Part shown: positions 1-50,816 of the stretch, in pieces | Layout of the letters: every line of letters starts with the position of its first letter | Position numbering within the stretch: position 1 is the stretch's first letter | Assembly: GCA_018712565.1 (NCBI GenBank) | Contig: DVGU01000041.1 | Coordinates: 1-50,816 of the forward strand | Direction of reading: 5' to 3' | Source: Candidatus Faecimonas gallistercoris | Lineage (GTDB): Bacteria; Bacillota_I; Bacilli_A; RF39; UBA660 | DNA length: 50,816 nucleotides | Made by a program: the position numbers and the translations under genes | Notes under the pieces: generated by a model | Seen by the model: only the letters and a program-made list of their open reading frames with translations | Database searches by the model: none | Told to the model about the DNA's origin: nothing

Positions 1-43
1 CAGTAGAAGTTGATTACTAAAATTTAATAATAATTAGAAATAA

Positions 44-67
44 TCAGATATATTATCTGAGTTTTTG
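44..67 (+). terminator. Possible weak terminator of a gene left of the window
   Basis: A 7-bp inverted repeat (TCAGATA at 44-50, TATCTGA at 54-60) with a 3-base loop is followed by GTTTTTG. It would end a plus-strand transcript entering from the left. The T-run is short, so this may be chance in AT-rich DNA. No gene is visible in 1-122. Confidence 0.3.
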
Positions 68-122
68 TGATGAGGCAATCATATTTTCACTTATTCAATT
101 AAATGAAGCAAATTCCTAATAT

Positions 123-146
123 ATAAAAAAAATGGCAAATGCCATC
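123..146 (-). terminator. Rho-independent terminator of the rubrerythrin gene
   Basis: Read on the minus strand, a 6-bp stem (ATGGCA / TGCCAT at 132-145, two-base loop) is followed by a run of eight T. It starts directly after the rubrerythrin stop codon, so that gene is probably a single-gene transcript. Confidence 0.75.
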
Positions 147-692
147 TTATTCATAATTATCAGCTTTAACTTCCATAAAACTTTGTGGATGTGCACAAAC
201 AGGACAAACTTGTAAAGCTTCTTTACCAGTATAAACATATCCGCAATTACGACATACCCAAATTTTATCTCCATCTTTTTTAAATACTCTATCATCCTTA
301 ATATTTTTAAGTAATGTTAAATATCTCTTCTCATGTTCTTTTTCAATTTCTCCAACCATTTCAAATAGTTTAGCAACTCTTGTAAATCCTTCTTCTTTTG
401 CAGTTTCTGCAAAATTCTTATACATATCAGTCCATTCATAATTTTCACCAGCAGCAGCATCTTCTAAATTAACTGCAGTTTCTGGGATATCCCCACCATG
501 TAACTCTTTAAACCAAAGTTTAGCATGCTCTTTTTCATTATTAGCAGTCTCTTCAAAAATAGCAGCTAACTGCTCATAACCATCTTTACGAGCTTTACTA
601 GCATAATAAGTATATTTATTTCTAGCTTGACTTTCTCCTGCAAAAGCAGTCATTAAATTTTGTTCAGTTTTTGTTCCTTTATAATTTTCCAT
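147..692 (-). CDS. rbr: Rubrerythrin (peroxide-reducing di-iron protein)
   Basis: Rubrerythrins reduce hydrogen peroxide in the cytoplasm of anaerobes, using electrons from NAD(P)H via rubredoxin-like partners. Residues 1-140 form the ferritin-like four-helix domain, with glutamate/histidine metal motifs (EKEH near residues 52-55, EIEKEH near 116-121). The C-terminal rubredoxin domain has two CxxC pairs, CRNC at about 147-150 and CPVC at about 163-166, for one iron. The length of 181 residues is normal for classical rubrerythrin. The start has a strong GAAGGAAGG site. It has its own promoter and terminator and lies beside a PerR/Fur-type regulator that is the obvious candidate controller. It indicates an anaerobe that meets oxygen. 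Confidence 0.95.
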
Positions 693-753
693 TCTAATAC
701 CTTCCTTCCATAATTTCTATTAAGAATCAGTATATAACATACCTATCATCTGC

Positions 754-782
754 ATCATAACACAAATAATAAAGTATCGCAA
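754..782 (-). promoter_or_regulatory. Sigma-A promoter of rbr, with a partial Per-box-like site just upstream
   Basis: On the minus strand: -35 TTGCGA (777-782), 17-base spacer, -10 TATGAT (754-759). Immediately upstream, 790-804 matches the PerR operator consensus (TTATAATnATTATAA) at 10 of 14 fixed positions, all mismatches but one lying in one half. The operator is only a suggestion. Confidence 0.5.
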
Positions 783-819
783 CTGTTCTCTATAATTATT
801 ACTTTAAAAAAAAACTACA

Positions 820-1197
820 CTACTTACAATCATTACATATTCCCTCACATAAAATATGAATATCACAAATTTCTAAATGATGTTTTCTCTCTATCTGTTG
901 CAAAAGAGGAAAAACCTCATCTCCATATAAATCTACTAAACGATGACATCTCTGACAAACAAAATGATAATGTTGACAACAATTTCCATCATAATGATCC
1001 ACACCATCATTTGTTGGTATTTTTTGAATTAATTTTTCCTTTACCAATTTTGAAACATTACGATAAACCGTAGCTTGACCAATAGAAGGATCAATCTTGT
1101 GTATTTCCTCATAGAGTTCCAAAATAGTTGGATGTGTATTCATATTTTGTAAAGTTTCTAAAATAATTTCCTTCTGTTTTGTATTTCGTGTATTCAT
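820..1197 (-). CDS. Fur-family metalloregulator, PerR-like
   Basis: A 125-residue DNA-binding repressor of the Fur superfamily. The N-terminal winged helix contains the recognition-helix signature ATVYRNV (about residues 42-48). The C-terminal dimerisation domain has HYHF followed by CQRC, and a second CxxC (CNDC) at the end, giving the structural zinc site. THPT early in the protein and the HYHF/DxY context resemble PerR more than Fur, which fits the rubrerythrin neighbour. I start at the ATG at 1197 because it has AAGGAAAGG in front. An in-frame extension upstream would translate the promoter. The operator over its own start site is a perfect Bacillus-type Fur box, so PerR versus Fur stays open. 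Confidence 0.85.
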   Translation of the reverse strand: MNTRNTKQKEIILETLQNMNTHPTILELYEEIHKIDPSIGQATVYRNVSKLVKEKLIQKIPTNDGVDHYDGNCCQHYHFVCQRCHRLVDLYGDEVFPLLQQIERKHHLEICDIHILCEGICNDCK

Positions 1198-1211
1198 AAG
1201 CCTTTCCTTAA

Positions 1212-1226
1212 TGATAATAATTATCA
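1212..1226. promoter_or_regulatory. Perfect 7-1-7 Fur box (TGATAATAATTATCA)
   Basis: This 15-base palindrome matches the B. subtilis Fur operator core TGATAATnATTATCA at every fixed position. It begins five bases downstream of the -10 element of the regulator promoter, so bound protein would cover the transcription start. Autoregulation is the simplest reading. Confidence 0.7.
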
Positions 1227-1231
1227 ATAGT

Positions 1232-1260
1232 ATTATAATAAAATTCCAAATAAATGTCAA
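1232..1260 (-). promoter_or_regulatory. Consensus sigma-A promoter of the Fur/PerR-type gene
   Basis: On the minus strand: TTGACA (1255-1260), 17-base spacer, TATAAT (1232-1237). Both hexamers are perfect. A promoter this strong followed directly by an operator is typical of a tightly self-repressed regulator. Confidence 0.8.
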
Positions 1261-1311
1261 TTGAAAATAACCAAAAACAAATTACAACATAAAATATAAT
1301 AGGTGATAAAC

Positions 1312-1524
1312 ATGAAAACAAAACATAACTTATTCTGTCGTTGTAATTATTGCAAACAAAAAAGAAGAAACAGTATCTTCTATCTACTAGGAATCATTTC
1401 TACATTAATTATTATCTTTTATCAGATTGTTTTATTAATTTTTATTACTACGAGATTAAATGCTATTATTCTATTGGTGGAATTTATTCTCATTTGTTTC
1501 TTGATTTTTCTGATTCTGTTTTAA
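1312..1524 (+). CDS. Small two-helix membrane protein with a cysteine-rich head
   Basis: Seventy residues: a basic, cysteine-containing N-terminus (CRCNYCKQKRR, about residues 9-19) followed by two predicted membrane helices (about 25-47 and 50-70). The ATG at 1312 is chosen over an in-frame GTG at 1303 because GGTGAT sits just before it. Its end overlaps the convergent ysxE-like gene by about 54 bases, which is unusual. The product is not recognised. The CxCxxC cluster could bind a metal, but this is only a residue pattern. Confidence 0.55.
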   Translation: MKTKHNLFCRCNYCKQKRRNSIFYLLGIISTLIIIFYQIVLLIFITTRLNAIILLVEFILICFLIFLILF

Positions 1525-2358
1525 AATAAATTCTTTCACTTTATAAGAATATAAAATATGTTGATGCACTAAAATAGTATTTTTATAATGACCATATGAC
1601 AAAGATATACTTGAATTTAAAAGTAATAAACAAAAAAATAATAAAAACTCATCACGTGTATATTGAAATTTACTTTGATACATCTGAAATAAAGAATTCA
1701 TCTCTAAAGTTTGATAATGATTTTTAAAAAAATATAAAAAATCATAAACAGGATATCCCTTTTCAGATAAATCCCAATTTGTAAAATAAGGAGTTTTTTT
1801 ATCGACAAAATGATGAAGGCAAGGTTGTTTATGTAAAAAAACAACACGTTCCTGAGTAGCATCTTTCTTTGTTTGATACCACTCTTCTAAATATCCCCTA
1901 GCAAGATTTAAATTCTCATATAATAAACTAATATTACGAATCAATAAATATTCATCAGGAGCCATATAAATATGTGATTCAATCTCATCTTGCAATTGTT
2001 GATAATAACTATTCAAATCATCTATCTCTTTAGATAATTCTTCATACATTTCTTTAATAGAATCCATAACAACTTCCCTATAAGTAGTTGTTTTTATATG
2101 TAATAAACTTAAAATATGAATTAAATCGACTGCCTTATCAGAAGATTCCATATCATCTTCAACATAAGGATAAACTTCATAGGAATCTCTACTAGAATTT
2201 TCCATAGGTAAGAAAAAAGGAAAATCACGTTGCTCCAAATAACTAAAAATTTTCATCTTATCATTACACTTAGGAGTAATCACAAACTTTCCTTTAGAAG
2301 TCTCTATAATTTTATTACCTTTAATATAAGAATACTTATAAATATCAAAATTACTCAT
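1471..2358 (-). CDS. YsxE/CotS-like spore-coat-associated protein (degenerate kinase fold)
   Basis: The 295-residue sequence has the outline of CotS/YsxE proteins, which share the aminoglycoside-phosphotransferase fold: an N-terminal lobe, an H-x(6)-F segment where the catalytic HxDxxxxN loop should be (around residues 182-190), then WDLSEKGYPVYDFLYF in place of the usual IDW(E/D)...P.YDL. The catalytic aspartate and asparagine are not conserved as expected, so it is probably a binding or scaffold protein. Its start overlaps the end of the SpoVID-like gene by eight bases. In B. subtilis ysxE directly follows spoVID, and this position is the strongest evidence for the assignment. Confidence 0.65.
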   Translation of the reverse strand: MSNFDIYKYSYIKGNKIIETSKGKFVITPKCNDKMKIFSYLEQRDFPFFLPMENSSRDSYEVYPYVEDDMESSDKAVDLIHILSLLHIKTTTYREVVMDSIKEMYEELSKEIDDLNSYYQQLQDEIESHIYMAPDEYLLIRNISLLYENLNLARGYLEEWYQTKKDATQERVVFLHKQPCLHHFVDKKTPYFTNWDLSEKGYPVYDFLYFFKNHYQTLEMNSLFQMYQSKFQYTRDEFLLFFCLLLLNSSISLSYGHYKNTILVHQHILYSYKVKEFILKQNQKNQETNENKFHQ

Positions 2359-3163
2359 TACTATGTGTTGGTATAATCAATTTAGAACCTATGGTTAAAT
2401 TAGATAAATCATTATAACTCTCTAACTCTTCTTTGGTAACTTGATACTTGTCCATAATAGACTCAATAGTATCATTTTGCCTAAAAATATAAACAGAATA
2501 AGTTGCATAAGTTTCATCACTATCTTTAAAAGAAGAAAATAAAGAACCAACATCCTGATTTTCAACTGCATTATCCACCACATCAGAACTAGTATCCACA
2601 CTCTTCTCTGAAATAGCAACATCATCAGATTTAGAATCTTTTTCAATTTCTGAGTCACATTCCCTACTTCGTAACTGCTCAACTTCTATGCTAGGAAATA
2701 CTGGTTGTATATCAGGATGTTCTTCTTCTAAAATCTCCTCCTTATTATCTTTCATAATAGTACTCTCTTCAATAGAGTTTACCATATCTTCTTTATCTTC
2801 TTTATCTTCTTCATCATCTGTATCATCTTCAACATCAATGACTTCTACTCCTTCAATTAAAAGCTCAATATGACAATCTAAAGTATCATCATCTCGAATC
2901 TCATATCGAAAATCTTCTATAGAAGCCTTTCTATTATTTGATTCCAATCTTTCTGTAAGAACTATTTCAATAGGTAAATGAAAAATAAAATCCTCTTCCA
3001 ATCGTGATGCAGCTGTTAATTTATACTTACCAGATACAATCAACTCACCAGATATAGTACTATCATCAGAAAAAGATAATTGTTGATCTAATGAAATAGA
3101 TGTAATTTCACCAACCATAGTTTTAAACTCTAAATTTTTATCAAAAGCAATAACTTTTTGCAT
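2351..3163 (-). CDS. SpoVID-like spore morphogenetic protein with C-terminal LysM
   Basis: Residues 1-115 are a beta-rich domain resembling the N-terminal domain of SpoVID (FSDDSTISGELIVSGKYK region). A long acidic, low-complexity linker follows (about 120-220). A LysM domain of about 45 residues closes the protein (YIFRQNDTIESIMDKYQVT ... IPT). SpoVID anchors coat proteins on the developing spore, and LysM binds peptidoglycan or other LysM proteins. The ATG at 3163 follows a perfect AGGAGGG. The B. subtilis order tig - lon - spoVID - ysxE is kept here, minus clpX and the hem genes. At 270 residues it is much shorter than B. subtilis SpoVID (about 575), because the linker is compact. Confidence 0.7.
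   Translation of the reverse strand: MQKVIAFDKNLEFKTMVGEITSISLDQQLSFSDDSTISGELIVSGKYKLTAASRLEEDFIFHLPIEIVLTERLESNNRKASIEDFRYEIRDDDTLDCHIELLIEGVEVIDVEDDTDDEEDKEDKEDMVNSIEESTIMKDNKEEILEEEHPDIQPVFPSIEVEQLRSRECDSEIEKDSKSDDVAISEKSVDTSSDVVDNAVENQDVGSLFSSFKDSDETYATYSVYIFRQNDTIESIMDKYQVTKEELESYNDLSNLTIGSKLIIPTHSNE
2785..2811. repeat. Three perfect 9-base tandem repeats in the SpoVID-like linker
   Basis: TATCTTCTT is repeated three times without mismatch. In frame it encodes the (E)DKED stretch of the acidic linker. The unit is a multiple of three, so slippage would change linker length without a frameshift. Confidence 0.7.
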
Positions 3164-3180
3164 CAAATCCCTCCTAAAAA

Positions 3181-3208
3181 AGTATATGAAAACAAAAAAA
3201 GAATATGA
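3181..3208 (-). promoter_or_regulatory. Sigma-E-like sporulation promoter candidate for spoVID-ysxE
   Basis: On the minus strand: TCATATT (3202-3208), 13-base spacer, CATATACT (3181-3188). This fits the mother-cell sigma-E pattern (KMATATT, 13-15 bases, CATACAnT) at seven of seven -35 positions and six of seven fixed -10 positions. spoVID is sigma-E dependent in B. subtilis. No sigma-A promoter of comparable quality is visible here. Confidence 0.45.
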
Positions 3209-3233
3209 AAAAAAAAGAACTATTTAAGTTCTC
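3208..3233 (-). terminator. Terminator after the gene downstream of lon
   Basis: Minus strand: AGAACT / AGTTCT stem (3216-3221 and 3227-3232) with a five-base loop, then a run of at least eight T. It separates the lon transcript from spoVID. Confidence 0.75.
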
Positions 3234-3237
3234 TACA

Positions 3238-3897
3238 TTAAAGTTTTTTCATTTTTCTCAATTTATGACTAGTCACATCGAAATCTTCCCTCTTCCTATG
3301 AAAAATACTATGACAATGACTATCTAAATATTGTAACACATTAGCATAAAAGACATCATTTTCAAATATATTTGGATAAACATTCATAAGAAAATTCAAA
3401 GAAGGAACAACCTCCTTACTTAAATTTCTAGGAACCCTACCTTGGTTTGCTAAAGTATAATATATAATTATATCATGTGCATTAGCCCAGAGAAAAGATG
3501 TTAAACTATCATATCCTTGATTCCTTTTATTATCTTGTGGCCATTTATAATAATCAGTCCTTTTTCGCTTTTCACGTTTAGTTAAACTTTTAATAGTATT
3601 TAATTTATAAATTAATTCATTATTATATTGACGAATAACCGAATCATCATATTGATAACGATAAGTAGACATTACATCAAAAAGTTTTTTAGAAAAAGAT
3701 TCATCTAAAGCTAAAAAATTAGGTTCTATATCCATAAGAATATTAGCAGTATGAATAACTGTTCTATATTTATCTTTATCCATACATATATCACAAATAT
3801 CCGAAGAAGAACTTCCTACCAAATAGTTTTTCAAAGACAAAACATCAATAGATTCTTCCATAGAAATCATTTGACCATTATTTTGAGTCTGTATCAT
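3238..3897 (-). CDS. Hypothetical protein translated from the end of lon
   Basis: A soluble protein of about 220 residues that I do not recognise. It has no clear signal or membrane segment. It is rich in aromatic and charged residues, with a basic patch KREKRKR in the middle and a CDICMD motif near the start. I use the ATG at 3897 because GGTGGTG lies six to ten bases before it. ATGs at 3870 and 3861, just after the lon stop, are alternatives with weaker sites. It is co-transcribed with lon, ends just before a terminator, and is probably translated by coupling. No function is proposed. Confidence 0.6.
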   Translation of the reverse strand: MIQTQNNGQMISMEESIDVLSLKNYLVGSSSSDICDICMDKDKYRTVIHTANILMDIEPNFLALDESFSKKLFDVMSTYRYQYDDSVIRQYNNELIYKLNTIKSLTKREKRKRTDYYKWPQDNKRNQGYDSLTSFLWANAHDIIIYYTLANQGRVPRNLSKEVVPSLNFLMNVYPNIFENDVFYANVLQYLDSHCHSIFHRKREDFDVTSHKLRKMKKL

Positions 3898-6205
3898 CAG
3901 ATTCACCACCAAATAAATTATCATAAACTTCATTATAATTATCCACAAAAGTAAACGATATATCACTTTTAACTTCCTCAGGAATTTTTTCCAAATCATT
4001 CTGATTTTCCCGTGGCAAAATGATATTTCGAACTCCTGCTCGATGAGCACCAATAACTTTTTCTCTTAGTCCACCGATTTCAAGAATTCTACCTCGCAAA
4101 GTAATTTCCCCAGTCATTGCAATATTATTTGCAACAGCTTTATTTTTAAACAAACTAATCAACGCTGTCGTAATAGCAATACCAGCAGACGGACCATCTT
4201 TAGCAACAGCACCTTCTGGGAAATGAATATGTATATCATTACCAGAAATATCATTACAACTAATATTAAAAGAAGATGCATTTGCTTTAATATAACTAAA
4301 CGCAATTTGACAAGACTCTTGCATAACATCTCCTAAAGATCCAGTAAGAATAAGCTCACCTTTACCTGGAAACATAGTAACTTCAATAGGTAAAATATCT
4401 CCTCCAAATGCTGTATATGCCATACCATTAACAACACCAACTTCGCAGCTTTTACCAATTCGTTCATAACTAAACTTTCTCTTACCGAGAAAAGTTTCCA
4501 AATCACTTGCCTGAATATGATAAAAAAACTGTTCTTTTTCTAATAACACTTTCTTTACAATTTTTCTAAACAAGGCGGCAATCATTCGATCAAGTTCACG
4601 CACACCTGCTTCTTTTGTATAATAACGAATAATATTCAAAATAGCCTCATCATCAATTTGAATTTGTAATGATGTAAGTCCATGTTCTTCCAACGCTCTA
4701 GGAATCAAGTGACTCTTTGCAATATCTAACTTTTCATATTCTGTATAACTACTAAGTTCAATAATTTCCAAACGATCTCGAAGTTCATAAGGGATTTGTT
4801 CAATATAATTAGCTGTAGCAATAAATAAAACTTTAGATAAATCAAATTCTTCTTCAATATAATGATCAGAAAATTTACTATTTTGCTCAGGATCCAATAC
4901 TTCTAACAAACTACTAGCAGGATCTCCCTTAATATCTTTAGTCATCTTATCAATCTCATCAATAATAAATACAGGATTAGCAGTACCTGCTTTACGAATT
5001 CCTTGAATAATTCGACCTGGATTAGCGCCAATATAAGTACGACGATGCCCTACAATCTCCGCTTCATCATTAATACCACCAACACTAATCTTTGCAGTTT
5101 TTCTACCTAAACTTTCAGCAATACTCAAAGCCAAAGAAGTTTTTCCAACTCCTGGAGGACCTACTAAGCAAAGAATTGGACTTCTTAAATTATTAGTATT
5201 CTGCTTCACCGCTAAATACTCTAAAATACGAGATTTAACATCTTCTAAAGCATGATGAGTAGAATTTAAAATTTGTTCTACTTTAGTTAAATCTTTAGTA
5301 TCTCTAGTATAGATATTCCAAGGTAAATAAAGCATCCAATCTAAATAATCACGAATCATTCCAACTTCAGGAGAATGATTACTAATAGCCTCATATCTAG
5401 AAATTTCACTTTTTATTTTTTCTCTCACTTTATAATTACACTTTAATTTAGAAAGTCGTTTTTTTAAATGTTCTATTTCATCTTCTTTACTATTAATATC
5501 ACCAAGTTCTCTTTTAATAACACGAAGTTTTTCTCTTAAAAAATACTCCTTTTGACTTTTTTCAAGTTCATCCTCCACTTCACTTTCTATTTTTCTCTCT
5601 AAATCAAGAAACTTCAATTCTTCATTCATATCCTCAATTAATAATCTAGCACGTTCTATAGGAGAAACAGCCAAAACATATCTTTTTTTCTTTTCATAAT
5701 CAACAGGTAAAAAAGAACCAACCAAATCACAAAGCTCATCTAAAGTGTCTACTGTATCTAATTGACTAATAACAGCATTACTCATATATGGAGCCTTTTC
5801 AATATATTTATCTAAAGATTTCATCAAAAGATTGTAATAATTTTTATCATCTAAAGAAGAATCAATAAAAACTTCATTAATATCAGCCTGATAAAAATCA
5901 TCATGATAAAAATAATTAAAAACCTCAACCCGACGAACTCCCTCAATTACTACTCTAGTTTTCCCATTTGGCACATTCAATTTTAATTTTAACTGTCCTA
6001 AAACACCATAACTAGGTAAAGAAGTCACATCTGATACATAATCAGAATTAATTGGATTAACAATCACTAAATATTTATCATCAGTGGCATCTGCATAATC
6101 AATACTAGCTTTTTCAAAAGAATCATCATACTCTATTCGAACCTCATTTTTTGGAAAGACCACTACGTCATTTAAAACTAAAACTGCTAGTTTTTGATTA
6201 TTCAT
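3878..6205 (-). CDS. lon: ATP-dependent protease La (Lon)
   Basis: Cytoplasmic AAA+ serine protease that degrades misfolded and regulatory proteins as a hexamer. At 775 residues it is full length for the LonA type. The N-terminal substrate domain (about 1-200) and coiled coil (about 200-260) precede the AAA+ module, with Walker A GPPGVGKT at about 347-354 and Walker B IIDEID near 410. The C-terminal protease domain has the catalytic serine in KDGPSAG (near 672) and the lysine in REKVIGAHRAG (near 716). The start follows GGAGGTGG. It has its own promoter, and no CIRCE heat-shock element is visible upstream. Position next to tig matches B. subtilis. Confidence 0.97.
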   Translation of the reverse strand: MNNQKLAVLVLNDVVVFPKNEVRIEYDDSFEKASIDYADATDDKYLVIVNPINSDYVSDVTSLPSYGVLGQLKLKLNVPNGKTRVVIEGVRRVEVFNYFYHDDFYQADINEVFIDSSLDDKNYYNLLMKSLDKYIEKAPYMSNAVISQLDTVDTLDELCDLVGSFLPVDYEKKKRYVLAVSPIERARLLIEDMNEELKFLDLERKIESEVEDELEKSQKEYFLREKLRVIKRELGDINSKEDEIEHLKKRLSKLKCNYKVREKIKSEISRYEAISNHSPEVGMIRDYLDWMLYLPWNIYTRDTKDLTKVEQILNSTHHALEDVKSRILEYLAVKQNTNNLRSPILCLVGPPGVGKTSLALSIAESLGRKTAKISVGGINDEAEIVGHRRTYIGANPGRIIQGIRKAGTANPVFIIDEIDKMTKDIKGDPASSLLEVLDPEQNSKFSDHYIEEEFDLSKVLFIATANYIEQIPYELRDRLEIIELSSYTEYEKLDIAKSHLIPRALEEHGLTSLQIQIDDEAILNIIRYYTKEAGVRELDRMIAALFRKIVKKVLLEKEQFFYHIQASDLETFLGKRKFSYERIGKSCEVGVVNGMAYTAFGGDILPIEVTMFPGKGELILTGSLGDVMQESCQIAFSYIKANASSFNISCNDISGNDIHIHFPEGAVAKDGPSAGIAITTALISLFKNKAVANNIAMTGEITLRGRILEIGGLREKVIGAHRAGVRNIILPRENQNDLEKIPEEVKSDISFTFVDNYNEVYDNLFGGESDDTDSK

Positions 6206-6241
6206 AGATAGTCCACCTCCAAATTTGAAATACTGTTTACT

Positions 6242-6270
6242 ATTATATAATAAATAAGTTCCTACATCAA
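6242..6270 (-). promoter_or_regulatory. Sigma-A promoter of lon
   Basis: Minus strand: TTGATG (6265-6270), 17-base spacer, TATAAT (6242-6247, perfect). The start site would lie about 28 bases before the lon ATG. Confidence 0.65.
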
Positions 6271-6302
6271 GAAATTACTTTAATTTTTCAAAATTTGGCA
6301 AT

Positions 6303-6326
6303 TAAAAAATAGTACTATGTACTACC
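6303..6326 (-). terminator. Terminator of tig
   Basis: Minus strand: TAGTAC / GTACTA stem with ATA loop (6310-6324), followed by six T. It lies just after the tig stop codon and before the lon promoter. Confidence 0.7.
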
Positions 6327-6333
6327 TTTTAAT

Positions 6334-7665
6334 TTACTTATTAAAGTCTTTCAATAACTCAATCGTCTTTCTCATCTCTAAATCATATTGAATCATATCA
6401 ATACCACCAAATTGTTTTAAGAACTCATCTTTTTCCATCTGATACTTACTAGCTAACTCTTCAGCTTCTTTTTCAGCTTCTTCTACAGATACTTCGATTT
6501 TTTCAAGATTCATAATTTCTTCTAACATCAAACGATAAAGTACATTAGAATATGCTTCTTTTTCTAATTGATTTCTAAGATCAGCTTCGCTAGATTGTGT
6601 AAATTGATAATATAAATCCAATGATATTCCTTGCATTTTCATTTGTTCTTCAAAACGTCCCATCAAACGATTAACTTCTTCTTCAACCATTTCTTCAGGA
6701 ATATCTACTTCTACATTCTTAGATACCTCTTCTAAAATTGCATCAATATATTTGTTTTCTGCATCCATCTCTTTTTGAGCAGAAATTGATTTTTTTATTT
6801 CTTCTTTTAAGGTTTCTTCAGAATTAACGCCTTCCATTCCTAAATCTTCAAAGAAATCTTCATCTAATTCTCTATTTTTCTTTTCTTTTACTTCATGAAC
6901 AGTAACTTTAAATGTAGCTTTAGCACCAGCTAAATCCTTAGACCCATAATCTTCAGGAAAAGTTACTTCAATTTCTTTTTCTTCTCCTGTCTTCATTCCA
7001 ATCACTTGTTCTTCAAATCCAGGAATAAAAGTATGGGAACCAATCTCTAAAGAATAATTTTCGCCTTTTCCACCATCAAAAGCAACACCATCTTTAAATC
7101 CTTCAAAATCAATAACAGCAGTATTACCATCTTCAACAACGCCATCTTCTTTAGTAACAAGTTCCGTATATCTTTCTAATAAATGCTCAAGTTCATGATT
7201 AACTTCTTCCTCAGTTACTTCAACAGTCTCAGGTTTAATATTCAATCCTTTATATTTTTTAACCTTTACCTCTGGCTTAGTAATAATCTTAAAAGTAAAT
7301 TCCACACCATCTTCATTTAAACTTTTTAAATCGACAGCAGGTTGAACAACAGGTACTAACTTAGACTCTTCCATTGCTTTAGTATATGCATTTTGTAACA
7401 CACTATCTGCAGCATCAATAAATAAAGACTCTTTTCCAAAATGTTTTTCATAAATTTCTCTAGGCACTTTACCTTTTCTAAAACCATCCACTTTAGCAGT
7501 TTTTTGCTTCTTCTGAAAAGCTTGATCTAAGGCCTTAATCCAAGCCTCACCATCTATTTTAATAACTACTTCATGAACATTCTTTTTAGTATCTTTCTTT
7601 GTTTTTCCTTTTGTTTCTTCTTTTACAGTTGTTTTTTCTAATTTTTCTGTTTCTTTTTTTGCCAT
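6334..7665 (-). CDS. tig: Trigger factor (ribosome-associated chaperone and peptidyl-prolyl isomerase)
   Basis: Binds the ribosomal exit tunnel and shields nascent chains. The ribosome-binding signature GFRKGKVP is present near residues 61-68. The FKBP-type isomerase domain covers about 165-255 (VIDFEGFKDGVAFDGG region). The C-terminal chaperone arms are highly acidic/helical (about 260-443). Unusually, about 28 lysine/threonine/glutamate-rich residues precede the conserved ribosome-binding domain, which normally starts almost at residue 1. The ATG has a strong GGAGGGA site, so the extension seems real. Single-gene transcript with its own promoter and terminator. Confidence 0.96.
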   Translation of the reverse strand: MAKKETEKLEKTTVKEETKGKTKKDTKKNVHEVVIKIDGEAWIKALDQAFQKKQKTAKVDGFRKGKVPREIYEKHFGKESLFIDAADSVLQNAYTKAMEESKLVPVVQPAVDLKSLNEDGVEFTFKIITKPEVKVKKYKGLNIKPETVEVTEEEVNHELEHLLERYTELVTKEDGVVEDGNTAVIDFEGFKDGVAFDGGKGENYSLEIGSHTFIPGFEEQVIGMKTGEEKEIEVTFPEDYGSKDLAGAKATFKVTVHEVKEKKNRELDEDFFEDLGMEGVNSEETLKEEIKKSISAQKEMDAENKYIDAILEEVSKNVEVDIPEEMVEEEVNRLMGRFEEQMKMQGISLDLYYQFTQSSEADLRNQLEKEAYSNVLYRLMLEEIMNLEKIEVSVEEAEKEAEELASKYQMEKDEFLKQFGGIDMIQYDLEMRKTIELLKDFNK

Positions 7666-7687
7666 TTCTATCCCTCCAACGTCTTAT

Positions 7688-7716
7688 ATTATACCTTACA
7701 AACTTAAAGAAAACAA
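7688..7716 (-). promoter_or_regulatory. Sigma-A promoter of tig
   Basis: Minus strand: TTGTTT (7711-7716), 17-base spacer, TATAAT (7688-7693, perfect), about 22 bases from the ATG. It lies in the 182-base divergent region between tig and trpS, where nothing else but the trpS promoter is visible. Confidence 0.6.
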
Positions 7717-7815
7717 CAGTTTATCTAAAATTGACAAAAGAAAATTTTCTACTACCTTAAGACAAAAAGACATAAAAAGAAAAGGATGAAATTTCTTTTT
7801 CTCTCTAAAAAAATA

Positions 7816-7824
7816 TGCTACAAT
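7816..7824 (+). promoter_or_regulatory. Extended -10 promoter of trpS
   Basis: TGCTACAAT is an extended -10 element (TGn plus TACAAT), placing the start near 7831, about 17 bases before the ATG. The leader is too short for a T-box or trp-type attenuator. The -35 is poor. Confidence 0.45.
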
Positions 7825-7847
7825 AAAAAAAGAAAGAAAGTGATAAA

Positions 7848-8852
7848 ATGAAAAAAACTATTTTAACAGGACTAAGGCCTACGGGAAATCTCCATCTAGG
7901 GCACTATTTTGGAGCTTGTCAAAACTATTTAAAATTGCAAAACGACTATGACTTTTATTTAGAAATTGCCGATGTACAAGCCTTAACAGATAATTTTAAC
8001 AATCCCGAAAAAGTAAGAAGAAATGTAACAGAGATTACTATAGACTTATTATCAACAGGTTTAAATCCTGACAAAGTAAATTTCTTTATTCAATCAAAAA
8101 TACCAGAAATTGCTGAATTAACAGTTTTCTATTCTAATCTTGTAACCGTTGCTAGACTGGAAAGAAATCCAACTGTAAAAACAGAAATAGCTCAAAAAAA
8201 AGAATTATTTGGTAATAATGGAGAGTCAATCACTTATGGTTTCTTAGGATACCCTGTATCACAAGCTGCAGATATCACTGCCTTCAACGGAGAGTTAGTT
8301 CCAGTAGGTGAAGATCAACTTCCACTATTAGAACAATGCCGTGAAATTGTTAGAAAATTCAACTCTATTTACGGTGAAACATTAAAAGAACCAGAAGCCA
8401 TATTAAGTGAGGCAAAAAGAGTAAAAGGTCTAGATGGTAATGATAAAATGGGAAAAAGTCTAGGTAACGCCATCTTCTTAAATGATACAGAAGAAGTTAT
8501 AAATCAAAAAATTATGAAAGCAGTAACAGACCCTCAAAAAATAAAAAAAGATGATCCCGCAAATCCAGATATTTGTATGGTATATTATTATCACGATTTG
8601 GTAAATACAAAAGAAAATAAAGAAAAAATCTGTAATGAATGTAAAAAAGGAACACGTGGATGTGTACAATGCAAAAAAGAATTAATTAAAGCAATGAATG
8701 AATTTTTAAAACCAATCCAAGACAAAAGAAAATATTATGAACAACATCCAGAAATTATAAACGATATATTAAAAAACGGAACAGAAAAAGCAAAAGAAAA
8801 AGCAGAACAACAAATGAAATCAGTAAAAAAAGCAATGAAAATAGACTATTAA
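7848..8852 (+). CDS. trpS: Tryptophanyl-tRNA synthetase
   Basis: Class I aminoacyl-tRNA synthetase that charges tRNA-Trp. The HIGH-type motif appears as PTGNLHLGH (about residues 12-20), and the KMSKS loop as KMGKS (about 201-205). A four-cysteine insert, CNECKKGTRGCVQCKK, lies near residues 262-277. The same CxxC...CxxC insert is found in many clostridial-type TrpRS enzymes and may hold zinc. Length (334) is normal. It is one of only three plus-strand genes in the window, and is transcribed alone. Confidence 0.96.
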   Translation: MKKTILTGLRPTGNLHLGHYFGACQNYLKLQNDYDFYLEIADVQALTDNFNNPEKVRRNVTEITIDLLSTGLNPDKVNFFIQSKIPEIAELTVFYSNLVTVARLERNPTVKTEIAQKKELFGNNGESITYGFLGYPVSQAADITAFNGELVPVGEDQLPLLEQCREIVRKFNSIYGETLKEPEAILSEAKRVKGLDGNDKMGKSLGNAIFLNDTEEVINQKIMKAVTDPQKIKKDDPANPDICMVYYYHDLVNTKENKEKICNECKKGTRGCVQCKKELIKAMNEFLKPIQDKRKYYEQHPEIINDILKNGTEKAKEKAEQQMKSVKKAMKIDY

Positions 8853-8879
8853 AGCATCCCAGTGGATGCTTATTTTTTT
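8852..8879 (+). terminator. Terminator of trpS
   Basis: AAGCATCC / GGATGCTT stem (8852-8859 and 8864-8871) with a CAGT loop, then ATTTTTTT. The convergent gene ends inside this hairpin, so it may act on both strands. Confidence 0.85.
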
Positions 8880-9514
8880 GAATAACTAAGACGTACAATT
8901 TTAAATAACTTCCGATAACGACAATCAAAATGATTAGTTAAATCATCCATTAATCTATCATATCTTGACACAAAAGATAAATTATCCTTACCAAAAACCT
9001 CTTCATATAAATAACTTAATTTATCAACATTTTTACTTTTAAATAAAGAATTCATCTCTTGCTGTAAATACTTTCTTTGAAACTCCTCTTCTCTTGTCAA
9101 AAATGAACATCTATTATTTTTTTTCAATACCTTATAAGAAATTCTTTCTTCTTCTAACCCTCTAGTACTATCAATAACTTCCTCCTCTTCATCCAAAAGT
9201 AAACAACTTCTAGCAATAACTTTACCTTTACTAGAAAATTCAACTGCGACAACCCTATTCAAATCACAAAACAAACAACTATAAAAAATAGTTTTTTTCT
9301 TTTTATAAAGTAAAGTTTTACCTTTGATTTTATTTAAAAAATTAGTCTCAACTAAAATATCAGAAAAACAAAAATGATCCATATCAACACTAGGAATTCT
9401 AACAATTGGTATTCTTTTAACATGATCTAAACTATCATGCAAAGACCATTCAAAAAACTCAACCAATCGATCAGAATCCTGAAAATTAAGCAACAAATCA
9501 TAAATATAAATCAT
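8870..9514 (-). CDS. UPF0736/DUF3603-like protein (YjbA-like)
   Basis: A 214-residue cytoplasmic protein resembling the Bacillus YjbA family: an N-terminal YIYDLLLNF...FFEW...IPIVRIPS block, a central ARSCLLLDEEEEV block where the family has RKSRLIPRQEQ, and a C-terminal LTREEEFQRKYL...LSYLYEE block. Function of the family is unknown. I start at the ATG at 9514, which follows AAAGGAG and overlaps the upstream stop codon as ATGA. A longer in-frame reading would translate the upstream gene. The family call rests on remembered similarity. Confidence 0.6.
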   Translation of the reverse strand: MIYIYDLLLNFQDSDRLVEFFEWSLHDSLDHVKRIPIVRIPSVDMDHFCFSDILVETNFLNKIKGKTLLYKKKKTIFYSCLFCDLNRVVAVEFSSKGKVIARSCLLLDEEEEVIDSTRGLEEERISYKVLKKNNRCSFLTREEEFQRKYLQQEMNSLFKSKNVDKLSYLYEEVFGKDNLSFVSRYDRLMDDLTNHFDCRYRKLFKIVRLSYSKK

Positions 9515-9717
9515 AATTTTTTCTCCTTTCGAATAAAAGAAATAATTATCAAAAAAAGGCCAAGGACAAAAAAATAACATTCCCATCTTTGTAATAAAAA
9601 CAAAAGATACTCACCTAAACTATATCCAAAAACAAATAAATTGAAATATAAAATAGAAAAAGTACAACCAACTATCATTAATATAAATCCTATAAAAAAC
9701 AACATAAAACATCTCAT
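9511..9717 (-). CDS. Small membrane protein coupled to the UPF0736-like gene
   Basis: Sixty-eight residues with two predicted membrane helices (about 3-28 and 35-62) and a basic tail. It starts at the ATG at 9717 after TAAGG; a TTG further upstream is less likely. Its stop overlaps the next start (ATGA), a sign of translational coupling. Not recognised. Confidence 0.55.
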   Translation of the reverse strand: MRCFMLFFIGFILMIVGCTFSILYFNLFVFGYSLGEYLLFLLQRWECYFFVLGLFLIIISFIRKEKKL

Positions 9718-9744
9718 AATAAACCTTATGACCAATCTATTTTT

Positions 9745-9774
9745 AGTATACTAATATTATTAAAAAATATGCAA
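9745..9774 (-). promoter_or_regulatory. Sigma-A promoter of the two-gene UPF0736 unit
   Basis: Minus strand: TTGCAT (9769-9774), 18-base spacer, TATACT (9745-9750), directly downstream of the rmuC terminator. Confidence 0.45.
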
Positions 9775-9783
9775 AAATAAATA

Positions 9784-9816
9784 ATAAAAAAACAAAGACG
9801 CTACTCATCTTTGTTT
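9784..9816 (-). terminator. Terminator of rmuC
   Basis: Minus strand: AACAAAGA / TCTTTGTT stem with a nine-base loop that contains the rmuC stop codon, followed by a T-run. Confidence 0.7.
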
Positions 9817-10871
9817 TCCAATGTTTCTACTTCTACACGATTAATAGTATCAAATTTCTTAGAAATCTTATCTGTTGTAATAGATACATTTTCAACATCC
9901 TTATTTACTGTTTGAATACTTCGAGCAAGTTTATTCCATCGTTCCCTATATCTTGCAAACTCAAGTCCCAACTTATTTAACTCTTCGTGAATTACTGAAG
10001 TATATTTATCACGCTCCATATTTTTTATAATCATTTCAATCACAGTAAGTGTCGAAATTAATGTTGTTGGACTAGTAATCCAAACACGTTTCTTATAAGC
10101 ATATTCAATAATATCTGGATGATAAGCATTCACCTCAGCAAAAATTGCTTCCGCAGGTAAAAATAAAATAGCCTGATCCGCTGTTTCTCCAGGAATAATA
10201 TATTTACTACTAATAGCATCAATATGACGTTTCATATCCTGTTTAAACATTTTTTCATAATTATCACGTGCTACTTGTGATAGGGTTTTATCAACCATCA
10301 TCTGATAATGTTCTAAAGGAAATTTAGAATCAATAGCTATTGTTCCAAGAGGTTTAGGAGCAAACAAAACACAATCAGCTATTGCCCCAGAACTAAGCGT
10401 ATATTGCAAGCGAAAAATAGAATCATTCTTTTCTCCAAAAACACTACTCAAAATATGTTTTAAATTAACCTCACCAAAAATCCCTCTGGTTTTCTTATCT
10501 GTTAAAATACTCTGCAAACCAACTATATCCGTAGACAAAGTCTCAATCTTCTTTTGTGCTTCATCAATTTTTGATAATCGTTCAATCACATTCATAAAAG
10601 TTTTATTTGTTTTTTCAAAATTTTGATCAAGACGTTCATTTACCTTATCATTAACCGCAAGTAATCTCTTTTCAACCTGCTCATTTAATTTAGAAAAATC
10701 CTCATTCATACTACGAGATAAATCACTCTTAAAATCTCCCATCTCCTTCATCAAATTAACTTCTAAGCGACCTAATCGTTCTGTAATATTACTCTCATTA
10801 ATATTTTTAAATAATGAAACTACTACTAAAATTAAAATAACAATCAATAATCCTATTATAATATAATCCAA
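9801..10871 (-). CDS. rmuC: RmuC-family DNA recombination protein
   Basis: RmuC proteins carry a nuclease-like fold and limit genome inversions at short repeats. One N-terminal membrane helix (about residues 3-22) is followed by a long coiled coil (about 25-120). The conserved RmuC domain follows (GEVNLKHILSSVFGE near 138-152; IAIDSKFPLEHYQ near 178-190). Length (356) is normal. The start is a TTG at 10871, placed seven bases after a perfect AGGAGG; no suitable ATG exists in frame. It is the last gene of the rhodanese - VTT protein - rmuC run. Confidence 0.9.
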   Translation of the reverse strand: MDYIIIGLLIVILILVVVSLFKNINESNITERLGRLEVNLMKEMGDFKSDLSRSMNEDFSKLNEQVEKRLLAVNDKVNERLDQNFEKTNKTFMNVIERLSKIDEAQKKIETLSTDIVGLQSILTDKKTRGIFGEVNLKHILSSVFGEKNDSIFRLQYTLSSGAIADCVLFAPKPLGTIAIDSKFPLEHYQMMVDKTLSQVARDNYEKMFKQDMKRHIDAISSKYIIPGETADQAILFLPAEAIFAEVNAYHPDIIEYAYKKRVWITSPTTLISTLTVIEMIIKNMERDKYTSVIHEELNKLGLEFARYRERWNKLARSIQTVNKDVENVSITTDKISKKFDTINRVEVETLENKDE

Positions 10872-10883
10872 AAAACATCCTCC

Positions 10884-11462
10884 TTACTCTAAATCAACTT
10901 TCTTACTAACTATTTTAGATACAATATATGCCACTAATAACATCAAAGAAACAATAATAATAGTATTAATATCAGTCATACTTTCAATAAGACTTTTACT
11001 AACATATCCCCAAAATATAATCATAAATACTTTCCCAATAATAATAGAAAATAAAAATTTACGTCTACTTACTCTAGCGATACCACAAATAATATTAACT
11101 AAAAAAGCTGGAGTAAAAGGTAAAGCTACTACTAAAACTAAATTAGAAAAAGAAATTTTCTGAAACTTATGAATTGCCTTATCTACCTGCCGAAGAGTTT
11201 TCTTAGATAATACTCTCGATAAAAATTTATCAGAAAGAAAAGAAAAAAAAGTATAAGCAATAAAGCATCCTAAACAAGTAGCCATCCAAGACAAAATAAT
11301 TCCAATAAAACCTCCAAAGGCATTAACATTTAAAGCAACAAAAACACCTAATGGTAAAATAGGTAAAAAAGACTCTAATAAAATAAGTAAAAAACCAAAT
11401 AACAATCCGCCTTCACTAATAAAATTAGTGCAAAAATCAACGAAAGAATTTACTACCTCCAT
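10884..11462 (-). CDS. VTT-domain (TVP38/DedA-type) membrane protein
   Basis: About 192 residues with four to five membrane segments. It carries the domain signature ESFLPILPLGVFVALN near residues 27-42, an internal GxxxG-rich re-entrant region, and the later PFTPAFLVNIICG motif. VTT/DedA proteins move lipids or lipid carriers across membranes; the substrate here is unknown. The ATG at 11462 follows AGGTGAT and is preferred over a GTG at 11471. Confidence 0.85.
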   Translation of the reverse strand: MEVVNSFVDFCTNFISEGGLLFGFLLILLESFLPILPLGVFVALNVNAFGGFIGIILSWMATCLGCFIAYTFFSFLSDKFLSRVLSKKTLRQVDKAIHKFQKISFSNLVLVVALPFTPAFLVNIICGIARVSRRKFLFSIIIGKVFMIIFWGYVSKSLIESMTDINTIIIVSLMLLVAYIVSKIVSKKVDLE

Positions 11463-11493
11463 TACTATCACCTGCTACTATTATAGTACAAAT

Positions 11494-11778
11494 CTATTTC
11501 TTTAACAAGTAATTCTGATATCCACCAATAATAGATATAACATGATATCCACGCATGCTTAATTTCCTACAAACATCTTCACTAATATATCCAATATCAC
11601 AATAAATATAATAGGTATTATGATAATCTAAATATAAAGAAGGATGATAAATTAATTCCGAACTAGAAATGTTCTTAGCACCAGGAATATGATCTTTATC
11701 ATAACTTTCCTGATCTCTAATATCGATTAAATATATCTTGCCTTTGAAAGAAAGTAATTCATCTACTGTAATTTTCAT
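11494..11778 (-). CDS. Single-domain rhodanese (sulfurtransferase)
   Basis: Ninety-four residues forming one rhodanese domain: LIDIRDQESYDKDHIPGA near the start and the active-site loop CDIGYIS with the catalytic cysteine at residue 60. A loop of six residues after the cysteine suits sulfur transfer rather than phosphatase activity. Its RBS (TTAGGTGAT) is good. It is the first gene after the terminator that closes the large secretion/pilus block, so it is unlikely to belong to that system. Confidence 0.85.
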   Translation of the reverse strand: MKITVDELLSFKGKIYLIDIRDQESYDKDHIPGAKNISSSELIYHPSLYLDYHNTYYIYCDIGYISEDVCRKLSMRGYHVISIIGGYQNYLLKK

Positions 11779-11802
11779 AATACATCACCTAATATAAAAT
11801 AT

Positions 11803-11834
11803 GAAAAAAAAGAATCTATTACTATAACAGACTC
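11803..11834 (-). terminator. Terminator closing the Tad/T4SS block
   Basis: Minus strand: a ten-base-pair stem with two G-U pairs (11812-11821 against 11825-11834, three-base loop) followed by eight T. It directly abuts the stop codon of the last gene of the block. Confidence 0.75.
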
Positions 11835-13037
11835 CTATTTTATTTTATATGGTTTATTAACAGTACCTTTACCACTTTTAAATAACACATTACTATTTAA
11901 CATAATAACTGCTCTAGGATACATATAACTAGATGTATTAATACTTTCAACAACTCCACCATCAACACCATAAGCTTCTTTTGTTGAATTAGCAGTAGCT
12001 GTAACTAACCACCACTTATAATCAGTAACTAAATAATTATAATTCTGACACGTTTGATTAAGAATCGTATTACAATTAGTATCAATACTTGCCATCATAT
12101 AATCACTAGCAGTAAGCAAACCAATTTTTTGACCTTCAGAAATCTCAGCACATTCAACAGAGTTATCTTTCGTAGTATCCGATGTACTTCTTTTACCAGT
12201 ACACAAATCAAAAGTAACAGTTTTACTACGATCATCATCACTTAATATAGCCTCAGACTTAAAACTAGAATTTTCATTATATTTGCTCTTATAATATTTA
12301 TCTAAAGACTCTTTAACTCGACTAGTAGAATAAGTATTAATACCAATATTATAACCAATTTGAGAATTATAACGATTATCCCAGGCTACAGAACTATAAG
12401 GTTTATCCTCTAAAATCAACATTATCTCTCCGTCTTCAGTAACCTTAACAATTCTCCATAATGACGCATCTAATTGAAGATAATTTTTAACATCCTCACC
12501 ACGATAAACATAGCTATCCCCTACTTCGTATAATCCATAACCTTCGGTTACTACCTTTTTAGTAAGAACTTCTCGTAAAGACTGTGTAACATAATCCTCC
12601 CCACAATCTAATCTTGGAGTATATAAATAATCATTTCCATTTGTTTGAACAGAAACTTTTCCAGAACAAGTAATTTCTTCACCTGTATAATCAACCATCT
12701 CTTTCATATATTCAGAAGCAACCAAAGTATCTACATCAATTTCTACTCTTTGAGTATCTGATTGAGGAAGTCTTTTAGGATGATCTGAAAAATAACTTTC
12801 AGCAGCACTAACCATAATATTTTCTATATCATCATAAGTATAATTCTTATTCATAAAAAGAGATAAAAGAAATAAAAGTAAAAATAAAACTATGGCTCCA
12901 CCTAAAATAGCTGCTCCCATCAACATCAATCTTTTTCTTAAATCTTCATTAGAACCCTTACCATTTTTTGAATTTGATTTTTTAGGTTCATTAGTATTAA
13001 TAGCATTAAAACTACCGACATTAAAATTTGTACCCAT
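11835..13037 (-). CDS. Membrane-anchored surface protein with pilin-like and G-x-GT-NPY domains
   Basis: Four hundred residues. A cytoplasmic asparagine/lysine-rich tail (1-36) leads to one membrane helix (about 37-61). An extracellular pilin-like domain follows (about 70-150), with the pattern AxxYF...LP...RVEI...L...YMK...C...V.V...Y...LDC. The rest is a larger domain opening with LWRIVKVTEDGEIML and closing with SGKGTVNKPYKIK. The same two modules occur in the 608-residue protein at 35161, and the pilin-like one also in the prepilin at 43850. It is the last gene of the block, twelve bases after virD4. I infer a surface-exposed accessory or minor subunit of the apparatus; no enzymatic motif is visible. 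Confidence 0.7.
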   Translation of the reverse strand: MGTNFNVGSFNAINTNEPKKSNSKNGKGSNEDLRKRLMLMGAAILGGAIVLFLLLFLLSLFMNKNYTYDDIENIMVSAAESYFSDHPKRLPQSDTQRVEIDVDTLVASEYMKEMVDYTGEEITCSGKVSVQTNGNDYLYTPRLDCGEDYVTQSLREVLTKKVVTEGYGLYEVGDSYVYRGEDVKNYLQLDASLWRIVKVTEDGEIMLILEDKPYSSVAWDNRYNSQIGYNIGINTYSTSRVKESLDKYYKSKYNENSSFKSEAILSDDDRSKTVTFDLCTGKRSTSDTTKDNSVECAEISEGQKIGLLTASDYMMASIDTNCNTILNQTCQNYNYLVTDYKWWLVTATANSTKEAYGVDGGVVESINTSSYMYPRAVIMLNSNVLFKSGKGTVNKPYKIK

Positions 13038-13048
13038 AAATATACCTC

Positions 13049-15502
13049 CTAATTATCGAAGAAATCATCAAAGAATTCATCATCATCCTCATCTTCATCA
13101 TCTAATACTAAATTATTCAAAACAGGAGTTACTACTGCTTCTTTTGCATCTTCACCTGATTTTTCCTGTTGTACATCTTGTGGAACAAAAGGTTTCTTAG
13201 AAGTATTTTGAACAACCTTTTTAGTTTCTTCTTTAGGTGACTCTTTAACTTCTGTTTTTTTCTTCTTCTCATTATTATCTTTTGATTCCTTTTCATTCTT
13301 TGCTGCATTTTGTTTTTCTTCTTCTTCAAGTTCTGCTATTTTAGCATCTATTTTACGAACCAACTCATCAACATCAAATAAATTTCCCTCATCTTTAGAA
13401 GCAGAAGATGATAAAGATGGATTAGTAGATGGTGCTGAGGCCGGAGCTTGCGTTGGAGTTGGAGCCACTCCAGAAGGTACTCCACCACCAAAAGGATTTA
13501 CTCCATTAGGAATAGGAGAATTCATACTTGATGGCATAGCATTTGGAGTAGTATTTCTAGGTTGATTACTCATCATACCACTTGGCAAACTATTAGGATT
13601 AGGAACATTACCCATAGATGGTGCAAACGGATTACCTTGAGGCATAGGATTAGGACGAGGAGCACCACCCATCATAGCATTAGGATTCGCACCAAATGGT
13701 GACCTACCACCCATCGGAGGCATTCCACCACCAAACATAGCATTAGGATTACTACCTCCTCCATTTTTATCAGCTGCATTCATCATTTCTAATAACTTTT
13801 TCTTCTTTTGCGTTTTAACGAATTCCTTAATATCAAAAGTATGAACCGGTTGTTTCTCTCGAACTGGATAATCAGCCTGTGGATACTTACGTCCCCAATC
13901 AAGTTTAAAATATGGAGTAAATTTTGTTTTAAAAGGCTGTTTTCTCATACGTAAAATAATAACTTCAAACTGTTTCATACGTTGCAAATCAGATACCGTA
14001 ACAAGAGGTGTAGAAGCAGTCTTTTCATCTTTTTTAGACTTAACCTCACCACACATCTTAGATATTTCTTCTAACGCCTTTAACTCCGTTGTAATCAAAT
14101 AAATAATATTACCGCAGTTACCACGAATAGTTTCTGCATTTTCTTTACCATAAACTTGATCAAGCTGAGCAAAATTCTGAATAATCATAGTAAAACGAAT
14201 ACGTCTAGAACGAGCTGCTGTAATCATAGTAGTAACATCCTTTAAAGGTGGCATATTAGCAAACTCATCAAGTAAGAAATTAGTACGAACAGGAAGACTT
14301 CCACCATGTTCTTGTGCAACAGCAATTAAGGTTTCATATATTTGTTTTAGTAAAATTGTAACAAGAGAATGATACGTTTTCTTTTCATCTTGAATTACAA
14401 TAAATACTGCAGTAGGTCTTTGACCAATACTTGCTAAATCAATATCACTATGAGATAACATCTCACTTAAATTATCACGAGAGGCAAACAATTTAACTTT
14501 CTGTTTAAATACAGATAAAATACTTCCCTTAGTTTCTGTTGGTGCCATAATAGTACTAGAAGCATTAATGGCTGCTGCACTAGAAGGATCTTTCGCATTA
14601 AAGTATTCTTTAATATAAGTACTACCACCAAACTTTTCCTCTCCAACAGTAGTAGCTAAAGAAATACTATTGATATTAATTTCCTCTTCCTTTGCATCTT
14701 CAAACAAACCTAACGCAACACCTGAAAAATAGTCTGCAGAAGTCTTTTCCCAGAAAGGATCTGCATTTTGATTCGATTCATCATACAAAATATTTAAAGC
14801 CAAGTCATCCAAAAGCTCAATTGCTTTATCCTGATTACCCGATTTATATATCTGATATGGTAAAGACATAGGATTCCAAGCATTACCATTTTGAGGATCA
14901 CGGAAATTCAAAAGCAAAATTTGATAACCACGAGCTCGAAGCATATTACTTGTCTTTTCATAAATTTCACCCTTAGGGTCAGTAATAATCATAGATTCCT
15001 TAGCTTTTGCCAAACTATGTACAAGAGGTAAAATAACAGTTTGAGTTTTACCTGAACCAGTAGCACCAATAACCAAAGAATGATACTCTCCATTATCTAC
15101 CCACATTTCATTCTCATTAAGAATTAAAGGAACCCCGGCAGCACTTGAATTTTCTTGCCTAATCTCCACACGCTCTAACTCTGGTTTAATTTCTTTTTCT
15201 TTAGCCCATCTAGAATATCCTTTATCCTTTTTATCTGTAGTAATACCAAATCCCTTTTCACGCTCAAAAAAATACGAACTAACACTAACTAATAATCCTC
15301 CTAAAGCAAGAAAATAAAAAGTTAACGTAGCAGCAATATATTTAGGGCCGAAAGCAGGAAATGGATTAAGTCCATATAAATATCCTTCTGTTGCAAAAGA
15401 AGATAAATTTAAAACTCCAATACATACAATATATAATAAAAAGATAGCAAATAATACAAACATTAAAATATCTTCTGGATCTGCTCTAAACTTAAATTTC
15501 AT
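13049..15502 (-). CDS. VirD4/TraG-type type IV coupling protein with long disordered tail
   Basis: VirD4 ATPases recruit substrates to type IV secretion channels at the inner membrane. Two N-terminal membrane helices (about residues 10-35 and 48-72) precede Walker A GATGSGKTQT (near 144-153) and Walker B NFLLDEFANM (near 407). After the ATPase (ending near 580) comes a Pro/Asn/Gly/Met-rich stretch with repeated PNAM units (about 590-700). A charged Lys/Glu region follows, and then an extremely acidic tail (DDEDEDDDEFFDDFFDN). That extension of over 200 residues is unusual and may be a substrate docking platform. The ATG at 15502 follows AGGGAG and is preferred to a TTG upstream. No relaxase gene accompanies it. 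Confidence 0.93.
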   Translation of the reverse strand: MKFKFRADPEDILMFVLFAIFLLYIVCIGVLNLSSFATEGYLYGLNPFPAFGPKYIAATLTFYFLALGGLLVSVSSYFFEREKGFGITTDKKDKGYSRWAKEKEIKPELERVEIRQENSSAAGVPLILNENEMWVDNGEYHSLVIGATGSGKTQTVILPLVHSLAKAKESMIITDPKGEIYEKTSNMLRARGYQILLLNFRDPQNGNAWNPMSLPYQIYKSGNQDKAIELLDDLALNILYDESNQNADPFWEKTSADYFSGVALGLFEDAKEEEININSISLATTVGEEKFGGSTYIKEYFNAKDPSSAAAINASSTIMAPTETKGSILSVFKQKVKLFASRDNLSEMLSHSDIDLASIGQRPTAVFIVIQDEKKTYHSLVTILLKQIYETLIAVAQEHGGSLPVRTNFLLDEFANMPPLKDVTTMITAARSRRIRFTMIIQNFAQLDQVYGKENAETIRGNCGNIIYLITTELKALEEISKMCGEVKSKKDEKTASTPLVTVSDLQRMKQFEVIILRMRKQPFKTKFTPYFKLDWGRKYPQADYPVREKQPVHTFDIKEFVKTQKKKKLLEMMNAADKNGGGSNPNAMFGGGMPPMGGRSPFGANPNAMMGGAPRPNPMPQGNPFAPSMGNVPNPNSLPSGMMSNQPRNTTPNAMPSSMNSPIPNGVNPFGGGVPSGVAPTPTQAPASAPSTNPSLSSSASKDEGNLFDVDELVRKIDAKIAELEEEEKQNAAKNEKESKDNNEKKKKTEVKESPKEETKKVVQNTSKKPFVPQDVQQEKSGEDAKEAVVTPVLNNLVLDDEDEDDDEFFDDFFDN

Positions 15503-15557
15503 ATGATTACTCCCTTTCGCCAAATATTATATCATCAAAATTAAATATCGTCATTAA

Positions 15558-16340
15558 TTATTGATTAGAAATTTCAATTTTAAATGAATCATCTTGATAT
15601 TCATATAACATAGTAATTGGTGTTTGATTACTATATCTAGAACACATAAGAATAATTTCATAATTATTATCATTATCTACATCTGCTACAGTATAAATAT
15701 TAGGTTTACAACCATTAGTACCATCATTAACATCCATATCTTCATAAAGTACATTAATATTATTATTATCTACCATAAAAACAAAAGAAAAATATTTATC
15801 TGGAAAGAAATCTGTTGCAAATACATTACTAATTACATAAAAATTTTCTAAAACACCATCCTTATCAAAATCAAAAGAAGAAACAGTTGCTAAAGTATGA
15901 GGAGAATTAGGATCTAAACCATAATTTTTCAACACTTCTTGCACATAAGTAAAGTCTGTAATATCTACAGTATTAAAACGAAGAATATCCATTTCAAAAT
16001 CTGCTTTATATGCAAATAAATTTCCCTGATAAGAAACAGCATCTCTATTACTATCAAATAAATACCATTGTTCATCTAACCAAACATAATAATCACCAAA
16101 ATATTGATTATCAACATAAGTATGAAATTCTTGCCAATCAAAAGAAGAAAGCATCTCTTGACTAGAAATATTCATCCACTCCCTAGAAGAATAATTCCAA
16201 ACAGCAGAATCTCCTACTAGCAAAGTTGTAGATGCCTTTCTCTCTTTCGCTTCATCAACACCAAAAACTAAATACATTCCCGCACAGTAAATAACCAATA
16301 AAACAATAATTACAATATATTTAAACTTTCCCTTTTTCAT
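15558..16340 (-). CDS. Membrane-anchored protein with FG-GAP/EF-hand-like calcium loops
   Basis: Two hundred and sixty residues: an uncleaved-signal-type membrane helix (about 8-27), then an extracellular domain. Two acidic loops, FDFDKDGVLENF (about 155-166) and ADVDNDNNYEIIL (about 230-242), have the DxDxDGxxE layout of calcium-binding FG-GAP/VCBS-type repeats. It sits between the wall-remodelling gene and virD4, with only 11 bases to the former and a good GGAGAG site. It is probably a structural, outward-facing part of the secretion apparatus. The family is not recognised, and function beyond possible calcium binding is unknown. Confidence 0.65.
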   Translation of the reverse strand: MKKGKFKYIVIIVLLVIYCAGMYLVFGVDEAKERKASTTLLVGDSAVWNYSSREWMNISSQEMLSSFDWQEFHTYVDNQYFGDYYVWLDEQWYLFDSNRDAVSYQGNLFAYKADFEMDILRFNTVDITDFTYVQEVLKNYGLDPNSPHTLATVSSFDFDKDGVLENFYVISNVFATDFFPDKYFSFVFMVDNNNINVLYEDMDVNDGTNGCKPNIYTVADVDNDNNYEIILMCSRYSNQTPITMLYEYQDDSFKIEISNQ

Positions 16341-16351
16341 ACTCTTCTCTC

Positions 16352-18739
16352 CTAAGACGTTACTCTAAAATAAGCAACGGTACTAGTATTAGACCAATTA
16401 TACCTATTCCACATATCAGTAGCCTGACTACCTGGATCCATCATAGTAACTTTATCTCCATCAACAGAATCAACAGCAACCCAGTGTTCTCCAGTATTAC
16501 CTTTAACTTCTACAACTACATAATATCCTTGATTAACTAAATTTCGAATCTGTTGTAATTTTTGTGTTTTTGACTGTCCGGCAACAGATATTTTTTGTAC
16601 AAATTTGAAATTAGGAGCAGCATTACTAACCGCACTCCAATTTAATAACGCACCAGAAAATCCCCCAGTTTGATTTAAACGCTTGACAAAAGAACCCGGA
16701 TTGAAATCACCATCAACCGTTGTTTCTACTTGACTTTTAGCAATCAACATAGAAATAGAAGTAGCCAAACATCCAACACCAGCTATTGTCTTATTTGTAT
16801 TACCAATCGTAATAGACCCCCAAGCAGGATCACTCTGTTTCCATCCAGAATAAGGACCTGTACTACCAGTACTACTACATCCACTACCAGATCCAGTATT
16901 ACAACTCATTTTCTGAATATCACTAGAATCCCCATATACTTGTAAAAGAATTTGCTTATAATTTAGCCCTCGATTAGCAAGATTTTTAAATTTATCTTGA
17001 ATACTCTGTGCATAATCAGTGTAATAAATATTACCTTGTTCATTAACCAAAACCTCACCCATGGTTTCATTGGCAAGGGTTCGCATTTTATGATCTGCAG
17101 GCAAAGGATCTTTAAACTTAACTGCTTGGTCAACCCCACTACGAACAGTACCATATTGTGTTCCATCATTCATAGCAGAACATCCTAAATTTGGATTACA
17201 ATATACTTGGTCAGCAACACAAGAAGATAACTGTAATATCCATTGACCATTTTCTTGTTCCAACTTTTTACCATTAGCATTTCCCATAGCAAGAGGTCGT
17301 GCTAATGAAAAACTCCTTGCCGCAATCATTTGTGCTTTAATAGCTTCATCTGGAGCATCTGGACCAATTTCCTGATAAGCAACACCTAAAACATACTGTT
17401 CAAATGGAACTAACTCTTCACCAGATAACGGAGTATTCCAATTACCTGAGCCATATTTACCACCACATTCCATCAACCGTACTTGTAAATCGCTAATTGT
17501 CATAGCCTGAGCAACATTTCCTCGCCTAGAGATATAAAAACCTTTAATCTCATAAACACAAGATCCTAAACTTGCACAATTAGAAGCAGTTGATCCAATC
17601 AAACTATAATAGCTATCATAATAATCAAATACATCATCAGCCCAGGCTTCATAAATGGAATCATCCTTTCCAGGAATATACTTAGGAAAAATATCATTTA
17701 CTAAATTTTCTTTAAATGCATCCTCACTAAAAGAATTTCCCTCAAACATAGCATTAGCAATTTCCCTAATAACTCCAGTTGTCATGTCATCATAGGAAAG
17801 TTTAGCACCATGTTGATTTAAAACACTAAATACAGCAGAAATATAAACTGCATTAAAAGATTTACCTGTTGCTTGAAAACTATTTTTAACATCTTTAACT
17901 CGGTCAAAAAAAGCCTGTGCTTTTGGATCAGATGAAGAATAATCAACTCCACCAGTTTCTCCTCCGGTTGCTGCACTAACTCCAAAGGCATCATCATAAC
18001 CAGAGAAAATGCCACCAGCTTGAGCAGCAGAAACAATAAACAAGATTAAAGCAAAAGAACCAACAAAAAAAATAAGGCCTATTTTAACTGCAGGATTTTT
18101 TAAAATTGTTCCAGATAGCTCAAAAGAACCAGATTTCCCAGATCCATTAGAGTCATCAGACTTATCCGAATCATTATTTAAAAAATTAGGCTTAGAAGGT
18201 TTAAATTTATCTAAAAGTCCTGAAGAACCTTCTGCTCCTTCTGCGCCTTTCTGAGCTGCATCAGCACCATTGGCTACATTTTTCCCAGCTTGTGCCGCTC
18301 CACCAGCAGCATTCTGTGGATTTGCACTAGCAATATCAACTGCCTTATCGGCAGCATCTAATACTTTTTTATCATCTAGTTTTTTCATCGTTTTACCCAT
18401 ACCGGGAATACGATTTAATATTTCTGCACCTTTATTTAAAACTTTATCTCCTGCTTTTGTCTTACTGACTAAATCAACTGCTTTTCCAGCAGCAGGAGAA
18501 CCCAAGGCAGTCGCAGCACCTTTAGCTCCTGTTTTTAGAGCCTTTTTCGTTGCATTATTCTCTTGTACTTTTTTATCAGCATGATTAGCTTGATATGGTG
18601 AAGATTGCTTAGTACCAGTAGATTGAGTACTACTACCAACATTACCATTACTAGCATTATTTCCATTATTACCATGGTTATTATCATTATTATGAACAAC
18701 ACGGTTATCATGTAAATTATTACCTTTTAATACTGACAC
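16352..18739 (-). CDS. Wall-remodelling protein of the T4SS: SpoIID domain plus C39-like peptidase
   Basis: Seven hundred and ninety-five residues. Residues 1-213 are cytoplasmic, Asn-rich then Ala/Gly/Lys-rich. One membrane helix (about 217-240) exports the rest. A region at about 435-610 matches the SpoIID/LytB peptidoglycan lytic transglycosylase family, with FEQYVLGVAYQEIG carrying the expected catalytic glutamate near 454. The last 145 residues are a papain-like C39 domain: cysteine in GVGCLATS (near 654), histidine in GEHWVAVD (near 751), aspartate in DPGS. It takes the place of the VirB1-type hydrolase of Gram-positive T4SS. SpoIID plus C39 is not the usual pairing (lysozyme-like or NlpC/P60). 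The start is GTG after GGTGGTG. Confidence 0.85.
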   Translation of the reverse strand: MSVLKGNNLHDNRVVHNNDNNHGNNGNNASNGNVGSSTQSTGTKQSSPYQANHADKKVQENNATKKALKTGAKGAATALGSPAAGKAVDLVSKTKAGDKVLNKGAEILNRIPGMGKTMKKLDDKKVLDAADKAVDIASANPQNAAGGAAQAGKNVANGADAAQKGAEGAEGSSGLLDKFKPSKPNFLNNDSDKSDDSNGSGKSGSFELSGTILKNPAVKIGLIFFVGSFALILFIVSAAQAGGIFSGYDDAFGVSAATGGETGGVDYSSSDPKAQAFFDRVKDVKNSFQATGKSFNAVYISAVFSVLNQHGAKLSYDDMTTGVIREIANAMFEGNSFSEDAFKENLVNDIFPKYIPGKDDSIYEAWADDVFDYYDSYYSLIGSTASNCASLGSCVYEIKGFYISRRGNVAQAMTISDLQVRLMECGGKYGSGNWNTPLSGEELVPFEQYVLGVAYQEIGPDAPDEAIKAQMIAARSFSLARPLAMGNANGKKLEQENGQWILQLSSCVADQVYCNPNLGCSAMNDGTQYGTVRSGVDQAVKFKDPLPADHKMRTLANETMGEVLVNEQGNIYYTDYAQSIQDKFKNLANRGLNYKQILLQVYGDSSDIQKMSCNTGSGSGCSSTGSTGPYSGWKQSDPAWGSITIGNTNKTIAGVGCLATSISMLIAKSQVETTVDGDFNPGSFVKRLNQTGGFSGALLNWSAVSNAAPNFKFVQKISVAGQSKTQKLQQIRNLVNQGYYVVVEVKGNTGEHWVAVDSVDGDKVTMMDPGSQATDMWNRYNWSNTSTVAYFRVTS

Positions 18740-18765
18740 TAAACATCACCACCTAAACTCAACTA

Positions 18766-20556
18766 CTAAAAACCACCACCAGAACCAAAGGAATCTAATT
18801 CTTCCTTAGTTACTGCAACATTAATTCTCATACGTCTATTTCCACAAACAAATAACGCTTCACCTTGAGAATACCGTTTAATACTCTCCTTTTCACTATC
18901 ATTTAAATCAATTAACAAACCTAAATCTTCAACTGCTTGTTTCTTTAATCCCATAACTAAATAATAAGAAGCATTATCAAAAATCGCTTTACCATGCATA
19001 ATAACACCTGGATCAGCAAAATCACTTGGTTGTTGTGTAATGATAATAGTTCCCGTATTATATTTACGAGCACGTCTTTGTACTTGAGCCAAGAATTCTG
19101 CTCCCAATCTATTATTAGAACCAAGTAATACATGTGCTTCATCAACTAACAAAATAGTATCCACATTAAAATCCAAACATAATCCCCAGGCATACTTTAA
19201 TACATTAAAGAATAAAGCATCTCTAATATTAGAATCAGTATTCATTAACTCTTTAATATTAAATACCATAAAGTCACTATCACGACTAATAGTTGTATGA
19301 CCATCAAAATAAAAGCGTAACTCCTTAGTAATAGGACGAATCTTTAATTCCAATCGCTCCATAACATCACGTTCTTTAGTCTGCTCAGTCATAGACATAA
19401 GTCGACCCTTAATAGTAGCATAAACATCGGAAAAAGTCGGATAATCATTGGAAGTAAATCTCGAAAAATCAGAATTAAAATCAATTCCAAAACGTTTATA
19501 AGTATCTTGTGCAACATCACTAAACATTGTCAAAACATCTTCTTCAATCGTTGGATCATAATAAGTTAAAAATGCTTTTAAAAACTGTAAAGTACGTGTC
19601 AAAACAGTATAGCCAAGTCCTTGTTTAATTTCTTCTTCATCAGCATCAATAACAATTTCCAAAGGATTAATTAAACCAAATTCTCCACCTTTACCAATAT
19701 CAATAGTATCTCCTCCATAAGTTTGAGTAATCTCACGTAACTCATCTTCTGGATCAATCGCAACAATCTGACATCCATTTCTAATATGCGTACGTAACAT
19801 AACCTTCGCAGCCGTAGACTTACCAGATCCAGATGTACCAAGAATAATCATATTAGCATTATTACGGTTATTTTCTTTACGAATTTTATATAGAAATTGA
19901 TTAAACAAAATAACTCCTCCAGAAAAATCAACCCCTAATAAAGTAGATAATCCTGGATCTTTAATACTATCAAATATAAAAGGATACATAGCCGCAATTG
20001 TAACAGATGGAATCGGAGTACCAATTCTTTGTTCAATATCTTGTGGTGGGAAAATTGGCAAAATACTCTTTAACACTTTCTCTTGTTCAAAACGAAGAGA
20101 AATAGCTTTTAACTCCATCGCATCTAAATAGTTTTTAACATTAACCTTCTTTAACTCTAACTCTTCTTTTGTATCAGCAGTAATCATAATGTGCATCTGA
20201 AAATCAAAAATACGTGCCTGACTACCTGCAAGCATAGAAGTAAAATATTCCAAACTTTCAGCATCTTGACGATATCTCTCACGCATAGTCTGATCTCTTT
20301 CATGTTGATACTTTTCTTTCAAATCAGCAACTTGCCTATTTAACATTTTAGACATCGTCTGGAAAGGTACAGGAATATGTTTTATAACAACTTTAATACC
20401 TGGCATATTAGTAAGTGATGATAAATATCCTGGAGAAATATATTTCGGATACGATACAACTGTCATAATAGTTGCATACTTATCACTAATAAAAAAATCA
20501 CTAGGGTTAAAACTAAGCCCTTTAGGTGCCAATTGGCTTCTTAAACTTGTACTCAT
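18766..20556 (-). CDS. VirB4/TraE-type T4SS ATPase, catalytic part
   Basis: VirB4 is the universal energising ATPase of type IV secretion, on the inner membrane. This 596-residue protein holds Walker A LGTSGSGKSTAAK (near 240-252) and Walker B ILLVDEAHVLLG (near 465). It also has the arginine-finger-rich region QVQRRARKYNTG and the typical GTIIITQQPSDF sensor stretch. Its N-terminal end lacks the first part of the usual VirB4. That part appears to be the separate upstream protein at 20553-21104, whose stop codon overlaps this start (ATGA). The two lengths sum to 779 residues, normal for one VirB4. Confidence 0.92.
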   Translation of the reverse strand: MSTSLRSQLAPKGLSFNPSDFFISDKYATIMTVVSYPKYISPGYLSSLTNMPGIKVVIKHIPVPFQTMSKMLNRQVADLKEKYQHERDQTMRERYRQDAESLEYFTSMLAGSQARIFDFQMHIMITADTKEELELKKVNVKNYLDAMELKAISLRFEQEKVLKSILPIFPPQDIEQRIGTPIPSVTIAAMYPFIFDSIKDPGLSTLLGVDFSGGVILFNQFLYKIRKENNRNNANMIILGTSGSGKSTAAKVMLRTHIRNGCQIVAIDPEDELREITQTYGGDTIDIGKGGEFGLINPLEIVIDADEEEIKQGLGYTVLTRTLQFLKAFLTYYDPTIEEDVLTMFSDVAQDTYKRFGIDFNSDFSRFTSNDYPTFSDVYATIKGRLMSMTEQTKERDVMERLELKIRPITKELRFYFDGHTTISRDSDFMVFNIKELMNTDSNIRDALFFNVLKYAWGLCLDFNVDTILLVDEAHVLLGSNNRLGAEFLAQVQRRARKYNTGTIIITQQPSDFADPGVIMHGKAIFDNASYYLVMGLKKQAVEDLGLLIDLNDSEKESIKRYSQGEALFVCGNRRMRINVAVTKEELDSFGSGGGF

Positions 20557-21104
20557 ACAGGCATCACCGTCCCAAACTCAGTAGTTCTTCCTCCATTTAA
20601 GAAATTATCAAGTATAACTCTTAAATCGTCATTAGACGTTTGTGAAGCATTAAGCCCACAACTAGCTAAACCATTAATCAACATACGAACTTTCTTCTGT
20701 ACAAGATCAGGATCTTTTTCTTTAAATAAGAAATAATACTCTGTATCAACAATATTATTATTAATAAAAGTATTACCCTTATTAATATCTTGCATAATTA
20801 ATTTACGAATAGCTGGTGATTGTGTTTCATTATATAAAAGCTGTAACTGTGCCATATATACAGATATATCAACTGGTCTATCTGCAACAACTAACCAAAA
20901 TTCAAAATCAATCATATTATAAAAGTTTTTTAAACTTATTAACACATTATCCTGAGATTGCATATCTAATATAAAAATATTACGTGGAGAAATTTTAACT
21001 CCAGATATTTTTAAATTATCATAAGTTATAATCATCCCATTTTGAATAGATTTAACAGGCAACCAATTTTCTGTATAATTACTTCCTACGATTTTCTTTT
21101 TCAT
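20553..21104 (-). CDS. VirB4 N-terminal domain encoded as a separate protein
   Basis: One hundred and eighty-three residues, no membrane helix. Composition and position fit the N-terminal domain of Gram-positive VirB4 proteins (WLPVKSIQNGMIITYDN...VKISPRNIFILDMQ). There is no P-loop. It overlaps the catalytic VirB4 gene by four bases and the PrgI gene by 26 bases, so all three are translationally coupled. The two parts are in different frames but both open cleanly with good initiation sites, so this looks like a functional split, not a recent frameshift. Alternatively it is a distinct TraC-like partner of VirB4. Confidence 0.7.
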   Translation of the reverse strand: MKKKIVGSNYTENWLPVKSIQNGMIITYDNLKISGVKISPRNIFILDMQSQDNVLISLKNFYNMIDFEFWLVVADRPVDISVYMAQLQLLYNETQSPAIRKLIMQDINKGNTFINNNIVDTEYYFLFKEKDPDLVQKKVRMLINGLASCGLNASQTSNDDLRVILDNFLNGGRTTEFGTVMPV

Positions 21105-21396
21105 TCATGAAACACCAACCTTTCCAATGATATGTCTGAACAGAAGTAAAGAATTCATACATCTCTACAATAACATTCAAAATATTATGGTAATAAGGTA
21201 CCGGAGTAACTAAAAATCCACAAATAACAGCAGGACTAACTACCAAAATAGTTACCCAGGTATTAGTAAGTGGCAAAAACGCCAACAAAATAACTGTAAC
21301 TAATACTCCGCATAAAAACAAAACTAAATCAGAAGGCCTAAATAACCCTAAAATCAATTGTCCTCTCTTCGTATTAGCAGGTATTAAATAATTCAC
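21079..21396 (-). CDS. PrgI-family (VirB3-like) inner-membrane T4SS subunit
   Basis: One hundred and five residues with two membrane helices (about 25-45 and 48-68) and the hallmark end YHWKGW (about 89-94) of PrgI proteins. The PrgI/VirB3 subunit sits beside VirB4 in nearly all Gram-positive T4SS, as here. It starts with IPANTKRGQLILGLF, also typical of the family. Confidence 0.88.
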   Translation of the reverse strand: MNYLIPANTKRGQLILGLFRPSDLVLFLCGVLVTVILLAFLPLTNTWVTILVVSPAVICGFLVTPVPYYHNILNVIVEMYEFFTSVQTYHWKGWCFMNEKENRRK

Positions 21397-21429
21397 TAAA
21401 TATCACACTCTCTTTCATTCCATCAATTA

Positions 21430-23520
21430 TCACCCAGTATTAGGAGTATCAGTATCATTATTAGAATCTCCATGAATATCATTCAAATCTGTATTAGAAT
21501 ATACACTAGGATCCCAACGATTATTTGTTCTTTCATTACCATTAACATGATGAGGTTGATCCCAGCTTTCATAAGAGCCAGCAATACGATCTGATATACG
21601 TTGATGCGCTGAATAGCGATTGTTTCTTGATTGTAAATCATCTCTTCTATTACCACCAACTCTTTCCCTTAAACTACGATGATGTTCTTCGGCAAAATTA
21701 GGTGTAATACGATGAGAATCTGCAAACTGTTTAGCATCTTCATAATGTGTTTTAGCCATTCCATATCTTTTCTTAGCATCCTGTACATTTCTCATTAATG
21801 CCTGACGTGCATTTTCTTTGCTTCCATACTGTTGAACTAGATTATCAACTTCGTTTTGATCCATCTGACCTTTAACAAAGCGATCATATCTATCCTGTTC
21901 CTCACCAAGATTTCTCTCATGATCAAACATTGCCTGCTTTGCCATATCCAATCCACGAGAAGTAACTCCATAAAGTTTTCTAGCACGATTAATTCCAGCA
22001 GATCTCATAAGTCTATCATTTAAATTATTTATGACACCACCCTTAGCCTTAGGATCGCCTGTTTTTATTTGAGCAGCTAAATCAGAACCAGTTTGCCAAG
22101 CAGGTGGTGCTTGTTTTCCTTCTGCAGCAGCCTGGCTGGCAGTATTCATATTACTAACCATAGCAGCTCCAGCACCAGCAAGGCCACCACCACCAACAAG
22201 TGCAGCAGCTCCACCAAGCATTCCACTAAGACCAATATTATTACCTCCGCCTTTTACACCTAATACATCTTTAATAAATTTAGGTGCCATTCTAGCAAAA
22301 ATCAACAATCCTAACATAATAAAGATAAAAGACATAATTCCTACCATTCCAGTAGCTTCATTAATAACAACACCGTTCGCAATCATATCTTGAATTAAAA
22401 ATATAGCAAAATAAACTATAGCTAATCTTAAGAATAAATCCAAATAAGTCGATGTCAAAGCTTTGACCCAGGAAGAAAACATTCCACCATCTTGACTAGA
22501 CTTAGGTTCAATATAACTAATAACAGGTATAGGAGCTAGTAATCTCAAAATAGCAAGCTTAATTGATCTTACCGCAATATCAACAGTAAATCCAACTAAA
22601 ATAAACAAAAATATAGCACCGATAATTAGAGACCCGACCCATTCAAACGCAAAAACATATCCTTCATTTCCAACAAATATACCAAAAAATCCACCAACAA
22701 CGGGAAGCTTAGTAACAAGATTACCGGCTTTTTCTCCCCAGGAGTCACCGATATCGCAATCCATAGTAACCAAACTACTACTTAATAAAGTACTGGGATC
22801 AACATCTAATTGTTTATATGTATTTATAGCTTGTTCAGCATCAGAACTTAAATCATCTCCACAATACCAGTTTTGTTGATTTGTCTCTTTATCATCTTTT
22901 CTAGCATCGGAAGGCAACAAATTAATTCGTAAAAATGATTTTAAAATTGTCGCTGTAAAAATACGAGAAGACTTCTCCAACTTTTCGTTTTGTTTATCTG
23001 CCTCCGTAAGACCATCTTGTGCTTCGGAATCAGATACAGTAGTTGCTGAATCCGTAGTACCAAGAATTAATCTTCCTAAAGTATTATTAGAAAGAATCCT
23101 ATCTTGCAATGAATAAAGCGTACCAAATAAAAGCCCATTATTATTAATGTATTTCTCAAAAGAATTAGCATTTGCTGCATCTGGTACATTAATAGGGACT
23201 AACACAGTAAGTAAAGCAAGCGAAATAATAACCCTAGTAATAACACTCCCAAAACCATCTTTAGGATTAGTGAATTTTTCTGGATCCATAATACCTTGCA
23301 AAATACTAATAGCAAGTTTGAAAACCATAAATACTCCTATAATAAGTTGTACACGACCATAAAAATTCTTAATCGTTTCACTTTCAAATAATTGAGCACT
23401 TGAAACATTAAAGAAAATTTGATACATAATACCAAGTAAAAAATAAATAATACGATTTATAGCAGCACCTAAACTTCGAAATACATCATTTATTGTATTA
23501 GCATCACTATTATCAGTCAT
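21430..23520 (-). CDS. VirB6/TrbL-type polytopic T4SS channel protein
   Basis: Six hundred and ninety-six residues with about six to seven membrane helices: three in the first 112 residues, an external loop (about 115-265) with a Cys pair, then three more between about 270 and 415. A hydrophobic Gly/Ala stretch follows (about 430-460). A hydrophilic Arg/Asn/Gln/Asp-rich cytoplasmic tail of over 200 residues ends the protein. This layout and the position between pilin genes and PrgI/VirB4 identify the VirB6-type channel. The RBS is GGTTGGTGAT. Confidence 0.85.
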   Translation of the reverse strand: MTDNSDANTINDVFRSLGAAINRIIYFLLGIMYQIFFNVSSAQLFESETIKNFYGRVQLIIGVFMVFKLAISILQGIMDPEKFTNPKDGFGSVITRVIISLALLTVLVPINVPDAANANSFEKYINNNGLLFGTLYSLQDRILSNNTLGRLILGTTDSATTVSDSEAQDGLTEADKQNEKLEKSSRIFTATILKSFLRINLLPSDARKDDKETNQQNWYCGDDLSSDAEQAINTYKQLDVDPSTLLSSSLVTMDCDIGDSWGEKAGNLVTKLPVVGGFFGIFVGNEGYVFAFEWVGSLIIGAIFLFILVGFTVDIAVRSIKLAILRLLAPIPVISYIEPKSSQDGGMFSSWVKALTSTYLDLFLRLAIVYFAIFLIQDMIANGVVINEATGMVGIMSFIFIMLGLLIFARMAPKFIKDVLGVKGGGNNIGLSGMLGGAAALVGGGGLAGAGAAMVSNMNTASQAAAEGKQAPPAWQTGSDLAAQIKTGDPKAKGGVINNLNDRLMRSAGINRARKLYGVTSRGLDMAKQAMFDHERNLGEEQDRYDRFVKGQMDQNEVDNLVQQYGSKENARQALMRNVQDAKKRYGMAKTHYEDAKQFADSHRITPNFAEEHHRSLRERVGGNRRDDLQSRNNRYSAHQRISDRIAGSYESWDQPHHVNGNERTNNRWDPSVYSNTDLNDIHGDSNNDTDTPNTG

Positions 23521-23535
23521 TTATATCACCAACCT

Positions 23536-24744
23536 TTATTCCAAACCACAAATTTGATCCGTAGTTATTCCAAAAATATTTAAAATTACACTAACTAAAG
23601 TAGGTATTAAAAATAAAGCAACCGCCAAAATCAAACGAATCATTAATTTTGATTCTGCTTTTTTCATATTTTCATCATCACTAGCCATAATAGCTTTAGC
23701 AAAATCTAAACTACTTAAAATAGCAACTAAAATAGGTCCAATTATTTTAGCATAATTTAGAATTTGTTGTAGTAGCCAAGCAACAGAATCTTCATCCTTC
23801 GTACTACCTAAAATAGAATCACAATCATCAATTTTATCGTAAGACTTTAAATCATCTCGTAAATCATCAATATCAATTGAATCATTAGAACTTCCACTAC
23901 CAGAACTACTACCATTGCTAGGATCACCATAGCCAGCATTATAGTAACTAGAACCAAATGCTTGTCCATCACGAGTACTAAAATCATCTTTTGAACAATA
24001 TTTTAAAGCAGTAGACAACTCATAAGAATACCCATCTTTAGATTTAGTTACACACCGATAAATAGTACTTGGACAAGTGGCATTACTAGATGAAAATACA
24101 GAATCAAGAAGCGAATCGTTAACTGTAAAAGAAAAACTCTCATTATCTACTGTACCAGTAATAGCATTCGTAACAGGTACATAGCCATCTCCATTAATAG
24201 ACCACTCTTTAGTTCCATCAGAATAAATTCTAAAATATGGAAAAACATAACTTTTACGATTATAAAATCCTATACTAGATCCAGCACAAGTAGATACAAT
24301 CTTTTTAGTCTTTACACCTGAACTTTTAGCACTTTTAGATAATTTAATAGACTTTGCTGTAAGATTATAACAACTTCCCGAGCAAGAATCTTTATATACA
24401 GGATTAGGATATACAGTAACACCCAAATCATTTTCTTGTACATATATAGATGGACAAGTAACAGTAGAACTATTAATTCTAGCAATATTATAAAATGTAA
24501 CAGCAAATTTATCACTATGATACCATGTCCTACTATCTCCCGAATAAGAATTACCATCTGTAAACGGAAGACCAATACTACCATCAGAATATATATCATA
24601 ACTTAATTTAATTTGATTCCCTTTTTCATTGGAAAACTCATAATTACAAGTAGCAACTTCTTTTCCTAAAGCCTTTGTATTATATGGAACAAAAAAGAAC
24701 AAACCAAAAATAAATATAAGTAAAAAAACTTTAATATATTTCAT
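23536..24744 (-). CDS. Exported protein with C-terminal VirB2-like two-helix domain
   Basis: About 402 residues. A signal/anchor helix (about 6-25) starts a Cys- and Ser-rich extracellular domain (about 30-290). An acidic linker leads to a pilin-like hairpin at the end: helix IIGPILVAILSSLDFAKAIM, loop SDDENMKKAESK, helix LILAVALFLIPTLVSVILNI, then a cysteine. The hairpin matches the free-standing 117-residue protein next to it in order and spacing. The ATG at 24744 follows GGAGTGGTGG; a longer in-frame start is unlikely. It could be a tip adhesin of the pilus or a minor subunit. Confidence 0.7.
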   Translation of the reverse strand: MKYIKVFLLIFIFGLFFFVPYNTKALGKEVATCNYEFSNEKGNQIKLSYDIYSDGSIGLPFTDGNSYSGDSRTWYHSDKFAVTFYNIARINSSTVTCPSIYVQENDLGVTVYPNPVYKDSCSGSCYNLTAKSIKLSKSAKSSGVKTKKIVSTCAGSSIGFYNRKSYVFPYFRIYSDGTKEWSINGDGYVPVTNAITGTVDNESFSFTVNDSLLDSVFSSSNATCPSTIYRCVTKSKDGYSYELSTALKYCSKDDFSTRDGQAFGSSYYNAGYGDPSNGSSSGSGSSNDSIDIDDLRDDLKSYDKIDDCDSILGSTKDEDSVAWLLQQILNYAKIIGPILVAILSSLDFAKAIMASDDENMKKAESKLMIRLILAVALFLIPTLVSVILNIFGITTDQICGLE

Positions 24745-24765
24745 TGCCACCACTCCATATAAACA

Positions 24766-24771
24766 ATTATA
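24766..24771 (-). promoter_or_regulatory. Possible -10 element for the gene at 23536
   Basis: A perfect TATAAT lies about 22 bases before the ATG and after the pilin terminator, so transcription may restart here. No convincing -35 is seen at 17 bases. Read-through past the terminator may contribute. Confidence 0.3.
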
Positions 24772-24790
24772 CAGAATAAGTATATCAAAA

Positions 24791-24820
24791 TTAAAAAAAA
24801 ATAGCAATTATTTTGCTATC
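24791..24820 (-). terminator. Terminator after the VirB2-like pilin gene
   Basis: Minus strand: ATAGCAA / TTGCTAT stem (24801-24807, 24813-24819) with a five-base loop, then nine T. It is strong and lies inside the block, insulating the pilin transcript. Confidence 0.85.
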
Positions 24821-24836
24821 TAAATTTATAAACTCA

Positions 24837-25190
24837 TTAAATACTATTCCAACAGTCAGCCCAACTAGTAGTATTAGCTTCACCATCGCCACCACTAGCT
24901 CCAGTACCTACTAAAGACATTATTAAAGTTACTAAAGTAGTAATAAAGAAAATAGCAACAGCATAAATACATCTTTTAATCAAACGACTTTGAGCTTCTT
25001 TTACTTCTTTTTCATCACTAGAAATAACGGCTTTACCTAAATCAATAGTTCCAAATACAATTAATAAAATCGGAATACCAATTTGAACAATAGGAAATAC
25101 ACCCTTTTTAATAATTCTAACGATAGGACTTAACCCACCACAATTATCGTTAACAACTCCAACATCACCAATTTGAAATAAATCTAACAT
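24837..25190 (-). CDS. VirB2-like T4SS pilin
   Basis: One hundred and seventeen residues made of two membrane helices (about 30-53 and 68-92) joined by a short polar loop, SSDEKEVKEAQSR. One cysteine precedes the hairpin (NDNCGG) and one follows it (WADCWNSI). This is the layout of TrbC/VirB2-type pilins of Gram-positive T4SS. It has its own promoter with a perfect -35, an excellent AAGGAGAGG site and a strong terminator, as expected for an abundant subunit. No cleavable signal peptide is evident. It is separated from TadZ by 58 bases. Confidence 0.8.
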   Translation of the reverse strand: MLDLFQIGDVGVVNDNCGGLSPIVRIIKKGVFPIVQIGIPILLIVFGTIDLGKAVISSDEKEVKEAQSRLIKRCIYAVAIFFITTLVTLIMSLVGTGASGGDGEANTTSWADCWNSI

Positions 25191-25217
25191 ACATACCTCT
25201 CCTTCAATATCAAATAT

Positions 25218-25246
25218 ATATTATCTTAAAAAAAATAGTTTGTCAA
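25218..25246 (-). promoter_or_regulatory. Sigma-A promoter of the VirB2-like pilin
   Basis: Minus strand: TTGACA (25241-25246, perfect), 17-base spacer, TAATAT (25218-25223). It lies between tadZ and the pilin gene, so the pilin can be expressed apart from the upstream genes. Confidence 0.6.
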
Positions 25247-25248
25247 TA

Positions 25249-26229
25249 TTACCTACGAAATAAACCAAATATTTTCCCAGATTCACGTTTTTCTGTCTTT
25301 TTAGGAATTAACTCCAATTTAGATAAAAAATCATCAAAAATAGGATTTCTTTTTCTTTCATCTAACGGAGGTATATTGTAAAAAATCCTCGTTCTAGCTT
25401 CATATTCGAAATCAGGAACATCTTTGCTAGTTAACATGCTTTTATTCAAAATAATTTTTTTTCTCTGTAAACTAGAAAAAATATTACGATCTCTTTTCAT
25501 CAATTTATTCAATTTAATAACAGATGGTTCCAATAAGTATAAAACATCACTACAAGCTGAATCATCTGGACAATCATTCAAATCAACTAATATAACAGAA
25601 GCTCCTGCATATTTAGTTAAATAACTATGTAATTGATCACTAGTTATCGAAATCATATTTTTATCCCCAAAATATTGAAAATCATTCTTATTTAATTCTA
25701 AAGCAATAATCGTATCCCCCAAATGTGCTTTTAATTCCTTTTTTAAAATATAAATAAAAGTGGTAGCTCCGGCATGTTCAGTAACATTTCGAATACCAAT
25801 AACCTTTGAACCATTTTCAATTTTTTGCACAAAAGTATTAGATACATCATTTAACTGTTGAATATGTGCAACCTCTTTATATGAATTAGGATGTTCTAAT
25901 AAATATTTTACTCCATCTACATTAGTTGTAAAATTATAAATTCCCATAGAAACTAACTTAGATAAAAAACTAGAGGTACAAACATCCGTTCCCTCTGGTA
26001 AAAAGAACACAATCTTTTCAACATCCAATCCCATAGCAATAGTCTGGAAACTTTTAATATTATGAAAATCTCTAATAGCAGTAACATCTAAAATCATCTT
26101 ATTATAAAAGAAATTCTTAAACATCTCCACTAACTCACTCGCATCATATTCCCCAGATATACTCTTGATAACATCAATATCTAATCCTGATAAAACATTT
26201 CGCTGTACATTACTAACTATAACATTCAT
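25249..26229 (-). CDS. TadZ/CpaE-like pilus localisation ATPase with atypical P-loop
   Basis: About 326 residues. The first 130 form a receiver-like domain (VIVSNVQ...KMILDVTAIRD...VEKIVFFLPEG); the rest is a MinD-type ATPase domain. TadZ places Tad pilus machines in the cell. The Walker A region reads NVTEHAGATTF instead of KGGxGKTT, so the signature lysines are lost while GATT remains, as in several TadZ/CpaE proteins. ATP turnover may be weak. The ATG at 26229 follows ATAGGGTG; a GTG upstream is less likely. Confidence 0.72.
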   Translation of the reverse strand: MNVIVSNVQRNVLSGLDIDVIKSISGEYDASELVEMFKNFFYNKMILDVTAIRDFHNIKSFQTIAMGLDVEKIVFFLPEGTDVCTSSFLSKLVSMGIYNFTTNVDGVKYLLEHPNSYKEVAHIQQLNDVSNTFVQKIENGSKVIGIRNVTEHAGATTFIYILKKELKAHLGDTIIALELNKNDFQYFGDKNMISITSDQLHSYLTKYAGASVILVDLNDCPDDSACSDVLYLLEPSVIKLNKLMKRDRNIFSSLQRKKIILNKSMLTSKDVPDFEYEARTRIFYNIPPLDERKRNPIFDDFLSKLELIPKKTEKRESGKIFGLFRR

Positions 26230-26244
26230 AAAAGTCACCCTATC

Positions 26245-26700
26245 CTAATTAAACGGCGTAATCAACTTTGTATTACCAGAAATTTGAAAAATCCTTAATC
26301 CAGGCATTATTTTATTAATAATTGGAATATCAATATTAATCTGTGTAACTATCCTGTAATATACTTGTCCATTATTTTCTTCAACAGAATTAGATCCCTT
26401 TTTAGTAGATACATCAAACTTTTTATAACAATATCCTTCATGACAAGTATATCCATCATTAGTCAAATCAAAGTCCGGTGCACTATATCCAATCTGTCGA
26501 ATATAATTAGAAATTTTTTGAGCACAAGCACTACCTTCATTATCACAATTTCCTTCATACTGTTCTATAGTTGTAATAATGTAGTTCTTGACACGAAATG
26601 CTTTTGTATAATTAACATTAAATGCTAAGTATCCACATACCAAAACCAAAAATACAACTATCATTGATAAATTGACAATTCCTCCAAAAGCATCCCGCAT
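26245..26700 (-). CDS. TadE-like minor pseudopilin
   Basis: One hundred and fifty-one residues: a short N-terminus ending in a glycine pair, one hydrophobic helix (about 8-30), then an extracellular domain with four to five cysteines (about 50-90) and a beta-rich end. This is the outline of TadE/TadF pseudopilins of Tad systems. It sits between the pilin and TadZ, with a GGTGGTG site. Exact subfamily is uncertain. Confidence 0.65.
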   Translation of the reverse strand: MRDAFGGIVNLSMIVVFLVLVCGYLAFNVNYTKAFRVKNYIITTIEQYEGNCDNEGSACAQKISNYIRQIGYSAPDFDLTNDGYTCHEGYCYKKFDVSTKKGSNSVEENNGQVYYRIVTQINIDIPIINKIMPGLRIFQISGNTKLITPFN

Positions 26701-26715
26701 CTTCTACACCACCTT

Positions 26716-26895
26716 TTATTTATTATGATCAATTACAATATAAACACCAGTTGTACCATCACTTGAAACGTTTTGCCATTGTTTATTAATTGCAGATTGA
26801 ATATTAGGCCACATTAACCAGAAAAATCCAATAATTGCTGCAATGGCAATCAAAGTAATAACAGTTAAGTTTAATTCTCCTGTTGCTGCTTTCAT
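26716..26895 (-). CDS. Small Tad-type (Flp-like) major pilin, 59 residues
   Basis: The gene starts at the ATG at 26895 after AAAGGATGTG and ends at TAA (26716-26718). The product begins MKAATGELNLTVITLIAIAA, followed by IIGFFWLMWPNIQ and a short polar tail. Thus a six-residue leader ending in glycine, a glutamate right after it, one long hydrophobic helix and a tiny C-terminus: the plan of Flp/Tad pilins, though without the usual EY motif. It has its own near-consensus promoter and lies between tadC and the TadE-like gene, where a pilin is expected. Confidence 0.78.
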   Translation of the reverse strand: MKAATGELNLTVITLIAIAAIIGFFWLMWPNIQSAINKQWQNVSSDGTTGVYIVIDHNK

Positions 26896-26940
26896 TTACA
26901 CACACATCCTTTCGCTATTGTATATATGATATACATTATT

Positions 26941-26969
26941 ATTATAACAATTTAATCAAAAATTAACAA
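26941..26969 (-). promoter_or_regulatory. Sigma-A promoter of the small Tad pilin
   Basis: Minus strand: TTGTTA (26964-26969), 17-base spacer, TATAAT (26941-26946, perfect). It lies in the 90-base gap after tadC and gives a leader of about 40 bases. Confidence 0.65.
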
Positions 26970-26985
26970 TATCTTTTCAAATACT

Positions 26986-27771
26986 TTACATGTTAAACAT
27001 CATCATCATAGAAATCAAAATAATAATCATCGTCCCCGCACCAGTAACAACAAGCATAACCATAGTCTGACTTTCCATATGATTTAGTCGCTCTTTATAC
27101 TTTGTTTCACGTGCTTTATTTTGTAAATTAGAAACAGTCCTAGAAAACATCATCAAACGTTCCTGTTTTCTCTCTTGAGAACCAAGTCCCAAACGATATA
27201 ATAAACGCATCATACGCATAGAATCTCTAACTGGATACGTATTAGCAAACTCCATATATGGATCAATCGTAGAATCTCCAGAATTAATTCTTTCAATAAG
27301 CTTACGAAGACCTGGTTTAAAAATATCAGGAGCATCATCTATAGACTTACCTAAAGCAACAGGGACAGTATAGTGTTGAATTAAAATCTCCAAACTCTTT
27401 AAATAGTATGGCAACATTACATCAATATCATGCAAATGGGCCTTATAAAAAGATTTTAAATTCATATATGGAACTTTAAATATTAAAGCTGCCACCACAA
27501 CACAAAATACAACATTTAGAAAAGATAACTGATTTAAGAAAATAAACAAAAATATTGCAGAAACGATAATAGCATAAAATATTCTCTTTCTAAATAATTG
27601 GTTAGGATCTACATCTTCACCATATCTTGCATAAACTAAAAAATTATAATCTTCTTCTCTTAAAATATCAAAATACTTTTCATTATCAGCAATAAACTTA
27701 TTCTTATCTATAGTATTATTATAAATCAGAATAAATATAATAATTGCTCCAACAACAACGACCTCTACCAT
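26986..27771 (-). CDS. TadC-like platform protein
   Basis: Two hundred and sixty-one residues of the type II secretion F family: an N-terminal membrane helix, a pair near 75-105, a cytoplasmic helical domain (LEILIQHYTVPVALGKSIDDA near 125-145), and a last helix at the C-terminus (MLVVTGAGTMIIILISMMMMF). With TadB it forms the inner-membrane platform that the CpaF ATPase drives. Its start codon overlaps the tadB stop (TAATG), so the two are made together. Confidence 0.82.
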   Translation of the reverse strand: MVEVVVVGAIIIFILIYNNTIDKNKFIADNEKYFDILREEDYNFLVYARYGEDVDPNQLFRKRIFYAIIVSAIFLFIFLNQLSFLNVVFCVVVAALIFKVPYMNLKSFYKAHLHDIDVMLPYYLKSLEILIQHYTVPVALGKSIDDAPDIFKPGLRKLIERINSGDSTIDPYMEFANTYPVRDSMRMMRLLYRLGLGSQERKQERLMMFSRTVSNLQNKARETKYKERLNHMESQTMVMLVVTGAGTMIIILISMMMMFNM

Positions 27772-28682
27772 TATTCAGCACCTACATTCTCATTATAATA
27801 TTTTTCACCCTTTAATAAGAAAATAGTATTAACAATCAAAACAGCATGTAATAAGAATTTAACATACCAACGATCTAACATAATTAAATACGTTTCTCTA
27901 CCTAACAAATACTGAACTAACATAACCATTAAATAAAGCATAATACCAAATTGTAAAAAGGATTTATGAAAAGAAGCACGTTCAATTCGGTCACGATAAA
28001 CACTTTCAACCAACATATCGATATCAAGTTGCATATTATCTAAAGACTCCATTGAATTTCTAGCACCTTCCTTAGTAATTTGTAAAAATAATTGATGCAT
28101 ATTTTTTACAATGTAATAAGGATATAACTGACTCATATAATTTAGAGCCTCATCAATACTACCATTTTGATAAGCAAGTTCAATCATATGATTAACATCA
28201 CTCTTGACAGGGTCTTCTAAAATACCAGAATTACGTACTCCCTCTAAAGCCTTAACAAAAGACTGAGTTGTTGCAAATTCCATAATAGTATTAGATGTAT
28301 AAACTTGAATTTGTTCAAATATAAATTCACTATAAACTCTCTTACATCTTAAATATGATAAATATGGTATAAACATAACAACCACAATCATATAAATCAA
28401 AGAAATAAATAAATTATAAAAATATAAATAACTAACAACTCCTGTAAATGATGCCATAACAATTACTTGAATCATATATTGTCTCGTAGTATATTCCTGC
28501 CCTAATTCTTTCGTTTTTTCACGAACAACTTTAAAGGAATAAGGAGCAAATTTATCATACATTTGTTGTACTTGACCAGTAATAAACTTTCCTACATTCT
28601 GCCCCTTATAATTACGATAAAGAGTAATAAGAACGACCAATACAACAAGAAAGACTAACTCTTCTAAATACATAAATTTCAC
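27771..28682 (-). CDS. TadB-like platform protein
   Basis: Three hundred and three residues with membrane helices near 5-22, 78-115 and two at the end (about 235-290), around a cytoplasmic F-domain (VKALEGVRNSGILEDPVKSDV ...). Partner of TadC. It is six bases downstream of the CpaF/TadA gene. The C-terminal pair RASFHKSFLQFGIMLYLMVM is typical of TadB. Confidence 0.82.
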   Translation of the reverse strand: MKFMYLEELVFLVVLVVLITLYRNYKGQNVGKFITGQVQQMYDKFAPYSFKVVREKTKELGQEYTTRQYMIQVIVMASFTGVVSYLYFYNLFISLIYMIVVVMFIPYLSYLRCKRVYSEFIFEQIQVYTSNTIMEFATTQSFVKALEGVRNSGILEDPVKSDVNHMIELAYQNGSIDEALNYMSQLYPYYIVKNMHQLFLQITKEGARNSMESLDNMQLDIDMLVESVYRDRIERASFHKSFLQFGIMLYLMVMLVQYLLGRETYLIMLDRWYVKFLLHAVLIVNTIFLLKGEKYYNENVGAE

Positions 28683-28688
28683 TCCTTT

Positions 28689-30194
28689 CTATTCTAAACT
28701 ACCTAAAGATGAAAAATCTACAGAACTCTGTGAATCACCAGGTGAACTAACATTGCCAGCAGATATATTATTACCAACAGAAATAGTTGGAATTGGTGTA
28801 GGTGTAGTATTTACTTTAGGTACTGTTGGAATACTTACAACAGTAGGTGTAGCCTTTGGAAGTTCTAAATGAACATTTGAATTTGAATTAGTAGAAGTAT
28901 TAACTGGTGAAGATACTACAGTTGGTATAACCGATGGAGCACTTTCATTATCACTTGGCGTAACAGTAACCGAAGGAACCTCTACAGGCTGAGTCTCTAT
29001 ACTAACTTCCGCTATATTATCGGACTTCGTATTTACCACATTATCAATATCAGTATCAGTACTAGTACCAGTATCTGTATCTGTATGGGTTTCCATAAAT
29101 TTTTCACGTTCTAAATCATCATGAAAAGGTAAATCATCACTCAAGTGATCTGTAATAGAATTTATATCAATATTTTGATTTTCTAAATACTCAATCAAAT
29201 GTGGACTAGGTTTTCTAAGAACTGGTTCCTGACCAAACAACTTTTGATAAATTATTCTACTCTGAGGTTTATTATTCTCATCTACATAAAACTCACAAAC
29301 CTCATCCACTTCACGATGGAATTTTCCTTTTTCTTTACTATAATAAGCCTTAATATGAACACCGATTTGAATATAACGATAAATTGTATTTAAAAATTGA
29401 TTAACATCTAAATCTGTTTCCATCAAACTATACATACGATAAGGGATAGCAGAAGCTTTATCCGCATGAATTGTAGATAAAATGTTATGTCCAGATGAAA
29501 TAGAGTTACGTACCGCAGAAACAGCTTCTGCACTACGAACTTCTGATAACAATATCCATTTAGGATTCTGACGCATACAAGTTACCAATACATCAGTATA
29601 ACTAGCTACATTATTTGTCTTCATCGCAACAATATCACGTTGTGGAAAAATACGATCCAAATGAAGTTCCAAAGTATCTTCAATCGTAATAATTTTCTCA
29701 TCAGTTCTAGTATGACTAGCAAGATACTTAACAAACTCTGTTTTACCAGAACCAGTCTCACCACAGACAATAATGTTACAATGCCCTTCAACACATTTTA
29801 TTAAAATATCATGAATATCCTGAGTAAAGTAATCATCCTTCAACAATTTTTCTTTCTCTAACCTAATCTTGGCCGGAGTTTTACGAATAACCATAGCAAT
29901 ACCATTCGTTGCAATCGAAGGATGTACAAAGTTCAAACGAAGCTCTGCAGATTCTGCATCCAAAAATGGTTTAGCATTATTAAAGGTAGTACCCATAACA
30001 TTAGAACATTGAAAAGCAAGTTTTTCAACAAATTCAGGAGTCAATCCTTCAACTTCTACTCTTAAAGATCCTTGAGTTAGAGAACGTACCCATATCTGAC
30101 CATTATTATCAAAAGAAATATCGGTAATTTCATCATTCTCCAATAAAGGACGCAAAGGACCAAAATCTAATTTGTCAAAAATATTCTCGTTCAT
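28689..30194 (-). CDS. CpaF/TadA-type secretion ATPase with disordered C-terminal tail
   Basis: Powers Tad pilus assembly; a relative of VirB11. Five hundred and one residues. The N-terminal domain (1-125) is followed by Walker A CGETGSGKTEF (near 138-148) and the Asp-box region ITIEDTLEL. The Walker B-like WILLSEVRSAEAV (near 210-222) and the his-box GHNILSTIHAD complete the core. The core ends near 365; a tail of about 130 residues rich in Thr, Asp, Ser, Val and Pro follows, which CpaF proteins do not normally have. Adjacent tadB/tadC make CpaF the right name, but it could also serve the T4SS, which lacks another VirB11. Confidence 0.93.
   Translation of the reverse strand: MNENIFDKLDFGPLRPLLENDEITDISFDNNGQIWVRSLTQGSLRVEVEGLTPEFVEKLAFQCSNVMGTTFNNAKPFLDAESAELRLNFVHPSIATNGIAMVIRKTPAKIRLEKEKLLKDDYFTQDIHDILIKCVEGHCNIIVCGETGSGKTEFVKYLASHTRTDEKIITIEDTLELHLDRIFPQRDIVAMKTNNVASYTDVLVTCMRQNPKWILLSEVRSAEAVSAVRNSISSGHNILSTIHADKASAIPYRMYSLMETDLDVNQFLNTIYRYIQIGVHIKAYYSKEKGKFHREVDEVCEFYVDENNKPQSRIIYQKLFGQEPVLRKPSPHLIEYLENQNIDINSITDHLSDDLPFHDDLEREKFMETHTDTDTGTSTDTDIDNVVNTKSDNIAEVSIETQPVEVPSVTVTPSDNESAPSVIPTVVSSPVNTSTNSNSNVHLELPKATPTVVSIPTVPKVNTTPTPIPTISVGNNISAGNVSSPGDSQSSVDFSSLGSLE
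29046..29092. repeat. Thr-Asp-type hexamer repeat in the CpaF tail
   Basis: Degenerate six-base units (CAGTAT/CTGTAT type on the plus strand) encode a HTDTDTGTSTDTD stretch. It resembles contingency repeats, but unit length is a multiple of three so the frame is kept. Confidence 0.5.
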
Positions 30195-30224
30195 GCGACC
30201 AACTCCTTTTTACTCTTAATAATA

Positions 30225-31031
30225 TTACCCCATACTTTCGTCCCAATAAGTAACTTCATTTACCCAGTCACGTAAAGTAGAACTACTAATTTCAACTTCA
30301 CCAGGTTCATCTTGTAAACTTTCATTTGTTGGTACCGGTACAAGTTCAGAATCATAAGTTTGTAAATAACTAGCTTTTTTAAGTAATAAATAATACTCTT
30401 CTGGTACTGCAAATACAATCATTGCCGGAGCTCTTTGTTCATCTAAATTAGAAAAAACAGGTTGTCCAGAAGAATCTTTAACAGCTAAAACTTGTACATT
30501 TTCAACAAATTTACCATACATAATTTCATCATTAGTAGCTGTTTGCCCTTCAGCAACTCGACGTGTTGCTCTCAAATAAATATCAATATAGTTACCTGGA
30601 TAAATTGAGTTACCATAAGTACTTTCTGTAGTAACAGGCATATTATATAAAACATATCCCTTTGGATAATCCAAAATAATATTAGCAGGTAATTGTTCTT
30701 TCTCTACAACCTGTCTACTATAAAACAAACTTCCTTGAGGAATTAAAGTATCTGCATTAGAATACTTATCAATTACATCAGCTTGATTAGTAATAACATC
30801 CCCTTCAAGCATTGAAGGAGGGACATCTCTTGTCCCCACCATATCTTCTGTAATTTGAACTCCTGGACTAATTTGTTGTGTAGCATAAGGAACACTAATA
30901 GGATTAACAGCAGCTTGAACACGCATATTATATGCAATATAAAGTACCAAAACAGCTACAACAACTCCAACAACAGTAACAGTATTTTTATTTGATAAGA
31001 ATTTTTTAATTCCAACACCAAGATTTCCCAT
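30225..31031 (-). CDS. CpaB/RcpC-like pilus assembly protein with SAF domain
   Basis: Two hundred and sixty-eight residues: one N-terminal membrane helix (about 17-37), then a SAF domain (VPYATQQISPGVQITEDMVG, about 47-66, to about 115). The RcpC/CpaB region follows (about 125-215; YPGNYIDIYLRA and VQVLAVKDSSG). In Gram-negative Tad systems it works with the secretin; here, in a cell with one membrane, it may link the platform to the wall. It starts the core Tad run and is 30 bases before cpaF. Confidence 0.85.
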   Translation of the reverse strand: MGNLGVGIKKFLSNKNTVTVVGVVVAVLVLYIAYNMRVQAAVNPISVPYATQQISPGVQITEDMVGTRDVPPSMLEGDVITNQADVIDKYSNADTLIPQGSLFYSRQVVEKEQLPANIILDYPKGYVLYNMPVTTESTYGNSIYPGNYIDIYLRATRRVAEGQTATNDEIMYGKFVENVQVLAVKDSSGQPVFSNLDEQRAPAMIVFAVPEEYYLLLKKASYLQTYDSELVPVPTNESLQDEPGEVEISSSTLRDWVNEVTYWDESMG

Positions 31032-31051
31032 TCTTATCCTCTCCTTCCTTT

Positions 31052-31516
31052 TTATTCTTCAATTGCTTTTCCTAAATCACTATCAGGATTCTTAAGTTCA
31101 TTAGTAACCAATGGATCTTGGTCATATGTATTCTCTAAAATACCATCTAATTGAGTAGACATCTCTAAATTAGACCCTTTAAAACTTAATACTGTAGAAG
31201 AGTCCACTTTAACACTAACTTTAGGTGGAACTTCATTCAAATCATAAAACGAAACCTGATAATTTCTAGTATTATCAACAGAATCAGCAAATCTACGAAT
31301 GAAACTTTCGACAAACTTTTCTTTATCAATACGTAACAAACCATTTTCACGGTAATATCCAACATCAATTGCATCAATCATAGCAGCTTCACTAGTTTCC
31401 TTCACCAGGTAGTAATCCAACTCACTACCTGATGAATAATTAGAAATAATATTAATCATTAACAAAGTTGCTAAACTCAAAATAATAATACCAACAGTTA
31501 ACATAGCTTTATTCAT
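31052..31516 (-). CDS. Membrane-anchored pseudopilin-like protein
   Basis: One hundred and fifty-four residues: a very short N-terminus, a hydrophobic helix (about 4-25), then a helical stem and small extracellular domain (YQVSFYDLNEVPPKVSVKVDSS region). The overall plan is that of a TadE/TadG-type minor subunit. It lies six bases after the giant exported protein and 20 bases before cpaB. Not identified to family. Confidence 0.55.
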   Translation of the reverse strand: MNKAMLTVGIIILSLATLLMINIISNYSSGSELDYYLVKETSEAAMIDAIDVGYYRENGLLRIDKEKFVESFIRRFADSVDNTRNYQVSFYDLNEVPPKVSVKVDSSTVLSFKGSNLEMSTQLDGILENTYDQDPLVTNELKNPDSDLGKAIEE

Positions 31517-31522
31517 AAAGTA

Positions 31523-34354
31523 TTATGCCCCCTCTCCTTCATTATTGACACCTGGAGTACCTTTTTTACGAACAACATCATTACCTAACACATTCCAAAG
31601 GTCACTAGTATATACTGTAATACCATTCTTTGTCTTTGTATTACCACCGTACTCAGTATATTGTTTACCATCATTAAAGTCTCTAATTTCTGCTAAAGCT
31701 TCTCTATCTAAGACAAACTGATAATCTAAGTACTCACTACCGTTATAAATAGATGCACCACGTTTTTGAATATTATTAATCAAAGATAATGGATCAATAT
31801 GATAATCAGGGTTCTTAGCATTTAATGCTGTTAAAATTGAACTATCTTCATCAGTCATACCTAAAGTCCAGTTATATCCAGGTTGACGACCAGTATTACT
31901 TAAAGTAGATCTATTATCTTCTGTTGTAGTCTCAGATTTAGGGAACAACTCAGTCGTATCAACAATTCTAAATGCATAATCTCTAGTAGAAATTGTCGTA
32001 TCAGAATCACCTGAACCATCAGAATCATCAGAACCATTAGGATTACTACAACATCCCTTAGTATCAAGATCACATACTTCGTTTCTCAATGCATAGAAAC
32101 ATTCAAAATCGAAATTCCATCCAAAGTAACCAAAATCAGTAGTAGATGCATGAATATTATAATCAATAGTATCGCCAATATCACCTGTATAGCAATTCTT
32201 ATTTACCTGACTCCATTGCCACCAAGTAGTATTAACACTCTTCGCATCTAATGGTACACAGAATTTATCTTTTTGTACATGCCATGCATTATTACCTGTC
32301 TTATCTTCATAAGAAATTTCTCCCGTTTTATTATTAATCCAAGTACCTGGGAAACTCCATTCAGCTTGATACCAATTCTTTTCATCACCAGATTCATAAC
32401 AACCAGCATATCCTATTTCATTAGTATCTGGAATAAAGATATCCGTACCAGATGGTGTAGTATTTTCTTGCCCACTACCATGACTTGGTAATGATGCTTG
32501 ATTATTAGAAGTATCAACAGGAAATTCAATCGTTTCTTTTTTCTCTTTACCATCAACATCATGTGTATAATCAACACTAATTGTAAAGTATGCCGTTTTG
32601 GTAGTACATGTAGCAGCAGCATTACATTGTGAAACTGCTTGATTATAAATATTTAAGTTATTAACTGTATCATCTGCAGCATCATCTTCATTTAAGTAAC
32701 TATTTTGACTACATCCAGACCAGTAACAATTATCTTCACAATGATTTCCATTACCATAATCATTTTTCTTGAAACCATCATAAACATTATAATTACCATG
32801 ATCATTTCTAGTACGTTGATCTTCAAATTCTTTATACCAACGTGCATATCCAGAACCTTTCCAAACGATACGACCATTACTCCATTCATAACGACCACTA
32901 TATCCTGGGAAAGACTTACTCCACATCTTTTGAGCATAACTACCCTCACCATAGCGAATTGCTAATGGATCTGCGCTCTCACTATCGTCACCATAAACTT
33001 CTTTATAACATTGATTACTACAAGAATTACTATATTTTCCGCCATCACATTCTTGAATACATTTTTCAAAATCTTCATTAGGTCCACCTTGATGAACATG
33101 ACCAGAAATTTGATTACAATAAGGTGTAGGTGTACAAATACTAGGAGTAGTTGGAGGTGTAAGTTTTAAAGAAGACTCACAAATAACTCTACTTGTTACT
33201 CTTATTTTATACTCAAAACATAATCCCGCTTTAGAAGCAACTGGAGGACCATATTCAACAACCACAGATTCCTCACATTCTCTAGTACAAGAACCACCTG
33301 AAACTGTTTGTGTTTTACCAGAAGTATAATTATATGTATATTTTATATTTTCAGTTTCACTCTCTTTTGCATAGTAATAGTCTTTATTAACATAATACTC
33401 ATCACCTGTTTTACCAGTAGCTTCTTTCTTCCAATCACAAGTCATACCAAATCTAGTATCATCAATACTACCATTTTTAACTAAATTAGAATAATCATGA
33501 CCTAATGCCAAAGCCTTCTTTTTAGCATCTTCGAAAGCATCTTTAAAATCTTGTGAAACTGTTTGACTATTTCCAGTACTTGCCTGTTTTCTCCAAATTT
33601 CAATTGCAGAATTAATCATAGATGCAACTTGTTTCTCAGAATAATTAAAATTAACTTGATTAGTAGACAAACAATATGGAATTAAATTATTATATAATGT
33701 TTTTCCAGACTCATTTACTGCTGAATAATTATATTGCTTAATTTCATTACTACTAACACCAGCATCAGATAAAACATCTTTATACTGATCATAACCTTGT
33801 CCCGTTCTAAAAACAGCACAAATTCCATTATAGTTAGTATTCTCCTTCTGAGGAGTAGCTTGCTGTGCCTTTAATTGTAATGTCATATCAAACTCATAAG
33901 TACCTACCTTCTGCCCTGAAGAATTAGTACTAGCTGCAGAATAAGCAAGACATTTATCATCTGTTTCTGCTAATACGAAATGTAAAACAACATCCCCATT
34001 AGCACTAGGACTAAAATTAATAGTCATAGGCTTACTAGGTGAAACAGTACCCATCTTTGTAGGATCATCTAATAAAAGATTAGGCTGATCAACACTAGTA
34101 ATTGAAAAGGTACCATTTTTTACAGTAATTGTTACCGTATGTTTTGTAGTATCAAAAGAAACTTGAGGACCATAATGTTCATTCATTTCCTCATCACTAC
34201 CACAAGTGGCACCATCTGTAGTTTTAGCAGCAGTCTTCGTTCTAGAAACATTGGCAGTACGTACTGAATTTGCTATACTACGAACTCCAAAAAACATAGC
34301 AAATACTAAAACTAAAATAACAACCCCTAATATCTTTTTTCTATGCTTTTGCAT
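31523..34354 (-). CDS. Very large cysteine-rich exported protein
   Basis: About 943 residues. A basic start (MQKHRKKILGVV) and one hydrophobic helix (about 7-28) export the rest. The ectodomain holds about 27 cysteines by my count, many in short clusters (CTREC, CIQEC, CEDNC, GCC), is rich in Trp, Tyr, Asn and Ser, and has no C-terminal membrane helix or LPxTG-type signal. No known domain is recognised. Placement between the sortase and the pilus genes suggests a pilus-tip adhesin or TadG-like structural protein. Two starts are possible: the ATG at 34354 (after GGTGGGG) and one at 34378 (after AGAGG). Both overlap the sortase gene. Confidence 0.65.
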   Translation of the reverse strand: MQKHRKKILGVVILVLVFAMFFGVRSIANSVRTANVSRTKTAAKTTDGATCGSDEEMNEHYGPQVSFDTTKHTVTITVKNGTFSITSVDQPNLLLDDPTKMGTVSPSKPMTINFSPSANGDVVLHFVLAETDDKCLAYSAASTNSSGQKVGTYEFDMTLQLKAQQATPQKENTNYNGICAVFRTGQGYDQYKDVLSDAGVSSNEIKQYNYSAVNESGKTLYNNLIPYCLSTNQVNFNYSEKQVASMINSAIEIWRKQASTGNSQTVSQDFKDAFEDAKKKALALGHDYSNLVKNGSIDDTRFGMTCDWKKEATGKTGDEYYVNKDYYYAKESETENIKYTYNYTSGKTQTVSGGSCTRECEESVVVEYGPPVASKAGLCFEYKIRVTSRVICESSLKLTPPTTPSICTPTPYCNQISGHVHQGGPNEDFEKCIQECDGGKYSNSCSNQCYKEVYGDDSESADPLAIRYGEGSYAQKMWSKSFPGYSGRYEWSNGRIVWKGSGYARWYKEFEDQRTRNDHGNYNVYDGFKKNDYGNGNHCEDNCYWSGCSQNSYLNEDDAADDTVNNLNIYNQAVSQCNAAATCTTKTAYFTISVDYTHDVDGKEKKETIEFPVDTSNNQASLPSHGSGQENTTPSGTDIFIPDTNEIGYAGCYESGDEKNWYQAEWSFPGTWINNKTGEISYEDKTGNNAWHVQKDKFCVPLDAKSVNTTWWQWSQVNKNCYTGDIGDTIDYNIHASTTDFGYFGWNFDFECFYALRNEVCDLDTKGCCSNPNGSDDSDGSGDSDTTISTRDYAFRIVDTTELFPKSETTTEDNRSTLSNTGRQPGYNWTLGMTDEDSSILTALNAKNPDYHIDPLSLINNIQKRGASIYNGSEYLDYQFVLDREALAEIRDFNDGKQYTEYGGNTKTKNGITVYTSDLWNVLGNDVVRKKGTPGVNNEGEGA

Positions 34355-35147
34355 CTTCTTCCCCACCTTCCATGACATCTTCTACCTCTTTATACTTATT
34401 ACTCTTTTTAACACCATAATTAGTCTTTAACTCACCATCTCGCACCAATCTAGCATCAACACGAAATTCTATATCATTATAATGCCCAAACATACGAGTA
34501 CAAGTAATCAGTGAAAGAATCTTATCATTTTCATTAACATCTATATCAAACTCAAAGATACTATCTTTAAGAGATTGCTTAATATAATCACTCATTTCCT
34601 CTTTATTAAGATTTTTACGAGTAAATTTTAAAATTTTATCACTATCAGTAAAACTAACAGAGAAAATTTTATAAATATAATCTTTTCCATTAAACGTATA
34701 CTGAACATATTTATTATCTTTAACAAAATCCAAATATACAAAACTCATTAACTGTTCAAACCTAGTATGATTAGGATCAGCAACCGCTGGATGAACAGAC
34801 AAATTTAAAATATTATGTCCACTAATACTAACTTGATTTAATAACTTATCACTATCAACTTCATTCCAAAGAAAACTATCAGTTTTATCACTAAAATCAT
34901 ACTTAGGTGCATAAATTACTGGATAATCAATATTAGTACCCTGAACCCTTAACCAACCTGTTGTAGTATAATCTTCCGTATCATTTACAGCATACTGTTT
35001 TATATTATCAACCCTAGACTCAACTGGATAATAATCAGAAAAAATCATAAATAAAATTGCTACAAGTAAGCAGAAAAAAGATAGAACTCCCACAACCAGG
35101 AATACTTTCTTTTTCTTTGAAATTAATAACCTAGTTCTCTTCTTCAT
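34341..35147 (-). CDS. Class B-like sortase
   Basis: Membrane-bound cysteine transpeptidase that joins proteins to the wall or to each other. Two hundred and sixty-eight residues, with a basic N-terminus, one membrane helix (about 15-37) and the sortase fold. The catalytic histidine is in SISGHN (near 111), the cysteine in SLITCT (near 216), the arginine in EFRVDARLV (near 229). GWLRVQGTNIDYPVI at the domain start is typical of class B. After the fold comes a short acidic tail. No protein with a recognisable sorting signal is encoded in this window. The ATG at 35147 follows AGGTGAG. Confidence 0.88.
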   Translation of the reverse strand: MKKRTRLLISKKKKVFLVVGVLSFFCLLVAILFMIFSDYYPVESRVDNIKQYAVNDTEDYTTTGWLRVQGTNIDYPVIYAPKYDFSDKTDSFLWNEVDSDKLLNQVSISGHNILNLSVHPAVADPNHTRFEQLMSFVYLDFVKDNKYVQYTFNGKDYIYKIFSVSFTDSDKILKFTRKNLNKEEMSDYIKQSLKDSIFEFDIDVNENDKILSLITCTRMFGHYNDIEFRVDARLVRDGELKTNYGVKKSNKYKEVEDVMEGGEEDAKA

Positions 35148-35160
35148 ACCACTCACCTAC

Positions 35161-36987
35161 TTACTTTGTAATAATATATGGATTATCTAAAGTACCATTA
35201 CCTCTAACAACAACACAAGACTTATCAAAATATCCTACTGGTCTAATACCATACTCACCATAATCATATAAGTCACCATACATGACAACTCCAATATCTG
35301 AAATAACTGCTTTCTTATATTGAGCACGTGAAGAATTAAGTAACCAATAAGATTTCATAGTCTCAGAACCAAAGTCAAAAGCACTAAACATTTCATACAT
35401 ATTTGGAGCAGAAAGTTTTACTTTATACTTCTTGGTTGATGACTCTTCTCCATATTTAATATTATTTTTATAAATAGGTACCTCAATTTGTTTATTTACA
35501 AAATATTCAGTATTCACATATTGAGTAACTTGATTATTAATGAAATAACCTACATTTCCTTTTTGTTCTGGATTATATACTTTAGCTTTATTATCAGTAT
35601 CATAGAAAGTTTCAACTCTATCTCCATCATTATAAATTGTAGTATTAGCAATTACTTTAGTTGTTCCATCATCACTAACATCAACAATTCTCCATAACAT
35701 ACCAGAATATAAAATATATTCACCACTATATCTTGAATTTAACTTATCGTTAGTTTTAGCATAAGTAAAATCATCAATAGAATAAGGATTACTTAAAGTA
35801 CCATCACCAGAAACCACTAATGCATCTCCCTTAATAGTAAGCACAGGGCGAATACCTAAATTATAATTCTGACTAAATGCCATATACTGTGTACCATATC
35901 CATAAAATACATTTCTAGTAGCGTAAGCAGTCTTTTGATCTTTTTCATTTCTTACCCAGGAAATACCATCAGGGAACAAATAATTATCTCCATTCTTATC
36001 AGTTGCTTGATTAATATCACTGGCAGATAATATTGAAACATTAACTTCTTTCGTATAAGAACTACACTTATCAAGATTAGAAATATTATTATCTGTAGCT
36101 TTCATATTACAATACTTATTCTTAACTACATACTTCTTTGACTTGCTAGTAATATGATCATAATAATATTCCAACCACTCATCAATCGCTGAATAATTAA
36201 CATTACTAACATCCTCATCAGCAACAATTCTAACATTATCTCCATCTATATCTACAATTCTAAATAGCATACCAGAAAAATAAATATAATTATGAGGATT
36301 TCCACCAGTGTACACACCTGAATTATTAGTACTCTGCTTTACAATATTTTCTAACCTAGAAACAACTTTTACTTTTCTAACTTTTTTAGTTTGATTATTT
36401 AAACTATCTTTAATCGTATAAGTAACTTCATAAGTACCTGTAACATTAGTATTAACATCACTAGAATCAATAACTACATCATTAACATCTAACTTTCCAT
36501 CAGAATTATCTACAACACTCTTAACGCCAAGTTCTTTATACTTATCTCCCTTATCAATAGTAATCTCATCATCACCATTCAAAGTAATTTTAGGACCATC
36601 ATGATCAACAATAGAAGAAATAGCTCCACATTTTAAATAAGTATAATATTTATATTCACCATCTTCTTGTCTAACTTTTACCCAACTCTCCGTAATAGAA
36701 CAAGGCTTCTTAGAAAAAGGAACATAAAAATCTTCCTTCAAATAAGACTGATCAAATAACTCTTGTACACTTAAAGTCTTCACTCTTTTTCCTGTAGGTA
36801 ATTGATTAGCATTAAGTTCATAATACCTTTTAGCAGCTTCTTCTATTTGATTCTCATAACCTCTAAAAGTAAGTAGAGGATGAATTATCAAAAACCATAA
36901 AAATAATACTACAACTAATACAACACCAAGTATTTTCAAATATTTAATTAGCTTTTTCCTATCAACAACAACCTTCTTATTATTCAT
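35161..36987 (-). CDS. Surface protein: pilin-like domain, Ig-like domain and two repeated domains
   Basis: Six hundred and eight residues. One membrane helix (about 15-38) is followed by a pilin-like domain (AAKRYYELN...LP...YLKED...C...YLKCG, about 48-122). An Ig-like domain follows (DHDGPKITLNGDDEITIDKG to VRKVKVV, about 127-207). Two copies of a domain of about 190 residues come next: each opens with YSGML(F/W)RIVD and ends with a G-x-GTL-x-NPY motif. The same domain occurs once in the protein at 11835. No sorting signal or second membrane helix is visible. It is probably a wall-spanning structural or adhesive component of the apparatus. Confidence 0.7.
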   Translation of the reverse strand: MNNKKVVVDRKKLIKYLKILGVVLVVVLFLWFLIIHPLLTFRGYENQIEEAAKRYYELNANQLPTGKRVKTLSVQELFDQSYLKEDFYVPFSKKPCSITESWVKVRQEDGEYKYYTYLKCGAISSIVDHDGPKITLNGDDEITIDKGDKYKELGVKSVVDNSDGKLDVNDVVIDSSDVNTNVTGTYEVTYTIKDSLNNQTKKVRKVKVVSRLENIVKQSTNNSGVYTGGNPHNYIYFSGMLFRIVDIDGDNVRIVADEDVSNVNYSAIDEWLEYYYDHITSKSKKYVVKNKYCNMKATDNNISNLDKCSSYTKEVNVSILSASDINQATDKNGDNYLFPDGISWVRNEKDQKTAYATRNVFYGYGTQYMAFSQNYNLGIRPVLTIKGDALVVSGDGTLSNPYSIDDFTYAKTNDKLNSRYSGEYILYSGMLWRIVDVSDDGTTKVIANTTIYNDGDRVETFYDTDNKAKVYNPEQKGNVGYFINNQVTQYVNTEYFVNKQIEVPIYKNNIKYGEESSTKKYKVKLSAPNMYEMFSAFDFGSETMKSYWLLNSSRAQYKKAVISDIGVVMYGDLYDYGEYGIRPVGYFDKSCVVVRGNGTLDNPYIITK

Positions 36988-36998
36988 AACTTTTCTCC

Positions 36999-38555
36999 TT
37001 ATTTCAACCTATATATATACTCTTTATTTCTCACCGTATATACCAACCGAATCAAGCTTGCATTCTGCAACTCTTCTGGAACCTCTAAATACATATAATT
37101 ACCATCATAACTACGATTAACTGCATCTTTAATAGAAATCTCCTGTACCTTACCTTTATTATCTATATAAATAATTTTACCATATTCCTCTGAAAAGTCA
37201 ACGAAATCTTTACCACTAAACATACCAGAAGAAAAGAAAACTTCCAATATCAATTTACCATTCCTAGCACGTAAAACATTAGAACTAGAATAACAATTAT
37301 TATTACTAGAACAAACCCTATTATTATACGTAGTTTGATTTACAAGCCTATACTCTTCAATAGAAAAAGAATATTCCTTATCACCTACATCAATCATTTC
37401 TAATTCTTGCAATTTCTTTTCTTTTTGTTTATCAACATCAGTCAAATCTTCCATTTTTAATTTAATTTTTCTCAAATAAGGCTGATTATTATCAAGTTCC
37501 TGATAATAAAGAACATATTTAGAAGGATCTAATTTCTTATCTACCTTATAAACCATAATAAATCTCTGAGATTGACCATTATTTAAAGTCAACTTATCAT
37601 AAGTTTTTCCTAAATCTTGAAATTCGGTACCATAAGTACGATATGTTTGTGCATAATTTTCCGTTGTATTCATAATATGAAAACGATTAAAATTAACATC
37701 TCTTCGTTCTACATTATTAGTAAGCGTTAAATCTAACACCACAAAATTACTATCCTTAGATATGACTTCTCCATGATAATCTTTATTAGTAAAATAACTA
37801 TGATGAATTACAATGGAATAACCACTACTCTGAATATTATCTCCTTCACGATAAGACCTATGAATAATAAAAACATAACGATATATAGAAACAACACTAA
37901 CAACTACCACTAAAACAACAATACTATGAACAATCAATTTATGTTCCTGATAAACATAACCAATATTTCTCTTTAACCGTTTGAACGTCCTCCGAAAACT
38001 TTCTTTATCAATATTAACATTAATTTCAATTTCTTCTCTATCTTCAGCACTTAATTCTAAGTATTCTTGATCCGACTTAAAATCAAATTTATTTAAATCA
38101 ACCCCGAAAACACGAATCAACAAAATGATAATAACAACATATTGAGGAAAAGTTCCCATGAACAGCAAATCTCCAACAGCCCGGATTCCAGTCGTACCAG
38201 AAGTATCGCTATAACTAGCAAAAAGAGAAATAGTAAGAACAAAAACAACCAATAAATAAATATATGTAAAAACAAATACACCATATAACTTCCAAGGTTT
38301 CTTTTTATGTCTTAAAACAATAAGCAATAAAACCGAGGCAATAACAATAATAATCATAAATATAATAGCCAAAACACTGGCATAATTAGTAATAGGTTCA
38401 TTATAAGCATCATAAGTACCTAACTCTAAAAAATCAGCTACAAAAGAACGAGTCTGCATGCATTTATAATAAACATAACCACATAAAAGTAATACAAAAA
38501 TATGAATTCTTCTAAAATGCTTAATTAAAAAAGCATATGGTTTTCTAATAATCAT
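36999..38555 (-). CDS. Polytopic membrane protein with extracellular beta-rich domain, first gene of the block
   Basis: About 518 residues. Four membrane helices in the first 165 residues, a cytoplasmic stretch (about 165-215), a fifth helix (about 215-240), then an extracellular domain of about 280 residues. Part of it (NFVVLDLTLTNNVERRDV...) resembles the Ig-like DUF4352 fold. Not recognised as a known T4SS or Tad subunit. It is the promoter-proximal gene of the block and is 11 bases from the next gene, so it is probably part of the apparatus, perhaps its scaffold or a VirB8/TadG-like connector. The ATG at 38555 follows GAGGGTG. Confidence 0.6.
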   Translation of the reverse strand: MIIRKPYAFLIKHFRRIHIFVLLLCGYVYYKCMQTRSFVADFLELGTYDAYNEPITNYASVLAIIFMIIIVIASVLLLIVLRHKKKPWKLYGVFVFTYIYLLVVFVLTISLFASYSDTSGTTGIRAVGDLLFMGTFPQYVVIIILLIRVFGVDLNKFDFKSDQEYLELSAEDREEIEINVNIDKESFRRTFKRLKRNIGYVYQEHKLIVHSIVVLVVVVSVVSIYRYVFIIHRSYREGDNIQSSGYSIVIHHSYFTNKDYHGEVISKDSNFVVLDLTLTNNVERRDVNFNRFHIMNTTENYAQTYRTYGTEFQDLGKTYDKLTLNNGQSQRFIMVYKVDKKLDPSKYVLYYQELDNNQPYLRKIKLKMEDLTDVDKQKEKKLQELEMIDVGDKEYSFSIEEYRLVNQTTYNNRVCSSNNNCYSSSNVLRARNGKLILEVFFSSGMFSGKDFVDFSEEYGKIIYIDNKGKVQEISIKDAVNRSYDGNYMYLEVPEELQNASLIRLVYTVRNKEYIYRLK

Positions 38556-38584
38556 ATAACGCACCCTCTATCTTATTCTCTATC

Positions 38585-38613
38585 AGTATATCCTATTTTT
38601 TTTTATTTTGAAA
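38585..38613 (-). promoter_or_regulatory. Possible promoter at the head of the Tad/T4SS block
   Basis: On the minus strand a TATACT sits about 17 bases downstream of a weak TTTCAA, within the only untranslated gap between the greA terminator and the first gene of the block. The -10 is good, the -35 poor. Coordinates are approximate to a few bases. Confidence 0.3.
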
Positions 38614-38622
38614 GGTTTTTTC

Positions 38623-38656
38623 CAAAAAAAAACAAATGAAGATTAATTCTTCATTT
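38623..38656 (-). terminator. Terminator of greA
   Basis: Minus strand: AAATGAAG / CTTCATTT stem (38634-38641, 38649-38656) with a seven-base loop, then nine T. It isolates the ireB-greA region from the Tad/T4SS block. Confidence 0.85.
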
Positions 38657-39125
38657 ATTGTATAGCAATAATTTCTACTTGATAAGCTCCATTAGGACTA
38701 TCAACAGTCACCACGTCACCAACTTTATGATTAAATAAAGCTTGCGCTATAGGACTTTCATTAGAAATCTTACTCTCAAATGGATCAGCTTCCTGACTAC
38801 CGACAATTTTATATTCATCCTCTTCATCATCATCGACATACTTAATACAAACTGTATTACCAATGCCAACAGAATCTGTAGAAACATCAGCAATAATAGA
38901 TACATTCTCTAACATTTTTTCTAACTGCTTAATTCTAGCTTCAATTACAGCTTGTTCATTACGAGCAGCATCATATTCAGCATTTTCTGATAAATCACCT
39001 AACGCACGAGCCTCTTTAATAGCTTGAACATTCTCTGGACGTCTAACATTAATTAAATCATCCAATTCTTTCTTTAAATTATCCAAACCCTCTTGTGTTA
39101 AATAAACTGTATTTTTATTTTTCAT
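38655..39125 (-). CDS. greA: Transcription elongation factor GreA
   Basis: Rescues backtracked RNA polymerase by stimulating transcript cleavage. One hundred and fifty-six residues, normal length. The N-terminal coiled coil (about 1-75) carries LGDLSENAEYDAARNEQ, the conserved tip segment with its acidic residues. The C-terminal FKBP-like domain (about 80-156) ends YQVEIIAIQ. It follows AATGAGGTGAT and has its own promoter. In B. subtilis greA closes the same yrr gene string. Confidence 0.96.
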   Translation of the reverse strand: MKNKNTVYLTQEGLDNLKKELDDLINVRRPENVQAIKEARALGDLSENAEYDAARNEQAVIEARIKQLEKMLENVSIIADVSTDSVGIGNTVCIKYVDDDEEDEYKIVGSQEADPFESKISNESPIAQALFNHKVGDVVTVDSPNGAYQVEIIAIQ

Positions 39126-39167
39126 AATATCACCTCATTATGTTTATTTTTAAACTCAACTTGCGAT

Positions 39168-39196
39168 AGTATATCACATTTAAAATCTTTATGCAA
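39168..39196 (-). promoter_or_regulatory. Extended -10 promoter of greA
   Basis: Minus strand: TTGCAT (39191-39196), 17-base spacer, TATACT (39168-39173) preceded by TGA (extended -10). Confidence 0.6.
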
Positions 39197-39206
39197 GTAG
39201 TAAAAA

Positions 39207-39863
39207 TCACTTTCTAACATATTGGAGTCCTAATTCTTTTTCACGTCTAGAACTCTGAATAATATCGTAAAACTCCTCATTAGTAATGCCACCATTTTCA
39301 ATCTCGACTAAAGAAAGTGGATCTCTATCCTGAGAAATCATATGAGAAATATGCATAAATCTCTCATCACCTAAACACCTATTAACATTAGATGAATTTT
39401 TTAAATAATCTTGTACTTCCTGTGAATACTTTTTACGAACTTTATAACAATCAATTTCATCAAGCGCTTGTTGATCAGATTTATACTTTTTAATTCCCCG
39501 TAAAACTCCGCCGATACAAATCATTCCAGCACCAATAGCAACCGTTTTTAAATCATCAGACAAATTAGAAGTAACACCATAAAAAATACCTGAGCTTGCT
39601 ATAGTAGCTCCTATTCTTCCAATAAAACCTTTGATTTGCTTTCTACGAATTTTATAGCGATTATTAAGACCATCTTCTATTTGAGTTGTTAATTTTTTCT
39701 CTATAATCTCACGATTTTCTTTAGTTAATGCTACATTATCCTCACATACACCATTCGCATAGGTAACATGATAAAAACCATCATTCGCATCTTCTTTTAC
39801 ACTAGTAATATAAGTATTCATATCATTTTCATTCTTAGAATCTAAATAGTATTTCATAAACAT
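39207..39863 (-). CDS. Hypothetical membrane-associated protein
   Basis: Two hundred and eighteen residues. A soluble N-terminal part (1-75), a basic segment, two short hydrophobic glycine-rich helices (about 80-118, GFIGRIGATIASSGIFYG and TVAIGAGMICIGGV), then a charged C-terminal half. No family recognised. It has its own extended -10 promoter and a GGGGGAAT site. The gene lies between the dGTPase and greA; nothing in it suggests a role in the pilus block. Confidence 0.6.
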   Translation of the reverse strand: MFMKYYLDSKNENDMNTYITSVKEDANDGFYHVTYANGVCEDNVALTKENREIIEKKLTTQIEDGLNNRYKIRRKQIKGFIGRIGATIASSGIFYGVTSNLSDDLKTVAIGAGMICIGGVLRGIKKYKSDQQALDEIDCYKVRKKYSQEVQDYLKNSSNVNRCLGDERFMHISHMISQDRDPLSLVEIENGGITNEEFYDIIQSSRREKELGLQYVRK

Positions 39864-39892
39864 ATTCCCCCTTCTTCTAAGAAAGTAGAAAA

Positions 39893-39921
39893 ATTATATC
39901 ACAAATCGTAAAAAAAAACAA
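39893..39921 (-). promoter_or_regulatory. Promoter of the hypothetical gene at 39207
   Basis: Minus strand: TTGTTT (39916-39921), 17-base spacer, TATAAT (39893-39898) preceded by TGA (extended -10). The -35 overlaps the T-tract that follows the dGTPase gene. Confidence 0.6.
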
Positions 39922-39940
39922 GACCCCATACTCTTATATT
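39911..39940 (-). terminator. Weak terminator of the dGTPase gene
   Basis: Minus strand: a short AAGA / TCTT stem with a loop of about eight bases, then nine T. The stem is weak, so termination may be partial. Confidence 0.35.
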
Positions 39941-41071
39941 TTAAGGAGTCATTACTTTTTTTACCTCTCTAAAAAACATATCATCCGTCATACCAGCAAT
40001 AAAATCAATAACTTTTCGCTTATCACTCGTAGAATTTAAATAACGAGAACTCTGAAAATCTAAAAATATTGTATAAATAATACTAGATAAATTATGCTGA
40101 TTAATATCATTTAAATATGTATGATAAAGCTTATTCATTCCCTCACGATAATATGCAACATCTTTTTTCGTAACACTTTTACTATAAATATGCTCACCAT
40201 TAAATTTCTTTAAACGAAATAAAGCATGATATACTTCTTCACTCATAGCAATATAGGGTTTACTTAAACTATTTTCTATAATATCTAAAATAACCGTATT
40301 CATAATTTGACTATTCGTATTACCTAAAATATTAGTAATAGAAGCAGGCAATTCATCACGCTGAAACTTACCAAGTTCAATAGCGTCTTCTATATCTCTA
40401 CCAATATATCCAATAATATCACTAATACGTACAACACAACCTTCTAAAGTCATTGGGTGATTATGACTAGAAGTTTTTAAATCATGATAAGCATTTTTAT
40501 ATTGAATCAAAAACTCATCCTTGGTTTTCTTAACAGGAACATAAATATTAGAAAGCATCTCACCATTATGACACATAATTCCATCCAAAACTTGAAGTGT
40601 CAAATTAAGCCCTTCCCCATGATTTTCCACTTCCATATAATGACGAACACCTTGAATATTATGAGCAAAATACTCTCCTAATTCTCTTAAAGAAATCTCA
40701 TTAAGTAAAGACTCCCCTACATGACCTAAAGGAGTATGCCCTACATCATGCCCTAAAGCAATTGCTTCAATCAAATCACAATTCAAATTAAGTGCTCTAC
40801 CAATCGTCCTAGCAACTTTGCTAACAAGCTGAACATGTAACATTCTTTCACTAATGTGATCATTTTCCTTAAAAGAATATACCTGTGTCTTATCCGCATA
40901 TCTAGCATAACTAAGAGCATGAATAATACGATCAACATCACGAAAAAATGGTGCTCGAATATCCTCATCAATTTCACCAAAACGAATTGCTTGACTACTT
41001 TTAGTAGCAAAAGATGAATAAGTATCTTCAATCTTCAGAAAATTTTTCTTTATAATATCTAACTTTCTCAT
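39941..41071 (-). CDS. dGTP triphosphohydrolase-like HD-domain protein
   Basis: About 376 residues. It hydrolyses dGTP/dNTPs to nucleoside and triphosphate, controlling nucleotide pools. The HD metal site is visible: RMLHVQLVSKVA, then ALGHDVGHTPLGHVGE (the HD pair), and a later RISDIIGYIGRDIED supplying the last aspartate. The deeper N-terminal reading would run into the upstream gene; I start at the ATG at 41071, after GTGGAGAG. The start is five bases after the stop of the P-loop protein gene, so the two form one unit. Confidence 0.85.
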   Translation of the reverse strand: MRKLDIIKKNFLKIEDTYSSFATKSSQAIRFGEIDEDIRAPFFRDVDRIIHALSYARYADKTQVYSFKENDHISERMLHVQLVSKVARTIGRALNLNCDLIEAIALGHDVGHTPLGHVGESLLNEISLRELGEYFAHNIQGVRHYMEVENHGEGLNLTLQVLDGIMCHNGEMLSNIYVPVKKTKDEFLIQYKNAYHDLKTSSHNHPMTLEGCVVRISDIIGYIGRDIEDAIELGKFQRDELPASITNILGNTNSQIMNTVILDIIENSLSKPYIAMSEEVYHALFRLKKFNGEHIYSKSVTKKDVAYYREGMNKLYHTYLNDINQHNLSSIIYTIFLDFQSSRYLNSTSDKRKVIDFIAGMTDDMFFREVKKVMTP

Positions 41072-41075
41072 AATA

Positions 41076-41720
41076 CTAACTCTCCACATATTTCTTAATT
41101 TTTTTGACGACATCATCCATATCTTTTTCAAACTTTTCATTATCATCGGTTCTATTAATAACAAAGTCAAACCAACCATCATCTAAAGTAATTTCTTTCC
41201 TTTTTTTAATTTGCCAGTAAACTTCTTCACTAAAACTACTCGCATAAAAAACATTATCTCCTATGACATCGTCCTCTTTTCTATCATAATCCATTACTCT
41301 ATCATGAATTGCTTTGATATTATGTTGATCATCAGAATGAATACGAATCTTAAACTGTCTAAAAGGTGTATTATAAAGCTTTTTATTTATCTTTTCATAA
41401 CACTCTATATTATGAACATTTTGATCAAAAACAAACGAAATTCTATGCGAAATTAAATACTTTGAACGATCTTCATTAATTTCTTGTACCATATCTTGAA
41501 TATCTAAACGAGTATCTTCACTAGTATTCTCTGCTAATTGATAAAAATAATTACGAACATAATCATTACTAATCAAATAAATAGATAAATCTTTAGATAA
41601 TTTTCTAGCAAGTTCAAATTTTCCTGCTCCAGCATCTGCCGTAATTAAAATAGCAATTGGCGGAATATACTCCTTTACTCTACTTACTTCCCTTTCCATC
41701 TCATCAATAAATTTTTTCAT
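41076..41720 (-). CDS. AAA_33/zeta-type small kinase-like protein with degenerate P-loop
   Basis: Two hundred and fourteen residues. The Walker A position reads ITADAGAGKFELAR (near 26-39), where GxxxxGK(S/T) is expected: the first glycine is alanine and the Ser/Thr after lysine is phenylalanine. ISNDYVRNYF (about 50-59) resembles the second signature (sDxxR) of AAA_33/zeta-type kinases. It is one base from trhP2, where B. subtilis has udk (uridine kinase), but it does not look like Udk. With the dGTPase next to it, a nucleotide-related role is possible. Catalytic ability is doubtful. Confidence 0.6.
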   Translation of the reverse strand: MKKFIDEMEREVSRVKEYIPPIAILITADAGAGKFELARKLSKDLSIYLISNDYVRNYFYQLAENTSEDTRLDIQDMVQEINEDRSKYLISHRISFVFDQNVHNIECYEKINKKLYNTPFRQFKIRIHSDDQHNIKAIHDRVMDYDRKEDDVIGDNVFYASSFSEEVYWQIKKRKEITLDDGWFDFVINRTDDNEKFEKDMDDVVKKIKKYVES

Positions 41721-41721
41721 C

Positions 41722-42921
41722 CTATTCTTCCTCCTTTTTATGATGAAATAGTCGTATCATAGAATACTCTACGATATCTATAGAAGTATCTAAATATAGA
41801 TAATAGATATTATCTGGATGTCTCGCAACATCTAATAAATTTCCATCCTCATCATACAACTTACGAACAACAAAAGAAACCCTTTCTCCTTTAGGAGTAA
41901 ATACTTCTAACAAATCTCCAACTTCAAAATAATTTCTTTCAAAAAACTTAATTAATTTCTTTTTCTTATCATAAGAGATAACTTGTCCCAAATAATCTTG
42001 ATTACTTGCTTCATTTCTTCCAGTATAATACTGATCTTCCCAATCTGCTTCTTTTAATAAATAATGAGTAGAAACAGCACGATTAGCAACTCTAGCAAGC
42101 CTCTCTTCTAAAACTTCTAAAACATCTTCTGTCAAAGTATGATTATAATACCTATCAATAATTTCACGATAAGTACCAATAACTGTTGCTAGATAATATA
42201 AAGAACGCATTCTACCTTCTACTTTTAAACTTCTAACACCAATATCTATAAGATTGCCAATATATTTAGCCAAATTATTATCCTTAGTCGCAAACGTAAA
42301 ATCTTTCTTACCATCAAGAGAAAATGCAAACCTACATACTTGAGCACATCCTCCACGATTGGCATCACGATTTGTAACATAATTAGATAAAGCACAACGC
42401 CCACTATAACAAGTACACATAGCCCCGTGAATAAACACTTCAATATCAATACCAGTTTTCTTAATAATATCTGCAATCTCATCTAGAGATAACTCTCGTG
42501 CTAAAACCACTCTTTCTACACCTTGATTCATAAAGTATTCCACACTTTTATAATTAGTAGTAGAAGCCTGTGTAGATAAATGAACTTCTACCTGTGGAAA
42601 ATGAGATTTAATATAAGAAATAATAAATGGATCACTAACAATAAAAGCATCAATACCACAATCAACTACAGAAGAAATATAATCATCTACACCATTCATA
42701 TCCTCATTATGAAAAACAATATTTAAAGTAAGATATACTTTTTTACCTAACTTATGAGCAAAAAGACATCCTTCTCTTATTTGCTCAATAGTAAAATTAG
42801 TAGCATTAGCTCGTAATCCATACTTTTCTCCTCCAATATAAACCGCATCTGCTCCATATAACAAAGTAACTTTTAAACGCTCTAAATCTCCAGCCGGAGA
42901 AAGCAACTCTATTTTCTTCAT
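41722..42921 (-). CDS. trhP2: U32-family tRNA hydroxylation protein TrhP2 (YrrO)
   Basis: U32 'peptidase' proteins of this type install the 5-hydroxyl on uridine 34 of tRNA, using prephenate-derived chemistry and an iron-sulfur cluster. Three hundred and ninety-nine residues: a TIM-barrel-like first part (LLSPAGDLERLKVTLLYGADAVYIGG), the cysteine region CTCYSGRCALS...GGCAQVC (near 165-195) that should hold the cluster, and a C-terminal beta domain. It overlaps trhP1 by four bases (ATGA). The partner methyltransferase gene trmR lies upstream at 46242. Naming follows the B. subtilis yrrM-yrrN-yrrO order. Confidence 0.88.
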   Translation of the reverse strand: MKKIELLSPAGDLERLKVTLLYGADAVYIGGEKYGLRANATNFTIEQIREGCLFAHKLGKKVYLTLNIVFHNEDMNGVDDYISSVVDCGIDAFIVSDPFIISYIKSHFPQVEVHLSTQASTTNYKSVEYFMNQGVERVVLARELSLDEIADIIKKTGIDIEVFIHGAMCTCYSGRCALSNYVTNRDANRGGCAQVCRFAFSLDGKKDFTFATKDNNLAKYIGNLIDIGVRSLKVEGRMRSLYYLATVIGTYREIIDRYYNHTLTEDVLEVLEERLARVANRAVSTHYLLKEADWEDQYYTGRNEASNQDYLGQVISYDKKKKLIKFFERNYFEVGDLLEVFTPKGERVSFVVRKLYDEDGNLLDVARHPDNIYYLYLDTSIDIVEYSMIRLFHHKKEEE

Positions 42922-43772
42922 TTCTTCACCCTATAGATAGTTTTCTTAAAAAAGAAACCAGTACTATCCCCTAACTTTTTATACTTATTAATATAGTCTT
43001 CGCCAATACAACCATCATGAATATATTTTTTAGTATCACTAATAAGCTCCATGAAAGACGGTATCCCCTCTTCTCTAAACAACACATAATCTACATTTTC
43101 CTGATATAAAGTAGAAATAACAGAAGTTCCATTTAATACTTCATCAAGTAAAAAGAAAGTACCAGCATCCTCCTCTTTCACTAAATATTTCTTATTTGTT
43201 ACTTTTTCTAAAACAGAAAGTGAAGACTTTCCTTTTTCTTTTAACTCTTCATAATAATTATGAACTAACTTTCTTCTACTATATCCAACACTAGGTAAAC
43301 TAACTACCTCTACAATTGTTTTAATAGATGACTTTTTAACAATATCAATAATTTCCTCTAAAGTAATTTCCTTAGAAAGCAAAGCATAACGAACTCCCTG
43401 CTCTTTATAATAATTACATGTCCTATAATTAGTAACCATATGAGTCTGACTCCATACTAAATCAACTTCTAAAGAAAGTTCATGTTTAAGTTCTAATAAA
43501 GATAAGTCATAAAAGAATATACCTCGAATAGAAATAGCATTTAATTTTTTTAACACTCTTTTTACTTCTTCAATTCCATCATTAAATATATTCTTATCCA
43601 TTTTTACAAATATCTCTAATGTAGGATAAGAAGAAACAATATCAAAAATCTCTTCCAATGAAAAAGTAACAGAATTCATAACAGAAAATTTTTCTAACCC
43701 TAATAAAAGTGCATCACACTTATCAACATAACGAAAAATTTCTTTACTACCAACCTCAACTAATACTTTCAT
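42918..43772 (-). CDS. trhP1: U32-family tRNA hydroxylation protein TrhP1 (YrrN)
   Basis: Two hundred and eighty-four residues, shorter than TrhP2 and without its cysteine-cluster region, as for YrrN-type proteins. It is barrel-like with VDLVWSQTHMVTNY and ALLSKEITLEEI segments equivalent to the TrhP2 motifs. It probably forms a pair with TrhP2. The start follows AGAGGTG. It has its own promoter, because the three-gene insert upstream ends in a terminator. Confidence 0.82.
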   Translation of the reverse strand: MKVLVEVGSKEIFRYVDKCDALLLGLEKFSVMNSVTFSLEEIFDIVSSYPTLEIFVKMDKNIFNDGIEEVKRVLKKLNAISIRGIFFYDLSLLELKHELSLEVDLVWSQTHMVTNYRTCNYYKEQGVRYALLSKEITLEEIIDIVKKSSIKTIVEVVSLPSVGYSRRKLVHNYYEELKEKGKSSLSVLEKVTNKKYLVKEEDAGTFFLLDEVLNGTSVISTLYQENVDYVLFREEGIPSFMELISDTKKYIHDGCIGEDYINKYKKLGDSTGFFFKKTIYRVKK

Positions 43773-43790
43773 ATAGCACCTCTAGAACTT

Positions 43791-43819
43791 ATTATATAAT
43801 AAAGTAATTATTTATTCAA
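43791..43819 (-). promoter_or_regulatory. Sigma-A promoter of trhP1-trhP2
   Basis: Minus strand: TTGAAT (43814-43819), 17-base spacer, TATAAT (43791-43796, perfect). Needed because of the terminator immediately upstream. Confidence 0.65.
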
Positions 43820-43822
43820 ATA

Positions 43823-43851
43823 AGAAGAAAAAGACTTTATCCAAGTCTTTT
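43823..43851 (-). terminator. Terminator after the inserted prepilin gene
   Basis: Minus strand: AAAGACTT / AAGTCTTT stem (43830-43837, 43843-43850) with a five-base loop, then TTCTTC. It ends the inserted three-gene unit. Confidence 0.65.
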
Positions 43852-44536
43852 AAACTGTAACAGTCGTATTAGCCGCTTTACTATTACCATGATTATCAAA
43901 AGCAGTAACGACTATTTTAAATTGTCCAGTACCAAAATCTGACAAATTAATTGTACCGGTATAATTAGATGTATTACCAACCTCTATTCCATCAGAATGA
44001 TAAACAATAGCATTTCCTTTATAAACCGTATATCGATAAGAACCAACCTTAGCACTAGAATCAGTTGTAATAGTAACCGTAGATACATGCGTAGAAGAAT
44101 TATAACTAAATCCAATAGAAAGCGTATTAGAATAACTCTCCACACTACCTATCGTTTTAGAAGGACATTTTAAATATAAACTATAACTATAATCTTCCTT
44201 AGACTCTTTAACAACAGAAACATAACTACTAGTCAAATTACATTCCTGTTTTCCATAATCAACAACATCACCCTTTTTTAAATAGTTATTCTGAACTAAC
44301 GTCTGAAGACTAACTTTCCTAGATTGACCAACCGAACGAGGCAAAAGACTTCTATGATCTGCATAATATTGCTCAGCCGTTAAAATAATGTCTTTTTCCA
44401 AACTTTCATAAAAATTTTCTCTTGCAGAATCCAAGACCCAGGAAATTGCAGAAATAGTAACACCCATCAAAATACCAAGAATAGCAATAGTTGCAAGCAA
44501 CTCAACTAATGTAAATCCTCTCTTATCTAGTTTCAA
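43850..44536 (-). CDS. Type IV prepilin-like protein with GFTLVELL leader
   Basis: About 228 residues starting MKLDKRGFTLVELLATIAIL, a canonical class I prepilin: basic leader, Gly-Phe cleavage point, Glu at +5, hydrophobic helix. A pilin-like head follows (AEQYYADH...LLP...RKVSLQTLVQNNYLKK...C...YLKCP, about 50-125), then an Ig-like domain with YRYTVYKGNAIVYHSDG (about 135-228). The head matches those of the proteins at 11835 and 35161. TTG at 44536, preceded by AGGGTG at the right distance, is the best start and gives a normal leader. It needs a prepilin peptidase that is not in this window. Confidence 0.8.
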   Translation of the reverse strand: MKLDKRGFTLVELLATIAILGILMGVTISAISWVLDSARENFYESLEKDIILTAEQYYADHRSLLPRSVGQSRKVSLQTLVQNNYLKKGDVVDYGKQECNLTSSYVSVVKESKEDYSYSLYLKCPSKTIGSVESYSNTLSIGFSYNSSTHVSTVTITTDSSAKVGSYRYTVYKGNAIVYHSDGIEVGNTSNYTGTINLSDFGTGQFKIVVTAFDNHGNSKAANTTVTV

Positions 44537-44562
44537 AGTAATCACACCCTATCCTATATTTT

Positions 44563-44591
44563 ATAATATAGTAAATTACCAAGAAAAACAA
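44563..44591 (-). promoter_or_regulatory. Possible promoter of the prepilin gene
   Basis: Minus strand: TTGTTT (44586-44591), 17-base spacer, TATTAT (44563-44568). Moderate match. Confidence 0.35.
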
Positions 44592-44601
44592 GTATAAATA
44601 A

Positions 44602-45381
44602 TTAATCACTAATATAAAATTGATAACTATCATTATTATAATACTCTTCTTCTCCATAAACAGAATATATAGAAAATGGTCGATAAGCAATCAATTTACC
44701 ATTTTTAATATAATAATGAACAGAATCCATATAATCACTAATCCCTCGCCAATCTAAAAAGCAATCATAATCACACTCTTCAGGAACTAAATACCCTTTA
44801 GAAACCTCATCATTATAATAAGATCTAAATGTTCCTTCAATATTATTTAAAACATCCTTCTCCCCCACATCGAACAAATCTAAAACTTCCTTATCACTCA
44901 TCAAAGATTGTGTACGTAAATTAAAATTATAAGTATGAAAACTAACTTCCGGATAAGAATACCCTTCATCATAATCTAACATTTTCAACAAAACAGACAA
45001 CACTTCTCCATTAACTTGGGAATCATAAATAAACAAATTATTCTTATTTTTCAAAAAAGAATTAGCATACTCCTGAATAGTTTTATTAACTAAGTGAGCA
45101 TCTTCACTATCAATATTAATATAAGGAATTTCATTACGCATATCTAAATCATTAACAGAACTAGATAATGTATATACTAAGTATTCAGAAGTATCTTCCT
45201 TAATATAATTATAATTACTATAATAATTATTATATAAATAATAACCAATAAGCAAAATAATTAAAATCACTATCAATACCCAAGTCAAAATCCTTTTCCA
45301 TTGAAAAGAAATATGAAAAGGAAATGATACTCTCTTAGTCTTTTTCATTTTTTTAGATTCTTTTTGAACTACATCGAACAT
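44602..45381 (-). CDS. Membrane-anchored DUF3298/DUF4163-like extracellular protein
   Basis: Two hundred and fifty-nine residues: basic cytoplasmic head, membrane helix (about 32-52), and an extracellular domain. The segments EIPYINIDSEDAHLVNKTIQ and YNFNLRTQSLMSDKEVLDLF resemble DUF4163/DUF3298 domains found in RsiV- and PdaC-type envelope proteins. In those families the domain binds wall components or lysozyme. No deacetylase domain follows. It has a good AGGAGG site and sits between the NlpC fusion and the prepilin, so it may be an accessory factor of that unit. Confidence 0.6.
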   Translation of the reverse strand: MFDVVQKESKKMKKTKRVSFPFHISFQWKRILTWVLIVILIILLIGYYLYNNYYSNYNYIKEDTSEYLVYTLSSSVNDLDMRNEIPYINIDSEDAHLVNKTIQEYANSFLKNKNNLFIYDSQVNGEVLSVLLKMLDYDEGYSYPEVSFHTYNFNLRTQSLMSDKEVLDLFDVGEKDVLNNIEGTFRSYYNDEVSKGYLVPEECDYDCFLDWRGISDYMDSVHYYIKNGKLIAYRPFSIYSVYGEEEYYNNDSYQFYISD

Positions 45382-45389
45382 AAAGCCTC

Positions 45390-46229
45390 CTAGTTAACAC
45401 CCTTTATTCTCATAATTCCTAATATAGTACGATACTTATAAGAAGAAGATATTTTTACTCCATCAGATGGATTAGATGCATGAACAATCTCATCACCATT
45501 TCCTGTTAAAATAGCCACATGTCCATTATACATAACAAGATCTCCTGCTTTAATTTCTCCATTTTTAACTAAAGTATAAGTATTCGTAGCAGCCCATTGA
45601 GCACTAGTACTTCGAGGTAAACTAATACCAAAATGAGCAAAAACTCCTTGGACAAAACCACTACAATCCGTTGCTTTATAAGGTTTTTCACCATTCCAAG
45701 TTCCTCCTAGCTTATAAGGTTGTCCTACAAATTCTTTTGCATAAGCAACAATTGATTTTCCTGTAGAACTACCAGATCCACTTCCACTCGTAATATCAGG
45801 ATCATCATATTTATCTGGTAGAACAATAAAAGATTGGAGCTTTTTATTAGTTGTTGAAACATAGGTACTATTTTCTTTTTTTAATACTTCTCTAGAAATC
45901 TTTGCAGTATCCCAACAAGCACCCAACTGAAAAGTATCAATGTCAGAAGGCAGTAACCCTATTGCAAGATTAACTAAAAAGGGAACAAAAAAGCATAATA
46001 ATGCAGCTACAAATTTATTTAATAAGCTTTTTTTCTTTTTATCATCATCAGGGTTAATGAGTAACTGAGTAAACTGAATAGCTAACCCTGTCATTAAAAG
46101 AATAGGAACAATTAACTGAATTAAATCTAAAATCTGTCTTAAAATATCTAAAATATTTAACAAACCATAATCAGTACAACAAGTGCCTAATGCTTCACTA
46201 CAATTTAATATCTGGAAAAAAAGCCCCAT
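45390..46229 (-). CDS. VirB2-like membrane hairpin fused to an NlpC/P60 wall hydrolase
   Basis: Two hundred and seventy-nine residues. Residues 25-100 are two membrane helices with a charged loop, NPDDDKKKKSLLNK, flanked by CC before and ACW after: the same plan as the VirB2-like pilin at 24837. A linker with a Gly/Ser stretch leads to an NlpC/P60 domain (about 160-279) with catalytic cysteine in ATDCSGF and histidine in YNGHVAIL; HAS follows. NlpC/P60 enzymes cut peptide stems of peptidoglycan. It starts 12 bases after trmR and was apparently inserted with the next two genes into the conserved operon. This protein links that insert to the T4SS 20 kb away. Confidence 0.82.
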   Translation of the reverse strand: MGLFFQILNCSEALGTCCTDYGLLNILDILRQILDLIQLIVPILLMTGLAIQFTQLLINPDDDKKKKSLLNKFVAALLCFFVPFLVNLAIGLLPSDIDTFQLGACWDTAKISREVLKKENSTYVSTTNKKLQSFIVLPDKYDDPDITSGSGSGSSTGKSIVAYAKEFVGQPYKLGGTWNGEKPYKATDCSGFVQGVFAHFGISLPRSTSAQWAATNTYTLVKNGEIKAGDLVMYNGHVAILTGNGDEIVHASNPSDGVKISSSYKYRTILGIMRIKGVN

Positions 46230-46241
46230 ATTACCACCCCA

Positions 46242-46835
46242 CTATTTTTTTGTACTAACCGAAATTCCATCACCAATATCAAAAAACTCCGTATCATACT
46301 TAGTATTTGACTTCAAGAAACTAATATACTCTTTAATTTTTCGAACTAATCCCCGTAAGTTTTTACTTTTAATAGTATCTTCCTCTTGCGCAACCAATCC
46401 ATGAAATTTCAAATTATCTGTAACAATAATTCCACCTGATTTTAAATTATGCTCGAACATCTCAAAAAACTTAATATTCTGAGCCTTAGCAGCATCAATA
46501 AAAATCAAATCATATTTATCATCCAACTTAACATGAAAAGCATCATTATAAATTAAAGTAATTCTATCTTCTAACTCAAAAGCTTTTATATTTTTTAAAG
46601 CTTCCAAATAACGTACTTCATCTCTCTCAATTGAAGTTACACGAACCTTTGGATCAACAAGAGCCATCATAATAGCAGAATAGCCAATAGCAGTTCCTAT
46701 CTCTAAAATATTTGTAGCTTTTTTTTTCAAAACTAACGTAGTCAAAAAATCTATACCATCATCCACCATAATAGGAATATTATTTTCTTTAGCATATTCC
46801 TTAATATGTCGAATCATAGAATAATTACCTACCAT
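46242..46835 (-). CDS. trmR: tRNA 5-hydroxyuridine methyltransferase TrmR (YrrM)
   Basis: SAM-dependent O-methyltransferase of the catechol-methyltransferase-like family, 197 residues. It turns 5-hydroxyuridine at tRNA position 34 into 5-methoxyuridine, after TrhP1/TrhP2. The SAM site is ILEIGTAIGYSAIMMA (near 42-57), with acidic loop SIERD (near 76) and DLIFIDAAK (near 116-124, metal/SAM region). The ATG at 46835 follows AAAGGTGAT and overlaps the end of mltG by seven bases. Context (mltG upstream, trhP1/2 downstream) matches B. subtilis. Confidence 0.88.
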   Translation of the reverse strand: MVGNYSMIRHIKEYAKENNIPIMVDDGIDFLTTLVLKKKATNILEIGTAIGYSAIMMALVDPKVRVTSIERDEVRYLEALKNIKAFELEDRITLIYNDAFHVKLDDKYDLIFIDAAKAQNIKFFEMFEHNLKSGGIIVTDNLKFHGLVAQEEDTIKSKNLRGLVRKIKEYISFLKSNTKYDTEFFDIGDGISVSTKK

Positions 46836-47899
46836 ATCCAATCACCTTTATCTTTTATTTTTTGCACCATTGCCTCGTGTTCTTTTAATGTATTAGTATA
46901 AAATATATTACCATTTTTGTCAGCAACAAAATACAAATAAGTACTATTAGTAGGATTAATACTAGCTTGTAAACTAGATAAACTCGAATTACAAATAGGT
47001 CCAATTGGCATTTTTCCACTCATATTTGTTGCTCGTGTATTATAAGGATTAATAGTTGCAAACTGTTCAGTTGTTAAATCACTCGTCATTGGATATTGAA
47101 GTGCATAATAAGTTGTAACATCACTACCTAAATTCATATGAGCAGCAATTCTATTTTCAAAAATTCCAGCAATCATTTTCCTATTTTCTGTATTAGTACC
47201 TTCCAATTCTATCATAGAAGCCATAGTCATATAATAATGAACATTATCAGCAATAACATCTTGATATGGGCGTAATTCTTCATCCATTTCATCTAACATA
47301 GTTTCAATAATTGTAGTAACTTTAACATCCTTATCGTCAAATTGATAAGTATCTGGAGCTAAATACCCCTCTAAAGGATAATAAATACCTTCTTGTAAAA
47401 TAGAATTAGTCAAAAACCAATATTTATCAATTAACTTATTCAAAAATTGTCTGTCATTAAAAGTATCTAATACCTCTGACTTAGAATGATTCGTAACATC
47501 TGCAATATCCTCGGCATAATCCGTAATTCTCTCACCTTCTCTAAAAGTAATAGAAATAGCATCAGGATTATACTTACTACCCTTAGTCATCTGCTCAATA
47601 ATCTCTTCCATAGACATATCTCTACTAAATTGATAAGTAGATGCTTGTAAATATAATTTTCCTTTACTTTTAACAGTAATAGTAAATAATAACTCACTAC
47701 GAATCAAATCATTTTCTTTTAATATTTCTGCAATTCCAGAAACACCAGCACCACTTGGAACAACAATTTCTATTTTTTCAGCATCATTCCTATCTACAGG
47801 ACTCACTAAAAATAAATAAACTGCCGCCAATAAAATCAAAAAAGAACCCGTTACAATCAAAAAAATCAACAACGGTTTTGGTCTCCTTCTTACTACCAT
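46829..47899 (-). CDS. mltG: Endolytic murein transglycosylase MltG
   Basis: Membrane enzyme that cuts nascent glycan strands. Three hundred and fifty-six residues: one N-terminal membrane helix (about 11-31), a LysM-like region (IEIVVPSGAGVSGIAEILKEND), then the YceG catalytic domain with MASMIELEG carrying the catalytic glutamate (near 235) and the conserved NPYNTR...GPICNPS-like end (MPIGPICNSSLSSLQAS). GGAGGGG precedes the ATG. Confidence 0.93.
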   Translation of the reverse strand: MVVRRRPKPLLIFLIVTGSFLILLAAVYLFLVSPVDRNDAEKIEIVVPSGAGVSGIAEILKENDLIRSELLFTITVKSKGKLYLQASTYQFSRDMSMEEIIEQMTKGSKYNPDAISITFREGERITDYAEDIADVTNHSKSEVLDTFNDRQFLNKLIDKYWFLTNSILQEGIYYPLEGYLAPDTYQFDDKDVKVTTIIETMLDEMDEELRPYQDVIADNVHYYMTMASMIELEGTNTENRKMIAGIFENRIAAHMNLGSDVTTYYALQYPMTSDLTTEQFATINPYNTRATNMSGKMPIGPICNSSLSSLQASINPTNSTYLYFVADKNGNIFYTNTLKEHEAMVQKIKDKGDWIW

Positions 47900-47925
47900 A
47901 AATACCCCTCCAGAAAAATAAAGAG

Positions 47926-48228
47926 CTATTGCTCATTATTTTGATTACCTTGATTACTCATTTGTTTCTTTACTTCTTCTTGTAATGTTTCAAGAATAGT
48001 TTCAATAACTTTCCATTCTTTTTCTGTTTCAATTGCCTCTAACTTACTGTGAGGATCATTAGGATCATAAATAGAAGCATAAACCTCTACATTCCCATTC
48101 TCATCTTTAGTATTATCTGTATATACAATATAATTTTTATGAGTTTCTTCACTTTCAAAAGTAAATAACACATCATAAACTATTTCATTTCCATTTTCAT
48201 CAATCATAGAAAAACTATTTTTTTTCAT
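47926..48228 (-). CDS. DUF1292 family protein (YrzB-like)
   Basis: One hundred residues, acidic. It begins MKKNSFSMIDENGNEIVYDVLFTF and has the NYIVYTDN and YASIYDPND segments typical of DUF1292. Function unknown. It overlaps ruvX by 14 bases and precedes mltG, as yrzB does in B. subtilis. Confidence 0.88.
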   Translation of the reverse strand: MKKNSFSMIDENGNEIVYDVLFTFESEETHKNYIVYTDNTKDENGNVEVYASIYDPNDPHSKLEAIETEKEWKVIETILETLQEEVKKQMSNQGNQNNEQ

Positions 48229-48646
48229 TTGTTCTCCTCTCCTTATCCAAATATGATTGTAATATTATAGTTGCTGCTACCCCATCGACTACTTTTTTTC
48301 GACTTTTCCGAGAAACATTTCCTAAAATTAACATATCAGTAGCACTCTTAGTAGAAAGTCTTTCATCTTGTAAATAAATAGGAATAGATAATTTTTTTTC
48401 TAACTTTTTTTTAAACTTTATACTAAGTTCTCCCTTAGGACCAATAGAATTATTCATATTCTTAGGAAAACCTAACACGATTGCCTCAACTTTTAACTTA
48501 TCTACTAACAAGGTAACCTCATTAACTAACCTAGAATACTCCTCTTTATGACGAATAACCCCGTAATTAGACGCAATAAGTCCAGTCTGATCACTAAGCG
48601 CAATCCCTAAAGTTCGACTACCTAAATCAAGTCCTAAGTATCTCAT
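48215..48646 (-). CDS. ruvX: Putative pre-16S rRNA nuclease / Holliday junction resolvase-like YqgF
   Basis: One hundred and forty-three residues with an RNase H-like fold: GLDLGSRTLGIALSD (catalytic Asp near 6), VLGFPKNMNNSIG, and QDERLSTKSATDML. YqgF-family members process the 5' end of 16S rRNA. It overlaps ireB by four bases (ATGA). Confidence 0.92.
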   Translation of the reverse strand: MRYLGLDLGSRTLGIALSDQTGLIASNYGVIRHKEEYSRLVNEVTLLVDKLKVEAIVLGFPKNMNNSIGPKGELSIKFKKKLEKKLSIPIYLQDERLSTKSATDMLILGNVSRKSRKKVVDGVAATIILQSYLDKERRTNEKK

Positions 48647-48897
48647 TTATTATATTTATAAAACTCCTGTAACAAGACTTCAAGTATTTTAGCACGATCA
48701 ATTTGTTGAATAATATTACGTGCATCTTTATAACTAGAAATATAACCAGGATCACCACTAATCAAATAACCAACAATTTGATTACTAGGATTATATCCTC
48801 TTTCTTCTAATGCATCCCATACTTCACTAAGAATATTACGAACTAACTGATTATCAATATCCTTAACATTAAATAGACTAGTTTTATCTTGTGACAC
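48643..48897 (-). CDS. ireB: IreB family regulatory phosphoprotein (DUF965, YrzL)
   Basis: Eighty-four residues starting at GTG (48897) four bases after AGGTGAT. The conserved core reads ALEERGYNPSNQIVGYLISGDPGYISSYKDARN. IreB is a substrate of the IreK Ser/Thr kinase in enterococci, controlling cephalosporin resistance. It opens the operon, as yrzL does in B. subtilis. The usual phosphorylated threonines are near the N-terminus; here there is TSLF. Confidence 0.9.
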   Translation of the reverse strand: MSQDKTSLFNVKDIDNQLVRNILSEVWDALEERGYNPSNQIVGYLISGDPGYISSYKDARNIIQQIDRAKILEVLLQEFYKYNK

Positions 48898-48927
48898 AAT
48901 AATCACCTCACTATAATATATAAATCT

Positions 48928-48956
48928 ATTTTATCATCGATTAAAAACTATTACAA
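48928..48956 (-). promoter_or_regulatory. Promoter of the ireB operon
   Basis: Minus strand: TTGTAA (48951-48956), 17-base spacer, TAAAAT (48928-48933). Just downstream of the rhomboid terminator. Confidence 0.45.
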
Positions 48957-48959
48957 CCC

Positions 48960-48987
48960 AAAAAAAGAATATTAGCATCTAATATTC
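48960..48987 (-). terminator. Terminator of the rhomboid gene
   Basis: Minus strand: GAATATTAG / CTAATATTC stem (48967-48975, 48979-48987) with ATG loop, then six T. Perfect nine-base-pair stem directly after the stop codon. Confidence 0.88.
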
Positions 48988-50139
48988 CTATACAACATAA
49001 ACAAAAGCCATATAAATAGCAAATGCCAAAAAGATAATAGTAATAATCCATCCATTAATTCTCTCAAACCAACTACTCTTATCTTTGACACCTAAAGCAA
49101 TAGACATTAAAGTACCACCAATAAGTCCACCAACATGAGCAAAATTATCAATACCAGTCATACAAAATCCCAAAATCAAATTAAGAATAATCAATGGAAT
49201 AATCTGACTCTTTACAACATTTCCTAAATAAACTCGGTAATGATAACCAAAATACACTAATGCTCCCATTAAACCAAATATCGCACCACTGGCTCCAATA
49301 GATGCATAATTTCCACCAAAAATCATAGAAAACAAAGCTCCACTGATACCAGCTACTAAATAAATAACTAAAAACTTAAATCTACCAAGAAAATTTTCCA
49401 CTTGAGAACCAATAACAAATAAAGCATAACAATTAAATAATAAATGAACAAGTCCACCATGTAAAAATATACCTGTAAGTAATCGATAATATTCACCTTC
49501 TCTTATCGCAGGCCCCCAAACAGAATATCCATTAATCAAATTATTATATTGACCAAATAAAATGGGAATAACATATAAAATAACATTAACAGCTATCAAC
49601 CAATAGGTAATCATCGGAAAATTATTCTTAAAAACAGCATTAATCTTTTTAGCATCTTTCTTATTATGCTCATTTATATCACTAGTTATTTTAGCAAATA
49701 AAGCAACCCCTTTTTCACTATATTTTAACTTTTTAGTTAAATCAGGAAATTTTTGTTTTATAATATCATTTTTCTTAAAATCAGATTCTGTATTAATCTT
49801 CACACACTCTACATTAGGTATTGCATGAATATCTTGACTAACATTATCTCCTAAGTCTAAAAAAATACTTAATGTATTAATCTTAAAAGACAAAGTTTTT
49901 TTCTTAATCTTTTTAACAATTCTCTTAGTTTTAAACATGTCAAAATTAAACTGTTCGTCATTATGAATATAAGAAGAAACAATACGAACTACTTTATAAT
50001 CTTCATCTAAATTTTCTAACCAAATTTCATTTTCAACCCCTTGTAAAATAATAGGATTATAATTTTTGTCTATAATAAAATAATGAAGTAACTTCATCAC
50101 AAGAATATTCTTGTCGTCCATTAAAATTTCATTTTCCAT
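48988..50139 (-). CDS. Rhomboid-family intramembrane serine protease with cytoplasmic N-terminal domain
   Basis: Three hundred and eighty-three residues. The last 200 form the six- to seven-helix rhomboid core: HGGLVHLLFNCYAL, GASGAIFG with the catalytic serine (near 283), and NFAHVGGLIGG with the catalytic histidine (near 338). Residues 1-170 are a soluble domain without recognised motifs (DEDYKVVRIVSSYIHNDEQF). The same combination, a soluble N-terminal region and a rhomboid core, occurs in B. subtilis GluP. Substrates unknown. Single gene with terminator; GGAGGGA precedes the ATG. Confidence 0.9.
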   Translation of the reverse strand: MENEILMDDKNILVMKLLHYFIIDKNYNPIILQGVENEIWLENLDEDYKVVRIVSSYIHNDEQFNFDMFKTKRIVKKIKKKTLSFKINTLSIFLDLGDNVSQDIHAIPNVECVKINTESDFKKNDIIKQKFPDLTKKLKYSEKGVALFAKITSDINEHNKKDAKKINAVFKNNFPMITYWLIAVNVILYVIPILFGQYNNLINGYSVWGPAIREGEYYRLLTGIFLHGGLVHLLFNCYALFVIGSQVENFLGRFKFLVIYLVAGISGALFSMIFGGNYASIGASGAIFGLMGALVYFGYHYRVYLGNVVKSQIIPLIILNLILGFCMTGIDNFAHVGGLIGGTLMSIALGVKDKSSWFERINGWIITIIFLAFAIYMAFVYVV

Positions 50140-50207
50140 TGAATCCCTCCAAAATACTAATAATATTATATACTAAAACATAAAATAAAGAAAGAGGTGT
50201 TTTATTT
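50140..50207. promoter_or_regulatory. Divergent promoter region between the rhomboid gene and tspO
   Basis: Sixty-eight bases. A TATAAT lies on the minus strand about 20-30 bases before the rhomboid ATG, with a weak -35 (TTTCTT). On the plus strand a TATACT-like element lies before the AGAGGTG site of the TspO gene. Assignments are tentative. Confidence 0.35.
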
Positions 50208-50666
50208 ATGAAAAATTTTTTTAAATTTTTAATTATCCTGCTTCCTTGGTTCCTATCTTCCCTAATTCCAATAGATAAAAAATTTTATAATTCTCTAACT
50301 TTACCATTCTTTACTCCACCACAAATGGCATATGGTATTATATGGTCTATTATCTATATTGGCATCAGTATTAGTATTTACCAAATATTAAATACTTACA
50401 AAATAAAAGATATACCTAAATCATATAAGTATACCCTACTATTAAATTATATCGCAAACCAATCTTTTCAACCTTTATTTTTCTTACTAAAAAGTCCCTT
50501 CCTAGGATTTGTATCTTGTATTTTAACTTTTATTACCTCTCTATTTTTATATAAAGAAACCAAAGATTTAAAAGAAAAAAGTGCAAAATATTTAATACCA
50601 TATATCCTATTTAGCCTATTCGCAACAATTCTTTCTCTATCAATTTATATATTAAATGTTAATTAA
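50208..50666 (+). CDS. TspO/MBR-family tryptophan-rich sensory protein
   Basis: One hundred and fifty-two residues, five membrane helices. Family signatures are present: LPFFTPPQMAYGIIWSIIYIG (helix 1-2 region) and LLNYIANQSFQPLFFLL (helix 3). TspO binds porphyrins and other tetrapyrroles and may degrade or sense them. The protein keeps NYxxNQ, but tryptophan content is low for the family. AGAGGTG precedes the ATG. Confidence 0.85.
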   Translation: MKNFFKFLIILLPWFLSSLIPIDKKFYNSLTLPFFTPPQMAYGIIWSIIYIGISISIYQILNTYKIKDIPKSYKYTLLLNYIANQSFQPLFFLLKSPFLGFVSCILTFITSLFLYKETKDLKEKSAKYLIPYILFSLFATILSLSIYILNVN

Positions 50667-50816
50667 TATGCTTACTATATAAACGAACGACTTTTAAATA
50701 TTTCTGTAGTTCACTTTTTAATTCAGGAAAATGTTCTACACAATAATTATAGTCGTTTTCTTTACTTTTCAATTCATGTTGATAACAAATATCTGCATAA
50801 GACATAAATCCTAAAT
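50659..50816 (-). CDS. C-terminal end of an unidentified gene (cut by the window edge)
   Basis: Fifty-one codons are visible, reading LGFMSYADICYQHELKSKEN onward and ending KVVRLYSKHIN before a TAA at 50659-50661. It overlaps the end of the TspO gene by eight bases. The N-terminal part lies outside the window. The charged, helical end is not enough for a family call. Confidence 0.5.
   Translation of the reverse strand, partial: LGFMSYADICYQHELKSKENDYNYCVEHFPELKSELQKYLKVVRLYSKHIN

Follow-up and report, generated by a model that had tools for sequence, protein, structure and literature searches.

In the gut bacterium Candidatus Faecimonas gallistercoris, the gene directly after virB4 in a chromosomal T4SS locus encodes a single membrane protein that joins a SpoIID-type lytic transglycosylase domain to a C39/papain-like cysteine peptidase domain. 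We consider it probable (roughly 0.72) that this wall enzyme is the VirB1-like wall cutter of an order-wide chromosomal T4SS, in which SpoIID would act as the glycanase and C39 as the peptide cutter. The DNA analysed, hereafter the window, is a stretch of 50,816 nucleotides (contig DVGU01000041.1, positions 1 to 50,816).

The wall-enzyme gene and its locus

The wall-enzyme gene lies on the minus strand; the plus strand of the same interval contains many stops, and a possible ribosome site (AGGTGG) stands upstream of the GTG start. The first-pass annotation had placed this gene in a T4SS as its wall enzyme, a reading borne out by the VirB4, VirD4, PrgI-like, TrbL and pilin-like neighbours and by a position immediately after virB4 and before virD4. 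The genes of the locus discussed here are as follows.

13049 to 15523, minus strand: VirD4-type coupling protein (NF045973, 1.5e-89, above cut-off)
15558 to 16340, minus strand: conserved neighbour of ~260 amino acids between the wall enzyme and VirD4, recognised by synteny
16352 to 18739, minus strand: T4SS wall-enzyme gene, 795 amino acids, GTG start, 27 nt downstream of virB4
18766 to 20556, minus strand: VirB4-type ATPase, 596 amino acids (NF045975, 4.2e-103)
20553 to 21104, minus strand: separate ORF for the N-terminal part of VirB4 (NF045975 positions 101-276), called TrsD-like by analogy with PMC12102498
21079 to 21396, minus strand: PrgI/VirB3-like protein (weak PrgI match, 0.044)
21430 to 23520, minus strand: TrbL/VirB6-like membrane protein (PF19597, 8.7e-7)

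VirB4 is split in the window (18766-21396) into a PrgI-like protein, a TrsD-like N-terminal piece and the 596-aa ATPase, which jointly match one 894-aa mycoplasma ICE VirB4 model; the split VirB4 of the order resembles the TrsD arrangement in pGO1 and Patescibacteria. Upstream of VirB4 come the VirB4-N-like, PrgI-like, TrbL and pilin-like genes. Beyond these, within positions 11835-31031, the T4SS genes adjoin genes of a Tad-type pilus, namely the Tad-type (T2SSE) ATPase and RcpC, together with one for a sortase. The ~260-aa neighbour, regularly found directly after the wall enzyme in relatives, matched no Pfam family. It has one N-terminal transmembrane segment and Asp-rich DxDxDG-like motifs (DFDKDGVLE, DVDNDNNYE) like those of calcium-binding repeats.

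Across this uncultured Bacilli order, virB4 was found at E ≤ 1e-20 in 264 of 288 genomes. Of 97 genomes searched with a Tad ATPase query, 89 gave a match, in some cases no more than a weak and probably paralogous one; in many genomes the Tad ATPase shares a contig with virB4, about 10 kb away. Relaxases occurred in just 26 of the 97 genomes (21 above cut-off), and conjugation is therefore unlikely to be the main job of this T4SS, which is a core chromosomal system and not a passing element. A mobile-element reading of the locus was rejected as the main explanation on the strength of the virB4 distribution and of searches of plasmids and phages, which returned no match. The combined T4SS-Tad locus is nearly universal in the order, where most genomes carry no relaxase. 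Outside the order, 20 matches were obtained among 395 genomes of the class, all in the own family, and the named relatives are gut 'uncultured Bacilli' MAGs.

Architecture of the wall enzyme

From its N terminus the protein runs through a head rich in A, K, N and G, one transmembrane segment, a helical domain X, a compact SpoIID domain and the C39/papain-like domain. The parts preceding the C39 domain are listed here.

18095 to 18739, minus strand: N-terminal head, residues 1-215, Ala/Lys/Asn/Gly-rich by composition and predicted to be cytoplasmic
18011 to 18094, minus strand: single transmembrane segment, residues about 216-243, with the hydropathy maximum at residues 217-238
17570 to 17947, minus strand: all-helical domain X, residues 265-390 (AlphaFold2 pLDDT 86.9)
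16904 to 17497, minus strand: SpoIID-type lytic transglycosylase domain, residues 415-612 (PF08486, 1.2e-9; structure matches 5i1t, 9h68 and 4rwr)

The head had been described as Ala/Gly-rich. Ala (14%) and Gly (12%) are indeed abundant; Lys and Asn (13% each) are equally so. Part of it is recognisable in 42 of 131 proteins encoded at the corresponding position after virB4. That both enzymatic domains sit on one membrane protein, as also claimed at first, agrees with the one transmembrane segment found by hydropathy at about residues 216-240; the predicted topology would put the head inside and the remainder outside. The protein had no match in PHROGs.

For domain X, a profile search found no solved relatives, and the best structural match (Z 4.9) was not significant. 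X may be a degenerate muramidase, but its best structural matches, which include GH23 chitinase 3w6c (Z 4.9) and CwlT-like 4fdy (Z 3.9), lie below significance. PF13702, a lysozyme-like domain that could serve for comparison, occurs in just 1 of 97 genomes of the order.

The AlphaFold2 model spans residues 265-795, was built with 32 relatives and has a mean pLDDT of 85.8; at a pTM of 0.50 it does not fix the relative arrangement of the domains. Plain Foldseek E-values were weak (best 0.016), as can happen with a multidomain query, so our fold assignments draw on sequence and Z-scores.

The SpoIID domain

Sequence and fold both identify the middle region as SpoIID. Pfam PF08486 matched residues 443-539 (E = 1.2e-9; 39.1 bits against a cut-off of 23), and a profile built from 32 relatives matched PDB 4rwr (E = 5e-10) and 5i1t (E = 7e-8). 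Model positions 151-348 (residues 415-612) aligned with C. difficile SpoIID 5i1t at Z 14.3 (rmsd 2.8, 156 residues), with SleC 9h68 at Z 13.1 over 165 residues and with B. anthracis SpoIID 4rwr at Z 11.0. Two sites within the domain bear on its function.

17369 to 17371, minus strand: codon of Glu457, the predicted SpoIID catalytic acid, aligned with solved SpoIIDs
17180 to 17200, minus strand: conserved C514-x5-C520 pair, each Cys present in 51 of 58 domains

Glu457 is the Glu of YQEIG and aligns with that of VASEMN / AGEMSS in the solved SpoIIDs 4rwr/5i1t, which, with the matches above, upholds the original SpoIID call down to this glutamate. The position holds Glu in 55 of 58 T4SS SpoIID domains. 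The other three (L010 in G007, L016 in G154 and L103 in G032) carry R, S or Q there, in some order, and retain the C39 Cys and His. The zinc ligands of C. difficile SpoIID include C140 and C146, spaced as C514 and C520 are (PMC6221140); because its two His ligands have no counterpart at matching spacings in the T4SS SpoIID domain, the Cys pair may be either a disulfide or a metal site.

The domain is compact and lacks part of canonical SpoIID, with about 143 residues from the Glu to the C-terminal helix against 235 in canonical SpoIID. Its scores stayed below both NCBIfam cut-offs, at 37 against 83 bits for SpoIID_LytB and 30.1 against 234.75 bits for TIGR02870 (spore_II_D, the sporulation SpoIID equivalog, a whole-protein score); the wall enzyme is not the engulfment SpoIID itself. 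What it has in common with the SpoIID / SpoIID-LytB family is the fold (as in 5i1t) and the catalytic Glu position, whereas its place in a T4SS, its transmembrane segment, domain X and C39, its compactness and its NCBIfam scores set it apart. SleC (9h68), the C. difficile germination lytic transglycosylase, has a similar SpoIID-like domain but is a spore cortex enzyme without C39.

The first-pass annotation had further suggested that a spore-engulfment enzyme was recruited to secretion, which the analysis did not support in that form. SpoIID here is compact and about as close to SleC as to SpoIID, it is one of many alternating modules at this position, and separate SpoIID-family proteins are present in most genomes of the order. 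The T4SS domain may descend from the SpoIID of engulfment, from a SleC-like protein or from a different branch of SpoIID. SpoIIP was found in 14 of 14 genomes checked; in genome G000, an assembly 89% complete, the T4SS copy is the only SpoIID match.

Free-standing SpoIID-family proteins of ~355 aa occur at loci from the window's genus (L184, L185, L186) and from near genera (L175, L178, L188, L189). At these loci they have lost the catalytic Glu (for example, ALATNMVP against AGEMP) and part of the GHGVGMSQ motif, with SpoIIP kept, and they may be the sporulation orthologue. Other genera have an intact SpoIID beside a SpoIIQ-like gene (L168). The SpoIID-like proteins of ~450 aa at L187, L190 and L191 have a motif of the VASSEIYPDWP type and stand nearer to the segment of the germination enzyme SleC.

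The C39 domain

The C-terminal domain and its predicted active-site residues are the following.

16355 to 16891, minus strand: C39/papain-like cysteine peptidase domain, residues 617-795 (relatives match PF13529; structure Z about 10-12 to C39 peptidases and PeiR)
16835 to 16837, minus strand: Gln635, predicted oxyanion-hole residue, in 95% of 68 C39 domains
16769 to 16771, minus strand: Cys657, predicted nucleophile, in 100% of 68, at the N-terminus of a helix in the model
16484 to 16486, minus strand: His752, predicted catalytic His, in 100% of 68
16436 to 16438, minus strand: Asp768, predicted third catalytic residue, in 95% of 68

On the C39 side, the wall enzyme alone matched in Pfam only DUF3335 ('C39 like', E = 0.054, sub-threshold) and not PF13529; relatives with an aligned C-terminal domain pass PF13529 (Peptidase_C39_2), down to about 1e-11. 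Model positions 353-531 aligned with PeiR 8z4n at Z 11.7, with the C39 peptidases PCAT1 and ComA at Z 9.6-10.7 and with C39-like 3erv at Z 9.8, and the predicted fold of this domain is that of C39. The catalytic residues stand in the Gln-Cys-His-Asp/Asn order of C39 peptidases. In the model, Cys657 lies at the start of a helix and His752 at the start of a strand, with Asp768 after the strand that comes next, which is the papain order; judged only from residue order and secondary structure, the three would be placed together. The motifs from which a C39 domain had originally been proposed (GVGC, EHW, DPG) contain exactly these three residues, and the PF13529 matches of relatives and model Z-scores of about 10 agree with that proposal. 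Structure prediction, put forward at the time as a check that could refute the assignments, gave a SpoIID-like middle region and showed clustering of the catalytic residues only as order and secondary structure.

Papain/C39 folds are found in other cell-wall enzymes: PeiR is a C39-like wall peptidase (PMC6189367), and the N5 domain of mycobacteriophage endolysins is C39-type by HHpred (PMC3314691). These differ from the wall enzyme in being phage or archaeal-virus lysins without a T4SS link, and the substrate of PeiR is pseudomurein.

Alternating modules downstream of virB4

We fetched the virB4-downstream regions and obtained 131 distinct proteins from this slot (129 complete), whose domains were assigned with profiles built here and seeded from Pfam-annotated members. 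The slot gene mostly begins 15-100 nt after virB4. In this sample, which is enriched in relatives of the wall enzyme and whose frequencies are not population estimates, 99 of 129 complete proteins combine a glycan cutter (SpoIID, lysozyme-like, glucosaminidase) with a peptide cutter (C39, M23, CHAP/NlpC, VanY, amidase). The rest have a peptide cutter only (24), a glycan cutter only (2) or neither (4); some of these absences may reflect domains that escaped detection, and in a few regions the first ORF may be a gene other than that of the slot. The architectures include SpoIID+C39 (44), SpoIID+CHAP/NlpC (15), M23+lysozyme-like (8) and SpoIID+M23 (6), besides triple forms such as SpoIID+M23+C39 and further combinations, among them SpoIID+VanY and glucosaminidase with either CHAP or C39.

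On a VirB4 tree of 112 tips, the peptide-cutter class changed at least 32 times (shuffled mean 47), the glycan cutter at least 12 times (15) and the whole architecture at least 52 times (76). The modules are inherited, yet with high turnover: architecture differs in 70 of 144 pairs with VirB4 identity of at least 88%, and L095 (M23) and L097 (glucosaminidase+CHAP) have VirB4 proteins 96% identical. This pattern suggests a tool-holder role for the slot, in which varying cutters would open a way across the wall.

A sequence comparison within a separate conjugative-element family provides the strongest evidence that C39 may take the role of a wall peptidase or amidase. At eight loci of the order there is an additional VirB4 of ICE type (CD1110 family, E = 3e-275 in L048), and the ~547-aa protein encoded after it shares 37% identity over its residues 4-374 (2e-64) with a Monoglobus protein. 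The Monoglobus protein also adjoins a CD1110 VirB4 and ends in CHAP (459-544, 2.5e-15), in place of which the 547-aa protein has a C39 domain 46% identical to that of the window. Its replacement of CHAP and M23 suggests that this type of C39 cuts the wall.

A two-step cutting model and its alternatives

In the model that we favour, the head would stay inside, the transmembrane segment would anchor the enzyme and the outer part would hold both cutters. C39, as a peptide or amide cutter, would open cross-links or strip stem peptides; SpoIID, as a lytic transglycosylase, would break the glycan strand; and such local cutting would make room for the channel or pilus of the T4SS. C39 would most likely act before SpoIID, which would amount to the two-step SpoIIP-SpoIID reaction on one chain, because C. 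difficile SpoIID showed no activity until SpoIIP had removed peptides (PMC6221140). If this dependence holds for the T4SS SpoIID, a peptide-stripping partner would be required, and C39 would be that partner. An amidase activity of C39 is somewhat favoured. M23 and VanY are normally endo- or carboxypeptidases, so the bond cut may vary among slot proteins. Here, we infer the topology, the two activities, their order, the bond specificity and whose wall is cut.

The VirB1-like reading gains from the fact that C39 takes the place held in relatives by M23, CHAP/NlpC, VanY or amidase. Against it weigh the 24 of 129 slot proteins without a detected glycan cutter, the 3 of 58 SpoIIDs that lack the Glu yet have C39, the compactness of SpoIID and the score of the query C39 below the Pfam cut-off. 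C39 may also not be simply equivalent to M23 or CHAP, as it occurs in addition to one of them in 8 of 131 slot proteins and twice in 2. Such coexistence would suit a wall enzyme whose sole wall cutter is SpoIID, with C39 as a maturation or processing protease acting on the enzyme itself or on T4SS proteins or pilins. Classical C39 peptidases process double-glycine leaders (ABC exporters), and PCAT1 and ComA are among the structure matches. However, C39 replaces CHAP in the homologous ICE protein, and it pairs with lysozyme-like or glucosaminidase domains in the peptide-cutter position; we regard a processing role as unlikely.

That lytic modules turn over rapidly next to a secretion ATPase that is itself conserved, and that the relaxase is mostly absent, could instead reflect an antibacterial effector, with a constant head and swappable lytic C-terminal domains, exported to cut neighbours' walls. 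Tse1/Tae1 amidase effectors do appear among the structural matches, with weak scores. Export of this kind is quite improbable: a membrane anchor follows the head, the gene is fixed beside virB4 as in known VirB1-like enzymes, and no immunity gene was identified, leaving the conserved ~260-aa neighbour out of account. That both domains have degenerated and now act solely in wall binding or as a scaffold, as the three Glu-less copies and the compact SpoIID might suggest, is very hard to reconcile with catalytic residues kept in 55 of 58 SpoIID and nearly all 68 C39 domains across great divergence.

Relation to known systems and significance

Gram-positive VirB1-like enzymes combine an SLT/lysozyme-like domain with CHAP or NlpC/P60, to which PrgK adds LytM; the wall enzyme has SpoIID plus C39 instead. 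We place it as working like the VirB1-type family with unrelated domains and do not class it as a homologous member. TraG (pIP501), PrgK (pCF10) and CwlT/Orf14 (Tn916 type) are likewise membrane-anchored, encoded in a T4SS locus and equipped with one glycan and one peptide cutter (see PMC12102498). A further parallel comes from Saccharibacteria, where epibiotic growth requires the peptidase and lysozyme genes that immediately follow virB4 (PMC12102498). Like the window, Ca. S. epibionticum, a small-genome bacterium, has wall enzymes directly after virB4 and a conserved chromosomal T4SS; unlike the window, its enzymes are separate homologues, and SpoIID or C39 is not reported for them (PMC12102498).

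Our literature search found no paper linking SpoIID to T4SS wall enzymes, and one paper notes SpoIID in a few 'polyvalent proteins' that phages and conjugative elements encode (PMC5512222). As far as this search shows, a T4SS wall enzyme with SpoIID and C39 as its pair of cutters is undescribed. For this branch of C39, a wall activity (amidase or endopeptidase) is predicted. A broader and rather doubtful proposal is that the gene after virB4 serves as a cassette of rapidly exchanged wall cutters, belonging to a conserved chromosomal T4SS-Tad machine for contact with other cells, be it epibiotic, competitive or for uptake, used by almost all members of the order, with modules that would track the wall chemistry of a partner or prey. 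In a large uncultured gut lineage with a nearly universal T4SS and a relaxase mostly absent from the genome, the wall-enzyme slot of one secretion system can thus take up a wide range of unrelated cutters for glycan and peptide, with hardly any change in the ATPase.
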